This document shows positions 1 through 64,000 of a stretch of 64,000 nucleotides of DNA, in pieces. The stretch spans positions 62,001 to 126,000 of the forward strand of contig NW_027507056.1 in the NCBI RefSeq assembly GCF_052324685.1. The letters run 5' to 3'. Source of the DNA: Brachyhypopomus gauderio. Taxonomy: Eukaryota > Chordata > Actinopteri > Gymnotiformes > Hypopomidae. The number at the start of each line of letters is the position of its first letter. The first letter of the stretch is position 1. The notes under the pieces were generated by a model. That model did no database searches and was not told the DNA's origin. It saw nothing but the letters and a program-made list of their open reading frames with translations. The position numbers and the translations under genes are program-made.

Positions 1-445
1 TGCAATATCCATCTTAGATCAACTGAGATTTTGCATTTCTCTCTTTCCCACATGCAAGTTCTGAATTTCTTGGCACACATTACTGCTTTGCATCTACTAA
101 AAGCACTCCAGAGAAAGCTTCACTTCATACCTTCATGAGGTAGGTGTCGTTTGTACTTGTATTTTGGTGGTGTTTTTGTTTTTTTTTTTTGTTTGTGTGC
201 GTTTTTTGTCTACTCTTGGAACATCCTGTGATTGGTTAGGGTAGGATTAGAGTTTAATTACGTTGGCCTCAGATTCTGGTTAATTCCAGGCTTCTTGTGC
301 TAACCTTGTTGTTTGTTAGCTGTTGTTGGCAGTAATTAGTTGCTGCAAGTGCACTTGCCGCCATGCTCCAAGGAGTGAATTGGGGGCGGATACATTTTTT
401 CTCCAGCTTTGTTAGTTCTTCCTCAGCCTCGCTTCTTCTTTCCTA

Positions 446-518
446 GCCTCGTTAGCGCAGTAGGTAGCGCGTCAGTCTCATAATCTGAAGGTCGTGAGTT
501 CGACCCTCACACGGGGCA
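446..518 (+). tRNA. tRNA-Met-CAT: tRNA-Met (CAT), elongator, unit 1
   Basis: This is a 73 nt cloverleaf. The acceptor stem pairs GCCTCGT with ACGGGGC, and the discriminator is A. The D arm has GCGC/GCGC pairing, the anticodon CAT is at 479-481, and the T arm has GTTCGACCC, which doubles as the B box. The A box starts near TTAGCGCAG (452 on). The sequence matches the vertebrate elongator Met type rather than the initiator. TTTTT at 527-531 should end Pol III transcription. This copy represents the array consensus. Confidence 0.98.
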
Positions 519-1101
519 GCAGAAGCTTTTTGAAAAGATTGACGAGCCCCCAAAAGATGCTCAAACGCTCTTTCCTTATTCACTCGCATGCTGAGCACAC
601 CCCCTACCTGAAAATAGTATTGGCACATGACTCTTACAGGTCATCCCTAGTTGATTCAAGCTGTGCTTTTTCTTTTGTAAATTCGCGTGTACAGAGCAAG
701 TTGTGTTGCATCCAATTCAATTCTCTCCACTGACCGTTCAGTCAATACCTTGATGGCGTCTGTATTGACACCTCTACTGAGACATCAAGCTGCCTCTTTG
801 GAGCATGTTCGCTCCCAGATCAAACTGCAGTGTCGTGGAGCCAACACAGAATAATGGACCACGTCGGACACTTTTCACTTTTGATTCTTTTTGATTCACT
901 TTTGATGACACGCTTTTGAATACCTGATCACCTGGAATTGGTACCAGCTTGAAGTTAATAGTGAGTAGACTTATGGAGATTCATTTATTTGAATTTTCTT
1001 CTCAAGCCATTTGCAACTCAGAAGCAATGACACTTGTGCACTCATCATTGAGCTTGAGGAAGTCCAAGGAATTGATCTCTATGTTACTCTCGCTCCGCCG
1101 A
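519..1101. other. Met-Ser spacer of the array unit (no gene)
   Basis: This stands for the equivalent spacer in every unit. It holds the tRNA-Met T-run terminator at 527-531, and otherwise nothing I can recognise. A short duplicated motif (CTTTTGATTC-like) lies near 875-910. Open frames here (for example 494-733 and 949-1137) overlap tRNA sequence or spacer, have no recognisable protein similarity, and are conserved only because the whole unit is. Confidence 0.8.
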
Positions 1102-1183
1102 GCTGCGATGGCCGAGAGGTTAAGGCGTTGGACTTGAAATCCAATGGGGTTTCCCCGCGCAGGTTCGACTCCTGCTTGCAGCG
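1102..1183 (+). tRNA. tRNA-Ser-TGA: tRNA-Ser (TGA), unit 1
   Basis: This is an 82 nt type II tRNA with a long variable arm (GGGGTTTCCCC). The anticodon loop is CTTGAAA with anticodon TGA at 1135-1137, and the T loop is TTCGACT. The acceptor stem pairs GCTGCGA with TTGCAGC, including one G-U at the sixth pair, and the discriminator is G. It would decode UCA. This copy represents the array consensus. Confidence 0.98.
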
Positions 1184-1587
1184 TGAGTGTCTTGTTGGGC
1201 GTGTGGAAAGAGAGAGTGTGCTCTCTTCCTGCTAGCCAGTTTTAAATATGCTTCTCATGCCATTTGCAACTTTGTGCTGCCAAACTTTAGCAGTCCTAAC
1301 TGATCCTGAAATAGTCCCAGGAATTGAGTTACAAATGGCTGCTTCGTCGTTACAATGTGTTGGCATGGAAATGCAGTGGGGTCTCTTGCAGCTTAGAGGA
1401 TTAACTTGCCTCTCTAATGTGATTTGTGATGAGACCTTATGCCACCAGTGGGGAGAGCTTGCACTCACAGGTGCTTCATCCAAAGATCTTCATGCAACAT
1501 AGCGATGTCTTGTTTCAGGTAAAAGAAAAAGTGCCACATTCTTTCATGGCCGGTCACTGGTTGCTCCGCCTTGCGCTAAAAGAGGGT
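1184..1587. other. Ser-Asp convergent spacer of the array unit (no gene)
   Basis: This spacer lies between the convergent tRNA-Ser and tRNA-Asp. It holds TTTT at 1240-1243, the first T4 run after tRNA-Ser, about 57 bp away. On the other strand it holds the tRNA-Asp terminator (AAAA at 1578-1581 on the + strand) and a back-up run at 1521-1530. Overlapping frames on both strands (1232-1483 minus, 1248-1502 plus) show no family features and are not called. Confidence 0.8.
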
Positions 1588-1659
1588 CTCCCCGTCGGGG
1601 AATCGAACCCCGGTCTTCCGCGTGACAGGCGGAGATACTATCCACTATACTAACGAGGA
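1588..1659 (-). tRNA. tRNA-Asp-GTC: tRNA-Asp (GTC), unit 1
   Basis: This is a 72 nt minus-strand tRNA. The acceptor stem pairs TCCTCGT with ACGGGGA, and the discriminator is G. The anticodon loop is CTGTCAC with GTC at 1624-1626, and the T arm is CGGGG-TTCGATT-CCCCG. A minus-strand TTTT lies 7 nt downstream (1578-1581). This copy represents the array consensus. Confidence 0.98.
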
Positions 1660-2419
1660 CACGTGCTGTGTCTCGCAGTGATGCTGAGTCAGGTGACGTG
1701 CACTTGTCCCCTTGATTTTAAAGTACTCTGAATCATTGTGCCTGCAAGGAGGTGGTAAAAAGAACACATTGTGGTGATATTGACTCACTGTTGCCACTCC
1801 TCTTTTACCATCGTCAGTTTGTGGACTTATGATAGGAAAAACTCAAAGAATCTTGGTGACCTACAGGTTTGATTCATCTGCCTTCCTAGTTAAGTCATGC
1901 GAACCATTTCCTGCAAAATTGGCTTTAGCTACATTGGCAATTCATTTTGTCTTCGTATTCCAGTGCATTGTACTGAACTGCAATATCCATCTTAGATCAA
2001 CTGAGATTTTGCATTTCTCTCTTTCCCACATGCAAGTTCTGAATTTCTTGGCACACATTACTGCTTTGCATCTACTAAAAGCACTCCAGAGAAAGCTTCA
2101 CTTCATACCTTCATGAGGTAGGTGTCGTTTGTACTTGTATTTTGGTGGTATTTTTGTTTTTTTTTTGTTTGTGTGCGTTGTTTGCCTACTCTTGGAACAT
2201 CCTGTGATTGGTTAGGGTAGGATTAGTTTAATTACGTTGGCCTCAGATTCTGGTTAATTCCAGGCTTCTTGTGCTAAGCTTGTTGTTTGTTAGCTGTTGT
2301 TGGCAGTAATTAGTTGCTGCAGGTGCACTTGCCGCCATGCTCCAAGGAGTGAATTGGGGGCGGATACATTTTTTCTCCAGCTTTGTTAGTTCTTCCTCAG
2401 CCTCGCTTCTTCTTTCCTA
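1660..2419. other. Asp-Met divergent spacer of the array unit (no gene)
   Basis: This region lies between the divergently transcribed tRNA-Asp and the next tRNA-Met. A long T run near 2155-2166 varies in length from unit to unit. An inverted CCAAT box (GATTGG near 2206-2212) is kept in all full-length units. An open frame of 95 codons (1829-2116) recurs in each unit but has no recognisable domain, and I do not call it a gene. Confidence 0.75.
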
Positions 2420-2492
2420 GCCTCGTTAGCGCAGTAGGTAGCGCGTCAGTCTCATCATCTGAAGGTCGTGAGTTCGACCCTCACACGGGGCA
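2420..2492 (+). tRNA. tRNA-Met-CAT: tRNA-Met (CAT), unit 2, position 37 variant
   Basis: Same as unit 1 except A to C at 2456, the base 3' of the anticodon (position 37). Elongator tRNA-Met normally carries a modified A there, so decoding by this copy may be altered. Confidence 0.93.
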
Positions 2493-3075
2493 GCAGAAGC
2501 TTTTTGAAAAGATTGACGAGCCCCCAAAAGATGCTCAAACGCTCTTTCCTTATTCACTCGCATGCTGAGCACACCCCCTACCTGAAAATAGTATTGGCAC
2601 ATGACTCTTACAGGTCATCCCTAGTTGATTCAAGCTGTGCTTTTTCTTTTGTAAATTCGCGTGTACACAGCAAGTTGTGTTGCATCCAATTCAATTCTCT
2701 CCACTGACCGTTCAGTCAATACCTTGATGGCGTCTGTATTGACACCTCTACTGAGACATCAAGCTGCCTCTTTGGAGCATGTTCGCTCCCAGATCAAACT
2801 GCAGTGTCGTGGTGCCAACACAGAATAATGGACCACGTCGGACACTTTTCACTTTTGATTCTTTTTGATTCACTTTTGATGACACGCTTTTGAATACCTG
2901 ATCACCTGGAATTGGTACCAGCTTGAAGTTAATAGTGAGTAGACTTATGGAGATTCATTTATTTGAATTTTCTTCTCAAGCCATTTGCAACTCAGAAGCA
3001 ATGACACTTGTGCACTCATCATTGAGCTTGAGGAAGTCCAAGGAATTGATCTCTATGTTACTCTCGCTCCGCCGA

Positions 3076-3157
3076 GCTGCGATGGCCGAGAGGTTAAGGC
3101 GTTGGACTTGAAATCCAATGGGGTTTCCCCGCGCAGGTTCGACTCCTGCTTGCAGCG
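3076..3157 (+). tRNA. tRNA-Ser-TGA: tRNA-Ser (TGA), unit 2
   Basis: Consensus copy. Confidence 0.97.
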
Positions 3158-3561
3158 TGAGTGTCTTGTTGGGCGTGTGGAAAGAGAGAGTGTGCTCTCT
3201 TCCTGCTAGCCAGTTTTAAATATGCTTCTCATGCCATTTGCAACTTTGTGCTGCCAAACTTTAGCAGTCCTAACTGATCCTGAAATAGTCCCAGGAATTG
3301 AGTTACAAATGGCTGCTTCGTCGTTACAATGTGTTGGCATGGAAATGCAGTGGGGTCTCTTGCAGCGTAGAGGATTAACTTGCCTCTCTAATGTGATTTG
3401 TGATGAGACCTTATGCCACCAGTGGGGAGAGCTCGCACTCACAGGTGCTTCATCCAAAGATCTTCATGCAACATAGCGATGTCTTGTTTCAGGTAAAAGA
3501 AAAAGTGCCACATTCTTTCATGGCCGGTCACTGGTTGCTCCGCCTTGCGCTAAAAGAGGGT

Positions 3562-3633
3562 CTCCCCGTCTGGGAATCGAACCCCGGTCTTCCGCGTGAC
3601 AGGCGGAGATACTATCCACTATACTAACGAGGA
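3562..3633 (-). tRNA. tRNA-Asp-GTC: tRNA-Asp (GTC), unit 2, T-stem variant
   Basis: + strand G to T at 3571 changes base 64 in the T stem and breaks one pair. Shared with units 3 and 6. Confidence 0.93.
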
Positions 3634-4395
3634 CACGTGCTGTGTCTCGCAGTGATGCTGAGTCAGGTGACGTGCACTTGTCCCCTTGATTTTAAAGTAC
3701 TCTGAATCATTGTGCCTGCAAGGAGGTGGTAAAAAGAACACATTGTGGTGATATTGACTCACTGTTGCCACTCCTCTTTTACCATCGTCAGTTTGTGGAC
3801 TTATGATAGGAAAAACTCAAAGAATCTTGGTGACCTACAGGTTTGATTCATCTGCCTTCCTAGTTAAGTCATGCAAACCATTTGCTGCAAAATTGGCTTT
3901 AGCTACATTGGCAATTCATTTTGTCTTTGTATTCCAGTGCATTGTACCGAACTGCAATATCCATCTTAGATCAACTGAGATTTTGCATTTCTCTCTTTCC
4001 CACATGCAAGTTCTGAATTTCTTGGCACACATTACTGCTTTACATCTACTAAAAGCACTCCAGAGAAAGCTTCACTTCATACCTTCATGAGGTAGCTGTC
4101 GTTTGTACTTGTATTTTGGTGGTATTTTTGTTTTTTTTTTGTTTGTGTGCGTTGTTTGTCTACTCTTGGAACATCCTGTGATTGGTTAGGGTAGGATTAG
4201 AGTTTAATTATGTTGGCCTCAGATTCTGGTTAATTCCAGGCTTCTTGTGCTAACCTTGTTGTTTGTTAGCTGTTGTTGGCAGTAATTAGTTGCTGCAGGT
4301 GCACTTGCCGCCATGCTCCAAGGAGTGAATTGGGGGCGGATACATTTTTTCTCCAGCTTTGTTAGTTCTTCCTCAGCCTCGCTTCTTCTTTCCTA

Positions 4396-4468
4396 GCCTC
4401 GTTAGCGCAGTAGGTAGCGCGTCAGTCTCATAATCTGAAGGTCGTGAGTTCGACCCTCACACGGGGTA
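4396..4468 (+). tRNA. tRNA-Met-CAT: tRNA-Met (CAT), unit 3, position 72 variant
   Basis: C to T at 4467 turns the first acceptor pair from G-C into G-U. Otherwise consensus. Confidence 0.94.
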
Positions 4469-5051
4469 GCAGAAGCTTTTTGAAAAGATTGACGAGCCCC
4501 CAAAAGATGCTCAAACGCTCTTTCCTTATTCACTCGCATGCTGAGCACACCCCCTACCTGAAAATAGTATTGGCACATGACTCTTACAGGTCATCCCTAG
4601 TTGATTCAAGCTGTGCTTTTTCTTTTGTAAATTCGCGTGTACACAGCAAGTTGTGTTGCATCCAATTCAATTCTCTCCACTGACCGTTCAGTCAATACCT
4701 TGATGGCGTCTGTATTGACACCTCTACTGAGACATCAAGCTGCCTCTTTGGAGCATGTTCGCTCCCAGATCAAACTGCAGTGTCGTGGTGCCAACACAGA
4801 ATAATGGACCACGTCGGACACTTTTCACTTTTGATTCTTTTTGATTCACTTTTGATGACACGCTTTTGAATACCTGATCACCTGGAATTGGTACCAGCTT
4901 GAAGTTAATAGTGAGTAGACTTATGGAGATTCATTTATTTGAATTTTCTTCTCAAGCCATTTGCAACTCAGAAGCAATGACACTTGTGCACTCATCATTG
5001 AGCTTGAGGAAGTCCAAGGAATTGATCTCTATGTTACTCTCGCTCCGCCGA

Positions 5052-5133
5052 GCTGCGATGGCCGAGAGGTTAAGGCGTTGGACTTGAAATCCAATGGGGT
5101 TTCCCCGCGCAGGTTCGACTCCTGCTTGCAGCG
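5052..5133 (+). tRNA. tRNA-Ser-TGA: tRNA-Ser (TGA), unit 3
   Basis: Consensus copy. Confidence 0.97.
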
Positions 5134-5537
5134 TGAGTGGCTTGTTGGGCGTGTGGAAAGAGAGAGTGTGCTCTCTTCCTGCTAGCCAGTTTTAAATATG
5201 CTTCTCATGCCATTTGCAACTTTGTGCTGCCAAACTTTAGCAGTCCTAACTGATCCTGAAATAGTCCCAGGAATTGAGTTACAAATGGCTGCTTCGTCGT
5301 TACAATGTGTTGGCATGGAAATGCAGTGGGGTCTCTTGCAGCGTAGAGGATTAACTTGCCTCTCTAATGTGATTTGTGATGAGACCTTATGCCACCAGTG
5401 GGGAGAGCTCGCACTCACAGGTGCTTCATCCAAAGATCTTCATGCAACATAGCGATGTCTTGTTTCAGGTAAAAGAAAAAGTGCCACATTCTTTCATGGC
5501 CGGTCACTGGTTGCTCCGCCTTGCGCTAAAAGAGGGT

Positions 5538-5609
5538 CTCCCCGTCTGGGAATCGAACCCCGGTCTTCCGCGTGACAGGCGGAGATACTATCCACTATAC
5601 TAACGAGGA
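5538..5609 (-). tRNA. tRNA-Asp-GTC: tRNA-Asp (GTC), unit 3, T-stem variant
   Basis: Carries the base 64 T-stem change (5547) also seen in units 2 and 6. Confidence 0.93.
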
Positions 5610-6371
5610 CACGTGCTGTGTCTCGCAGTGATGCTGAGTCAGGTGACGTGCACTTGTCCCCTTGATTTTAAAGTACTCTGAATCATTGTGCCTGCAAGGA
5701 GGTGGTAAAAAGAACACATTGTGGTGATATTGACTCACTGTTGCCACTCCTCTTTTACCATCGTCAGTTTGTGGACTTATGATAGGAAAAACTCAAAGAA
5801 TCTTGGTGACCTACAGGTTTGATTCATCTGCCTTCCTAGTTAAGTCATGCAAACCATTTGCTGCAAAATTGGCTTTAGCTACATTGGCAATTCATTTTGT
5901 CTTTGTATTCCAGTGCATTGTACCGAACTGCAATATCCATCTTAGATCAACTGAGATTTTGCATTTCTCTCTTTCCCACATGCAAGTTCTGAATTTCTTG
6001 GCACACATTACTGCTTTACATCTACTAAAAGCACTCCAGAGAAAGCTTCACTTCATACCTTCATGAGGTAGCTGTCGTTTGTACTTGTATTTTGGTGGTA
6101 TTTTTGTTTTTTTTTTGTTTGTGTGCGTTGTTTGTCTACTCTTGGAACATCCTGTGATTGGTTAGGGTAGGATTAGAGTTTAATTATGTTGGCCTCAGAT
6201 TCTGGTTAATTCCAGGCTTCTTGTGCTAACCTTGTTGTTTGTTAGCTGTTGTTGGCAGTAATTAGTTGCTGCAGGTGCACTTGCCGCCATGCTCCAAGGA
6301 GTGAATTGGGGGCGGATACATTTTTTCTCCAGCTTTGTTAGTTCTTCCTCAGCCTCGCTTCTTCTTTCCTA

Positions 6372-6444
6372 GCCTCGTTAGCGCAGTAGGTAGCGCGTCA
6401 GTCTCATAATCTGAAGGTCGTGAGTTCGACCCTCACACGGGGTA
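6372..6444 (+). tRNA. tRNA-Met-CAT: tRNA-Met (CAT), unit 4, position 72 variant
   Basis: C to T at 6443 gives a G-U first acceptor pair, as in unit 3. Confidence 0.94.
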
Positions 6445-7027
6445 GCAGAAGCTTTTTGAAAAGATTGACGAGCCCCCAAAAGATGCTCAAACGCTCTTTC
6501 CTTATTCACTCGCATGCTGAGCACACCCCCTACCTGAAAATAGTATTGGCACATGACTCTTACAGGTCATCCCTAGTTGATTCAAGCTGTGCTTTTTCTT
6601 TTGTAAATTCGCGTGTACACAGCAAGTTGTGTTGCATCCAATTCAATTCTCTCCACTGACCGTTCAGTCAATACCTTGATGGCGTCTGTATTGACACCTC
6701 TACTGAGACATCAAGCTGCCTCTTTGGAGCATGTTCGCTCCCAGATCAAACTGCAGTGTCGTGGTGCCAACACAGAATAATGGACCACGTCGGACACTTT
6801 TCACTTTTGATTCTTTTTGATTCACTTTTGATGACACGCTTTTGAATACCTGATCACCTGGAATTGGTACCAGCTTGAAGTTAATAGTGAGTAGACTTAT
6901 GGAGATTCATTTATTTGAATTTTCTTCTCAAGCCATTTGCAACTCAGAAGCAATGACACTTGTGCACTCATCATTGAGCTTGAGGAAGTCCAAGGAATTG
7001 ATCTCTATGTTACTCTCGCTCCGCCGA

Positions 7028-7109
7028 GCTGCGATGGCCGAGAGGTTAAGGCGTTGGACTTGAAATCCAATGGGGTTTCCCCGCGCAGGTTCGACTCCTG
7101 CTTGCAGCG
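7028..7109 (+). tRNA. tRNA-Ser-TGA: tRNA-Ser (TGA), unit 4
   Basis: Consensus copy. Confidence 0.97.
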
Positions 7110-7513
7110 TGAGTGTCTTGTTGGGCGTGTGGAAAGAGAGAGTGTGCTCTCTTCCTGCTAGCCAGTTTTAAATATGCTTCTCATGCCATTTGCAACTTTG
7201 TGCTGCCAAACTTTAGCAGTCCTAACTGATCCTGAAATAGTCCCAGGAATTGAGTTACAAATGGCTGCTTCGTCGTTACAATGTGTTGGCATGGAAATGC
7301 AGTGGGGTCTCTTGCAGCGTAGAGGATTAACTTGCCTCTCTAATGTGATTTGTGATGAGACCTTATGCCACCAGTGGGGAGAGCTCGCACTCACAGGTGC
7401 TTCATCCAAAGATCTTCATGCAACATAGCGATGTCTTGTTTCAGGTAAAAGAAAAAGTGCCACATTCTTTCATGGCCGGTCACTGGTTGCTCCGCCTTGC
7501 GCTAAAAGAGGGT

Positions 7514-7585
7514 CTCCCCGTCGGGGAATCGAACCCCGGTCTTCCGCGTGACAGGCGGAGATACTATCCACTATACTAACGAGGA
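7514..7585 (-). tRNA. tRNA-Asp-GTC: tRNA-Asp (GTC), unit 4
   Basis: Consensus copy. Confidence 0.97.
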
Positions 7586-8348
7586 CACGTGCTGTGTCTC
7601 GCAGTGATGCTGAGTCAGGTGACGTGCACTTGTCCCCTTGATTTTAAAGTACTCTGAATCATTGTGCCTGCAAGGAGGTGGTAAAAAGAACACATTGTGG
7701 TGATATTGACTCACTGTTGCCACTCCTCTTTTACCATCGTCAGTTTGTGGACTTATGATAGGAAAAACTCAAAGAATCTTGGTGACCTACAGGTTTGATT
7801 CATCTGCCTTCCTAGTTAAGTCATGCAAACCATTTGCTGCAAAATTGGCTTTAGCTACATTGGCAATTCATTTTGTCTTTGTATTCCAGTGCATTGTACC
7901 GAACTGCAATATCCATCTTAGATCAACTGAGATTTTGCATTTCTCTCTTTCCCACATGCAAGTTCTGAATTTCTTGGCACACATTACTGCTTTGCATCTA
8001 CTAAAAGCACTCCAGAGAAAGCTTCACTTCATACCTTCATGAGGTAGGTGTCGTTTGTACTTGTATTTTGGTGGTATTTTTGTTTTTTTTTTTGTTTGTG
8101 TGCGTTGTTTGTCTACTCTTGGAACATCCTGTGATTGGTTAGGGTAGGATTAGAGTTTAATTACGTTGGCCTCAGATTCTGGTTAATTCCAGGCTTCTTG
8201 TGCTAACCTTGTTGTTTGTTAGCTGTTGTTGGCAGTAATTAGTTGCTGCAGGTGCACTTGCCGCCATGCTCCAAGGAGTGAATTGGGGGCGGATACATTT
8301 TTTCTCCAGCTTTGTTAGTTCTTCCTCAGCCTCGCTTCTTCTTTCCTA

Positions 8349-8421
8349 GCCTCGTTAGCGCAGTAGGTAGCGCGTCAGTCTCATAATCTGAAGGTCGTGA
8401 GTTCGACCCTCACACGGGGCA
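8349..8421 (+). tRNA. tRNA-Met-CAT: tRNA-Met (CAT), unit 5
   Basis: Consensus copy. Confidence 0.97.
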
Positions 8422-9004
8422 GCAGAAGCTTTTTGAAAAGATTGACGAGCCCCCAAAAGATGCTCAAACGCTCTTTCCTTATTCACTCGCATGCTGAGCA
8501 CACCCCCTACCTGAAAATAGTATTGGCACATGACTCTTACAGGTCATCCCTAGTTGATTCAAGCTGTGCTTTTTCTTTTGTAAATTCGCGTGTACACAGC
8601 AAGTTGTGTTGCATCCAATTCAATTCTCTCCACTGACCGTTCAGTCAATATCTTGATGGCGTCTGTATTGACACCTCTACTGAGACATCAAGCTGCCTCT
8701 TTGGAGCATGTTCGCTCCCAGATCAAACTGCAGTGTCGTGGTGCCAACACAGAATAATGGACCACGTCGGACACTTTTCACTTTTGATTCTTTTTGATTC
8801 ACTTTTGATGACACGCTTTTGAATACCTGATCACCTGGAATTGGTACCAGCTTGAAGTTAATAGTGAGTAGACTTATGGAGATTCATTTATTTGAATTTT
8901 CTTCTCAAGCCATTTGCAACTCAGAAGCAATGACACTTGTGCACTCATCATTGAGCTTGAGGAAGTCCAAGGAATTGATCTCTATGTTACTCTCGCTCCG
9001 CCGA

Positions 9005-9086
9005 GCTGCGATGGCCGAGAGGTTAAGGCGTTGGACTTGAAATCCAATGGGGTTTCCCCGCGCAGGTTCGACTCCTGCTTGCAGCG
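9005..9086 (+). tRNA. tRNA-Ser-TGA: tRNA-Ser (TGA), unit 5
   Basis: Consensus copy. Confidence 0.97.
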
Positions 9087-9490
9087 TGAGTGTCTTGTTG
9101 GGCGTGTGGAAAGAGAGAGTGTGCTCTCTTCCTGCTAGCCAGTTTTAAATATGCTTCTCATGCCATTTGCAACTTTGTGCTGCCAAACTTTAGCAGTCCT
9201 AACTGATCCTGAAATAGTCCCAGGAATTGAGTTACAAATGGCTGCTTCGTCGTTACAATGTGTTGGCATGGAAATGCAGTGGGGTCTCTTGCAGCGTAGA
9301 GGATTAACTTGCCTCTCTAATGTGATTTGTGATGAGACCTTATGCCACCAGTGGGGAGAGCTCGCACTCACAGGTGCTTCATCCAAAGATCTTCATGCAA
9401 CATAGCGATGTCTTGTTTCAGGTAAAAGAAAAAGTGCCACATTCTTTCATGGCCGGTCACTGGTTGCTCCGCCTTGCGCTAAAAGAGGGT

Positions 9491-9562
9491 CTCCCCGTCG
9501 GGGAATCGAACCCCGGTCTTCCGCGTGACAGGCGGAGATACTATCCACTATACTAACGAGGA
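9491..9562 (-). tRNA. tRNA-Asp-GTC: tRNA-Asp (GTC), unit 5
   Basis: Consensus copy. Confidence 0.97.
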
Positions 9563-10324
9563 CACGTGCTGTGTCTCGCAGTGATGCTGAGTCAGGTGAC
9601 GTGCACTTGTCCCCTTGATTTTAAAGTACTCTGAATCATTGTGCCTGCAAGGAGGTGGTAAAAAGAACACATTGTGGTGATATTGACTCACTGTTGCCAC
9701 TCCTCTTTTACCATCGTCAGTTTGTGGACTTATGATAGGAAAAACTCAAAGAATCTTGGTGACCTACAGGTTTGATTCATCTGCCTTCCTAGTTAAGTCA
9801 TGCGAACCATTTGCTGCAAAATTGGCTTTAGCTACATTGGCAATTCATTTTGTCTTTGTATTCCAGTGCATTGTACCGAACTGCAATATCCATCTTAGAT
9901 CAACTGAGATTTTGCATTTCTCTCTTTCCCACATGCAAGTTCTGAATTTCTTGGCACACATTACTGCTTTACATCTACTAAAAGCACTCCAGAGAAAGCT
10001 TCACTTCATACCTTCATGAGGTAGCTGTCGTTTGTACTTGTATTTTGGTGGTATTTTTGTTTTTTTTTTGTTTGTGTGCGTTGTTTGTCTACTCTTGGAA
10101 CATCCTGTGATTGGTTAGGGTAGGATTAGAGTTTAATTACGTTGGCCTCAGATTCTGGTTAATTCCAGGCTTCTTGTGCTAACCTTGTTGTTTGTTAGCT
10201 GTTGTTGGCAGTAATTAGTTGCTGCAGGTGCACTTGCCGCCATGCTCCAAGGAGTGAATTGGGGGCGGATACATTTTTTCTCCAGCTTTGTTAGTTCTTC
10301 CTCAGCCTCGCTTCTTCTTTCCTA

Positions 10325-10397
10325 GCCTCGTTAGCGCAGTAGGTAGCGCGTCAGTCTCATAATCTGAAGGTCGTGAGTTCGACCCTCACACGGGGTA
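10325..10397 (+). tRNA. tRNA-Met-CAT: tRNA-Met (CAT), unit 6, position 72 variant
   Basis: C to T at 10396 gives a G-U first acceptor pair. Confidence 0.94.
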
Positions 10398-10980
10398 GCA
10401 GAAGCTTTTTGAAAAGATTGACGAGCCCCCAAAAGATGCTCAAACGCTCTTTCCTTATTCACTCGCATGCTGAGCACACCCCCTACCTGAAAATAGTATT
10501 GGCACATGACTCTTACAGGTCATCCCTAGTTGATTCAAGCTGTGCTTTTTCTTTTGTAAATTCGCGTGTACACAGCAAGTTGTGTTGCATCCAATTCAAT
10601 TCTCTCCACTGACCGTTCAGTCAATACCTTGATGGCGTCTGTATTGACACCTCTACTGAGACATCAAGCTGCCTCTTTGGAGCATGTTCGCTCCCAGATC
10701 AAACTGCAGTGTCGTGGTGCCAACACAGAATAATGGACCACGTCGGACACTTTTCACTTTTGATTCTTTTTGATTCACTTTTGATGACACGCTTTTGAAT
10801 ACCTGATCACCTGGAATTGGTACCAGCTTGAAGTTAATAGTGAGTAGACTTATGGAGATTCATTTATTTGAATTTTCTTCTCAAGCCATTTGCAACTCAG
10901 AAGCAATGACACTTGTGCACTCATCATTGAGCTTGAGGAAGTCCAAGGAATTGATCTCTATGTTACTCTCGCTCCGCCGA

Positions 10981-11062
10981 GCTGCGATGGCCGAGAGGTT
11001 AAGGCGTTGGACTTGAAATCCAATGGGGTTTCCCCGCGCAGGTTCGACTCCTGCTTGCAGCG
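10981..11062 (+). tRNA. tRNA-Ser-TGA: tRNA-Ser (TGA), unit 6
   Basis: Consensus copy. Confidence 0.97.
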
Positions 11063-11466
11063 TGAGTGTCTTGTTGGGCGTGTGGAAAGAGAGAGTGTGC
11101 TCTCTTCCTGCTAGCCAGTTTTAAATATGCTTCTCATGCCATTTGCAACTTTGTGCTGCCAAACTTTAGCAGTCCTAACTGATCCTGAAATAGTCCCAGG
11201 AATTGAGTTACAAATGGCTGCTTCGTCGTTACAATGTGTTGGCATGGAAATGCAGTGGGGTCTCTTGCAGCGTAGAGGATTAACTTGCCTCTCTAATGTG
11301 ATTTGTGATGAGACCTTATGCCACCAGTGGGGAGAGCTCGCACTCACAGGTGCTTCATCCAAAGATCTTCATGCAACATAGCGATGTCTTGTTTCAGGTA
11401 AAAGAAAAAGTGCCACATTCTTTCATGGCCGGTCACTGGTTGCTCCGCCTTGCGCTAAAAGAGGGT

Positions 11467-11538
11467 CTCCCCGTCTGGGAATCGAACCCCGGTCTTCCGC
11501 GTGACAGGCGGAGATACTATCCACTATACTAACGAGGA
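11467..11538 (-). tRNA. tRNA-Asp-GTC: tRNA-Asp (GTC), unit 6, T-stem variant
   Basis: Base 64 T-stem change at 11476, as in units 2 and 3. Confidence 0.93.
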
Positions 11539-12300
11539 CACGTGCTGTGTCTCGCAGTGATGCTGAGTCAGGTGACGTGCACTTGTCCCCTTGATTTTAA
11601 AGTACTCTGAATCATTGTGCCTGCAAGGAGGTGGTAAAAAGAACACATTGTGGTGATATTGACTCACTGTTGCCACTCCTATTTTACCATCGTCAGTTTG
11701 TGGACTTATGATAGGAAAAACTCAAAGAATCTTGGTGACCTACAGGTTTGATTCATCTGCCTTCCTAGTTAAGTCATGCGAACCATTTGCTGCAAAATTG
11801 GCTTTAGCTACATTGGCAATTCATTTTGTCTTCGTATTCCAGTGCATTGTACCGAACTGCAATATCCATCTTAGATCAACTGAGATTTTGCATTTCTCTC
11901 TTTCCCACATGCAAGTTCTGAATTTCTTGGCACACATTACTGCTTTGCATCTACTAAAAGCACTCCAGAGAAAGCTTCACTTCATACCTTCATGAGGTAG
12001 GTGTCGTTTGTACTTGTATTTTGGTGGTATTTTTGTTTTTTTTTTGTTTGTGTGCGTTGTTTGTCTACTCTTGGAACATCCTGTGATTGGTTAGGGTAGG
12101 ATTAGAGTTTAATTACGTTGGCCTCAGATTCTGGTTAATTCCAGGCTTCTTGTGCTAACCTTGTTGTTTGTTAGCTGTTGTTGGCAGTAATTAGTTGCTG
12201 CAGGTGCACTTGCCGCCATGCTCCAAGGAGTGAATTGGGGGCGGATACATTTTTTCTCCAGCTTTGTTAGTTCTTCCTCAGCCTCGCTTCTTCTTTCCTA

Positions 12301-12373
12301 GCCTCGTTAGCGCAGTAGGTAGCGCGTCAGTCTCATAATCTGAAGGTCGTGAGTTCGACCCTCACACGGGGCA
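12301..12373 (+). tRNA. tRNA-Met-CAT: tRNA-Met (CAT), unit 7
   Basis: Consensus copy. Its downstream spacer carries a G at 12469 that marks it as the first member of the same two-unit repeat seen at 29426 and 33375. Confidence 0.97.
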
Positions 12374-12956
12374 GCAGAAGCTTTTTGAAAAGATTGACGA
12401 GCCCCCAAAAGATGCTCAAACGCTCTTTCCTTATTCACTCGCATGCTGAGCACACCCCCTACCTGAAAGTAGTATTGGCACATGACTCTTACAGGTCATC
12501 CCTAGTTGATTCAAGCTGTGCTTTTTCTTTTGTAAATTCGCGTGTACACAGCAAGTTGTGTTGCATCCAATTCAATTCTCTCCACTGACCGTTCAGTCAA
12601 TACCTTGATGGCGTCTGTATTGACACCTCTACTGAGACATCAAGCTGCCTCTTTGGAGCATGTTCGCTCCCAGATCAAACTGCAGTGTCGTGGTGCCAAC
12701 ACAGAATAATGGACCACGTCGGACACTTTTCACTTTTGATTCTTTTTGATTCACTTTTGATGACACGCTTTTGAATACCTGATCACCTGGAATTGGTACC
12801 AGCTTGAAGTTAATAGTGAGTAGACTTATGGAGATTCATTTATTTGAATTTTCTTCTCAAGCCATTTGCAACTCAGAAGCAATGACACTTGTGCACTCAT
12901 CATTGAGCTTGAGGAAGTCCAAGGAATTGATCTCTATGTTACTCTCGCTCCGCCGA

Positions 12957-13038
12957 GCTGCGATGGCCGAGAGGTTAAGGCGTTGGACTTGAAATCCAAT
13001 GGGGTTTCCCCGCGCAGGTTCGACTCCTGCTTGCAGCG
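12957..13038 (+). tRNA. tRNA-Ser-TGA: tRNA-Ser (TGA), unit 7
   Basis: Consensus copy. Confidence 0.97.
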
Positions 13039-13442
13039 TGAGTGTCTTGTTGGGCGTGTGGAAAGAGAGAGTGTGCTCTCTTCCTGCTAGCCAGTTTTAA
13101 ATATGCTTCTCATGCCATTTGCAACTTTGTGCTGCCAAACTTTAGCAGTCCTAACTGATCCTGAAATAGTCCCAGGAATTGAGTTACAAATGGCTGCTTC
13201 GTCGTTACAATGTGTTGGCATGGAAATGCAGTGGGGTCTCTTGCAGCGTAGAGGATTAACTTGCCTCTCTAATGTGATTTGTGATGAGACCTTATGCCAC
13301 CAGTGGGGAGAGCTCGCACTCACAGGTGCTTCATCCAAAGATCTTCATGCAACATAGCGATGTCTTGTTTCAGGTAAAAGAAAAAGTGCCACATTCTTTC
13401 ATGGCCGGTCACTGGTTGCTCCGCCTTGCGCTAAAAGAGGGT

Positions 13443-13514
13443 CTCCCCGTCGGGGAATCGAACCCCGGTCTTCCGCGTGACAGGCGGAGATACTATCCAC
13501 TATACTAACGAGGA
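13443..13514 (-). tRNA. tRNA-Asp-GTC: tRNA-Asp (GTC), unit 7
   Basis: Consensus copy. Confidence 0.97.
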
Positions 13515-14275
13515 CACGTGCTGTGTCTCGCAGTGATGCTGAGTCAGGTGACGTGCACTTGTCCCCTTGATTTTAAAGTACTCTGAATCATTGTGCCTGC
13601 AAGGAGGTGGTAAAAAGAACACATTGTGGTGATATTGACTCACTGTTGCCACTCCTCTTTTACCATCGTCAGTTTGTGGACTTATGATAGGAAAAACTCA
13701 AAGAATCTTGGTGACCTACAGGTTTGATTCATCTGCCTTCCTAGTTAAGTCATGCGAACCATTTGCTGCAAAATTGGCTTTAGCTACATTGGCAATTCAT
13801 TTTGTCTTCGTATTCCAGTGCATTGTACCGAACTGCAATATCCATCTTAGATCAACTGAGATTTTGCATTTCTCTCTTTCCCACATGCAAGTTCTGAATT
13901 TCTTGGCACACATTACTGCTTTGCATCTACTAAAAGCACTCCAGAGAAAGCTTCACTTCATACCTTCATGAGGTAGGTGTCGTTTGTACTTGTATTTTGG
14001 TGGTATTTTTGTTTTTTTTTGTTTGTGTGCGTTGTTTGTCTACTCTTGGAACATCCTGTGATTGGTTAGGGTAGGATTAGAGTTTAATTACGTTGGCCTC
14101 AGATTCTGGTTAATTCCAGGCTTCTTGTGCTAACCTTGTTGTTTGTTAGCTGTTGTTGGCAGTAATTAGTTGCTGCAGGTGCACTTGCCGCCATGCTCCA
14201 AGGAGTGAATTGGGGGCGGATACATTTTTTCTCCAGCTTTGTTAGTTCTTCCTCAGCCTCGCTTCTTCTTTCCTA

Positions 14276-14288
14276 GCCTCGTTGGCGC
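14276..14288 (+). pseudogene. 5' fragment of the tRNA-Met of unit 8, cut by transposon
   Basis: The first 13 nt of tRNA-Met (GCCTCG plus the target site TTGGCGC) stop abruptly at the transposon edge. The fragment holds the 5' acceptor strand but no complete promoter box and cannot act alone. Confidence 0.95.
14282..14288. repeat. Left target site duplication (TTGGCGC)
   Basis: Identical to 21529-21535. The uninterrupted tRNA-Met genes here read TTAGCGC at this place (TTAGAGC in unit 27). Confidence 0.92.
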
Positions 14289-14294
14289 TCATTG

Positions 14295-14309
14295 TCGACT
14301 GTCAGTCGA
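14295..14309. repeat. 15 bp palindrome near the left transposon end
   Basis: TCGACTG, a central T, then CAGTCGA. TCGACTG recurs at 21460-21466 near the right end. It lies within the first 21 bp of the element, so it may be a transposase contact site; this is inference from position alone. Confidence 0.6.
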
Positions 14310-14340
14310 GGTAATTCTAGGTAACTCTTGGTAGCGATAT

Positions 14341-14464
14341 CCAATCACCTTTCAGCCTGCTACCAGAATGATATCAAGAATTGGCCAATCGTTGGCCTTA
14401 TCGCTATCAAGAATAGCTCGACAGACTGAATGAACCAATCACAAGACGTATCGCTTCCAAGAAT
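14341..14464 (+). repeat. Three left subterminal repeats of about 30 bp
   Basis: Copies lie at 14341-14369, 14385-14414 and 14435-14464. Each starts CCAATC and ends with a CAAGAAT- or CAGAAT-like block; the last two share TATCGCT in the middle. The second and third agree at about 22 of 30 positions. They also supply the CCAAT boxes of the promoter. Transposase binding is a second possible role. Confidence 0.65.
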
Positions 14465-14567
14465 GGGCGATGACGACACGGTGTCAAATGCCAATCGCGA
14501 GCGTCTCACAGCGCTCCTCAGAATTTAAGTTATATAGGCGGGTTTTAGGGGAGAGTTATATTCAGTT
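14341..14567 (+). promoter_or_regulatory. Transposase gene promoter: CCAAT boxes, TATA box, initiator
   Basis: CCAAT occurs at 14341, 14385, 14435 and 14491 on the + strand, the second as part of the palindrome ATTGGCCAAT (14380-14389). A TATA box (TATATA) is at 14531-14536. An initiator-like TCAGTT is at 14562-14567, 31 bp after the first T of the TATA box, which is the expected distance. This is a compact Pol II promoter located in the transposon end itself. Confidence 0.75.
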
Positions 14568-14649
14568 CAACATTAACTTTCGTAGCTGGTCTGCGCTCGT
14601 TTCTTATACATTCTCGGACACGGACCTTTCGACGTCTACAAAGAAAAAT
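14562..14649 (+). other. Predicted 5' noncoding exon of the transposase gene
   Basis: The exon would run from the initiator to a strong splice donor (AAAAAT|GTAAGT, GT at 14650). The next acceptor is TTCACAG (AG at 15666-15667), three bases before the start codon. No open frame continuous with the protein is seen in this exon. Confidence 0.6.
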
Positions 14650-15085
14650 GTAAGTATAAATATAAACGTATTAAGTGTGCTAGCTTAGTAGGTTTTGTTA
14701 ACGGCGCATCGCGCTATGCAAGATTACTATCCACCGTAATTCAGCAGCATTTATATACGTAGTATTGACTTAACTCTATGATATCTATTTGTATGGAACG
14801 AAGAAAAATGTATGTGTAAATATAAACGTATCAAGTGTGTAGATAAAGTGTGCTAGCTTAGTAGCTTTGCAAGATTACTATCCACCGTAATTCAGCTGCA
14901 TTTATATACGTAGTATTGACTTAACTCTATGATATCTATTTGTATAGAACGAAGAAAAATGTATGTGTAAATATAAACGTATTAAGTGTGTAGATAAAGT
15001 GTGCTAGCTTAGTAGCTTTGCAAGATTACTATCCACCGTAATTCAGCTGCATTTATATACGTAGTATTGACTTAACTCTGATATC
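14641..15085 (+). repeat. Three tandem copies of about 150 bp in intron 1
   Basis: Copies begin near 14641, 14798 and 14949, each starting GAAGAAAAATGTA or similar and ending near ATGATATCTATTTG. The third is cut slightly short. The first copy includes the end of the noncoding exon and its GTAAGT donor; the second and third read GTATGT at that place. A tandem duplication across the exon border therefore made two extra, weaker donor sites. Confidence 0.85.
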
Positions 15086-15158
15086 TGAACGCCATATCAA
15101 CCACTTAGTCATAGCATCGGGGCATAACCACCTTGCAACCACTTTTTGATGACAAAAC

Positions 15159-15503
15159 GGCATTTACATTCACCTGGGAAAAGTCCTGAAAGGGTCAAAA
15201 GACCCTTAATCCAGACTGACTACCCTGATGGCTCCAAATCAATATCTCTTCATTTGCAAATGTGGCCATTGCCTGGCATTTACATTCACCTGGGAAAAGC
15301 CCTGAAAGGGTCAAAAGACCCTTAATCCAGACTGACTACCCTGATGGCTCCAAATCAATATCTCTTCATTTGCAAATGTGGCCATTGCCTGGCATTTACA
15401 TTCACCTGGGAAAAGCCCTGAAAGGGTCAAAAGACCCTTAATCCAGACTGACTACCCTGATGGCTCCAAATCAATATCTCTTCATTTGCAAATGTAGCCA
15501 TGA
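15159..15503 (+). repeat. Three tandem copies of a 116 bp repeat in intron 1
   Basis: Copies start at 15159, 15275 and 15391 and are nearly identical. Each contains a perfect hairpin, AAGGGTC-AAAA-GACCCTT. The block ends at CTTCTAGTG followed by TTAA (15526-15529), which resembles the end of a small TTAA-targeting (piggyBac-like) nonautonomous element. No matching left end is found, so the origin is uncertain. Confidence 0.75.
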
Positions 15504-15670
15504 CCCTTCTCTGGGACTTCTAGTGTTAAATGTTCATGGACATGATTTATTTATTCATTTATTCTCTGAATTATTTGTTTTTACACTTTTACATGTTCTA
15601 ATAATACTTCATAATAAATAATAATTATTACAATAATTATAACTATTTAATAATACTCTATTCACAGACC

Positions 15671-18600
15671 ATGGAACCCATATTCAGGAAGAAAGCTGAT
15701 GGCAGTCCCAATCTGTGTGACTCCAAGGCTGCCCTATGTGTGAAGGAAGCCAATAAAAAGAAGCCGTGGGCCAGAGCCATTTCTCCTGAAAAGGTGAAGG
15801 ATTCTGCAAGACGGGCAGTGTTGCGCTCAGGTGGAGATCCAGGCAACGCTGTCCACGTGCTGGGTCAGCATGAGCTTCAGTTTGGAGTTTTCAGGGGTCA
15901 GACCTTCAAGTGGGTGGCTGAAAACGCCCTGGGCTACGCCGGATACCTTGTTGCTGACATGAAGAAGGAGTCTTCACAGGGGAAAGATTCCATTAACCAT
16001 GCGGAAAACAAGAAAGCATTCCGTTCATATGTTGAACGTTTCCCAGAGGGCCGATATGCCGTCCGGATCAAGACAGAGAAGATGTCTTGTAGCAGCACTC
16101 AGTCTGCTTCCCTGCCCTGCACCAGCACTGAGCCCAACATCAGTCCGCTGTCTACTGACCCCATGCAAGCCTGCACCAGCACTGAGTCCTCTAGCAGTCA
16201 GCTGTCTGAGCCTGTCCAGTCCTCTGACTCCTGCCAGCCTTCAGTGGCTTCAGTCTCTTCCCTGCGCACTTTGTTGGTTGGGAGAGGCAGTAGCACAAAG
16301 AGCCTAGAAAAGACAGTGAAGAGGCTCATTTCACCCTCCAAGTTCAAACCTTGTAAGTGTATGAATAATGAACTCCTAGAATTTACCATGGACATAAAAG
16401 CAACCTATTTATTTGATCATGTGTTTTATCACCCATTCCAGCTGTGTCCCTCCCTTCATTTGAACCCACTCACATGGACGACAGTGAACTGGTGACGGCT
16501 GCTGAGCAGGTGGAATCAGAACTGACAGGTAAGATTTATTTATTTTTTATCAATATTGTATTATGTGGCTCATTACTCATTACAAATGTGATTCATGATT
16601 ATTTTTCCCCCTTTCTTTTGCTTTCATCTGTTCAGTGCAGAGCAGAATTTGCCTCCCTGCTGGATGGAAACCTGCTCTTCCTATTGTAGATCAGCAGTGG
16701 ATTTCCAAGGCACTTTTCAAGTGGTCACGAAATGGACAACCAGAGTTGGACCATTCGAAAGTGGACAAGATGTGGTGGCACCCCCCTCAGCCTTCACTAA
16801 CTCCCAGTGGTGTGCCAGCAATGGAGAGGTACTTTGGACACGCCTTGTTTCTCTGGATGCCGAGGAAGCTTTGGCATGTGCGGCTGTTCTGCCCCCATCC
16901 TGACTGTGGCAAGGAGGAGCTCACGTCTGCTGGAGTGCATCAGAGGATCAGGCAGGTGGTTGGTATCAGCAGCTCCTACTTCATGGCAGCAGAATACCTT
17001 GCCTGTAAGAGCTGCAAGAGGAAGGTGATCAGCTGGAGCCACAACATTGTCTGTCAGCTGGACATTGGCCATCGTGTCCAGTTTCCCTGCTTCCTCACCT
17101 CCAAGCTGGCATGTGACATTCAAGTAGTGCGGCAGATGCGTCAGAGGGGTTTGGGGAACAGCAGCAGTCAGCTCCAGAAGCAGATGGAGGAGCAGCACTC
17201 AGAGGCCTGGCTGGAGAAACAGGTCCAGTACCTCACAGACTGCAAAGGACTCGTGAGAGCTGCATCGTCTGGACTCATCACACCTGTTGTTCTAGGGGAT
17301 CTGCCACCATTGCTCCAAGTCCCAAAGCATCGCTGGCTGATGCAGGTGTATGCTCAGGATGTCCTGAACAGACTAGAGGAGGTAAAGGCCTCCATCACCT
17401 CGCAGTTTGGCCGTGTGCTAAAGATGGACTCCACAAAAAAAATTGTGAGGAAGCTGGCAGGACAGAGCCGCGCAACAGCAGCTTGGGCCACCAACGTTGG
17501 CAACGAGCACGGACAAGTCATCATGTCTGTGCTCACGGCCAGTGAAGGCTATGGCTTGGGCAAGATGATTGATGGCATCATGAAGCGCTACCGAGACGCT
17601 GGTGTGTCAACTCCAGAGGTGCTGTATGTTGACCGGGACTGCTGCGGGGCCACTCATCTCAGAAACATGTTTAAGGGATGGGAGGACATGGAGATCCGAC
17701 TGGACATCTGGCACTACATGAGGAGGATAGCGGTTGGCTGCACCACTGACTCCCATGTGCTTTATGCAGGCTTCATGAACAGTCTGAGCCACTGTATTTT
17801 CATGTGGGATGAGTCTGACCTCCAGGCGCTTAAGGAGGCCAAGCGCTCAGAGCTGGAGGCAAAGTTGATGCACCCCACGGATGCAGGTGTGATGAGGAAC
17901 ATCACCAGAGCAGAGATGGCACTGCACTGCAAGAGGACCACTCGCAGCTGTGAGGACATCAAGGCACTTGTGACAGAGTTGATCCGGTCCTACGATGGTG
18001 AGAAGGGCTGCAACACCCTTGGCGTGCCCCTCATCAACTCTGCGAGGATGGCCGAGATCTGGAGCAGCCAAACAAAGCACATTGCCTGCATCCAGGACCC
18101 TCCGGGTGTACAACTGTACATGCAGACGGGAACCATCCTGAAGGGGGGGCACAGTCTGCCAACGTACAGATGTGCCAGAGGTTCTACTTCCCTGGAATCC
18201 TTTCACCTGCATATGAACAGGTTCATTCCTGGTAAGCTTCCACCTATACGTTAAAGCCTTTAATGTAGTTACTTATCTAAAACCAGTCTAACAATTTCAA
18301 TGTGTAATATGTTTCAGGGACCTTGGCAAGTGATACTTTTTTCCAGGCTTACCTGGTGGATGGCCTTGCCAGGTGGAATGAAGACCGGAGACTGGCAGCT
18401 GCAGGAAAAGACCAGCCCCATTCCTACAGTGGCCTGCTTAAATATGCTGCCAACCAGCTGTCTCAGGAGGTACTGGGGAGAACACTGGTGGACTACACAG
18501 GGCCACGAAAGTATACAGGTACGCCTAAATTTACATGATCCGAGAAATAAAAAGTAAAAAGCAGTTACTGTTGGCCTGGACATTTATGCTTCTTGTTTTT

Positions 18601-19967
18601 ATTTTTTCTTTCAGGAGAGCTCATAGGTGTGGAGTACTTATACGAGCAGACCGGCAGTGCCCTGGAAGACTATAAATTAGTCATCTTGGCTCTTGAGACT
18701 GAGGATGTGACCGTGGCAGAAGATGAAGGTTTTGAAGAGGCACAGGATTTTGAGGACTTAACTGTCCCAGCATTTGAAACAGAACCACCTGCTGTGCCAT
18801 CTGCTTCTGATGCCTCCAGTGGTGTTGCATTTGCTCCTCCGGTCTCCATCTCTGCTCCTCCGGTCTCCATCTCTACTCCTCCGGTCTCCATCTCTGCTCC
18901 TCCGGTCTCCATCTCTACTCCTCCGGTCTCCATCTCTACTCCTCCGGTCTCCATCTCTACTCCTCCGGTCTCCATCTCTGCTCCTCCGGTCTCCATCTCT
19001 GCTCCTCCAGTCTCCATCTCTGCTCCCCTGGTCTCTCCACCTGCTCCTTCAAACAGCAACCCGACTTCTGCTCTTGTGGCTTCCCCTAGCCAAGATGTAA
19101 GATTTCTTCTGTTCATTCCATTAATTGGTGACTCTGATAGGCTTGTATACATGCTGCTTCCTGCTTTATCTAATCACTGTGATTCTTCATTTAGGACTCA
19201 GTGGGACCTGATAACATTGAGGGCTATAGAGCTGTGCAGAACTTGGCAGACTACCTAGTCACCCTGAAGGACCACAGCTTTGCTTTGTCGCTTGAGGAAT
19301 CAAGCCACATCATCACCCTTTGGCAGGCTCTTAGTGACTATGATAAGCAGCGCATGGTATATGCTCCACGTCATCAAGCCACTTTGAACAAGGGGCGCTT
19401 CAGGGTCACTAAGAAAATTGTAGCTCCAGGCGTGGAGTCCACAAGGCGGTAAGCTGTTATGCGTAAATGCACTGGTTTACAGTGTTTATGTGTAAATGCA
19501 CTGGTTTACAGTGTTTATGTGTAAATGCACTGGTTTGCAGTGTTTATGTTGGCAAATTAATAATCATCTGTGTATATTGTGTTTTTTATTCTTTTCCAGG
19601 TGTTTTGTTGGAGCAAACAGCCCTGCACAGTGGCCAGACTGCAACAGAGTTGTGGAGGCAATCTTTGTCCGGCTGTGTATTACATTTCCAAACCCGAAAA
19701 ACATCGGTGGGGTCAGGTTTGGAAGGTGGACCCTCATCTGTCGTGCTTACAAGCACATCAGGGAGTGCGTCTTGAGTAATGCACATGTGATGCAGGGGAC
19801 CACCATCCAGCTACCAGAAGTGAATGCCACCACACTGTCAGAGTGGTGAGTCAATCAATTTTCAGATGTTAAAAAAATGTATTTAACTATATTTAATTAA
19901 TATCGGGATTTATTTGTTGACAGCCATGTTCTTCTTAAAATGTCTTTTTAATTTAATAACTGAACTC

Positions 19968-20024
<57 letters not shown>

Positions 20025-20880
20025 GTACTGCAGGCGGACTCGTTCACAGGAGTCTGATGTTCTTCATCAGGGCATCATGCCTCCAGAAGCACCAGTATCA
20101 GGTCCTACAACACAGCGGTCCACACCCCAGAAGGACAGTCTTGCCTCTCACCCCTCCACAGACAGCCCCCATGTCTTTGTCCTGCCCCCTGACACTGCAG
20201 GGACGGCAAAGTTGAAGAGACGTTTGACCTTCACATCAGGTCCAGCTTCATCTGCTCCACCTCAGCAGAACCTGCCTGCACCTCCCCAGTGTGTCTCCTA
20301 CAGCATGCCTACTGATCCTGGATTTTGTTTGGTGTATGTAGTGCCAGGACCTGGTCCAGACAGCCATAGCCAAGTGGTGGCACAAGGAGTGACACACATT
20401 ATGCCTGCTACCGCCAGCCACATTATGCCTGCTACCGCCAGCCACATTATGCCTGCTACCGCCAGCCATAGCCAAGGAGTGGCACACATTATGCCTGCTA
20501 CCGCCAGCCATAGCCAAGGAGTGGCACACATTATGCCTGCTACCGCCAGCCATAGCCAAGGAGTGGCACACATTATGCCTGCTACCGCTGGATCCAGTCA
20601 GGGTGCGTTGGCAGTGACCCAGATGTCAGATGTGCCATACACGACACAGCAATACCGGAAGCGGAAATTGAAAAACGAGATGGCTGGTATAAAGACCCGC
20701 AAATATGTTCGCCACACCAGCGCTATAATTTGCAGGAGATGCCAAAAAGAGAGGAAGCCCCCCACACATCAACAGTACTTTGGCAACTGGTATTGTGAAG
20801 AAACTGACACCATGTCACTGGAGGATTGGAAGGCTATGCTGGTAGCACGGGGCTATGGAAAGAAGAAAGCCCCAAAATAA
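15671..20880 (+). CDS. Dada-like DDE transposase, 8 coding exons
   Basis: Coding exons are 15671-16352, 16442-16528, 16636-18231, 18318-18518, 18615-19096, 19195-19448, 19600-19845 and 20025-20880. All introns are GT-AG and the phases join without a break into 1467 codons. The start sits in a strong Kozak context (ACCATGG). Residues 65-97 hold a G-x-F-x-G-x-TF-x-W-x-x-EN-x-x-GYA pattern like the small ExoX-C-like module; this is tentative. Cysteines 342, 347, 380 and 383 form a likely zinc site of the kind in fish DUF6729 proteins. The catalytic core has D521 (KMDSTKK), D589 or D591 (YVDRDCCG), DxxH at 613-616 (DIWH) and candidate E777 (SLESFH). Known biology: DxxH between the second D and the E marks the MuDR/hAT/P/Kolobok/Dada group. 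Seven-residue repeats fill 929-991 and HIMPATAS repeats about 1307-1371. A basic C-terminal region has a C-x2-C pair (1419, 1422) and is probably DNA-binding. The role is cutting and insertion of the element in the nucleus. Exon borders are my reading and lack transcript support; the last exons could be alternatively spliced. Confidence 0.82.
18833..19021 (+). repeat. 21 bp coding minisatellite (nine APPVSIS/TPPVSIS repeats)
   Basis: Nine 21 bp copies encode a proline/serine-rich heptad alternating A and T at the first residue, followed by a degenerate tenth copy (APLVSPP). It lies in exon 5 between the catalytic part and the C-terminal module and is probably an unstructured linker. Confidence 0.9.
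19463..19549 (+). repeat. 29 bp minisatellite in intron 6, three copies
   Basis: Three near-identical 29 bp units start at 19463, 19492 and 19521, each beginning GTAAATGCACTGG. They lie just after the exon 6 donor and do not affect the reading frame. Confidence 0.88.
19970..20022 (+). repeat. (TG)26 microsatellite at a 3' splice site
   Basis: A pure TG run ends two bases before the AG acceptor of exon 8 (AG at 20023-20024), taking the place of the usual pyrimidine tract. UG repeats next to acceptors are known binding sites for TDP-43 and CELF proteins (the CFTR exon 9 case), so use of exon 8 may be sensitive to repeat length. Confidence 0.92.
20395..20592 (+). repeat. Coding repeats HIMPATAS and HSQGVAHIMPATAS
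   Basis: Exon 8 holds three 24 bp units (HIMPATAS) followed by three longer ones of about 42 bp (HSQGVAHIMPATAS). The longer unit looks like the short one fused with a HSQGVA segment and then amplified. Repeats are in frame and leave the reading frame open. Confidence 0.85.
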
Positions 20881-21191
20881 AAATTATGTGTCTGCATAAT
20901 TGTATATATAATAATTGTATATATGTGCCATGATTGTAAATATATTAGTAGTAGCTGTAGTGTTAGTATCTTAGTCAAGTCAAAACATTGTGTATTTGTA
21001 TATATTAAACATTGTAATTTTTTAAATTATTTGCATAGGTATCTGTAAACGTTATATATATTATATATATATATATTATTTATATTATAATATAATAATA
21101 TATATTATATATATATTATATATTATATATATATTATATATATATTATATATTGTGGATAATGTTCTCTAATGTGTTGTGTTTTTAATAAA
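20876..21191 (+). terminator. Candidate polyadenylation signals of the transposase gene
   Basis: AATAAA at 20876-20881 overlaps the stop codon. A second AATAAA at 21186-21191 is followed by GT-rich sequence and further AATAAA copies around 21219 and 21253. Either could be used; the second has the better downstream GT-rich context. Confidence 0.5.
21048..21155. repeat. AT-rich simple repeat in the 3' region
   Basis: About 100 bp of TATATATTA-type sequence between the gene and the right-end repeats. No function is visible. Confidence 0.85.
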
Positions 21192-21300
21192 AGTGCCTGG
21201 TTGGTTTTATCGTTCATAATAAATGTGTTGTGTTTGGATTTATCGTTCATAATAAATGTGTTGTGTTTTAAACATGTGTCTGGTTGGTTTTATCGTTTAT
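21165..21300 (+). repeat. Short tandem repeats downstream of the gene
   Basis: The motif AATGTGTTGTGTTT followed by a TTTATCGTTCATAAT-like block recurs about three times, two of them with GGTTGGTTTTATCG. It carries several AATAAA hexamers. Confidence 0.7.
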
Positions 21301-21440
21301 AATATCACGCATTTCCTTTATATTTAACCAATTTATAAATATGTAATATCACGCACTTCCTTTGTATTTTACTATTTATGAACGTGTCCGATAATATCGC
21401 GCATTTCCTTTGCATTTAACTATTTCCAAACTTGTCCGAT
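21300..21440 (+). repeat. Three right subterminal repeats of 44-48 bp
   Basis: Copies at 21300-21343, 21344-21391 and 21392-21440 each begin TAATATC(A/G)CGCA and continue TTCCTTTRTATTT. The last two end GTCCGAT-like. Number and spacing resemble the three repeats at the left end, so they are candidate transposase-binding sites (inference). The 88 bp from here to the element end are unique apart from TCGACTG and ACCTCGAC. Confidence 0.75.
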
Positions 21441-21528
21441 GCGGGATTCGATACGATGCTCGACTGGGCGAATCTTAGTAATTGTTTACTATTAATAGCG
21501 CCGAAACCTCGACACACACGCGCAGTCC

Positions 21529-21535
21529 TTGGCGC
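21529..21535. repeat. Right target site duplication (TTGGCGC)
   Basis: Second copy of the 7 bp duplication. The bases on either side differ between the two ends, so it is exactly 7 bp long. Confidence 0.92.
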
Positions 21536-21595
21536 AGTAGGTAGCGCGTCAGTCTCATAATCTGAAGGTCGTGAGTTCGACCCTCACACGGGGCA
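21529..21595 (+). pseudogene. 3' part of the tRNA-Met of unit 8, promoter boxes kept
   Basis: This is tRNA-Met from its seventh base to the end, including the A box (remade by the duplication), the CAT anticodon, the B box and a TTTTT terminator downstream. The first six bases are replaced by the transposon end (CAGTCC), which cannot pair with the 3' acceptor strand. It should be unable to make a working tRNA yet may still recruit Pol III. Confidence 0.9.
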
Positions 21596-22178
21596 GCAGA
21601 AGCTTTTTGAAAAGATTGACGAGCCCCCAAAAGATGCTCAAACGCTCTTTCCTTATTCACTCGCATGCTGAGCACACCCCCTACCTGAAAATAGTATTGG
21701 CACATGACTCTTACAGGTCATCCCTAGTTGATTCAAGCTGTGCTTTTTCTTTTGTAAATTCGCATGTACACAGCAAGTTGTGTTGCATCCAATTCAATTC
21801 TCTCCACTGACCGTTCAGTCAATACCTTGATGGCGTCTGTATTGACACCTCTACTGAGACATCAAGCTGCCTCTTTGGAGCATGTTCGCTCCCAGATCAA
21901 ACTGCAGTGTCGTGGTGCCAACACAGAATAATGGACCACGTCGGACACTTTTCACTTTTGATTCTTTTTGATTCACTTTTGATGACACGCTTTTGAATAC
22001 CTGATCACCTGGAATTGGTACCAGCTTGAAGTTAATAGTGAGTAGACTTATGGAGATTCATTTATTTGAATTTTCTTCTCAAGCCATTTGCAACTCAGAA
22101 GCAATGACACTTGTGCACTCATCATTGAGCTTGAGGAAGTCCAAGGAATTGATCTCTATGTTACTCTCGCTCCGCCGA

Positions 22179-22260
22179 GCTGCGATGGCCGAGAGGTTAA
22201 GGCGTTGGACTTGAAATCCAATGGGGTTTCCCCGCGCAGGTTCGATTCCTGCTTGCAGCG
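22179..22260 (+). tRNA. tRNA-Ser-TGA: tRNA-Ser (TGA), unit 8, T-loop variant
   Basis: C to T at 22246 gives a TTCGATT loop, as common in other tRNAs; still a normal cloverleaf. Shared only with unit 16. Confidence 0.96.
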
Positions 22261-22664
22261 TGAGTGTCTTGTTGGGCGTGTGGAAAGAGAGAGTGTGCTC
22301 TCTTCCTGCTAGCCAGTTTTAAATATGCTTCTCATGCCATTTGCAACTTTGTGCTGCCAAACTTTAGCAGTCCTAACTGATCCTGAAATAGTCCCAGGAA
22401 TTGAGTTACAAATGGCTGCTTCGTCGTTACAATGTGTTGGCATGGAAATGCAGTGGGGTCTCTTGCAGCGTAGAGGATTAACTTGCCTCTCTAATGTGAT
22501 TTGTGATGAGACCTTATGCCACCAGTGGGGAGAGCTCGCACTCACAGGTGCTTCATCCAAAGATCTTCATGCAACATAGCGATGTCTTGTTTCAGGTAAA
22601 AGAAAAAGTGCCACATTCTTTCATGGCCGGTCACTGGTTGCTCCGCCTTGCGCTAAAAGAGGGT

Positions 22665-22736
22665 CTCCCCGTCGGGGAATCGAACCCCAGTCTTCCGCGT
22701 GACAGGCGGAGATACTATCCACTATACTAACGAGGA
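22665..22736 (-). tRNA. tRNA-Asp-GTC: tRNA-Asp (GTC), unit 8, T-stem variant
   Basis: + strand G to A at 22689 makes a U-G pair in the T stem (49-65). Shared only with unit 16. Confidence 0.95.
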
Positions 22737-23499
22737 CACGTGCTGTGTCTCGCAGTGATGCTGAGTCAGGTGACGTGCACTTGTCCCCTTGATTTTAAAG
22801 TACTCTGAATCATTGTGCCTGCAAGGAGGTGGTAAAAAGAACACATTGTGGTGATATTGACTCACTGTTGCCACTCCTCTTTTACCATCGTCAGTTTGTG
22901 GACTTATGATAGGAAAAACTCAAAGAATCTTGGTGACCTACAGGTTTGATTCATTTGCCTTCCTAGTTAAGTCATGCGAACCATTTGCTGCAAAATTGGC
23001 TTTAGCTACATTGGCAATTCATTTTGTCTTCGTATTCCAGTGCATTGTACCGAACTGCAATATCCATCTTAGATCAACTGAGATTTTGCATTTCTCTCTT
23101 TCCCACATGCAAGTTCTGAATTTCTTGGCACACATTACTGCTTTGCATCTACTAAAAGCACTCCAGAGAAAGCTTCACTTCATACCTTCATGAGGTAGGT
23201 GTCGTTTGTACTTGTATTTTGGTGGTATTTTTGTTTTTTTTTTTGTTTGTGTGCGTTGTTTGTCTACTCTTGGAACATCCTGTGATTGGTTAGGGTAGGA
23301 TTAGAGTTTAATTACGTTGGCCTCAGATTCTGGTTAATTCCAGGCTTCTTGTGCTAACCTTGTTGTTTGTTAGCTGTTGTTGGCAGTAATTAGTTGCTGC
23401 AGGTGCACTTGCCGCCATGCTCCAAGGAGTGAATTGGGGGCGGATACATTTTTTCTCCAGCTTTGTTAGTTCTTCCTCAGCCTCGCTTCTTCTTTCCTA

Positions 23500-23572
23500 G
23501 CCTCGTTAGCGCAGTAGGTAGCGCGTCAGTCTCATAATCTGAAGGTCGTGAGTTCGACCCTCACACGGGGCA
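23500..23572 (+). tRNA. tRNA-Met-CAT: tRNA-Met (CAT), unit 9
   Basis: Consensus copy. Confidence 0.97.
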
Positions 23573-24155
23573 GCAGAAGCTTTTTGAAAAGATTGACGAG
23601 CCCCCAAAAGATGCTCAAACGCTCTTTCCTTATTCACTCGCATGCTGAGATCACCCCCTACCTGAAAATAGTATTGGCACATGACTCTTACAGGTCATCC
23701 CTAGTTGATTCAAGCTGTGCTTTTTCTTTTGTAAATTCGCGTGTACACAGCAAGTTGTGTTGCATCCAATTCAATTCTCTCCACTGACCGTTCAGTCAAT
23801 ACCTTGATGGCGTCTGTATTGACACCTCTACTGAGACATCAAGCTGCCTCTTTGGAGCATGTTCGCTCCCAGATCAAACTGCAGTGTCGTGGTGCCAACA
23901 CAGAATAATGGACCACGTCGGACACTTTTCACTTTTGATTCTTTTTGATTCACTTTTGATGACACGCTTTTGAATACCTGATCACCTGGAATTGGTACCA
24001 GCTTGAAGTTAATAGTGAGTAGACTTATGGAGATTCATTTATTTGAATTTTCTTCTCAAGCCATTTGCAACTCAGAAGCAATGACACTTGTGCACTCATC
24101 ATTGAGCTTGAGGAAGTCCAAGGAATTGATCTCTATGTTACTCTCGCTCCGCCGA

Positions 24156-24237
24156 GCTGCAATGGCCGAGAGGTTAAGGCGTTGGACTTGAAATCCAATG
24201 GGGTTTCCCCGCGCAGGTTCGACTCCTGCTTGCAGCG
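24156..24237 (+). tRNA. tRNA-Ser-TGA: tRNA-Ser (TGA), unit 9, A6 form
   Basis: G to A at 24161 turns the G-U sixth acceptor pair into A-U. Same in units 10, 17, 18 and 20. Confidence 0.96.
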
Positions 24238-24639
24238 TGAGTGTCTTGTTGGGCGTGTGGAAAGAGAGTGTGCTCTCTTCCTGCTAGCCAGTTTTAAATA
24301 TGCTTCTCATGCCATTTGCAACTTTGTGCTGCCAAACTTTAGCAGTCCTAACTGATCCTGAAATAGTCCCAGGAATTGAGTTACAAATGGCTGCTTCGTC
24401 GTTACAATGTGTTGGCATGGGAATGCAGTGGGGTCTCTTGCAGCGTAGAGGATTAACTTGCCTCTCTAATGTGATTTGTGATGAGACCTTATGCCACCAG
24501 TGGGGAGAGCTCGCACTCACAGGTGCTTCATCCAAAGATCTTCATGCAACATAGCGATGTCTTGTTTCAGGTAAAAGAAAAAGTGCCACATTCTTTCATG
24601 GCCGGTCACTGGTTGCTCCGCCTTGCGCTAAAAGAGGGT

Positions 24640-24711
24640 CTCCCCGTCGGGGAATCGAACCCCGGTCTTCCGCGTGACAGGCGGAGATACTATCCACTAT
24701 ACTAACGAGGA
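24640..24711 (-). tRNA. tRNA-Asp-GTC: tRNA-Asp (GTC), unit 9
   Basis: Consensus copy. Confidence 0.97.
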
Positions 24712-25474
24712 CACGTGCTGTGTCTCACAGTGATGCTGAGTCAGGTGACGTGCACTTGTCCCCTTGATTTTAAAGTACTCTGAATCATTGTGCCTGCAAG
24801 GAGGTGGTAAAAAGAACACATTGTGGTGATATTGACTCACTGTTGCCACTCCTCTTTTACCATCGTCAGTTTGTGGACTTATGATAGGAAAAACTCAAAG
24901 AATCTTGGTGACCTACAAGTTTGATTCATCTGCCTTCCTAGTTAAGTCATGCAAACCATTTGCTGCAAAATTGGCTTTAGCTACATTGGCAATTCATTTT
25001 GTCTTCGTATTCCAGTGCATTGTACCGAACTGCAATATCCATCTTAGATCAACTGAGATTTTGCATTTCTCTCTTTCCCACATGCAAGTTCTGAATTTCT
25101 TGGCACACATTACTGCTTTGCATCTACTAAAAGCACTCCAGAGAAAGCTTCACTTCATACCTTCATGAGGTAGGTGTCGTTTGTACTTGTATTTTGGTGG
25201 TATTTTTGTTTTTTTTTTTGTTTGTGCGCGTTGTTTGTCTACTCTTGGAACATCCTGTGATTGGTTAGGGTAGGATTAGAGTTTAATTACGTTGGCCTCA
25301 GATTCTGGTTAATTCCAGGCTTCTTGTGCTAACCTTGTTGTTTGTTAGCTGTTGTTGGCAGTAATTAGTTGCTGCAGGTGCACTTGCCGCCATGCTCCAA
25401 GGAGTGAATTGGGGGCGGATACATTTTTTCTCCAGCTTTGTTAGTTCTTCCTCAGCCTCGCTTCTTCTTTCCTA

Positions 25475-25547
25475 GCCTCGTTAGCGCAGTAGGTAGGGCG
25501 TCAGTCTCATAATCTGAAGGTCGTGAGTTCGACCCTCACACGGGGCA
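25475..25547 (+). tRNA. tRNA-Met-CAT: tRNA-Met (CAT), unit 10, D-stem variant
   Basis: C to G at 25497 breaks one D-stem pair. The downstream terminator is shortened to TTTT (25556-25560 reads ATTTT). Confidence 0.88.
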
Positions 25548-26130
25548 GCAGAAGCATTTTGAAAAGATTGACGAGCCCCCAAAAGATGCTCAAACGCTCT
25601 TTCCTTATTCACTCGCATGCTGAGCACACCCCCTACCTGAAAATAGTATTGGCACATGACTCTTACAGGTCATCCCTAGTTGATTCAAGCTGTGCTTTTT
25701 CTTTTGTAAATTCGCGTGTACACAGCAAGTTGTGTTGCATCCAATTCAATTCTCTCCACTGACCGTTCAGTCAATACCTTGATGGCGTCTGTATTGACAC
25801 CTCTACTGAGACATCAAGCTGCCTCTTTGGAGCATGTTCGCTCCCAGATCAAACTGCAGTGTCGTGGTGCCAACACAGAATAATGGACCACGTCGGACAC
25901 TTTTCACTTTTGATTCTTTTTGATTCACTTTTGATGACACGCTTTTGAATACCTGATCACCTGGAATTGGTACCAGCTTGAAGTTAATAGTGAGTAGACT
26001 TATGGAGATTCATTTATTTGAATTTTCTTCTCAAGCCATTTGCAACTCAGAAGCAATGACACTTGTGCACTCATCATTGAGCTTGAGGAAGTCCAAGGAA
26101 TTGATCTCTATGTTACTCTCGCTCCGCCGA

Positions 26131-26212
26131 GCTGCAATGGCCGAGAGGTTAAGGCGTTGGACTTGAAATCCAATGGGGTTTCCCCGCGCAGGTTCGACTC
26201 CTGCTTGCAGCG
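26131..26212 (+). tRNA. tRNA-Ser-TGA: tRNA-Ser (TGA), unit 10, A6 form
   Basis: A at 26136, giving an A-U sixth acceptor pair. Confidence 0.96.
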
Positions 26213-26614
26213 TGAGTGTCTTGTTGGGCGTGTGGAAAGAGAGTGTGCTCTCTTCCTGCTAGCCAGTTTTAAATATGCTTCTCATGCCATTTGCAACTTT
26301 GTGCTGCCAAACTTTAGCAGTCCTAACTGATCCTGAAATAGTCCCAGGAATTGAGTTACAAATGGCTGCTTCGTCGTTACAATGTGTTGGCATGGGAATG
26401 CAGTGGGGTCTCTTGCAGCGTAGAGGATTAACTTGCCTCTCTAATGTGATTTGTGATGAGACCTTATGCCACCAGTGGGGAGAGCTCGCACTCACAGGTG
26501 CTTCATCCAAAGATCTTCATGCAACATAGCGATGTCTTGTTTCAGGTAAAAGAAAAAGTGCCACATTCTTTCATGGCCGGTCACTGGTTGCTCCGCCTTG
26601 CGCTAAAAGAGGGT

Positions 26615-26686
26615 CTCCCCGTCGGGGAATCGAACCCCGGTCTTCCGCGTGACAGGCGGAGATACTATCCACTATACTAACGAGGA
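26615..26686 (-). tRNA. tRNA-Asp-GTC: tRNA-Asp (GTC), unit 10
   Basis: Consensus copy. Confidence 0.97.
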
Positions 26687-27449
26687 CACGTGCTGTGTCT
26701 CACAGTGATGCTGAGTCAGGTGACGTGCACTTGTCCCCTTGATTTTAAAGTACTCTGAATCATTGTGCCTGCAAGGAGGTGGTAAAAAGAACACATTGTG
26801 GTGATATTGACTCACTGTTGCCACTCCTCTTTTACCATCGTCAGTTTGTGGACTTATGATTGGAAAAACTCAAAGAATCTTGGTGACCTACAGGTTTGAT
26901 TCATCTGCCTTCCTAGTTAAGTCATGCGAACCATTTGCTGCAAAATTGGCTTTAGCTACATTGGCAATTCATTTTGTCTTCGTATTCCAGTGCATTGTAC
27001 CGAACTGCAATATCCATCTTAGATCAACTGAGATTTTGCATTTCTCTCTTTCCCACATGCAAGTTCTGAATTTCTTGGCACACATTACTGCTTTGCATCT
27101 ACTAAAAGCACTCCAGAGAAAGCTTCACTTCATACCTTCATGAGGTAGGTGTCGTTTGTACTTGTATTTTGGTGGTATTTTTGTTTTTTTTTTTGTTTGT
27201 GTGCGTTGTTTGTCTACTCTTGGAACATCCTGTGATTGGTTAGGGTAGGATTAGAGTTTAATTACGTTGGCCTCAGATTCTGGTTAATTCCAGGCTTCTT
27301 GTGCTAACCTTGTTGTTTGTTAGCTGTTGTTGGCAGTAATTAGTTGCTGCAGGTGCACTTGCCGCCATGCTCCAAGGAGTGAATTGGGGGCGGATACATT
27401 TTTTCTCCAGCTTTGTTAGTTCTTCCTCAGCCTCGCTTCTTCTTTCCTA

Positions 27450-27522
27450 GCCTCGTTAGCGCAGTAGGTAGCGCGTCAGTCTCATAATCTGAAGGTCGTG
27501 AGTTTGACCCTCACACGGGGCA
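27450..27522 (+). tRNA. tRNA-Met-CAT: tRNA-Met (CAT), unit 11, B-box variant
   Basis: C to T at 27505 changes the invariant C56 of the T loop (GTTCGA to GTTTGA). This hits both the B box and tertiary folding, so the copy is probably weak or dead. Confidence 0.75.
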
Positions 27523-28105
27523 GCAGAAGCTTTTTGAAAAGATTGACGAGCCCCCAAAAGATGCTCAAACGCTCTTTCCTTATTCACTCGCATGCTGAGC
27601 ACACCCCCTACCTGAAAATAGTATTGGCACATGACTCTTACAGGTCATCCCTAGTTGATTCAAGCTGTGCTTTTTCTTTTGTAAATTCGCGTGTACACAG
27701 CAAGTTGTGTTGCATCCAATTCAATTCTCTCCACTGACCGTTCAGTCAATACCTTGATGGCGTCTGTATTGACACCTCTACTGAGACATCAAGCTGCCTC
27801 TTTGGAGCATGTTTGCTCCCAGATCAAACTGCAGTGTCGTGGTGCCAACACAGAATAATGGACCACGTCGGACACTTTTCACTTTTGATTCTTTTTGATT
27901 CACTTTTGATGACACGCTTTTGAATACCTGATCACCTGGAATTGGTACCAGCTTGAAGTTAATAGTGAGTAGACTTATGGAGATTCATTTATTTGAATTT
28001 TCTTCTCAAGCCATTTGCAACTCAGAAGCAATGACACTTGTGCACTCATCATTGAGCTTGAGTAAGTCCAAGGAATTGATCTCTATGTTACTCTCGCTCC
28101 GCCGA

Positions 28106-28187
28106 GCTGCGATGGCCGAGAGGTTAAGGCGTTGGACTTGAAATATAATGGGGTTTCCCCGCGCAGGTTCGACTCCTGCTTGCAGCG
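28106..28187 (+). tRNA. tRNA-Ser-TGA: tRNA-Ser (TGA), unit 11, damaged anticodon stem
   Basis: CC to AT at 28145-28146 leaves one mismatch and one G-U in the five-pair anticodon stem. Anticodon and boxes are unchanged; the RNA may fold poorly. Confidence 0.78.
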
Positions 28188-28591
28188 TGAGTGTCTTGTT
28201 GGGCGTGTGGAAAGAGAGAGTGTGCTCTCTTCCTGCTAGCCAGTTTTAAATATGCTTCTCATGCCATTTGCAACTTTGTGCTGCCAAACTTTAGCAGTCC
28301 TAACTGATCCTGAAATAGTCCCAGGAATTGAGTTACAAATGGCTGCTTCGTCGTTACAATGTGTTGGCATGGAAATGCAGTGGGGTCTCTTGCAGCGTAG
28401 AGGATTAACTTGCCTCTCTAATGTGATTTGTGATGAGACCTTATGCCACCAGTGGGGAGAGCTTGCACTCACAGGTGCTTCATCCAAAGATCTTCATGCA
28501 ACATAGCGATGTCTTGTTTCAGGTAAAAGAAAAAGTGCCACATTCTTTCATGGCCGGTCACTGGTTGCTCCGCCTTGCGCTAAAAGAGGGT

Positions 28592-28663
28592 CGCCCCGTC
28601 GGGGAATCGAACCCCGGTCTTCCGCGTGACAGGCGGAGATACTATCCACTATACTAACGAGGA
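28592..28663 (-). tRNA. tRNA-Asp-GTC: tRNA-Asp (GTC), unit 11, acceptor variant
   Basis: + strand T to G at 28593 mismatches the first acceptor pair (1-72). All three tRNAs of this unit carry a private change. Confidence 0.88.
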
Positions 28664-29425
28664 CACGTGCTGTGTCTCGCAGTGATGCTGAGTCAGGTGA
28701 CGTGCACTTGTCCCCTTGATTTTAAAGTACTCTGAATCATTGTGCCTGCAAGGAGATGGTAAAAAGAACACATTGTGGTGATATTGACTCACTGTTGCCA
28801 CTCCTCTTTTACCATCGTCAGTTTGTGGACTTATGATAGGAAAAACTCAAAGAATCTTGGTGACCTACAGGTTTGATTCATCTGCCTTCCTAGTTAAGTC
28901 ATGCGAACCATTTGCTGCAAAATTGGCTTTAGCTACATTGGCAATTCATTTTGTCTTCGTATTCCAGTGCATTGTACCGAACTGCAATATCCATCTTAGA
29001 TCAACTGAGATTTTGCATTTCTCTCTTTCCCACATGCAAGTTCTGAATTTCTTGGCACACATTACTGCTTTGCATCTACTAAAAGCACTCCAGAGAAAGC
29101 TTCACTTCATACCTTCATGAGGTAGGTGTCGTTTGTACTTGTATTTTGGTGGTATTTTTGTTTTTTTTTTGTTTGTGTGCGTTGTTTGTCTACTCTTGGA
29201 ACATCCTGTGATTGGTTAGGGTAGGATTAGAGTTTAATTACGTTGGCCTCAGATTCTGGTTAATTCCAGGCTTCTTGTGCTAACCTTGTTGTTTGTTAGC
29301 TGTTGTTGGCAGTAATTAGTTGCTGCAGGTGCACTTGCCGCCATGCTCCAAGGAGTGAATTGGGGGCGGATACATTTTTTTTCCAGCTTTGTTAGTTCTT
29401 CCTCAGCCTCGCTTCTTCTTTCCTA

Positions 29426-29498
29426 GCCTCGTTAGCGCAGTAGGTAGCGCGTCAGTCTCATAATCTGAAGGTCGTGAGTTCGACCCTCACACGGGGCA
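29426..29498 (+). tRNA. tRNA-Met-CAT: tRNA-Met (CAT), unit 12
   Basis: Consensus copy. Confidence 0.97.
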
Positions 29499-30081
29499 GC
29501 AGAAGCTTTTTGAAAAGATTGACGAGCCCCCAAAAGATGCTCAAACGCTCTTTCCTTATTCACTCGCATGCTGAGCACACCCCCTACCTGAAAGTAGTAT
29601 TGGCACATGACTCTTACAGGTCATCCCTAGTTGATTCAAGCTGTGCTTTTTCTTTTGTAAATTCGCGTGTACACAGCAAGTTGTGTTGCATCCAATTCAA
29701 TTCTCTCCACTGACCGTTCAGTCAATACCTTGATGGCGTCTGTATTGACACCTCTACTGAGACATCAAGCTGCCTCTTTGGAGCATGTTCGCTCCCAGAT
29801 CAAACTGCAGTGTCGTGGTGCCAACACAGAATAATGGACCACGTCGGACACTTTTCACTTTTGATTCTTTTTGATTCACTTTTGATGACACGCTTTTGAA
29901 TACCTGATCACCTGGAATTGGTACCAGCTTGAAGTTAATAGTGAGTAGACTTATGGAGATTCATTTATTTGAATTTTCTTCTCAAGCCATTTGCAACTCA
30001 GAAGCAATGACACTTGTGCACTCATCATTGAGCTTGAGGAAGTCCAAGGAATTGATCTCTATGTTACTCTCGCTCCGCCGA

Positions 30082-30163
30082 GCTGCGATGGCCGAGAGGT
30101 TAAGGCGTTGGACTTGAAATCCAATGGGGTTTCCCCGCGCAGGTTCGACTCCTGCTTGCAGCG
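30082..30163 (+). tRNA. tRNA-Ser-TGA: tRNA-Ser (TGA), unit 12
   Basis: Consensus copy. Confidence 0.97.
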
Positions 30164-30567
30164 TGAGTGTCTTGTTGGGCGTGTGGAAAGAGAGAGTGTG
30201 CTCTCTTCCTGCTAGCCAGTTTTAAATATGCTTCTCATGCCATTTGCAACTTTGTGCTGCCAAACTTTAGCAGTCCTAACTGATCCTGAAATAGTCCCAG
30301 GAATTGAGTTACAAATGGCTGCTTCGTCGTTACAATGTGTTGGCATGGAAATGCAGTGGGGTCTCTTGCAGCGTAGAGGATTAACTTGCCTCTCTAATGT
30401 GATTTGTGATGAGACCTTATGCCACCAGTGGGGAGAGCTCGCACTCACAGGTGCTTCATCCAAAGATCTTCATGCAACATAGCGATGTCTTGTTTCAGGT
30501 AAAAGAAAAAGTGCCACATTCTTTCATGGCCGGTCACTGGTTGCTCCGCCTTGCGCTAAAAGAGGGT

Positions 30568-30639
30568 CTCCCCGTCGGGGAATCGAACCCCGGTCTTCCG
30601 CGTGACAGGCGGAGATACTATCCACTATACTAACGAGGA
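30568..30639 (-). tRNA. tRNA-Asp-GTC: tRNA-Asp (GTC), unit 12
   Basis: Consensus copy. Confidence 0.97.
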
Positions 30640-31400
30640 CACGTGCTGTGTCTCGCAGTGATGCTGAGTCAGGTGACGTGCACTTGTCCCCTTGATTTTA
30701 AAGTACTCTGAATCATTGTGCCTGCAAGGAGGTGGTAAAAAGAACACATTGTGGTGATATTGACTCACTGTTGCCACTCCTCTTTTACCATCGTCAGTTT
30801 GTGGACTTATGATAGGAAAAACTCAAAGAATCTTGGTGACCTACAGGTTTGATTCATCTGCCTTCCTAGTTAAGTCATGCGAACCATTTGCTGCAAAATT
30901 GGCTTTAGCTACATTGGCAATTCATTTTGTCTTCGTATTCCAGTGCATTGTACCGAACTGCAATATCCATCTTAGATCAACTGAGATTTTGCATTTCTCT
31001 CTTTCCCACATGCAAGTTCTGAATTTCTTGGCACACATTACTGCTTTGCATCTACTAAAAGCACTCCAGAGAAAGCTTCACTTCATACCTTCATGAGGTA
31101 GGTGTCGTTTGTACTTGTATTTTGGTGGTATTTTTGTTTTTTTTTGTTTGTGTGCGTTGTTTGTCTACTCTTGGAACATCCTGTGATTGGTTAGGGTAGG
31201 ATTAGAGTTTAATTACGTTGGCCTCAGATTCTGGTTAATTCCAGGCTTCTTGTGCTAACCTTGTTGTTTGTTAGCTGTTGTTGGCAGTAATTAGTTGCTG
31301 CAGGTGCACTTGCCGCCATGCTCCAAGGAGTGAATTGGGGGCGGATACATTTTTTCTCCAGCTTTGTTAGTTCTTCCTCAGCCTCGCTTCTTCTTTCCTA

Positions 31401-31473
31401 GCCTCGTTAGCGCAGTAGGTAGCGCGTCAGTCTCATAATCTGAAGGTCGTGAGTTCGACCCTCACACGGGGCA
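31401..31473 (+). tRNA. tRNA-Met-CAT: tRNA-Met (CAT), unit 13
   Basis: Consensus copy; the closest uninterrupted relative of the transposon-bearing unit 8 (shares CATGTACAC in the spacer). Confidence 0.97.
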
Positions 31474-32056
31474 GCAGAAGCTTTTTGAAAAGATTGACGA
31501 GCCCCCAAAAGATGCTCAAACGCTCTTTCCTTATTCACTCGCATGCTGAGCACACCCCCTACCTGAAAATAGTATTGGCACATGACTCTTACAGGTCATC
31601 CCTAGTTGATTCAAGCTGTGCTTTTTCTTTTGTAAATTCGCATGTACACAGCAAGTTGTGTTGCATCCAATTCAATTCTCTCCACTGACCGTTCAGTCAA
31701 TACCTTGATGGCGTCTGTATTGACACCTCTACTGAGACATCAAGCTGCCTCTTTGGAGCATGTTCGCTCCCAGATCAAACTGCAGTGTCGTGGTGCCAAC
31801 ACAGAATAATGGACCACGTCGGACACTTTTCACTTTTGATTCTTTTTGATTCACTTTTGATGACACGCTTTTGAATACCTGATCACCTGGAATTGGTACC
31901 AGCTTGAAGTTAATAGTGAGTAGACTTATGGAGATTCATTTATTTGAATTTTCTTCTCAAGCCATTTGCAACTCAGAAGCAATGACACTTGTGCACTCAT
32001 CATTGAGCTTGAGGAAGTCCAAGGAATTGATCTCTATGTTACTCTCGCTCCGCCGA

Positions 32057-32138
32057 GCTGCGATGGCCGAGAGGTTAAGGCGTTGGACTTGAAATCCAAT
32101 GGGGTTTCCCCGCGCAGGTTCGACTCCTGCTTGCAGCG
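32057..32138 (+). tRNA. tRNA-Ser-TGA: tRNA-Ser (TGA), unit 13
   Basis: Consensus copy. Confidence 0.97.
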
Positions 32139-32542
32139 TGAGTGTCTTGTTGGGCGTGTGGAAAGAGAGAGTGTGCTCTCTTCCTGCTAGCCAGTTTTAA
32201 ATATGCTTCTCATGCCATTTGCAACTTTGTGCTGCCAAACTTTAGCAGTCCTAACTGATCCTGAAATAGTCCCAGGAATTGAGTTACAAATGGCTGCTTC
32301 GTCGTTACAATGTGTTGGCATGGAAATGCAGTGGGGTCTCTTGCAGCGTAGAGGATTAACTTGCCTCTCTAATGTGATTTGTGATGAGACCTTATGCCAC
32401 CAGTGGGGAGAGCTCGCACTCACAGGTGCTTCATCCAAAGATCTTCATGCAACATAGCGATGTCTTGTTTCAGGTAAAAGAAAAAGTGCCACATTCTTTC
32501 ATGGCCGGTCACTGGTTGCTCCGCCTTGCGCTAAAAGAGGGT

Positions 32543-32614
32543 CTCCCCGTCGGGGAATCGAACCCCGGTCTTCTGCGTGACAGGCGGAGATACTATCCAC
32601 TATACTAACGAGGA
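32543..32614 (-). tRNA. tRNA-Asp-GTC: tRNA-Asp (GTC), unit 13, anticodon-stem variant
   Basis: + strand C to T at 32574 gives a C-A mismatch in the anticodon stem. Also in units 15, 21 and 24. Confidence 0.9.
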
Positions 32615-33374
32615 CACGTGCTGTGTCTCGCAGTGATGCTGAGTCAGGTGACGTGCACTTGTCCCCTTGATTTTAAAGTACTCTGAATCATTGTGCCTGC
32701 AAGGAGGTGGTAAAAAGAACACATTGTGGTGATATTGACTCACTGTTGCCACTCCTCTTACCATCGTCAGTTTGTGGACTTATGATAGGAAAAACTCAAA
32801 GAATCTTGGTGACCTACAGGTTTGATTCATCTGCCTTCCTAGTTAAGTCATGCGAACCATTTGCTGCAAAATTGGCTTTAGCTACATTGGCAATTCATTT
32901 TGTCTTCGTATTCCAGTGCATTGTACCGAACTGCAATATCCATCTTAGATCAACTGAGATTTTGCATTTCTCTCTTTCCCACATGCAAGTTCTGAATTTC
33001 TTGGCACACATTACTGCTTTGCATCTACTAAAAGCACTCCAGAGAAAGCTTCACTTCATACCTTCATGAGGTAGGTGTCGTTTGTACTTGTATTTTGGTG
33101 GTATTTTTGTTTTTTTTTTGTTTGTGTGCGTTGTTTGTCTACTCTTGGAACATCCTGTGATTGGTTAGGGTAGGATTAGAGTTTAATTACGTTGGCCTCA
33201 GATTCTGGTTAATTCCAGGCTTCTTGTGCTAACCTTGTTGTTTGTTAGCTGTTGTTGGCAGTAATTAGTTGCTGCAGGTGCACTTGCCGCCATGCTCCAA
33301 GGAGTGAATTGGGGGCGGATACATTTTTTTTCCAGCTTTGTTAGTTCTTCCTCAGCCTCGCTTCTTCTTTCCTA

Positions 33375-33447
33375 GCCTCGTTAGCGCAGTAGGTAGCGCG
33401 TCAGTCTCATAATCTGAAGGTCGTGAGTTCGACCCTCACACGGGGCA
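33375..33447 (+). tRNA. tRNA-Met-CAT: tRNA-Met (CAT), unit 14
   Basis: Consensus copy. Confidence 0.97.
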
Positions 33448-34030
33448 GCAGAAGCTTTTTGAAAAGATTGACGAGCCCCCAAAAGATGCTCAAACGCTCT
33501 TTCCTTATTCACTCGCATGCTGAGCACACCCCCTACCTGAAAGTAGTATTGGCACATGACTCTTACAGGTCATCCCTAGTTGATTCAAGCTGTGCTTTTT
33601 CTTTTGTAAATTCGCGTGTACACAGCAAGTTGTGTTGCATCCAATTCAATTCTCTCCACTGACCGTTCAGTCAATACCTTGATGGCGTCTGTATTGACAC
33701 CTCTACTGAGACATCAAGCTGCCTCTTTGGAGCATGTTCGCTCCCAGATCAAACTGCAGTGTCGTGGTGCCAACACAGAATAATGGACCACGTCGGACAC
33801 TTTTCACTTTTGATTCTTTTTGATTCACTTTTGATGACACGCTTTTGAATACCTGATCACCTGGAATTGGTACCAGCTTGAAGTTAATAGTGAGTAGACT
33901 TATGGAGATTCATTTATTTGAATTTTCTTCTCAAGCCATTTGCAACTCAGAAGCAATGACACTTGTGCACTCATCATTGAGCTTGAGGAAGTCCAAGGAA
34001 TTGATCTCTATGTTACTCTCGCTCCGCCGA

Positions 34031-34112
34031 GCTGCGATGGCCGAGAGGTTAAGGCGTTGGACTTGAAATCCAATGGGGTTTCCCCGCGCAGGTTCGACTC
34101 CTGCTTGCAGCG
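34031..34112 (+). tRNA. tRNA-Ser-TGA: tRNA-Ser (TGA), unit 14
   Basis: Consensus copy. Confidence 0.97.
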
Positions 34113-34516
34113 TGAGTGTCTTGTTGGGCGTGTGGAAAGAGAGAGTGTGCTCTCTTCCTGCTAGCCAGTTTTAAATATGCTTCTCATGCCATTTGCAACT
34201 TTGTGCTGCCAAACTTTAGCAGTCCTAACTGATCCTGAAATAGTCCCAGGAATTGAGTTACAAATGGCTGCTTCGTCGTTACAATGTGTTGGCATGGAAA
34301 TGCAGTGGGGTCTCTTGCAGCGTAGAGGATTAACTTGCCTCTCTAATGTGATTTGTGATGAGACCTTATGCCACCAGTGGGGAGAGCTCGCACTCACAGG
34401 TGCTTCATCCAAAGATCTTCATGCAACATAGCGATGTCTTGTTTCAGGTAAAAGAAAAAGTGCCACATTCTTTCATGGCCGGTCACTGGTTGCTCCGCCT
34501 TGCGCTAAAAGAGGGT

Positions 34517-34588
34517 CTCCCCGTCGGGGAATCGAACCCCGGTCTTCCGCGTGACAGGCGGAGATACTATCCACTATACTAACGAGGA
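34517..34588 (-). tRNA. tRNA-Asp-GTC: tRNA-Asp (GTC), unit 14
   Basis: Consensus copy. Confidence 0.97.
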
Positions 34589-35349
34589 CACGTGCTGTGT
34601 CTCGCAGTGATGCTGAGTCAGGTGACGTGCACTTGTCCCCTTGATTTTAAAGTACTCTGAATCATTGTGCCTGCAAGGAGGTGGTAAAAAGAACACATTG
34701 TGGTGATATTGACTCACTGTTGCCACTCCTCTTTTACCATCGTCAGTTTGTGGACTTATGATAGGAAAAACTCAAAGAATCTTGGTGACCTACAGGTTTG
34801 ATTCATCTGCCTTCCTAGTTAAGTCATGCGAACCATTTGCTGCAAAATTGGCTTTAGCTACATTGGCAATTCATTTTGTCTTCGTATTCCAGTGCATTGT
34901 ACCGAACTGCAATATCCATCTTAGATCAACTGAGATTTTGCATTTCTCTCTTTCCCACATGCAAGTTCTGAATTTCTTGGCACACATTACTGCTTTGCAT
35001 CTACTAAAAGCACTCCAGAGAAAGCTTCACTTCATACCTTCATGAGGTAGGTGTCGTTTGTACTTGTATTTTGGTGGTATTTTTGTTTTTTTTTGTTTGT
35101 GTGCGTTGTTTGTCTACTCTTGGAACATCCTGTGATTGGTTAGGGTAGGATTAGAGTTTAATTACGTTGGCCTCAGATTCTGGTTAATTCCAGGCTTCTT
35201 GTGCTAACCTTGTTGTTTGTTAGCTGTTGTTGGCAGTAATTAGTTGCTGCAGGTGCACTTGCCGCCATGCTCCAAGGAGTGAATTGGGGGCGGATACATT
35301 TTTTCTCCAGCTTTGTTAGTTCTTCCTCAGCCTCGCTTCTTCTTTCCTA

Positions 35350-35422
35350 GCCTCGTTAGCGCAGTAGGTAGCGCGTCAGTCTCATAATCTGAAGGTCGTG
35401 AGTTCGACCCTCACACGGGGCA
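35350..35422 (+). tRNA. tRNA-Met-CAT: tRNA-Met (CAT), unit 15
   Basis: Consensus copy. Confidence 0.97.
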
Positions 35423-36005
35423 GCAGAAGCTTTTTGAAAAGATTGACGAGCCCCCAAAAGATGCTCAAACGCTCTTTCCTTATTCACTCGCATGCTGAGC
35501 ACACCCCCTACCTGAAAATAGTATTGGCACATGACTCTTACAGGTCATCCCTAGTTGATTCAAGCTGTGCTTTTTCTTTTGTAAATTCGCATGTACACAG
35601 CAAGTTGTGTTGCATCCAATTCAATTCTCTCCACTGACCGTTCAGTCAATACCTTGATGGCGTCTGTATTGACACCTCTACTGAGACATCAAGCTGCCTC
35701 TTTGGAGCATGTTCGCTCCCAGATCAAACTGCAGTGTCGTGGTGCCAACACAGAATAATGGACCACGTCGGACACTTTTCACTTTTGATTCTTTTTGATT
35801 CACTTTTGATGACACGCTTTTGAATACCTGATCACCTGGAATTGGTACCAGCTTGAAGTTAATAGTGAGTAGACTTATGGAGATTCATTTATTTGAATTT
35901 TCTTCTCAAGCCATTTGCAACTCAGAAGCAATGACACTTGTGCACTCATCATTGAGCTTGAGGAAGTCCAAGGAATTGATCTCTATGTTACTCTCGCTCC
36001 GCCGA

Positions 36006-36087
36006 GCTGCGATGGCCGAGAGGTTAAGGCGTTGGACTTGAAATCCAATGGGGTTTCCCCGCGCAGGTTCGACTCCTGCTTGCAGCG
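36006..36087 (+). tRNA. tRNA-Ser-TGA: tRNA-Ser (TGA), unit 15
   Basis: Consensus copy. Confidence 0.97.
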
Positions 36088-36491
36088 TGAGTGTCTTGTT
36101 GGGCGTGTGGAAAGAGAGAGTGTGCTCTCTTCCTGCTAGCCAGTTTTAAATATGCTTCTCATGCCATTTGCAACTTTGTGCTGCCAAACTTTAGCAGTCC
36201 TAACTGATCCTGAAATAGTCCCAGGAATTGAGTTACAAATGGCTGCTTCGTCGTTACAATGTGTTGGCATGGAAATGCAGTGGGGTCTCTTGCAGCGTAG
36301 AGGATTAACTTGCCTCTCTAATGTGATTTGTGATGAGACCTTATGCCACCAGTGGGGAGAGCTCGCACTCACAGGTGCTTCATCCAAAGATCTTCATGCA
36401 ACATAGCGATGTCTTGTTTCAGGTAAAAGAAAAAGTGCCACATTCTTTCATGGCCGGTCACTGGTTGCTCCGCCTTGCGCTAAAAGAGGGT

Positions 36492-36563
36492 CTCCCCGTC
36501 GGGGAATCGAACCCCGGTCTTCTGCGTGACAGGCGGAGATACTATCCACTATACTAACGAGGA
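36492..36563 (-). tRNA. tRNA-Asp-GTC: tRNA-Asp (GTC), unit 15, anticodon-stem variant
   Basis: Same stem change as unit 13, at 36523. Confidence 0.9.
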
Positions 36564-37325
36564 CACGTGCTGTGTCTCGCAGTGATGCTGAGTCAGGTGA
36601 CGTGCACTTGTCCCCTTGATTTTAAAGTACTCTGAATCATTGTGCCTGCAAGGAGGTGGTAAAAAGAACACATTGTGGTGATATTGACTCACTGTTGCCA
36701 CTCCTCTTACCATCGTCAGTTTGTGGACTTATGATAGGAAAAACTCAAAGAATCTTGGTGACCTACAGGTTTGATTCATTTGCCTTCCTAGTTAAGTCAT
36801 GCGAACCATTTGCTGCAAAATTGGCTTTAGCTACATTGGCAATTCATTTTGTCTTCGTATTCCAGTGCATTGTACCGAACTGCAATATCCATCTTAGATC
36901 AACTGAGATTTTGCATTTCTCTCTTTCCCACATGCAAGTTCTGAATTTCTTGGCACACATTACTGCTTTGCATCTACTAAAAGCACTCCAGAGAAAGCTT
37001 CACTTCATACCTTCATGAGGTAGGTGTCGTTTGTACTTGTATTTTGGTGGTATTTTTGTTTTTTTTTTTTGTTTGTGTGCGTTGTTTGTCTACTCTTGGA
37101 ACATCCTGTGATTGGTTAGGGTAGGATTAGAGTTTAATTACGTTGGCCTCAGATTCTGGTTAATTCCAGGCTTCTTGTGCTAACCTTGTTGTTTGTTAGC
37201 TGTTGTTGGCAGTAATTAGTTGCTGCAGGTGCACTTGCCGCCATGCTCCAAGGAGTGAATTGGGGGCGGATACATTTTTTCTCCAGCTTTGTTAGTTCTT
37301 CCTCAGCCTCGCTTCTTCTTTCCTA

Positions 37326-37398
37326 GCCTCGTTAGCGCAGTAGGTAGCGCGTCAGTCTCATAATCTGAAGGTCGTGAGTTCGACCCTCACACGGGGCA
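37326..37398 (+). tRNA. tRNA-Met-CAT: tRNA-Met (CAT), unit 16
   Basis: Consensus copy. Confidence 0.97.
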
Positions 37399-37981
37399 GC
37401 AGAAGCTTTTTGAAAAGATTGACGAGCCCCCAAAAGATGCTCAAACGCTCTTTCCTTATTCACTCGCATGCTGAGCACACCCCCTACCTGAAAATAGTAT
37501 TGGCACATGACTCTTACAGGTCATCCCTAGTTGATTCAAGCTGTGCTTTTTCTTTTGTAAATTCGCGTGTACACAGCAAGTTGTGTTGCATCCAATTCAA
37601 TTCTCTCCACTGACCGTTCAGTCAATACCTTGATGGCGTCTGTATTGACACCTCTACTGAGACATCAAGCTGCCTCTTTGGAGCATGTTCGCTCCCAGAT
37701 CAAACTGCAGTGTCGTGGTGCCAACACAGAATAATGGACCACGTCGGACACTTTTCACTTTTGATTCTTTTTGATTCACTTTTGATGACACGCTTTTGAA
37801 TACCTGATCACCTGGAATTGGTACCAGCTTGAAGTTAATAGTGAGTAGACTTATGGAGATTCATTTATTTGAATTTTCTTCTCAAGCCATTTGCAACTCA
37901 GAAGCAATGACACTTGTGCACTCATCATTGAGCTTGAGGAAGTCCAAGGAATTGATCTCTATGTTACTCTCGCTCCGCCGA

Positions 37982-38063
37982 GCTGCGATGGCCGAGAGGT
38001 TAAGGCGTTGGACTTGAAATCCAATGGGGTTTCCCCGCGCAGGTTCGATTCCTGCTTGCAGCG
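37982..38063 (+). tRNA. tRNA-Ser-TGA: tRNA-Ser (TGA), unit 16, T-loop variant
   Basis: T at 38049, as in unit 8. Confidence 0.96.
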
Positions 38064-38467
38064 TGAGTGTCTTGTTGGGCGTGTGGAAAGAGAGAGTGTG
38101 CTCTCTTCCTGCTAGCCAGTTTTAAATATGCTTCTCATGCCATTTGCAACTTTGTGCTGCCAAACTTTAGCAGTCCTAACTGATCCTGAAATAGTCCCAG
38201 GAATTGAGTTACAAATGGCTGCTTCGTCGTTACAATGTGTTGGCATGGAAATGCAGTGGGGTCTCTTGCAGCGTAGAGGATTAACTTGCCTCTCTAATGT
38301 GATTTGTGATGAGACCTTATGCCACCAGTGGGGAGAGCTCGCACTCACAGGTGCTTCATCCAAAGATCTTCATGCAACATAGCGATGTCTTGTTTCAGGT
38401 AAAAGAAAAAGTGCCACATTCTTTCATGGCCGGTCACTGGTTGCTCCGCCTTGCGCTAAAAGAGGGT

Positions 38468-38539
38468 CTCCCCGTCGGGGAATCGAACCCCAGTCTTCCG
38501 CGTGACAGGCGGAGATACTATCCACTATACTAACGAGGA
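38468..38539 (-). tRNA. tRNA-Asp-GTC: tRNA-Asp (GTC), unit 16, T-stem variant
   Basis: A at 38492, as in unit 8. Confidence 0.95.
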
Positions 38540-39302
38540 CACGTGCTGTGTCTCGCAGTGATGCTGAGTCAGGTGACGTGCACTTGTCCCCTTGATTTTA
38601 AAGTACTCTGAATCATTGTGCCTGCAAGGAGGTGGTAAAAAGAACACATTGTGGTGATATTGACTCACTGTTGCCACTCCTCTTTTACCATCGTCAGTTT
38701 GTGGACTTATGATAGGAAAAACTCAAAGAATCTTGGTGACCTACAGGTTTGATTCATTTGCCTTCCTAGTTAAGTCATGCGAACCATTTGCTGCAAAATT
38801 GGCTTTAGCTACATTGGCAATTCATTTTGTCTTCGTATTCCAGTGCATTGTACCGAACTGCAATATCCATCTTAGATCAACTGAGATTTTGCATTTCTCT
38901 CTTTCCCACATGCAAGTTCTGAATTTCTTGGCACACATTACTGCTTTGCATCTACTAAAAGCACTCCAGAGAAAGCTTCACTTCATACCTTCATGAGGTA
39001 GGTGTCGTTTGTACTTGTATTTTGGTGGTATTTTTGTTTTTTTTTTTGTTTGTGTGCGTTGTTTGTCTACTCTTGGAACATCCTGTGATTGGTTAGGGTA
39101 GGATTAGAGTTTAATTACGTTGGCCTCAGATTCTGGTTAATTCCAGGCTTCTTGTGCTAACCTTGTTGTTTGTTAGCTGTTGTTGGCAGTAATTAGTTGC
39201 TGCAGGTGCACTTGCCGCCATGCTCCAAGGAGTGAATTGGGGGCGGATACATTTTTTCTCCAGCTTTGTTAGTTCTTCCTCAGCCTCGCTTCTTCTTTCC
39301 TA

Positions 39303-39375
39303 GCCTCGTTAGCGCAGTAGGTAGCGCGTCAGTCTCATAATCTGAAGGTCGTGAGTTCGACCCTCACACGGGGCA
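39303..39375 (+). tRNA. tRNA-Met-CAT: tRNA-Met (CAT), unit 17
   Basis: Consensus copy. Confidence 0.97.
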
Positions 39376-39958
39376 GCAGAAGCTTTTTGAAAAGATTGAC
39401 GAGCCCCCAAAAGATGCTCAAACGCTCTTTCCTTATTCACTCGCATGCTGAGCACACCCCCTACCTGAAAATAGTATTGGCACATGACTCTTACAGGTCA
39501 TCCCTAGTTGATTCAAGCTGTGCTTTTTCTTTTGTAAATTCGCGTGTACACAGCAAGTTGTGTTGCATCCAATTCAATTCTCTCCACTGACCGTTCAGTC
39601 AATACCTTGATGGCGTCTGTATTGACACCTCTACTGAGACATCAAGCTGCCTCTTTGGAGCATGTTCGCTCCCAGATCAAACTGCAGTGTCGTGGTGCCA
39701 ACACAGAATAATGGACCACGTCGGACACTTTTCACTTTTGATTCTTTTTGATTCACTTTTGATGACACGCTTTTGAATACCTGATCACCTGGAATTGGTA
39801 CCAGCTTGAAGTTAATAGTGAGTAGACTTATGGAGATTCATTTATTTGAATTTTCTTCTCAAGCCATTTGCAACTCAGAAGCAATGACACTTGTGCACTC
39901 ATCATTGAGCTTGAGGAAGTCCAAGGAATTGATCTCTATGTTACTCTCGCTCCGCCGA

Positions 39959-40040
39959 GCTGCAATGGCCGAGAGGTTAAGGCGTTGGACTTGAAATCCA
40001 ATGGGGTTTCCCCGCGCAGGTTCGACTCCTGCTTGCAGCG
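39959..40040 (+). tRNA. tRNA-Ser-TGA: tRNA-Ser (TGA), unit 17, A6 form
   Basis: A at 39964. Confidence 0.96.
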
Positions 40041-40442
40041 TGAGTGTCTTGTTGGGCGTGTGGAAAGAGAGTGTGCTCTCTTCCTGCTAGCCAGTTTTAA
40101 ATATGCTTCTCATGCCATTTGCAACTTTGTGCTGCCAAACTTTAGCAGTCCTAACTGATCCTGAAATAGTCCCAGGAATTGAGTTACAAATGGCTGCTTC
40201 GTCGTTACAATGTGTTGGCATGGGAATGCAGTGGGGTCTCTTGCAGCGTAGAGGATTAACTTGCCTCTCTAATGTGATTTGTGATGAGACCTTATGCCAC
40301 CAGTGGGGAGAGCTCGCACTCACAGGTGCTTCATCCAAAGATCTTCATGCAACATAGCGATGTCTTGTTTCAGGTAAAAGAAAAAGTGCCACATTCTTTC
40401 ATGGCCGGTCACTGGTTGCTCCGCCTTGCGCTAAAAGAGGGT

Positions 40443-40514
40443 CTCCCCGTCGGGGAATCGAACCCCGGTCTTCCGCGTGACAGGCGGAGATACTATCCAC
40501 TATACTAACGAGGA
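40443..40514 (-). tRNA. tRNA-Asp-GTC: tRNA-Asp (GTC), unit 17
   Basis: Consensus copy. Confidence 0.97.
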
Positions 40515-41277
40515 CACGTGCTGTGTCTCACAGTGATGCTGAGTCAGGTGACGTGCACTTGTCCCCTTGATTTTAAAGTACTCTGAATCATTGTGCCTGC
40601 AAGGAGGTGGTAAAAAGAACACATTGTGGTGATATTGACTCACTGTTGCCACTCCTCTTTTACCATCGTCAGTTTGTGGACTTATGATAGGAAAAACTCA
40701 AAGAATCTTGGTGACCTACAGGTTTGATTCATCTGCCTTCCTAGTTAAGTCATGCAAACCATTTGCTGCAAAATTGGCTTTAGCTACATTGGCAATTCAT
40801 TTTGTCTTCGTATTCCAGTGCATTGTACCGAACTGCAATATCCATCTTAGATCAACTGAGATTTTGCATTTCTCTCTTTCCCACATGCAAGTTCTGAATT
40901 TCTTGGCACACATTACTGCTTTGCATCTACTAAAAGCACTCCAGAGAAAGCTTCACTTCATACCTTCATGAGGTAGGTGTCGTTTGTACTTGTATTTTGG
41001 TGGTATTTTTGTTTTTTTTTTTGTTTGTGCGCGTTGTTTGTCTACTCTTGGAACATCCTGTGATTGGTTAGGGTAGGATTAGAGTTTAATTACGTTGGCC
41101 TCAGATTCTGGTTAATTCCAGGCTTCTTGTGCTAACCTTGTTGTTTGTTAGCTGTTGTTGGCAGTAATTAGTTGCTGCAGGTGCACTTGCCGCCATGCTC
41201 CAAGGAGTGAATTGGGGGCGGATACATTTTTTCTCCAGCTTTGTTAGTTCTTCCTCAGCCTCGCTTCTTCTTTCCTA

Positions 41278-41350
41278 GCCTCGTTAGCGCAGTAGGTAGC
41301 GCGTCAGTCTCATAATCTGAAGGTCGTGAGTTCGACCCTCACACGGGGCA
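41278..41350 (+). tRNA. tRNA-Met-CAT: tRNA-Met (CAT), unit 18
   Basis: Consensus tRNA with the short TTTT terminator form downstream. Confidence 0.96.
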
Positions 41351-41933
41351 GCAGAAGCATTTTGAAAAGATTGACGAGCCCCCAAAAGATGCTCAAACGC
41401 TCTTTCCTTATTCACTCGCATGCTGAGCACACCCCCTACCTGAAAATAGTATTGGCACATGACTCTTACAGGTCATCCCTAGTTGATTCAAGCTGTGCTT
41501 TTTCTTTTGTAAATTCGCGTGTACACAGCAAGTTGTGTTGCATCCAATTCAATTCTCTCCACTGACCGTTCAGTCAATACCTTGATGGCGTCTGTATTGA
41601 CACCTCTACTGAGACATCAAGCTGCCTCTTTGGAGCATGTTCGCTCCCAGATCAAACTGCAGTGTCGTGGTGCCAACACAGAATAATGGACCACGTCGGA
41701 CACTTTTCACTTTTGATTCTTTTTGATTCACTTTTGATGACACGCTTTTGAATACCTGATCACCTGGAATTGGTACCAGCTTGAAGTTAATAGTGAGTAG
41801 ACTTATGGAGATTCATTTATTTGAATTTTCTTCTCAAGCCATTTGCAACTCAGAAGCAATGACACTTGTGCACTCATCATTGAGCTTGAGGAAGTCCAAG
41901 GAATTGATCTCTATGTTACTCTCGCTCCGCCGA

Positions 41934-42015
41934 GCTGCAATGGCCGAGAGGTTAAGGCGTTGGACTTGAAATCCAATGGGGTTTCCCCGCGCAGGTTCGA
42001 CTCCTGCTTGCAGCG
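41934..42015 (+). tRNA. tRNA-Ser-TGA: tRNA-Ser (TGA), unit 18, A6 form
   Basis: A at 41939. Confidence 0.96.
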
Positions 42016-42417
42016 TGAGTGTCTTGTTGGGCGTGTGGAAAGAGAGTGTGCTCTCTTCCTGCTAGCCAGTTTTAAATATGCTTCTCATGCCATTTGCAAC
42101 TTTGTGCTGCCAAACTTTAGCAGTCCTAACTGATCCTGAAATAGTCCCAGGAATTGAGTTACAAATGGCTGCTTCGTCGTTACAATGTGTTGGCATGGGA
42201 ATGCAGTGGGGTCTCTTGCAGCGTAGAGGATTAACTTGCCTCTCTAATGTGATTTGTGATGAGACCTTATGCCACCAGTGGGGAGAGCTCGCACTCACAG
42301 GTGCTTCATCCAAAGATCTTCATGCAACATAGCGATGTCTTGTTTCAGGTAAAAGAAAAAGTGCCACATTCTTTCATGGCCGGTCACTGGTTGCTCCGCC
42401 TTGCGCTAAAAGAGGGT

Positions 42418-42489
42418 CTCCCCGTCGGGGAATCGAACCCCGGTCTTCCGCGTGACAGGCGGAGATACTATCCACTATACTAACGAGGA
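42418..42489 (-). tRNA. tRNA-Asp-GTC: tRNA-Asp (GTC), unit 18
   Basis: Consensus copy. Confidence 0.97.
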
Positions 42490-43250
42490 CACGTGCTGTG
42501 TCTCACAGTGATGCTGAGTCAGGTGACGTGCACTTGTCCCCTTGATTTTAAAGTACTCTGAATCATTGTGCCTGCAAGGAGGTGGTAAAAAGAACACATT
42601 GTGGTGATATTGACTCACTGTTGCCACTCCTCTTTTACCATCGTCAGTTTGTGGACTTATGATAAGAAAAACTCAAAGAATCTTGGTGACCTACAAGTTT
42701 GATTCATCTGCCTTCCTAGTTAAGTCATGCAAACCATTTGCTGCAAAATTGGCTTTAGCTACATTGGCAATTCATTTTGTCTTCGTATTCCAGTGCATTG
42801 TACCGAACTGCAATATCCATCTTAGATCAACTGAGATTTTGCATTTCTCTCTTTCCCACATGCAAGTTCTGAATTTCTTGGCACACATTACTGCTTTGCA
42901 TCTACTAAAAGCACTCCAGAGAAAGCTTCACTTCATACCTTCATGAGGTAGGTGTCGTTTGTACTTGTATTTTGGTGGTATTTTTGTTTTTTTTTGTTTG
43001 TGTGCGTTGTTTGTCTACTCTTGGAACATCCTGTGATTGGTTAGGGTAGGATTAGAGTTTAATTACGTTGGCCTCAGATTCTGGTTAATTCCAGGCTTCT
43101 TGTGCTAAGCTTGTTGTTTGTTAGCTGTTGTTGGCAGTAATTAGTTGCTGCAGGTGCACTTGCCGCCATGCTCCAAGGAGTGAATTGGGGGCGGATACAT
43201 TTTTTCTCCAGCTTTGTTAGTTCTTCCTCAGCCTCGCTTCTTCTTTCCTA

Positions 43251-43323
43251 GCCTCGTTAGCGCAGTAGGTAGCGCGTCAGTCTCATAATCTGAAGGTCGT
43301 GAGTTCGACCCTCACACGGGGCA
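43251..43323 (+). tRNA. tRNA-Met-CAT: tRNA-Met (CAT), unit 19
   Basis: Consensus copy; first unit of the 5928 bp higher-order repeat. Confidence 0.97.
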
Positions 43324-43906
43324 GCAGAAGCTTTTTGAAAAGATTGACGAGCCCCCAAAAGATGCTCAAACGCTCTTTCCTTATTCACTCGCATGCTGAG
43401 CACACCCCCTACCTGAAAATAGTATTGGCACATGACTCTTACAGGTCATCCCTAGTTGATTCAAGCTGTGCTTTTTCTTTTGTAAATTCGCGTGTACACA
43501 GCAAGTTGTGTTGCATCCAATTCAATTCTCTCCACTGACCGTTCAGTCAATACCTTGATGGCGTCTGTATTGACACCTCTACTGAGACATCAAGCTGCCT
43601 CTTTGGAGCATGTTCGCTCCCAGATCAAACTGCAGTGTCGTGGTGCCAACACAGAATAATGGACCACGTCGGACACTTTTCACTTTTGATTCTTTTTGAT
43701 TCACTTTTGATGACACGCTTTTGAATACCTGATCACTTGGAATTGGTACCAGCTTGAAGTTAATAGTGAGTAGACTTATGGAGATTCATTTATTTGAATT
43801 TTCTTCTCAAGCCATTTGCAACTCAGAAGCAATGACACTTGTGCACTCATCATTGAGCTTGAGGAAGTCCAAGGAATTGATCTCTATGTTACTCTCGCTC
43901 CGCCGA

Positions 43907-43988
43907 GCTGCGATGGCCGAGAGGTTAAGGCGTTGGACTTGAAATCCAATGGGGTTTCCCCGCGCAGGTTCGACTCCTGCTTGCAGCG
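43907..43988 (+). tRNA. tRNA-Ser-TGA: tRNA-Ser (TGA), unit 19
   Basis: Consensus copy. Confidence 0.97.
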
Positions 43989-44392
43989 TGAGTGTCTTGT
44001 TGGGCGTGTGGAAAGAGAGAGTGTGCTCTCTTCCTGCTAGCCAGTTTTAAATATGCTTCTCATGCCATTTGCAACTTTGTGCTGCCAAACTTTAGCAGTC
44101 CTAACTGATCCTGAAATAGTCCCAGGAATTGAGTTACAAATGGCTGCTTCGTCGTTACAATGTGTTGGCATGGAAATGCAGTGGGGTCTCTTGCAGCTTA
44201 GAGGATTAACTTGCCTCTCTAATGTGATTTGTGATGAGACCTTATGCCACCAGTGGGGAGAGCTTGCACTCACAGGTGCTTCATCCAAAGATCTTCATGC
44301 AACATAGTGATGTCTTGTTTCAGGTAAAAGAAAAAGTGCCACATTCTTTCATGGCCGGTCACTGGTTGCTCCGCCTTGCGCTAAAAGAGGGT

Positions 44393-44464
44393 CTCCCCGT
44401 TGGGGAATCGAACCCCGGTCTTCCGCGTGACAGGCGGAGATACTATCCACTATACTAACGAGGA
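44393..44464 (-). tRNA. tRNA-Asp-GTC: tRNA-Asp (GTC), unit 19, base 65 variant
   Basis: + strand C to T at 44401 breaks the 49-65 pair of the T stem. Also in units 22 and 25, one trimer apart. Confidence 0.92.
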
Positions 44465-45227
44465 CACGTGCTGTGTCTCGCAGTGATGCTGAGTCAGGTG
44501 ACGTGCACTTGTCCCCTTGATTTTAAAGTACTCTGAATCATTGTGCCTGCAAGGAGGTGGTAAAAAGAACACATTGTGGTGATATTGACTCACTGTTGCC
44601 ACTCCTCTTTTACCATCGTCAGTTTGTGGACTTATGATAGGAAAAACTCAAAGAATCTTGGTGACCTACAAGTTTGATTCATCTGCCTTCCTAGTTAAGT
44701 CATGCAAACCATTTGCTGCAAAATTGGCTTTAGCTACATTGGCAATTCATTTTGTCTTCGTATTCCAGTGCATTGTACCGAACTGCAATATCCATCTTAG
44801 ATCAACTGAGATTTTGCATTTCTCTCTTTCCCACATGCAAGTTCTGAATTTCTTGGCACACATTACTGCTTTGCATCTACTAAAAGCACTCCAGAGAAAG
44901 CTTCACTTCATACCTTCATGAGGTAGGTGTCGTTTGTACTTGTATTTTGGTGGTATTTTTGTTTTTTTTTTTGTTTGTGTGCGTTGTTTGTCTACTCTTG
45001 GAACATCCTGTGATTGGTTAGGGTAGGATTAGAGTTTAATTACGTTGGCCTCAGATTCTGGTTAATTCCAGGCTTCTTGTGCTAACCTTGTTGTTTGTTA
45101 GCTGTTGTTGGCAGTAATTAGTTGCTGCAGGTGCACTTGCCGCCATGCTCCAAGGAGTGAATTGGGGGCGGATACATTTTTTCTCCAGCTTTGTTAGTTC
45201 TTCCTCAGCCTCGCTTCTTCTTTCCTA

Positions 45228-45300
45228 GCCTCGTTAGCGCAGTAGGTAGCGCGTCAGTCTCATAATCTGAAGGTCGTGAGTTCGACCCTCACACGGGGCA
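45228..45300 (+). tRNA. tRNA-Met-CAT: tRNA-Met (CAT), unit 20
   Basis: Consensus copy. Confidence 0.97.
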
Positions 45301-45883
45301 GCAGAAGCTTTTTGAAAAGATTGACGAGCCCCCAAAAGATGCTCAAACGCTCTTTCCTTATTCACTCGCATGCTGAGCACACCCCCTACCTGAAAATAGT
45401 ATTGGCACATGACTCTTACAGGTCATCCCTAGTTGATTCAAGCTGTGCTTTTTCTTTTGTAAATTCGCGTGTACACAGCAAGTTGTGTTGCATCCAATTC
45501 AATTCTCTCCACTGACCGTTCAGTCAATACCTTGATGGCGTCTGTATTGACACCTCTACTGAGACATCAAGCTGCCTCTTTGGAGCATGTTCGCTCCCAG
45601 ATCAAACTGCAGTGTCGTGGTGCCAACACAGAATAATGGACCACGTCGGACACTTTTCACTTTTGATTCTTTTTGATTCACTTTTGATGACACGCTTTTG
45701 AATACCTGATCACCTGGAATTGGTACCAGCTTGAAGTTAATAGTGAGTAGACTTATGGAGATTCATTTATTTGAATTTTCTTCTCAAGCCATTTGCAACT
45801 CAGAAGCAATGACACTTGTGCACTCATCATTGAGCTTGAGGAAGTCCAAGGAATTGATCTCTATGTTACTCTCGCTCCGCCGA

Positions 45884-45965
45884 GCTGCAATGGCCGAGAG
45901 GTTAAGGCGTTGGACTTGAAATCCAATGGGGTTTCCCCGCGCAGGTTCGACTCCTGCTTGCAGCG
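45884..45965 (+). tRNA. tRNA-Ser-TGA: tRNA-Ser (TGA), unit 20, A6 form
   Basis: A at 45889. Its counterpart one trimer on (unit 23) has reverted to G. Confidence 0.96.
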
Positions 45966-46367
45966 TGAGTGTCTTGTTGGGTGTGTGGAAAGAGAGTGTG
46001 CTCTCTTCCTGCTAGCCAGTTTTAAATATGCTTCTCATGCCATTTGCAACTTTGTGCTGCCAAACTTTAGCAGTCCTAACTGATCCTGAAATAGTCCCAG
46101 GAATTGAGTTACAAATGGCTGCTTCGTCGTTACAATGTGTTGGCATGGAAATGCAGTGGGGTCTCTTGCAGCGTAGAGGATTAACTTGCCTCTCTAATGT
46201 GATTTGTGATGAGACCTTATGCCACCAGTGGGGAGAGCTCGCACTCACAGGTGCTTCATCCAAAGATCTTCATGCAACATAGCGATGTCTTGTTTCAGGT
46301 AAAAGAAAAAGTGCCACATTCTTTCATGGCCGGTCACTGGTTGCTCCGCCTTGCGCTAAAAGAGGGT

Positions 46368-46439
46368 CTCCCCGTCGGGGAATCGAACCCCGGTCTTCCG
46401 CGTGACAGGCGGAGATACTATCCACTATACTAACGAGGA
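46368..46439 (-). tRNA. tRNA-Asp-GTC: tRNA-Asp (GTC), unit 20
   Basis: Consensus copy. Confidence 0.97.
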
Positions 46440-47202
46440 CACGTGCTGTGTCTCACAGTGATGCTGAGTCAGGTGACGTGCACTTGTCCCCTTGATTTTA
46501 AAGTACTCTGAATCATTGTGCCTGCAAGGAGGTGGTAAAAAGAACACATTGTGGTGATATTGACTCACTGTTGCCACTCCTCTTTTACCATCGTCAGTTT
46601 GTGGACTTATGATAGGAAAAACTCAAAGAATCTTGGTGACCTACAAGTTTGATTCATCTGCCTTCCTAGTTAAGTCATGCAAACCATTTGCTGCAAAATT
46701 GGCTTTAGCTACATTGGCAATTCATTTTGTCTTCGTATTCCAGTGCATTGTACCGAACTGCAATATCCATCTTAGATCAACTGAGATTTTGCATTTCTCT
46801 CTTTCCCACATGCAAGTTCTGAATTTCTTGGCACACATTACTGCTTTGCATCTACTAAAAGCACTCCAGAGAAAGCTTCACTTCATACCTTCATGAGGTA
46901 GGTGTCGTTTGTACTTGTATTTTGGTGGTATTTTTGTTTTTTTTTTTGTTTGTGCGCGTTGTTTGTCTACTCTTGGAACATCCTGTGATTGGTTAGGGTA
47001 GGATTAGAGTTTAATTACGTTGGCCTCAGATTCTGGTTAATTCCAGGCTTCTTGTGCTAACCTTGTTGTTTGTTAGCTGTTGTTGGCAGTAATTAGTTGC
47101 TGCAGGTGCACTTGCCGCCATGCTCCAAGGAGTGAATTGGGGGCGGATACATTTTTTCTCCAGCTTTGTTAGTTCTTCCTCAGCCTCGCTTCTTCTTTCC
47201 TA

Positions 47203-47275
47203 GCCTCGTTAGCGCAGTAGGTAGCGCGTCAGTCTCATAATCTGAAGGTCGTGAGTTCGACCCTCACACGGGGCA
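47203..47275 (+). tRNA. tRNA-Met-CAT: tRNA-Met (CAT), unit 21
   Basis: Consensus tRNA with the short TTTT terminator form. Confidence 0.96.
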
Positions 47276-47858
47276 GCAGAAGCATTTTGAAAAGATTGAC
47301 GAGCCCCCAAAAGATGCTCAAACGCTCTTTCCTTATTCACTCGCATGCTGAGCACACCCCCTACCTGAAAATAGTATTGGCACATGACTCTTACAGGTCA
47401 TCCCTAGTTGATTCAAGCTGTGCTTTTTCTTTTGTAAATTCGCGTGTACACAGCAAGTTGTGTTGCATCCAATTCAATTCTCTCCACTGACCGTTCAGTC
47501 AATACCTTGATGGCGTCTGTATTGACACCTCTACTGAGACATCAAGCTGCCTCTTTGGAGCATGTTCGCTCCCAGATCAAACTGCAGTGTCGTGGTGCCA
47601 ACACAGAATAATGGACCACGTCGGACACTTTTCACTTTTGATTCTTTTTGATTCACTTTTGATGACACGCTTTTGAATACCTGATCACCTGGAATTGGTA
47701 CCAGCTTGAAGTTAATAGTGAGTAGACTTATGGAGATTCATTTATTTGAATTTTCTTCTCAAGCCATTTGCAACTCAGAAGCAATGACACTTGTGCACTC
47801 ATCATTGAGCTTGAGGAAGTCCAAGGAATTGATCTCTATGTTACTCTCGCTCCGCCGA

Positions 47859-47940
47859 GCTGCGATGGCCGAGAGGTTAAGGCGTTGGACTTGAAATCCA
47901 ATGGGGTTTCCCCGCGCAGGTTCGACTCCTGCTTGCAGCG
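47859..47940 (+). tRNA. tRNA-Ser-TGA: tRNA-Ser (TGA), unit 21
   Basis: Consensus copy. Confidence 0.97.
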
Positions 47941-48344
47941 TGAGTGTCTTGTTGGGCGTGTGGAAAGAGAGAGTGTGCTCTCTTCCTGCTAGCCAGTTTT
48001 AAATATGCTTCTCATGCCATTTGCAACTTTGTGCTGCCAAACTTTAGCAGTCCTAACTGATCCTGAAATAGTCCCAGGAATTGAGTTACAAATGGCTGCT
48101 TCGTCGTTACAATGTGTTGGCATGGAAATGCAGTGGGGTCTCTTGCAGCGTAGAGGATTAACTTGCCTCTCTAATGTGATTTGTGATGAGACCTTATGCC
48201 ACCAGTGGGGAGAGCTCGCACTCACAGGTGCTTCATCCAAAGATCTTCATGCAACATAGCGATGTCTTGTTTCAGGTAAAAGAAAAAGTGCCACATTCTT
48301 TCATGGCCGGTCACTGGTTGCTCCGCCTTGCGCTAAAAGAGGGT

Positions 48345-48416
48345 CTCCCCGTCGGGGAATCTAACCCCGGTCTTCTGCGTGACAGGCGGAGATACTATCC
48401 ACTATACTAACGAGGA
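48345..48416 (-). tRNA. tRNA-Asp-GTC: tRNA-Asp (GTC), unit 21, probably inactive
   Basis: Two changes: invariant C56 lost in the T loop and B box (+ strand G to T at 48362), and the anticodon-stem change at 48376. Shared with unit 24. Confidence 0.7.
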
Positions 48417-49178
48417 CACGTGCTGTGTCTCGCAGTGATGCTGAGTCAGGTGACGTGCACTTGTCCCCTTGATTTTAAAGTACTCTGAATCATTGTGCCT
48501 GCAAGGAGGTGGTAAAAAGAACACATTGTGGTGATATTGACTCACTGTTGCCACTCCTCTTTTACCATCGTCAGTTTGTGGACTTATGATAGGAAAAACT
48601 CAAAGAATCTTGGTGACCTACAGGTTTGATTCATCTGCCTTCCTAGTTAAGTCATGCAAACCATTTGCTGCAAAATTGGCTTTAGCTACATTGGCAATTC
48701 ATTTTGTCTTCGTATTCCAGTGCATTGTACCGAACTGCAATATCCATCTTAGATCAACTGAGATTTTGCATTTCTCTCTTTCCCACATGCAAGTTCTGAA
48801 TTTCTTGGCACACATTACTGCTTTGCATCTACTAAAAGCACTCCAGAGAAAGCTTCACTTCATACCTTCATGAGGTAGGTGTCGTTTGTACTTGTATTTT
48901 GGTGGTATTTTTGTTTTTTTTTTGTTTGTGTGCGTTGTTTGTCTACTCTTGGAACATCCTGTGATTGGTTAGGGTAGGATTAGAGTTTAATTACGTTGGC
49001 CTCAGATTCTGGTTAATTCCAGGCTTCTTGTGCTAACCTTGTTGTTTGTTAGCTGTTGTTGGCAGTAATTAGTTGCTGCAGGTGCACTTGCCGCCATGCT
49101 CCAAGGAGTGAATTGGGGGCGGATACATTTTTTCTCCAGCTTTGTTAGTTCTTCCTCAGCCTCGCTTCTTCTTTCCTA

Positions 49179-49251
49179 GCCTCGTTAGCGCAGTAGGTAG
49201 CGCGTCAGTCTCATAATCTGAAGGTCGTGAGTTCGACCCTCACACGGGGCA
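49179..49251 (+). tRNA. tRNA-Met-CAT: tRNA-Met (CAT), unit 22
   Basis: Consensus copy. Confidence 0.97.
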
Positions 49252-49834
49252 GCAGAAGCTTTTTGAAAAGATTGACGAGCCCCCAAAAGATGCTCAAACG
49301 CTCTTTCCTTATTCACTCGCATGCTGAGCACACCCCCTACCTGAAAATAGTATTGGCACATGACTCTTACAGGTCATCCCTAGTTGATTCAAGCTGTGCT
49401 TTTTCTTTTGTAAATTCGCGTGTACACAGCAAGTTGTGTTGCATCCAATTCAATTCTCTCCACTGACCGTTCAGTCAATACCTTGTTGGCGTCTGTATTG
49501 ACACCTTTACTGAGACATCAAGCTGCCTCTTTGGAGCATGTTCGCTCCCAGATCAAACTGCAGTGTCGTGGTGCCAACACAGAATAATGGACCACGTCGG
49601 ACACTTTTCACTTTTGATTCTTTTTGATTCACTTTTGATGACACGCTTTTGAATACCTGATCACTTGGAATTGGTACCAGCTTGAAGTTAATAGTGAGTA
49701 GACTTATGGAGATTCATTTATTTGAATTTTCTTCTCAAGCCATTTGCAACTCAGAAGCAATGACACTTGTGCACTCATCATTGAGCTTGAGGAAGTCCAA
49801 GGAATTGATCTCTATGTTACTCTCGCTCCGCCGA

Positions 49835-49916
49835 GCTGCGATGGCCGAGAGGTTAAGGCGTTGGACTTGAAATCCAATGGGGTTTCCCCGCGCAGGTTCG
49901 ACTCCTGCTTGCAGCG
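49835..49916 (+). tRNA. tRNA-Ser-TGA: tRNA-Ser (TGA), unit 22
   Basis: Consensus copy. Confidence 0.97.
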
Positions 49917-50320
49917 TGAGTGTCTTGTTGGGCGTGTGGAAAGAGAGAGTGTGCTCTCTTCCTGCTAGCCAGTTTTAAATATGCTTCTCATGCCATTTGC
50001 AACTTTGTGCTGCCAAACTTTAGCAGTCCTAACTGATCCTGAAATAGTCCCAGGAATTGAGTTACAAATGGCTGCTTCGTCGTTACAATGTGTTGGCATG
50101 GAAATGCAGTGGGGTCTCTTGCAGCTTAGAGGATTAACTTGCCTCTCTAATGTGATTTGTGATGAGACCTTATGCCACCAGTGGGGAGAGCTTGCACTCA
50201 CAGGTGCTTCATCCAAAGATCTTCATGCAACATAGTGATGTCTTGTTTCAGGTAAAAGAAAAAGTGCCACATTCTTTCATGGCCGGTCACTGGTTGCTCC
50301 GCCTTGCGCTAAAAGAGGGT

Positions 50321-50392
50321 CTCCCCGTTGGGGAATCGAACCCCGGTCTTCCGCGTGACAGGCGGAGATACTATCCACTATACTAACGAGGA
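50321..50392 (-). tRNA. tRNA-Asp-GTC: tRNA-Asp (GTC), unit 22, base 65 variant
   Basis: T at 50329, as in unit 19. Confidence 0.92.
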
Positions 50393-51155
50393 CACGTGCT
50401 GTGTCTCGCAGTGATGCTGAGTCAGGTGACGTGCACTTGTCCCCTTGATTTTAAAGTACTCTGAATCATTGTGCCTGCAAGGAGGTGGTAAAAAGAACAC
50501 ATTGTGGTGATATTGACTCACTGTTGCCACTCCTCTTTTACCATCGTCAGTTTGTGGACTTATGATAGGAAAAACTCAAAGAATCTTGGTGACCTACAAG
50601 TTTGATTCATCTGCCTTCCTAGTTAAGTCATGCAAACCATTTGCTGCAAAATTGGCTTTAGCTACATTGGCAATTCATTTTGTCTTCGTATTCCAGTGCA
50701 TTGTACCGAACTGCAATATCCATCTTAGATCAACTGAGATTTTGCATTTCTCTCTTTCCCACATGCAAGTTCTGAATTTCTTGGCACACATTACTGCTTT
50801 GCATCTACTAAAAGCACTCCAGAGAAAGCTTCACTTCATACCTTCATGAGGTAGGTGTCGTTTGTACTTGTATTTTGGTGGTATTTTTGTTTTTTTTTTT
50901 GTTTGTGTGCGTTGTTTGTCTACTCTTGGAACATCCTGTGATTGGTTAGGGTAGGATTAGAGTTTAATTACGTTGGCCTCAGATTCTGGTTAATTCCAGG
51001 CTTCTTGTGCTAACCTTGTTGTTTGTTAGCTGTTGTTGGCAGTAATTAGTTGCTGCAGGTGCACTTGCCGCCATGCTCCAAGGAGTGAATTGGGGGCGGA
51101 TACATTTTTTCTCCAGCTTTGTTAGTTCTTCCTCAGCCTCGCTTCTTCTTTCCTA

Positions 51156-51228
51156 GCCTCGTTAGCGCAGTAGGTAGCGCGTCAGTCTCATAATCTGAAG
51201 GTCGTGAGTTCGACCCTCACACGGGGCA
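51156..51228 (+). tRNA. tRNA-Met-CAT: tRNA-Met (CAT), unit 23
   Basis: Consensus copy. Confidence 0.97.
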
Positions 51229-51811
51229 GCAGAAGCTTTTTGAAAAGATTGACGAGCCCCCAAAAGATGCTCAAACGCTCTTTCCTTATTCACTCGCATG
51301 CTGAGCACACCCCCTACCTGAAAATAGTATTGGCACATGACTCTTACAGGTCATCCCTAGTTGATTCAAGCTGTGCTTTTTCTTTTGTAAATTCGCGTGT
51401 ACACAGCAAGTTGTGTTGCATCCAATTCAATTCTCTCCACTGACCGTTCAGTCAATATCTTGATGGCGTCTGTATTGACACCTCTACTGAGACATCAAGC
51501 TGCCTCTTTGGAGCATGTTCGCTCCCAGATCAAACTGCAGTGTCGTGGTGCCAACACAGAATAATGGACCACGTCGGACACTTTTCACTTTTGATTCTTT
51601 TTGATTCACTTTTGATGACACGCTTTTGAATACCTGATCACCTGGAATTGGTACCAGCTTGAAGTTAATAGTGAGTAGACTTATGGAGATTCATTTATTT
51701 GAATTTTCTTCTCAAGCCATTTGCAACTCAGAAGCAATGACACTTGTGCACTCATCATTGAGCTTGAGGAAGTCCAAGGAATTGATCTCTATGTTACTCT
51801 CGCTCCGCCGA

Positions 51812-51893
51812 GCTGCGATGGCCGAGAGGTTAAGGCGTTGGACTTGAAATCCAATGGGGTTTCCCCGCGCAGGTTCGACTCCTGCTTGCAGCG
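51812..51893 (+). tRNA. tRNA-Ser-TGA: tRNA-Ser (TGA), unit 23
   Basis: Consensus copy (G at position 6). Confidence 0.97.
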
Positions 51894-52295
51894 TGAGTGT
51901 CTTGTTGGGTGTGTGGAAAGAGAGTGTGCTCTCTTCCTGCTAGCCAGTTTTAAATATGCTTCTCATGCCATTTGCAACTTTGTGCTGCCAAACTTTAGCA
52001 GTCCTAACTGATCCTGAAATAGTCCCAGGAATTGAGTTACAAATGGCTGCTTCGTCGTTACAATGTGTTGGCATGGAAATGCAGTGGGGTCTCTTGCAGC
52101 GTAGAGGATTAACTTGCCTCTCTAATGTGATTTGTGATGAGACCTTATGCCACCAGTGGGGAGAGCTCGCACTCACAGGTGCTTCATCCAAAGATCTTCA
52201 TGCAACATAGCGATGTCTTGTTTCAGGTAAAAGAAAAAGTGCCACATTCTTTCATGGCCGGTCACTGGTTGCTCCGCCTTGCGCTAAAAGAGGGT

Positions 52296-52367
52296 CTCCC
52301 CGTCGGGGAATCGAACCCCGGTCTTCCGCGTGACAGGCGGAGATACTATCCACTATACTAACGAGGA
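52296..52367 (-). tRNA. tRNA-Asp-GTC: tRNA-Asp (GTC), unit 23
   Basis: Consensus copy. Confidence 0.97.
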
Positions 52368-53130
52368 CACGTGCTGTGTCTCACAGTGATGCTGAGTCAG
52401 GTGACGTGCACTTGTCCCCTTGATTTTAAAGTACTCTGAATCATTGTGCCTGCAAGGAGGTGGTAAAAAGAACACATTGTGGTGATATTGACTCACTGTT
52501 GCCACTCCTCTTTTACCATCGTCAGTTTGTGGACTTATGATAGGAAAAACTCAAAGAATCTTGGTGACCTACAAGTTTGATTCATCTGCCTTCCTAGTTA
52601 AGTCATGCAAACCATTTGCTGCAAAATTGGCTTTAGCTACATTGGCAATTCATTTTGTCTTCGTATTCCAGTGCATTGTACCGAACTGCAATATCCATCT
52701 TAGATCAACTGAGATTTTGCATTTCTCTCTTTCCCACATGCAAGTTCTGAATTTCTTGGCACACATTACTGCTTTGCATCTACTAAAAGCACTCCAGAGA
52801 AAGCTTCACTTCATACCTTCATGAGGTAGGTGTCGTTTGTACTTGTATTTTGGTGGTATTTTTGTTTTTTTTTTTGTTTGTGCGCGTTGTTTGTCTACTC
52901 TTGGAACATCCTGTGATTGGTTAGGGTAGGATTAGAGTTTAATTACGTTGGCCTCAGATTCTGGTTAATTCCAGGCTTCTTGTGCTAACCTTGTTGTTTG
53001 TTAGCTGTTGTTGGCAGTAATTAGTTGCTGCAGGTGCACTTGCCGCCATGCTCCAAGGAGTGAATTGGGGGCGGATACATTTTTTCTCCAGCTTTGTTAG
53101 TTCTTCCTCAGCCTCGCTTCTTCTTTCCTA

Positions 53131-53203
53131 GCCTCGTTAGCGCAGTAGGTAGCGCGTCAGTCTCATAATCTGAAGGTCGTGAGTTCGACCCTCACACGGG
53201 GCA
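53131..53203 (+). tRNA. tRNA-Met-CAT: tRNA-Met (CAT), unit 24
   Basis: Consensus tRNA with the short TTTT terminator form. Confidence 0.96.
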
Positions 53204-53786
53204 GCAGAAGCATTTTGAAAAGATTGACGAGCCCCCAAAAGATGCTCAAACGCTCTTTCCTTATTCACTCGCATGCTGAGCACACCCCCTACCTGAAAAT
53301 AGTATTGGCACATGACTCTTACAGGTCATCCCTAGTTGATTCAAGCTGTGCTTTTTCTTTTGTAAATTCGCGTGTACACAGCAAGTTGTGTTGCATCCAA
53401 TTCAATTCTCTCCACTGACCGTTCAGTCAATACCTTGATGGCGTCTGTATTGACACCTCTACTGAGACATCAAGCTGCCTCTTTGGAGCATGTTCGCTCC
53501 CAGATCAAACTGCAGTGTCGTGGTGCCAACACAGAATAATGGACCACGTCGGACACTTTTCACTTTTGATTCTTTTTGATTCACTTTTGATGACACGCTT
53601 TTGAATACCTGATCACCTGGAATTGGTACCAGCTTGAAGTTAATAGTGAGTAGACTTATGGAGATTCATTTATTTGAATTTTCTTCTCAAGCCATTTGCA
53701 ACTCAGAAGCAATGACACTTGTGCACTCATCATTGAGCTTGAGGAAGTCCAAGGAATTGATCTCTATGTTACTCTCGCTCCGCCGA

Positions 53787-53868
53787 GCTGCGATGGCCGA
53801 GAGGTTAAGGCGTTGGACTTGAAATCCAATGGGGTTTCCCCGCGCAGGTTCGACTCCTGCTTGCAGCG
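53787..53868 (+). tRNA. tRNA-Ser-TGA: tRNA-Ser (TGA), unit 24
   Basis: Consensus copy. Confidence 0.97.
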
Positions 53869-54272
53869 TGAGTGTCTTGTTGGGCGTGTGGAAAGAGAGA
53901 GTGTGCTCTCTTCCTGCTAGCCAGTTTTAAATATGCTTCTCATGCCATTTGCAACTTTGTGCTGCCAAACTTTAGCAGTCCTAACTGATCCTGAAATAGT
54001 CCCAGGAATTGAGTTACAAATGGCTGCTTCGTCGTTACAATGTGTTGGCATGGAAATGCAGTGGGGTCTCTTGCAGCGTAGAGGATTAACTTGCCTCTCT
54101 AATGTGATTTGTGATGAGACCTTATGCCACCAGTGGGGAGAGCTCGCACTCACAGGTGCTTCATCCAAAGATCTTCATGCAACATAGCGATGTCTTGTTT
54201 CAGGTAAAAGAAAAAGTGCCACATTCTTTCATGGCCGGTCACTGGTTGCTCCGCCTTGCGCTAAAAGAGGGT

Positions 54273-54344
54273 CTCCCCGTCGGGGAATCTAACCCCGGTC
54301 TTCTGCGTGACAGGCGGAGATACTATCCACTATACTAACGAGGA
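54273..54344 (-). tRNA. tRNA-Asp-GTC: tRNA-Asp (GTC), unit 24, probably inactive
   Basis: Same two changes as unit 21 (54290 and 54304). Confidence 0.7.
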
Positions 54345-55106
54345 CACGTGCTGTGTCTCGCAGTGATGCTGAGTCAGGTGACGTGCACTTGTCCCCTTGA
54401 TTTTAAAGTACTCTGAATCATTGTGCCTGCAAGGAGGTGGTAAAAAGAACACATTGTGGTGATATTGACTCACTGTTGCCACTCCTCTTTTACCATCGTC
54501 AGTTTGTGGACTTATGATAGGAAAAACTCAAAGAATCTTGGTGACCTACAGGTTTGATTCATCTGCCTTCCTAGTTAAGTCATGCAAACCATTTGCTGCA
54601 AAATTGGCTTTAGCTACATTGGCAATTCATTTTGTCTTCGTATTCCAGTGCATTGTACCGAACTGCAATATCCATCTTAGATCAACTGAGATTTTGCATT
54701 TCTCTCTTTCCCACATGCAAGTTCTGAATTTCTTGGCACACATTACTGCTTTGCATCTACTAAAAGCACTCCAGAGAAAGCTTCACTTCATACCTTCATG
54801 AGGTAGGTGTCGTTTGTACTTGTATTTTGGTGGTATTTTTGTTTTTTTTTTGTTTGTGTGCGTTGTTTGTCTACTCTTGGAACATCCTGTGATTGGTTAG
54901 GGTAGGATTAGAGTTTAATTACGTTGGCCTCAGATTCTGGTTAATTCCAGGCTTCTTGTGCTAACCTTGTTGTTTGTTAGCTGTTGTTGGCAGTAATTAG
55001 TTGCTGCAGGTGCACTTGCCGCCATGCTCCAAGGAGTGAATTGGGGGCGGATACATTTTTTCTCCAGCTTTGTTAGTTCTTCCTCAGCCTCGCTTCTTCT
55101 TTCCTA

Positions 55107-55179
55107 GCCTCGTTAGCGCAGTAGGTAGCGCGTCAGTCTCATAATCTGAAGGTCGTGAGTTCGACCCTCACACGGGGCA
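55107..55179 (+). tRNA. tRNA-Met-CAT: tRNA-Met (CAT), unit 25
   Basis: Consensus copy. Confidence 0.97.
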
Positions 55180-55762
55180 GCAGAAGCTTTTTGAAAAGAT
55201 TGACGAGCCCCCAAAAGATGCTCAAACGCTCTTTCCTTATTCACTCGCATGCTGAGCACACCCCCTACCTGAAAATAGTATTGGCACATGACTCTTACAG
55301 GTCATCCCTAGTTGATTCAAGCTGTGCTTTTTCTTTTGTAAATTCGCGTGTACACAGCAAGTTGTGTTGCATCCAATTCAATTCTCTCCACTGACCGTTC
55401 AGTCAATACCTTGTTGGCGTCTGTATTGACACCTTTACTGAGACATCAAGCTGCCTCTTTGGAGCATGTTCGCTCCCAGATCAAACTGCAGTGTCGTGGT
55501 GCCAACACAGAATAATGGACCACGTCGGACACTTTTCACTTTTGATTCTTTTTGATTCACTTTTGATGACACGCTTTTGAATACCTGATCACTTGGAATT
55601 GGTACCAGCTTGAAGTTAATAGTGAGTAGACTTATGGAGATTCATTTATTTGAATTTTCTTCTCAAGCCATTTGCAACTCAGAAGCAATGACACTTGTGC
55701 ACTCATCATTGAGCTTGAGGAAGTCCAAGGAATTGATCTCTATGTTACTCTCGCTCCGCCGA

Positions 55763-55844
55763 GCTGCGATGGCCGAGAGGTTAAGGCGTTGGACTTGAAA
55801 TCCAATGGGGTTTCCCCGCGCAGGTTCGACTCCTGCTTGCAGCG
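55763..55844 (+). tRNA. tRNA-Ser-TGA: tRNA-Ser (TGA), unit 25
   Basis: Consensus copy. Confidence 0.97.
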
Positions 55845-56248
55845 TGAGTGTCTTGTTGGGCGTGTGGAAAGAGAGAGTGTGCTCTCTTCCTGCTAGCCAG
55901 TTTTAAATATGCTTCTCATGCCATTTGCAACTTTGTGCTGCCAAACTTTAGCAGTCCTAACTGATCCTGAAATAGTCCCAGGAATTGAGTTACAAATGGC
56001 TGCTTCGTCGTTACAATGTGTTGGCATGGAAATGCAGTGGGGTCTCTTGCAGCTTAGAGGATTAACTTGCCTCTCTAATGTGATTTGTGATGAGACCTTA
56101 TGCCACCAGTGGGGAGAGCTTGCACTCACAGGTGCTTCATCCAAAGATCTTCATGCAACATAGTGATGTCTTGTTTCAGGTAAAAGAAAAAGTGCCACAT
56201 TCTTTCATGGCCGGTCACTGGTTGCTCCGCCTTGCGCTAAAAGAGGGT

Positions 56249-56320
56249 CTCCCCGTTGGGGAATCGAACCCCGGTCTTCCGCGTGACAGGCGGAGATACT
56301 ATCCACTATACTAACGAGGA
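56249..56320 (-). tRNA. tRNA-Asp-GTC: tRNA-Asp (GTC), unit 25, base 65 variant
   Basis: T at 56257, as in units 19 and 22. Confidence 0.92.
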
Positions 56321-57083
56321 CACGTGCTGTGTCTCGCAGTGATGCTGAGTCAGGTGACGTGCACTTGTCCCCTTGATTTTAAAGTACTCTGAATCATTGT
56401 GCCTGCAAGGAGGTGGTAAAAAGAACACATTGTGGTGATATTGACTCACTGTTGCCACTCCTCTTTTACCATCGTCAGTTTGTGGACTTATGATAGGAAA
56501 AACTCAAAGAATCTTGGTGACCTACAAGTTTGATTCATCTGCCTTCCTAGTTAAGTCATGCAAACCATTTGCTGCAAAATTGGCTTTAGCTACATTGGCA
56601 ATTCATTTTGTCTTCGTATTCCAGTGCATTGTACCGAACTGCAATATCCATCTTAGATCAACTGAGATTTTGCATTTCTCTCTTTCCCACATGCAAGTTC
56701 TGAATTTCTTGGCACACATTACTGCTTTGCATCTACTAAAAGCACTCCAGAGAAAGCTTCACTTCATACCTTCATGAGGTAGGTGTCGTTTGTACTTGTA
56801 TTTTGGTGGTATTTTTGTTTTTTTTTTTGTTTGTGTGCGTTGTTTGTCTACTCTTGGAACATCCTGTGATTGGTTAGGGTAGGATTAGAGTTTAATTACG
56901 TTGGCCTCAGATTCTGGTTAATTCCAGGCTTCTTGTGCTAACCTTGTTGTTTGTTAGCTGTTGTTGGCAGTAATTAGTTGCTGCAGGTGCACTTGCCGCC
57001 ATGCTCCAAGGAGTGAATTGGGGGCGGATACATTTTTTCTCCAGCTTTGTTAGTTCTTCCTCAGCCTCGCTTCTTCTTTCCTA

Positions 57084-57156
57084 GCCTCGTTAGCGCAGTA
57101 GGTAGCGCGTCAGTCTCATAATCTGAAGGTCGTGAGTTCGACCCTCACACGGGGCA
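57084..57156 (+). tRNA. tRNA-Met-CAT: tRNA-Met (CAT), unit 26
   Basis: Consensus copy. Confidence 0.97.
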
Positions 57157-57739
57157 GCAGAAGCTTTTTGAAAAGATTGACGAGCCCCCAAAAGATGCTC
57201 AAACGCTCTTTCCTTATTCACTCGCATGCTGAGCACACCCCCTACCTGAAAATAGTATTGGCACATGACTCTTACAGGTCATCCCTAGTTGATTCAAGCT
57301 GTGCTTTTTCTTTTGTAAATTCGCGTGTACACAGCAAGTTGTGTTGCATCCAATTCAATTCTCTCCACTGACCGTTCAGTCAATATCTTGATGGCGTCTG
57401 TATTGACACCTCTACTGAGACATCAAGCTGCCTCTTTGGAGCATGTTCGCTCCCAGATCAAACTGCAGTGTCGTGGTGCCAACACAGAATAATGGACCAC
57501 GTCGGACACTTTTCACTTTTGATTCTTTTTGATTCACTTTTGATGACACGCTTTTGAATACCTGATCACCTGGAATTGGTACCAGCTTGAAGTTAATAGT
57601 GAGTAGACTTATGGAGATTCATTTATTTGAATTTTCTTCTCAAGCCATTTGCAACTCAGAAGCAATGACACTTGTGCACTCATCATTGAGCTTGAGGAAG
57701 TCCAAGGAATTGATCTCTATGTTACTCTCGCTCCGCCGA

Positions 57740-57821
57740 GCTGCGATGGCCGAGAGGTTAAGGCGTTGGACTTGAAATCCAATGGGGTTTCCCCGCGCAG
57801 GTTCGACTCCTGCTTGCAGCG
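57740..57821 (+). tRNA. tRNA-Ser-TGA: tRNA-Ser (TGA), unit 26
   Basis: Consensus copy. Confidence 0.97.
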
Positions 57822-58225
57822 TGAGTGTCTTGTTGGGCGTGTGGAAAGAGAGAGTGTGCTCTCTTCCTGCTAGCCAGTTTTAAATATGCTTCTCATGCCA
57901 TTTGCAACTTTGTGCTGCCAAACTTTAGCAGTCCTAACTGATCCTGAAATAGTCCCAGGAATTGAGTTACAAATGGCTGCTTCGTCGTTACAATGTGTTG
58001 GCATGGAAATGCAGTGGGGTCTCTTGCAGCGTAGAGGATTAACTTGCCTCTCTAATGTGATTTGTGATGAGACCTTATGCCACCAGTGGGGAGAGCTTGC
58101 ACTCACAGGTGCTTCATCCAAAGATCTTCATGCAACATAGCGATGTCTTGTTTCAGGTAAAAGAAAAAGTGCCACATTCTTTCATGGCCGGTCACTGGTT
58201 GCTCCGCCTTGCGCTAAAAGAGGGT

Positions 58226-58297
58226 CTCCCCGTCGGGGAATCGAACCCCGGTCTTCCGCGTGACAGGCGGAGATACTATCCACTATACTAACGAGGA
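58226..58297 (-). tRNA. tRNA-Asp-GTC: tRNA-Asp (GTC), unit 26
   Basis: Consensus copy. Confidence 0.97.
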
Positions 58298-59059
58298 CAC
58301 GTGCTGTGTCTCGCAGTGATGCTGAGTCAGGTGACGTGCACTTGTCCCCTTGATTTTAAAGTACTCTGAATCATTGTGCCTGCAAGGAGGTGGTAAAAAG
58401 AACACATTGTGGTGATATTGACTCACTGTTGCCACTCCTCTTTTACCATCGTCAGTTTGTGGACTTATGATAGGAAAAACTCAAAGAATCTTGGTGACCT
58501 ACAGGTTTGATTCATCTGCCTTCCTAGTTAAGTCATGCGAACCATTTGCTGCAAAATTGGCTTTAGCTACATTGGCAATTCATTTTGTCTTCGTATTCCA
58601 GTGCATTGTACCGAACTGCAATATCCATCTTAGATCAACTGAGATTTTGCATTTCTCTCTTTCCCACATGCAAGTTCTGAATTTCTTGGCACACATTACT
58701 GCTTTGCATCTACTAAAAGCACTCCAGAGAAAGCTTCACTTCATACCTTCATGAGGTAGCTGTCGTTTGTACTTGTATTTTGGTGGTATTTTTGTTTTTT
58801 TTTTGTTTGTGTGCGTTGTTTGTCTACTCTTGGAACATCCTGTGATTGGTTAGGGTAGGATTAGAGTTTAATTACGTTGGCCTCAGATTCTGGTTAATTC
58901 CAGGCTTCTTGTGCTAACCTTGTTGTTTGTTAGCTGTTGTTGGCAGTAATTAGTTGCTGCAGGTGCACTTGCCGCCATGCTCCAAGGAGTGAATTGGGGG
59001 CGGATACATTTTTTCTCCAGCTTTGTTAGTTCTTCCTCAGCCTCGCTTCTTCTTTCCTA

Positions 59060-59132
59060 GCCTCGTTAGAGCAGTAGGTAGCGCGTCAGTCTCATAATCT
59101 GAAGGTCGTGAGTTCGACCCTCACACGGGGTA
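59060..59132 (+). tRNA. tRNA-Met-CAT: tRNA-Met (CAT), unit 27, D-arm and position 72 variants
   Basis: C to A at 59070 alters the D stem and the A box; C to T at 59131 gives a G-U first acceptor pair. Likely weaker than consensus. Confidence 0.85.
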
Positions 59133-59715
59133 GCAGAAGCTTTTTGAAAAGATTGACGAGCCCCCAAAAGATGCTCAAACGCTCTTTCCTTATTCACTCG
59201 CATGCTGAGCACACCCCCTACCTGAAAATAGTATTGGCACATGACTCTTACAGGTCATCCCTAGTTGATTCAAGCTGTGCTTTTTCTTTTGTAAATTCGC
59301 GTGTACACAGCAAGTTGTGTTGCATCCAATTCAATTCTCTCCACTGACCGTTCAGTCAATACCTTGATGGCGTCTGTATTGACACCTCTACTGAGACATC
59401 AAGCTGCCTCTTTGGAGCATGTTCGCTCCCAGATCAAACTGCAGTGTCGTGGTGCCAACACAGAATAATGGACCACGTCGGACACTTTTCACTTTTGATT
59501 CTTTTTGATTCACTTTTGATGACACGCTTTTGAATACCTGATCACCTGGAATTGGTACCAGCTTGAAGTTAATAGTGAGTAGACTTATGGAGATTCATTT
59601 ATTTGAATTTTCTTCTCAAGCCATTTGCAACTCAGAAGCAATGACACTTGTGCACTCATCATTGAGCTTGAGGAAGTCCAAGGAATTGATCTCTATGTTA
59701 CTCTCGCTCCGCCGA

Positions 59716-59797
59716 GCTGCGATGGCCGAGAGGTTAAGGCGTTGGACTTGAAATCCAATGGGGTTTCCCCGCGCAGGTTCGACTCCTGCTTGCAGCG
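59716..59797 (+). tRNA. tRNA-Ser-TGA: tRNA-Ser (TGA), unit 27
   Basis: Consensus copy. Confidence 0.97.
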
Positions 59798-60201
59798 TGA
59801 GTGTCTTGTTGGGCGTGTGGAAAGAGAGAGTGTGCTCTCTTCCTGCTAGCCAGTTTTAAATATGCTTCTCATGCCATTTGCAACTTTGTGCTGCCAAACT
59901 TTAGCAGTCCTAACTGATCCTGAAATAGTCCCAGGAATTGAGTTACAAATGGCTGCTTCGTCGTTACAATGTGTTGGCATGGAAATGCAGTGGGGTCTCT
60001 TGCAGCGTAGAGGATTAACTTGCCTCTCTAATGTGATTTGTGATGAGACCTTATGCCACCAGTGGGGAGAGCTTGCACTTGCAGGTGCTTCATCCAAAGA
60101 TCTTCATGCAACATAGCGATGTCTTGTTTCAGGTAAAAGAAAAAGTGCCACATTCTTTCATGGCCGGTCACTGGTTGCTCCGCCTTGCGCTAAAAGAGGG
60201 T

Positions 60202-60273
60202 CTCCCCGTCGGGGAATCGAACCCCGGTCTTCCGCGTGACAGGCGGAGATACTATCCACTATACTAACGAGGA
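60202..60273 (-). tRNA. tRNA-Asp-GTC: tRNA-Asp (GTC), unit 27
   Basis: Consensus copy. Confidence 0.97.
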
Positions 60274-60719
60274 CACGTGCTGTGTATCGCAGTGATGCTG
60301 AGTCAGGTGACGTGCACTTGTCCCCTTGATTTTAAAGTACTCTGAATCATTGTGCCTGCAAGGAGGTGGTAAAAAGAACACATTGTGGTGATATTGACTC
60401 ACTGTTGCCACTCCTCTTTTACCATCGTCAGTTTGTGGACTTATGATAGGAAAAACTCAAAGAATCTTGGTGACCTACAGGTTTGATTCATCTGCCTTCC
60501 TAGTTAAGTCATGCGAACCATTTGCTGCAAAATTGGCTTTAGCTACATTGGCAATTCATTTTGTCTTTGTATTCCAGTGCATTGTACCGAACTGCAATAT
60601 CCATCTTAGATCAACTGAGATTTTGCATTTCTCTCTTTCCCACATGCAAGTTCTGAATTTCTTGGCACACATTACTGCTTTGCATCTAGTTCTTCCTCAG
60701 CCTCGCTTCTTCTTTCCTA

Positions 60720-60792
60720 GCCTCGTTAGCGCAGTAGGTAGCGCGTCAGTCTCATAATCTGAAGGTCGTGAGTTCGACCCTCACACGGGGCA
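60720..60792 (+). tRNA. tRNA-Met-CAT: tRNA-Met (CAT), unit 28, shortened 5' flank
   Basis: Consensus tRNA, but the deletion junction lies only about 32 bp upstream, so the usual distal 5' flank is gone. Confidence 0.97.
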
Positions 60793-61376
60793 GCAGAAGC
60801 TTTTTGAAAAGATTGACGAGCCCCCAAAAGATGCTCAAACGCTCTTTCCTTATTCACTCGCATGCTGAGCACACCCCCTACCTGAAAATAGTATTGGCAC
60901 ATGACTCTTACAGGTCATCCCTAGTTGATTCAAGCTGTGCTTTTTCTTTTTGTAAATTCGCGTGTACACAGCAAGTTGTGTTGCATCCAATTCAATTCTC
61001 TCCACTGACCGTTCAGTCAATACCTTGATGGCGTCTGTATTGACACCTCTACTGAGACATCAAGCTGCCTCTTTGGAGCATGTTCGCTCCCAGATCAAAC
61101 TGCAGTGTCGTGGTGCCAACACAGAATAATGGACCACGTCGGACACTTTTCACTTTTGATTCTTTTTTATTCACTTTTGATGACACGCTTTTGAATACCT
61201 GATCACCTGGAATTGGTACCAGCTTGAAGTTAATAGTGAGTAGACTTATGGAGATTCATTTATTTGAATTTTCTTCTCAAGCCATTTGCAACTCAGAAGC
61301 AATGACACTTGTGCACTCATCATTGAGCTTGAGTAAGTCCAAGGAATTGATCTCTATGTTACTCTCACTCCGCCGA

Positions 61377-61458
61377 GCTGCGATGGCCGAGAGGTTAAGG
61401 CATTGGACTTGAAATCCAATGGGGTTTCCCCGCGCAGGTTCGACTCCTGCTTGCAGCG
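61377..61458 (+). tRNA. tRNA-Ser-TGA: tRNA-Ser (TGA), unit 28, position 26 region variant
   Basis: G to A at 61402, just 5' of the anticodon stem; the cloverleaf is kept. Confidence 0.95.
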
Positions 61459-61862
61459 TGAGTGTCTTGTTGGGCGTGTGGAAAGAGAGAGTGTGCTCTC
61501 TTCCTGCTAGCCAGTTTTAAATATGCTTCTCATGCCATTTGCAACTTTGTGCTGCCAAACTTTAGCAGTCCTAACTGATCCTGAAATAGTCCCAGGAATT
61601 GAGTTACAAATGGCTGCTTCGTCGTTACAATGTGTTGGCATGGAAATGCAGTGGGGTCTCTTGCAGCGTAGAGGATTAACTTGCCTCTCTAATGTGATTT
61701 GTGATGAGACCTTATGCCACCAGTGGGGAGAGCTTGCACTCACAGGTGCTTCATCCAAAGATCTTCATGCAACATAGCGATGTCTTGTTTCAGGTAAAAG
61801 AAAAAGTGCCACATTCTTTCATGGCCGGTCACTGGTTGCTCCGCCTTGCGCTAAAAGAGGGT

Positions 61863-61934
61863 CTCCCCGTCGGGGAATCGAACCCCGGTCTTCCGCGTGA
61901 CAGGCGGAGATACTATCCACTATACTAACGAGGA
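61863..61934 (-). tRNA. tRNA-Asp-GTC: tRNA-Asp (GTC), unit 28
   Basis: Consensus copy. Confidence 0.97.
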
Positions 61935-62380
61935 CACGTGCTGTGTATCGCAGTGATGCTGAGTCAGGTGACGTGCACTTGTCCCCTTGATTTTAAAGTA
62001 CTCTGAATCATTGTGCCTGCAAGGAGGTGGTAAAAAGAACACATTGTGGTGATATTGACTCACTGTTGCCACTCCTCTTTTACCATCGTCAGTTTGTGGA
62101 CTTATGATAGGAAAAACTCAAAGAATCTTGGTGACCTACAGGTTTGATTCATCTGCCTTCCTAGTTAAGTCATGCAAACCATTTGCTGCAAAATTGGCTT
62201 TAGCTACATTGGCAAATCATTTTGTCTTTGTATTCCAGTGCATTGTACCGAACTGCAATATCCATCTTAGATCAACTGAGATTTTGCATTTCTCTCTTTC
62301 CCACATGCAAGTTCTGAATTTCTTGGCACACATTACTGCTTTGCATCTAGTTCTTCCTCAGCCTCGCTTCTTCTTTCCTA

Positions 62381-62453
62381 GCCTCGTTAGCGCAGTAGGT
62401 AGCGCGTCAGTCTCATAATCTGAAGGTCGTGAGTTCGACCCTCACACGGGGCA
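62381..62453 (+). tRNA. tRNA-Met-CAT: tRNA-Met (CAT), unit 29, shortened 5' flank
   Basis: Consensus tRNA with the same upstream deletion as unit 28. Confidence 0.97.
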
Positions 62454-63036
62454 GCAGAAGCTTTTTGAAAAGATTGACGAGCCCCCAAAAGATGCTCAAA
62501 CGCTCTTTCCTTATTCACTCGCATGCTGAGCACACCCCCTACCTGAAAATAGTATTGGCACATGACTCTTACAGGTCATCCCTAGTTGATTCAAGCTGTG
62601 CTTTTTCTTTTGTAAATTCGCGTGTACACAGCAAGTTGTGTTGCATCCAATTCAATTCTCTCCACTGACCGTTCAGTCAATACCTTGATGGCGTCTGTAT
62701 TGACACCTCTACTGAGACATCAAGCTGCCTCTTTGGAGCATGTTCGCTCCCAGATCAAACTGCAGTGTCGTGGTGCCAACACAGAATAATGGACCACGTC
62801 GGACACTTTTCACTTTTGATTCTTTTTGATTCACTTTTGATGACACGCTTTTGAATACCTGATCACCTGGAATTGGTACCAGCTTGAAGTTAATAGTGAG
62901 TAGACTTATGGAGATTCATTTATTTGAATTTTCTTCTCAAGCCATTTGCAACTCAGAAGCAATGACACTTGTGCACTCATCATTGAGCTTGAGTAAGTCC
63001 AAGGAATTGATCTCTATGTTACTCTCACTCCGCCGA

Positions 63037-63118
63037 GCTGCGATGGCCGAGAGGTTAAGGCGTTGGACTTGAAATCCAATGGGGTTTCCCCGCGCAGGTT
63101 CGACTCCTGCTTGCAGCG
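63037..63118 (+). tRNA. tRNA-Ser-TGA: tRNA-Ser (TGA), unit 29
   Basis: Consensus copy. Confidence 0.97.
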
Positions 63119-63522
63119 TGAGTGTCTTGTTGGGCGTGTGGAAAGAGAGAGTGTGCTCTCTTCCTGCTAGCCAGTTTTAAATATGCTTCTCATGCCATTT
63201 GCAACTTTGTGCTGCCAAACTTTAGCAGTCCTAACTGATCCTGAAATAGTCCCAGGAGTTGAGTTACAAATGGCTGCTTCGTCGTTACAATGTGTTGGCA
63301 TGGAAATGCAGTGGGGTCTCTTGCAGCGTAGAGGATTAACTTGCCTCTCTAATGTGATTTGTGATGAGACCTTATGCCACCAGTGGGGAGAGCTTGCACT
63401 CACAGGTGCTTCATCCAAAGATCTTCATGCAACATAGCGATGTCTTGTTTCAGGTAAAAGAAAAAGTGCCACATTCTTTCATGGCCGGTCACTGGTTGCT
63501 CCGCCTTGCGCTAAAAGAGGGT

Positions 63523-63594
63523 CTCCCCGTCGGGGAATCGAACCCCGGTCTTCCGCGTGACAGGCGGAGATACTATCCACTATACTAACGAGGA
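63523..63594 (-). tRNA. tRNA-Asp-GTC: tRNA-Asp (GTC), unit 29
   Basis: Consensus copy. The sequence after it runs into a further unit cut by the window end. Confidence 0.97.
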
Positions 63595-64000
63595 CACGTG
63601 CTGTGTCTCGCAGTGATGCTGAGTCAGGTGACGTGCACTTGTCCCCTTGATTTTAAAGTACTCTGAATCATTGTGCCTGCAAGGAGATGGTAAAAAGAAC
63701 ACATTGTGGTGATATTGACTCACTGTTGCCACTCCTCTTTTACCATCGTCAGTTTGTGGACTTATGATAGGAAAAACTCAAAGAATCTTGGTGACCTACA
63801 GGTTTGATTCATCTGCCTTCCTAGTTAAGTCATGCGAACCATTTGCTGCAAAATTGGCTTTAGCTACATTGGCAATTCATTTTGTCTTCGTATTCCAGTG
63901 CATTGTACCGAACTGCAATATCCATCTTAGATCAACTGAGATTTTGCATTTCTCTCTTTCCCACATGCAAGTTCTGAATTTCTTGGCACACATTACTGCT

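Follow-up and report, generated by a model that had tools for sequence, protein, structure and literature searches.

An elongator tRNA-Met gene in the window (the whole 64,000-nucleotide stretch of Brachyhypopomus gauderio DNA that was analyzed) is split after tRNA base 13 by a 7.24-kb element, which is very probably an autonomous, recently mobile DDE cut-and-paste transposon of the Dada superfamily, within which it falls in the group targeting the A box (bases 8-13) of tRNA genes. The host locus is a tandem tRNA array with 87 called tRNA genes (Table 1), and the tRNA-Met gene is present in hundreds of genome copies. Site-specific DNA transposons are few, and Dada is the superfamily known to target small-RNA genes (PMC8869645; passages of PMC3706591). 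The element is a new family within this known superfamily, Dada insertion in tRNA-Met having already been mentioned (PMC8869645).

Insertion site and element ends

An earlier note on this DNA had placed the element precisely inside the elongator tRNA-Met gene, and both junctions bear this out: the left one falls at 14288/14289, and the right flank resumes at tRNA base 8, with the A-box and B-box regions both lying in the right-hand part of the gene. On the two strands of the 64-kb window together, the sequence TTGGCGC is found at just two places (14282 and 21529). The note had also described a 7-bp duplication around an element of 7240 bp. The repeat is present on both sides, but 6 bp (TGGCGC, bases 8-13) is its more probable length, giving an element of 7241 bp, since this places both subterminal inverted repeats equally far from the duplication. 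In this case, T7 would be the final base of the element and would match the target by chance. As had been claimed, the left and right duplications do not differ, but both depart from native tRNA-Met, which has A rather than G at base 9.

In-register pairing of the two ends revealed no terminal inverted repeat. Their outermost bases are unpaired, and the longest in-register run is the 8-bp subterminal inverted repeat at positions 17-24 (shuffle P ~0.0003). The left end also shares GTCAGTC with the target, an in-register run of 7 (shuffle P ~0.001). The right end matches the target in a run of only 3 (P 0.26), the left end over its whole length matches at 10 of 24 places (P 0.06, not significant), and tRNA-Lys agrees with GTCAGTC at 4 of 7 places, which indicates that target choice is not explained by the motif alone.

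Table 1 Features of the interrupted tRNA-Met locus (positions are those of the window)
Feature	Position	Strand	Details
Flanking tandem array	446..63594	.	tRNA-Met(CAT)+, tRNA-Ser(TGA)+, tRNA-Asp(GTC)-; unit ~1976 bp
5′ part of interrupted elongator tRNA-Met, bases 1-13	14276..14288	+	GCCTCGT + TGGCGC
Left target-site duplication, bases 8-13	14283..14288	+	TGGCGC; TTGGCGC, 14282-14288, if 7 bp
Transposon, very probably Dada	14289..21529	+	7241 bp with 6-bp duplication; 14289-21528, 7240 bp, with 7-bp duplication
GTCAGTC, positions 13-19 from duplication	14301..14307	+	Same as empty tRNA-Met at equal distance
Left subterminal inverted repeat, positions 17-24	14305..14312	+	GTCGAGGT; run of 8
Promoter-like stretch	14341..14650	+	Predicted from sequence
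Coding exon 1	15671..16352	+	Start ATG within ACCATGG
Coding exon 2	16442..16528	+	
Coding exon 3	16636..18231	+	DUF6729 (aa 267-500); N-terminal CCCC zinc finger C342, C347, C380, C383; D521, D589, DIWH 613-616 (D613xxH616), E777
Coding exon 4	18318..18518	+	
Coding exon 5	18615..19096	+	21-bp in-frame tandem repeat
Coding exon 6	19195..19448	+	
Coding exon 7	19600..19845	+	
Coding exon 8	20025..20880	+	42-bp in-frame repeat; C-terminal CCHC zinc finger C1419, C1422, H1431, C1440; stop TAA
Right subterminal inverted repeat, positions 17-24 from right duplication	21506..21513	-	
Right duplication and remaining tRNA-Met, bases 8-73	21530..21595	+	Duplication 21530-21535

Transposase gene

The eight coding exons proposed earlier are in phase, and their predicted splicing gives a protein of 1467 aa with a single, terminal stop. 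Upstream, the promoter-like stretch contains CCAAT at 14341, 14385, 14435, and 14491 and TATATA at 14531, and a possible 5′ untranslated exon ends at a donor-like GTAAGT at 14650. The protein carries the DDE/DxxH transposase residues that had been reported, with DxxH following the second D of the triad, as well as a zinc finger toward each end (Table 1). A PDB search returned one match at E 1.2, and no relative was found there.

The catalytic and zinc-binding residues are repeated in the genome's other relatives, within alignment coverage and with exceptions. Three regions representing other Dada families of the genome were fetched (L065-L067). The C-terminal CCHC zinc finger is also found in L065 and L066, and alignments of the other loci stop short of that region. 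L066 adjoins two tRNA-Ala genes, no junction is readable in L065-L067, and the outermost 200 bases on both sides of L065 read N. In the C148/C27/C18 family (6 of 27 loci), the first catalytic D seemed to have become V; in L067, the one locus of the family that was checked, this is an artifact of alignment segments that overlap.

Copies in the genome and their targets

The genome was searched with the left and right ends of the element, allowing up to 3 mismatches, and with the reversed patterns as controls. The left end was found at nine places and the right end at six, with no matches for the reversed controls, which excludes chance. The six two-ended places share a single base of elongator tRNA-Met as their insertion point, and the duplication TGGCGC/TTGGCGC is present on both sides in five of them, with C3d being one base off on the right. 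The three further left ends comprise one in tRNA-Lys (C1), one in tRNA-Arg (C13), and one without a recognized tRNA flank (C14). The single tRNA-Lys insertion, a seventh copy that is ~99.9% identical, follows base 13 of tRNA-Lys(CTT), where the target at bases 8-13 is TAGCTC. It is seen on the left side only, with the native TAGCTC as its flank; its right junction falls in a run of N, and the neighboring array unit is unbroken. C13 is an older relative that follows base 13 of tRNA-Arg with the flank TGGAGC, also seen on the left side only. The bases 8-13 of tRNA-Arg are TGGCGC, and of the 12 exact tRNA-Arg matches, 2 have relics (C62 and C14) no more than 500 bp away.

The family is thus site-specific but not exclusive to tRNA-Met, as shown by the near-identical copy in tRNA-Lys and the older relative in tRNA-Arg. 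The earlier expectation of several copies, all at the same tRNA-Met base, holds for the two-ended places but not for the family as a whole, and the left junctions seen in tRNA-Lys and tRNA-Arg lie at tRNA base 13. Array duplication, rather than separate insertion, accounts for at least some of the six Met copies: C3a, C3b, and C3c have a nested insert in common (99.8-100%), and C3d and C3e have a short unit type in common. The duplication sequence alone was also considered as a lure and rejected, as 288 exact initiator tRNA-Met matches contain TGGCGC and adjoin none of the nine left ends.

The element looks recently mobile, since the frame is open throughout in three of the six two-ended tRNA-Met copies and a ~99.9% identical copy occupies another locus, and it may be active at present, as the earlier note had suggested. 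The exon 5 repeat varies among copies by multiples of 21 bp, and in the six tRNA-Met copies the reading frame survives the length variation of the exon 5 and exon 8 repeats; this check left out the C9 copy, in which exon 8 has 20 gapped positions relative to the window copy, not a multiple of 3. Outside the repeats, C212 (Met) and C1 (Lys) show 4 differences among 2607 coding sites and none among 908 non-coding sites. The comparison of C212 with C3d gives 14 differences among 3936 coding sites and 15 among 1798 non-coding sites, a modest sign of selection at most. Between C212 and C3d, 10 changes are synonymous and 8 nonsynonymous (P 0.014 against the neutral mix).

It is very improbable that the element belongs to another superfamily. 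The C/DxxH motif is also carried by hAT, P, MuDR, and Kolobok (Kojima 2022, PMC8869645), and duplications of similar length are described for these superfamilies in passages of PMC3706591, but the residue spacings, both zinc fingers, the subterminal repeats, and the small-RNA target agree with Dada, and DUF6729 was the sole match in a Pfam scan of the protein with E up to 10. Next to no weight is given to an assembly artifact or a chance juxtaposition of the element with two tRNA halves: the C1 and C9 copies run into N, and C3d has its native base 9 on the right 98 bp ahead of a run of N, but the arrangement recurs at six two-ended places and in one copy in another tRNA array.

Base 9 of the interrupted gene

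The window has 28 uninserted tRNA-Met genes, and base 9 is A in every one of them (bases 7-13 read TTAGCGC in 27 and TTAGAGC in one), whereas it is G to the left and to the right of the element. Genome-wide, G is found on the left in all six Met copies and on the right in five, the exception being C3d. An exact genome search with an A-or-G pattern gave 351 uninserted tRNA-Met genes, all with A among the 100 listed, and an exact search with a G-only pattern, slightly different from the A-or-G one, gave none. Over 1 kb on each side, base 9 is the sole column that separates 6 of 6 inserted from 27 of 27 aligned uninserted units. This pattern is consistent with the "flank replacement" published for Dada-tA and Dada-tY, which is sometimes one-sided (PMC8869645; passages of PMC3706591).

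Two origins of G9 were weighed. We give an even chance to its having been carried in by the element, whose ancestor would have resided in a TGGCGC gene (tRNA-Arg) and whose old 6-bp flank would have been brought along at integration, for instance if donor and target overhangs annealed and the mismatch was then resolved. The near-complete recurrence of G on both sides of the Met copies, the lack of matches to the G-only pattern, the single separating column, the relatives in or near tRNA-Arg, and the published replacements all favor this route, but the tRNA-Lys copy retains its native left flank, C13 has TGGAGC instead of TGGCGC, and the six Met copies may stem from one insertion, so that the pattern may record one event. 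With a probability somewhat short of even, the first insertion was instead into a rare pre-existing G9 tRNA-Met, array amplification spread the copy, and the uninserted G9 variant subsequently disappeared. Ordinary faithful duplication then explains both sides, array spread is evident from the nested insert and the short unit type, and the left flank in tRNA-Lys is faithful; the 0 uninserted G matches against 351 for A-or-G, from slightly different patterns, nevertheless put the prior for such a gene at ~1 in 352 at present frequencies. Returning to a carried-in G9, we consider it rather doubtful that the old 6-bp flank travels with the element, pairs with the new tRNA overhang, and rewrites A9 to G9 independently on each side. 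If it does, these 6 bp would be inherited with the element as part of it, and integration would not be a simple target duplication.

Proposed mechanism

The anatomy, the exact site, the several loci, and the open frames are direct observations, around which a route of integration can be proposed. A transposase encoded by a single spliced gene would recognize a short motif ~12 bp inside the element ends, as well as a matching motif equally far downstream of the cut in the tRNA gene, and would make a staggered 6-bp cut at tRNA bases 8-13. Elongator tRNA-Met is the main site found in the genome and tRNA-Lys a second, with tRNA-Arg used by the older relative, and within the array, copies also multiply passively along with the repeat units. 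Near-identical copies at two tRNA targets beside hundreds of empty ones make a good test case for target reading and flank replacement, with open frames in three tRNA-Met copies; apart from this value, the element is an ordinary new family.

Comparison with known Dada families

The Dada-like identity suggested earlier is upheld by the presence of DDE/DxxH, CCCC, CCHC, a duplication, a fixed small-RNA site, and subterminal repeats. Relatives were also sought outside the genome, with no match in viral_contigs and eight pattern matches in genome_contigs, none of them confirmed. As described in passages of PMC3706591, Dada-U6_DR resembles the element in D-D spacing (68 in both), D-E spacing (188 here, 176 there), CCCC spacing (5/33/3 here, 5/35/3 there), and C-terminal CCHC spacing (3/9/9 here, 3/10/9 there), as well as in having introns and a subterminal repeat common to the target at equal distance. 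A subterminal inverted repeat that matches the target is described there for both Dada-U6 and Dada-U1. Dada-U6_DR differs in its U6 snRNA target, 11 exons, and 1402 aa, compared to a tRNA, 8 coding exons, and 1467 aa here, and its transposase is oriented opposite to the target gene, whereas here it has the same direction as the tRNA.

No named tRNA-Met Dada family appears in the text of PMC8869645, which mentions tRNA-Met insertions, or in the passages of PMC3706591. Kojima 2022 (PMC8869645) names tRNA-Arg, -Asn, and -Met as targets of Dada-tR or Dada-tN; the tRNA-Met with TGGCGC in that work may be the initiator. Like Dada-tR/Dada-tN (PMC8869645), the element uses tRNA bases 8-13 and has the flank TGGCGC; its own relatives lie in or near tRNA-Arg. 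Compared by description only, it differs from them in having tRNA-Met as its main site, along with tRNA-Lys, and its native tRNA-Met target reads TAGCGC followed by AG, in contrast to the AA that follows the Dada-tR/Dada-tN targets (PMC8869645). The tRNA-Met main site likewise sets it apart, by descriptions, from Dada-tK/Dada-tY, which share with it the same tRNA position and, as in the tRNA-Lys copy, TAGCTC followed by AG, and of which Dada-tY shows flank replacement (PMC8869645).

Insertion in a tRNA-Met array and distribution of copies

The window (G000:C212:62001-126000) carries a tandem array with a unit of ~1976 bp, and ARAGORN predicted 87 tRNA genes in the window. The tRNA-Met of one unit is split after base 13 by the 7.24-kb element, and TTGGCGC lies on both of its flanks and nowhere else in the window, which bears out the earlier placement of the element within a tRNA-Met gene. 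Because bases 8-73 are retained on the right side, the A-box and B-box regions are complete there, and this part may still be transcribed. The final two units (window 59060-62453) are shorter, at ~1661 bp against 1976, and lack ~315 bp upstream of tRNA-Met.

In the 797-Mb genome, which is probably that of a fish to judge by its Dada content and the published range of the superfamily, the left end was found at nine places and the right end at six (up to 3 mismatches), and reversed control patterns of both ends had no match at that threshold. Both ends occur together at six places, the window copy and five copies on contig C3 (C3a-e), and every one of these interrupts an elongator tRNA-Met gene at one identical base. 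The support sought in the earlier note, several copies all in tRNA-Met at this base, was found for the two-ended copies; of the three other left ends, one lies in tRNA-Lys (C1) and one in tRNA-Arg (C13).

Features of the array and copies of the element in the genome
Feature	Position	tRNA content or setting	Sequence or state
Array unit	C212 (window)	tRNA-Met(CAT), tRNA-Ser(TGA); tRNA-Asp(GTC) on opposite strand	
C1 left end	C1	in tRNA-Lys	
C13 left end	C13	in tRNA-Arg	GGGCCAG + TGGAGC
C14 left end	C14	without recognised tRNA flank	
C9 piece	element positions 1238-6636		3' side enters N
C62 copy	C62		decayed

An intact tRNA-Arg gene lies within ~500 bp of the C62 copy, and likewise of the C14 copy. 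An exact tRNA-Arg pattern had 12 matches, of which nine fall within C9:7.21-7.59 Mb, close to the C9 copy (7.61 Mb); this undercounts the genes, since in a 2.3-kb piece of the C9 cluster ARAGORN found three tRNA-Arg genes and the pattern two. At C62 (L045) and C14 (L046), both decayed relatives, a head-to-tail arrangement is seen, a right end almost directly abutting a left end as though one element had inserted at another's end. Initiator tRNA-Met, which bears TGGCGC, had 288 exact matches (C10, C171 and others), often spaced ~1050 bp apart among the 100 listed, and it flanks none of the nine left ends.

Amplification and movement between tRNA types

C3a, C3b and C3c have a nested insert in common at element position ~6803; relative to that of C3c, it is 100% identical over 1214 bp in C3b and 99.8% over 1157 bp in C3a. 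The long unit type houses C3b and C3c, the short type seen at the end of the window array houses C3d and C3e, and C3a adjoins an inversion breakpoint ~355 bp upstream. Compared with units 31401 and 35350 of the same array, the flanks of the window copy show a single differing column per side, which on the left is base 9. The shared insert, unit types and near-identical flanks indicate that array amplification and conversion explain much of the copy number, with at least one separate tRNA-Met insertion. The nested insert is GC-rich and repeat-rich (L042 7406 onward, L049, L043 7414 onward, L048), and at the breakpoint the array switches to the opposite strand (C3:41652500-41654498; L055, L039).

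The C1 copy lies in a different array, of tRNA-Asn and tRNA-Lys(CTT), with many matches spaced ~1390 bp or its multiples. It begins immediately after TAGCTC, the neighbouring unit carries unbroken GCCCGGCTAGCTCAGTCGG, and its right part is in N, leaving only the left junction readable. It has a ~2.5-kb insertion ahead of exon 1. With repeats excluded, 4 of 2607 coding and 0 of 908 non-coding positions distinguish it from the window copy, and 8-11 coding and 5-8 non-coding positions distinguish it from the five C3 copies. So low a divergence at tRNA-Lys indicates recent movement of the family from one tRNA type to another.

Origin of the G at base 9

All 28/28 uninserted tRNA-Met genes of the window carry A at base 9. 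A pattern allowing A or G had 351 exact genome matches, with A in all 100 listed, and a slightly different G-only pattern had none in the genome. Among inserted copies, G occupies this base on the left side in 6/6 and on the right in 5/6; the exception is C3d, where a run of N lies 98 bp away. With 1 kb aligned on each side, base 9 is the sole column separating all six inserted copies from 27/27 uninserted units (the unit at 446, near the window edge, was left out).

Either the element brought the G9 flank along from an ancestral TGGCGC site, for example tRNA-Arg, or a rare variant tRNA-Met gene with G9 was struck once. We lean slightly towards the carried flank; flank replacement of this kind, sometimes one-sided, is described for Dada-tA and tY (Kojima 2022, PMC8869645). 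The native TAGCTC at the tRNA-Lys copy speaks against carriage as an obligatory process.

Transposase coding capacity

The transposase gene has eight predicted exons with GT/AG borders, and their in-phase joining into 1467 aa agrees with the claim that all exon phases fit. A Pfam scan of this protein gave DUF6729 as the sole domain (E 2.4e-89), a name for which the literature searched yielded no paper. Frames are open in the window copy (1467 aa), C3e (1446 aa) and C3d (1439 aa); a stop at codon 1047 breaks the frame in C3b and C3c, exon 3 of C3a holds an insert and the C1 frame is interrupted by N (C9 was not included here). Of the changes between the window copy and C3d, repeats included, 10 are synonymous and 8 nonsynonymous (P 0.014 when set against a mix that is 72% nonsynonymous); this counts as a single comparison because copy pairs share history.

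Residues were also compared at 27 further loci, which are fewer separate elements because L065, L066 and L067 overlap L019, L030 and L037, L017 and L018 are pieces of one copy, and L015-L018 belong to the element's own family. CCCC, D, D, DxxH and E are retained wherever alignments cover them, with two exceptions. L016, the decayed C62 copy, has Q in place of E, and six loci show an apparent V where the first D should stand; in L067, the one of these six checked, the V is an alignment artefact. The C-terminal CCHC is retained in L065 and L066, the only loci with coverage. Further Dada relatives lie on C16, C67, C69, C148, C27, C18, C23, C7, C40, C17, C1 and others, mostly at 31-57% identity to exon 3, with one short 86% piece on C1; the C67 relative (L066) adjoins tRNA-Ala genes.

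Element ends and comparison with known Dada families

Assuming a 6-bp duplication, GTCGAGGT occurs at positions 17-24 from both ends, an in-register run of 8 (shuffle P 0.0003). The left end carries GTCAGTC at positions 13-19, and the tRNA has the identical sequence equally far in (run of 7, P 0.001); the longest run between right end and target is just 3 (P 0.26). Over 24 positions, matches number 13 left-right (P 0.004), 10 left-target (P 0.06) and 11 right-target (P 0.03), the last rising slightly to 12 at an offset of -2. The tRNA-Arg-type left ends on C13 and C14 read GTCTGTC against GTCTGAC in tRNA-Arg, a difference that is small, though suggestive; tRNA-Lys has ATGAGAC at this place, matching GTCAGTC at 4/7. 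One transposase might read like motifs at its own ends and in the tRNA, and would then make a staggered cut of bases 8-13.

The earlier note could not say whether a tRNA-Met Dada family was on record. No family with elongator tRNA-Met as its main site was found in the literature searched, and tRNA-Met is already mentioned as a target of Dada-tR or Dada-tN in one sentence of Kojima 2022 (PMC8869645). Compared with named Dada families by description only, the element is filed as a new family within the known Dada kind. A motif common to ends and target has been described for Dada-U6 and Dada-U1 (PMC3706591), and the catalytic and zinc-binding residues of Dada-U6_DR stand in the same order as here at nearly the same spacing, with D and E 176 residues apart against 188 in our element.
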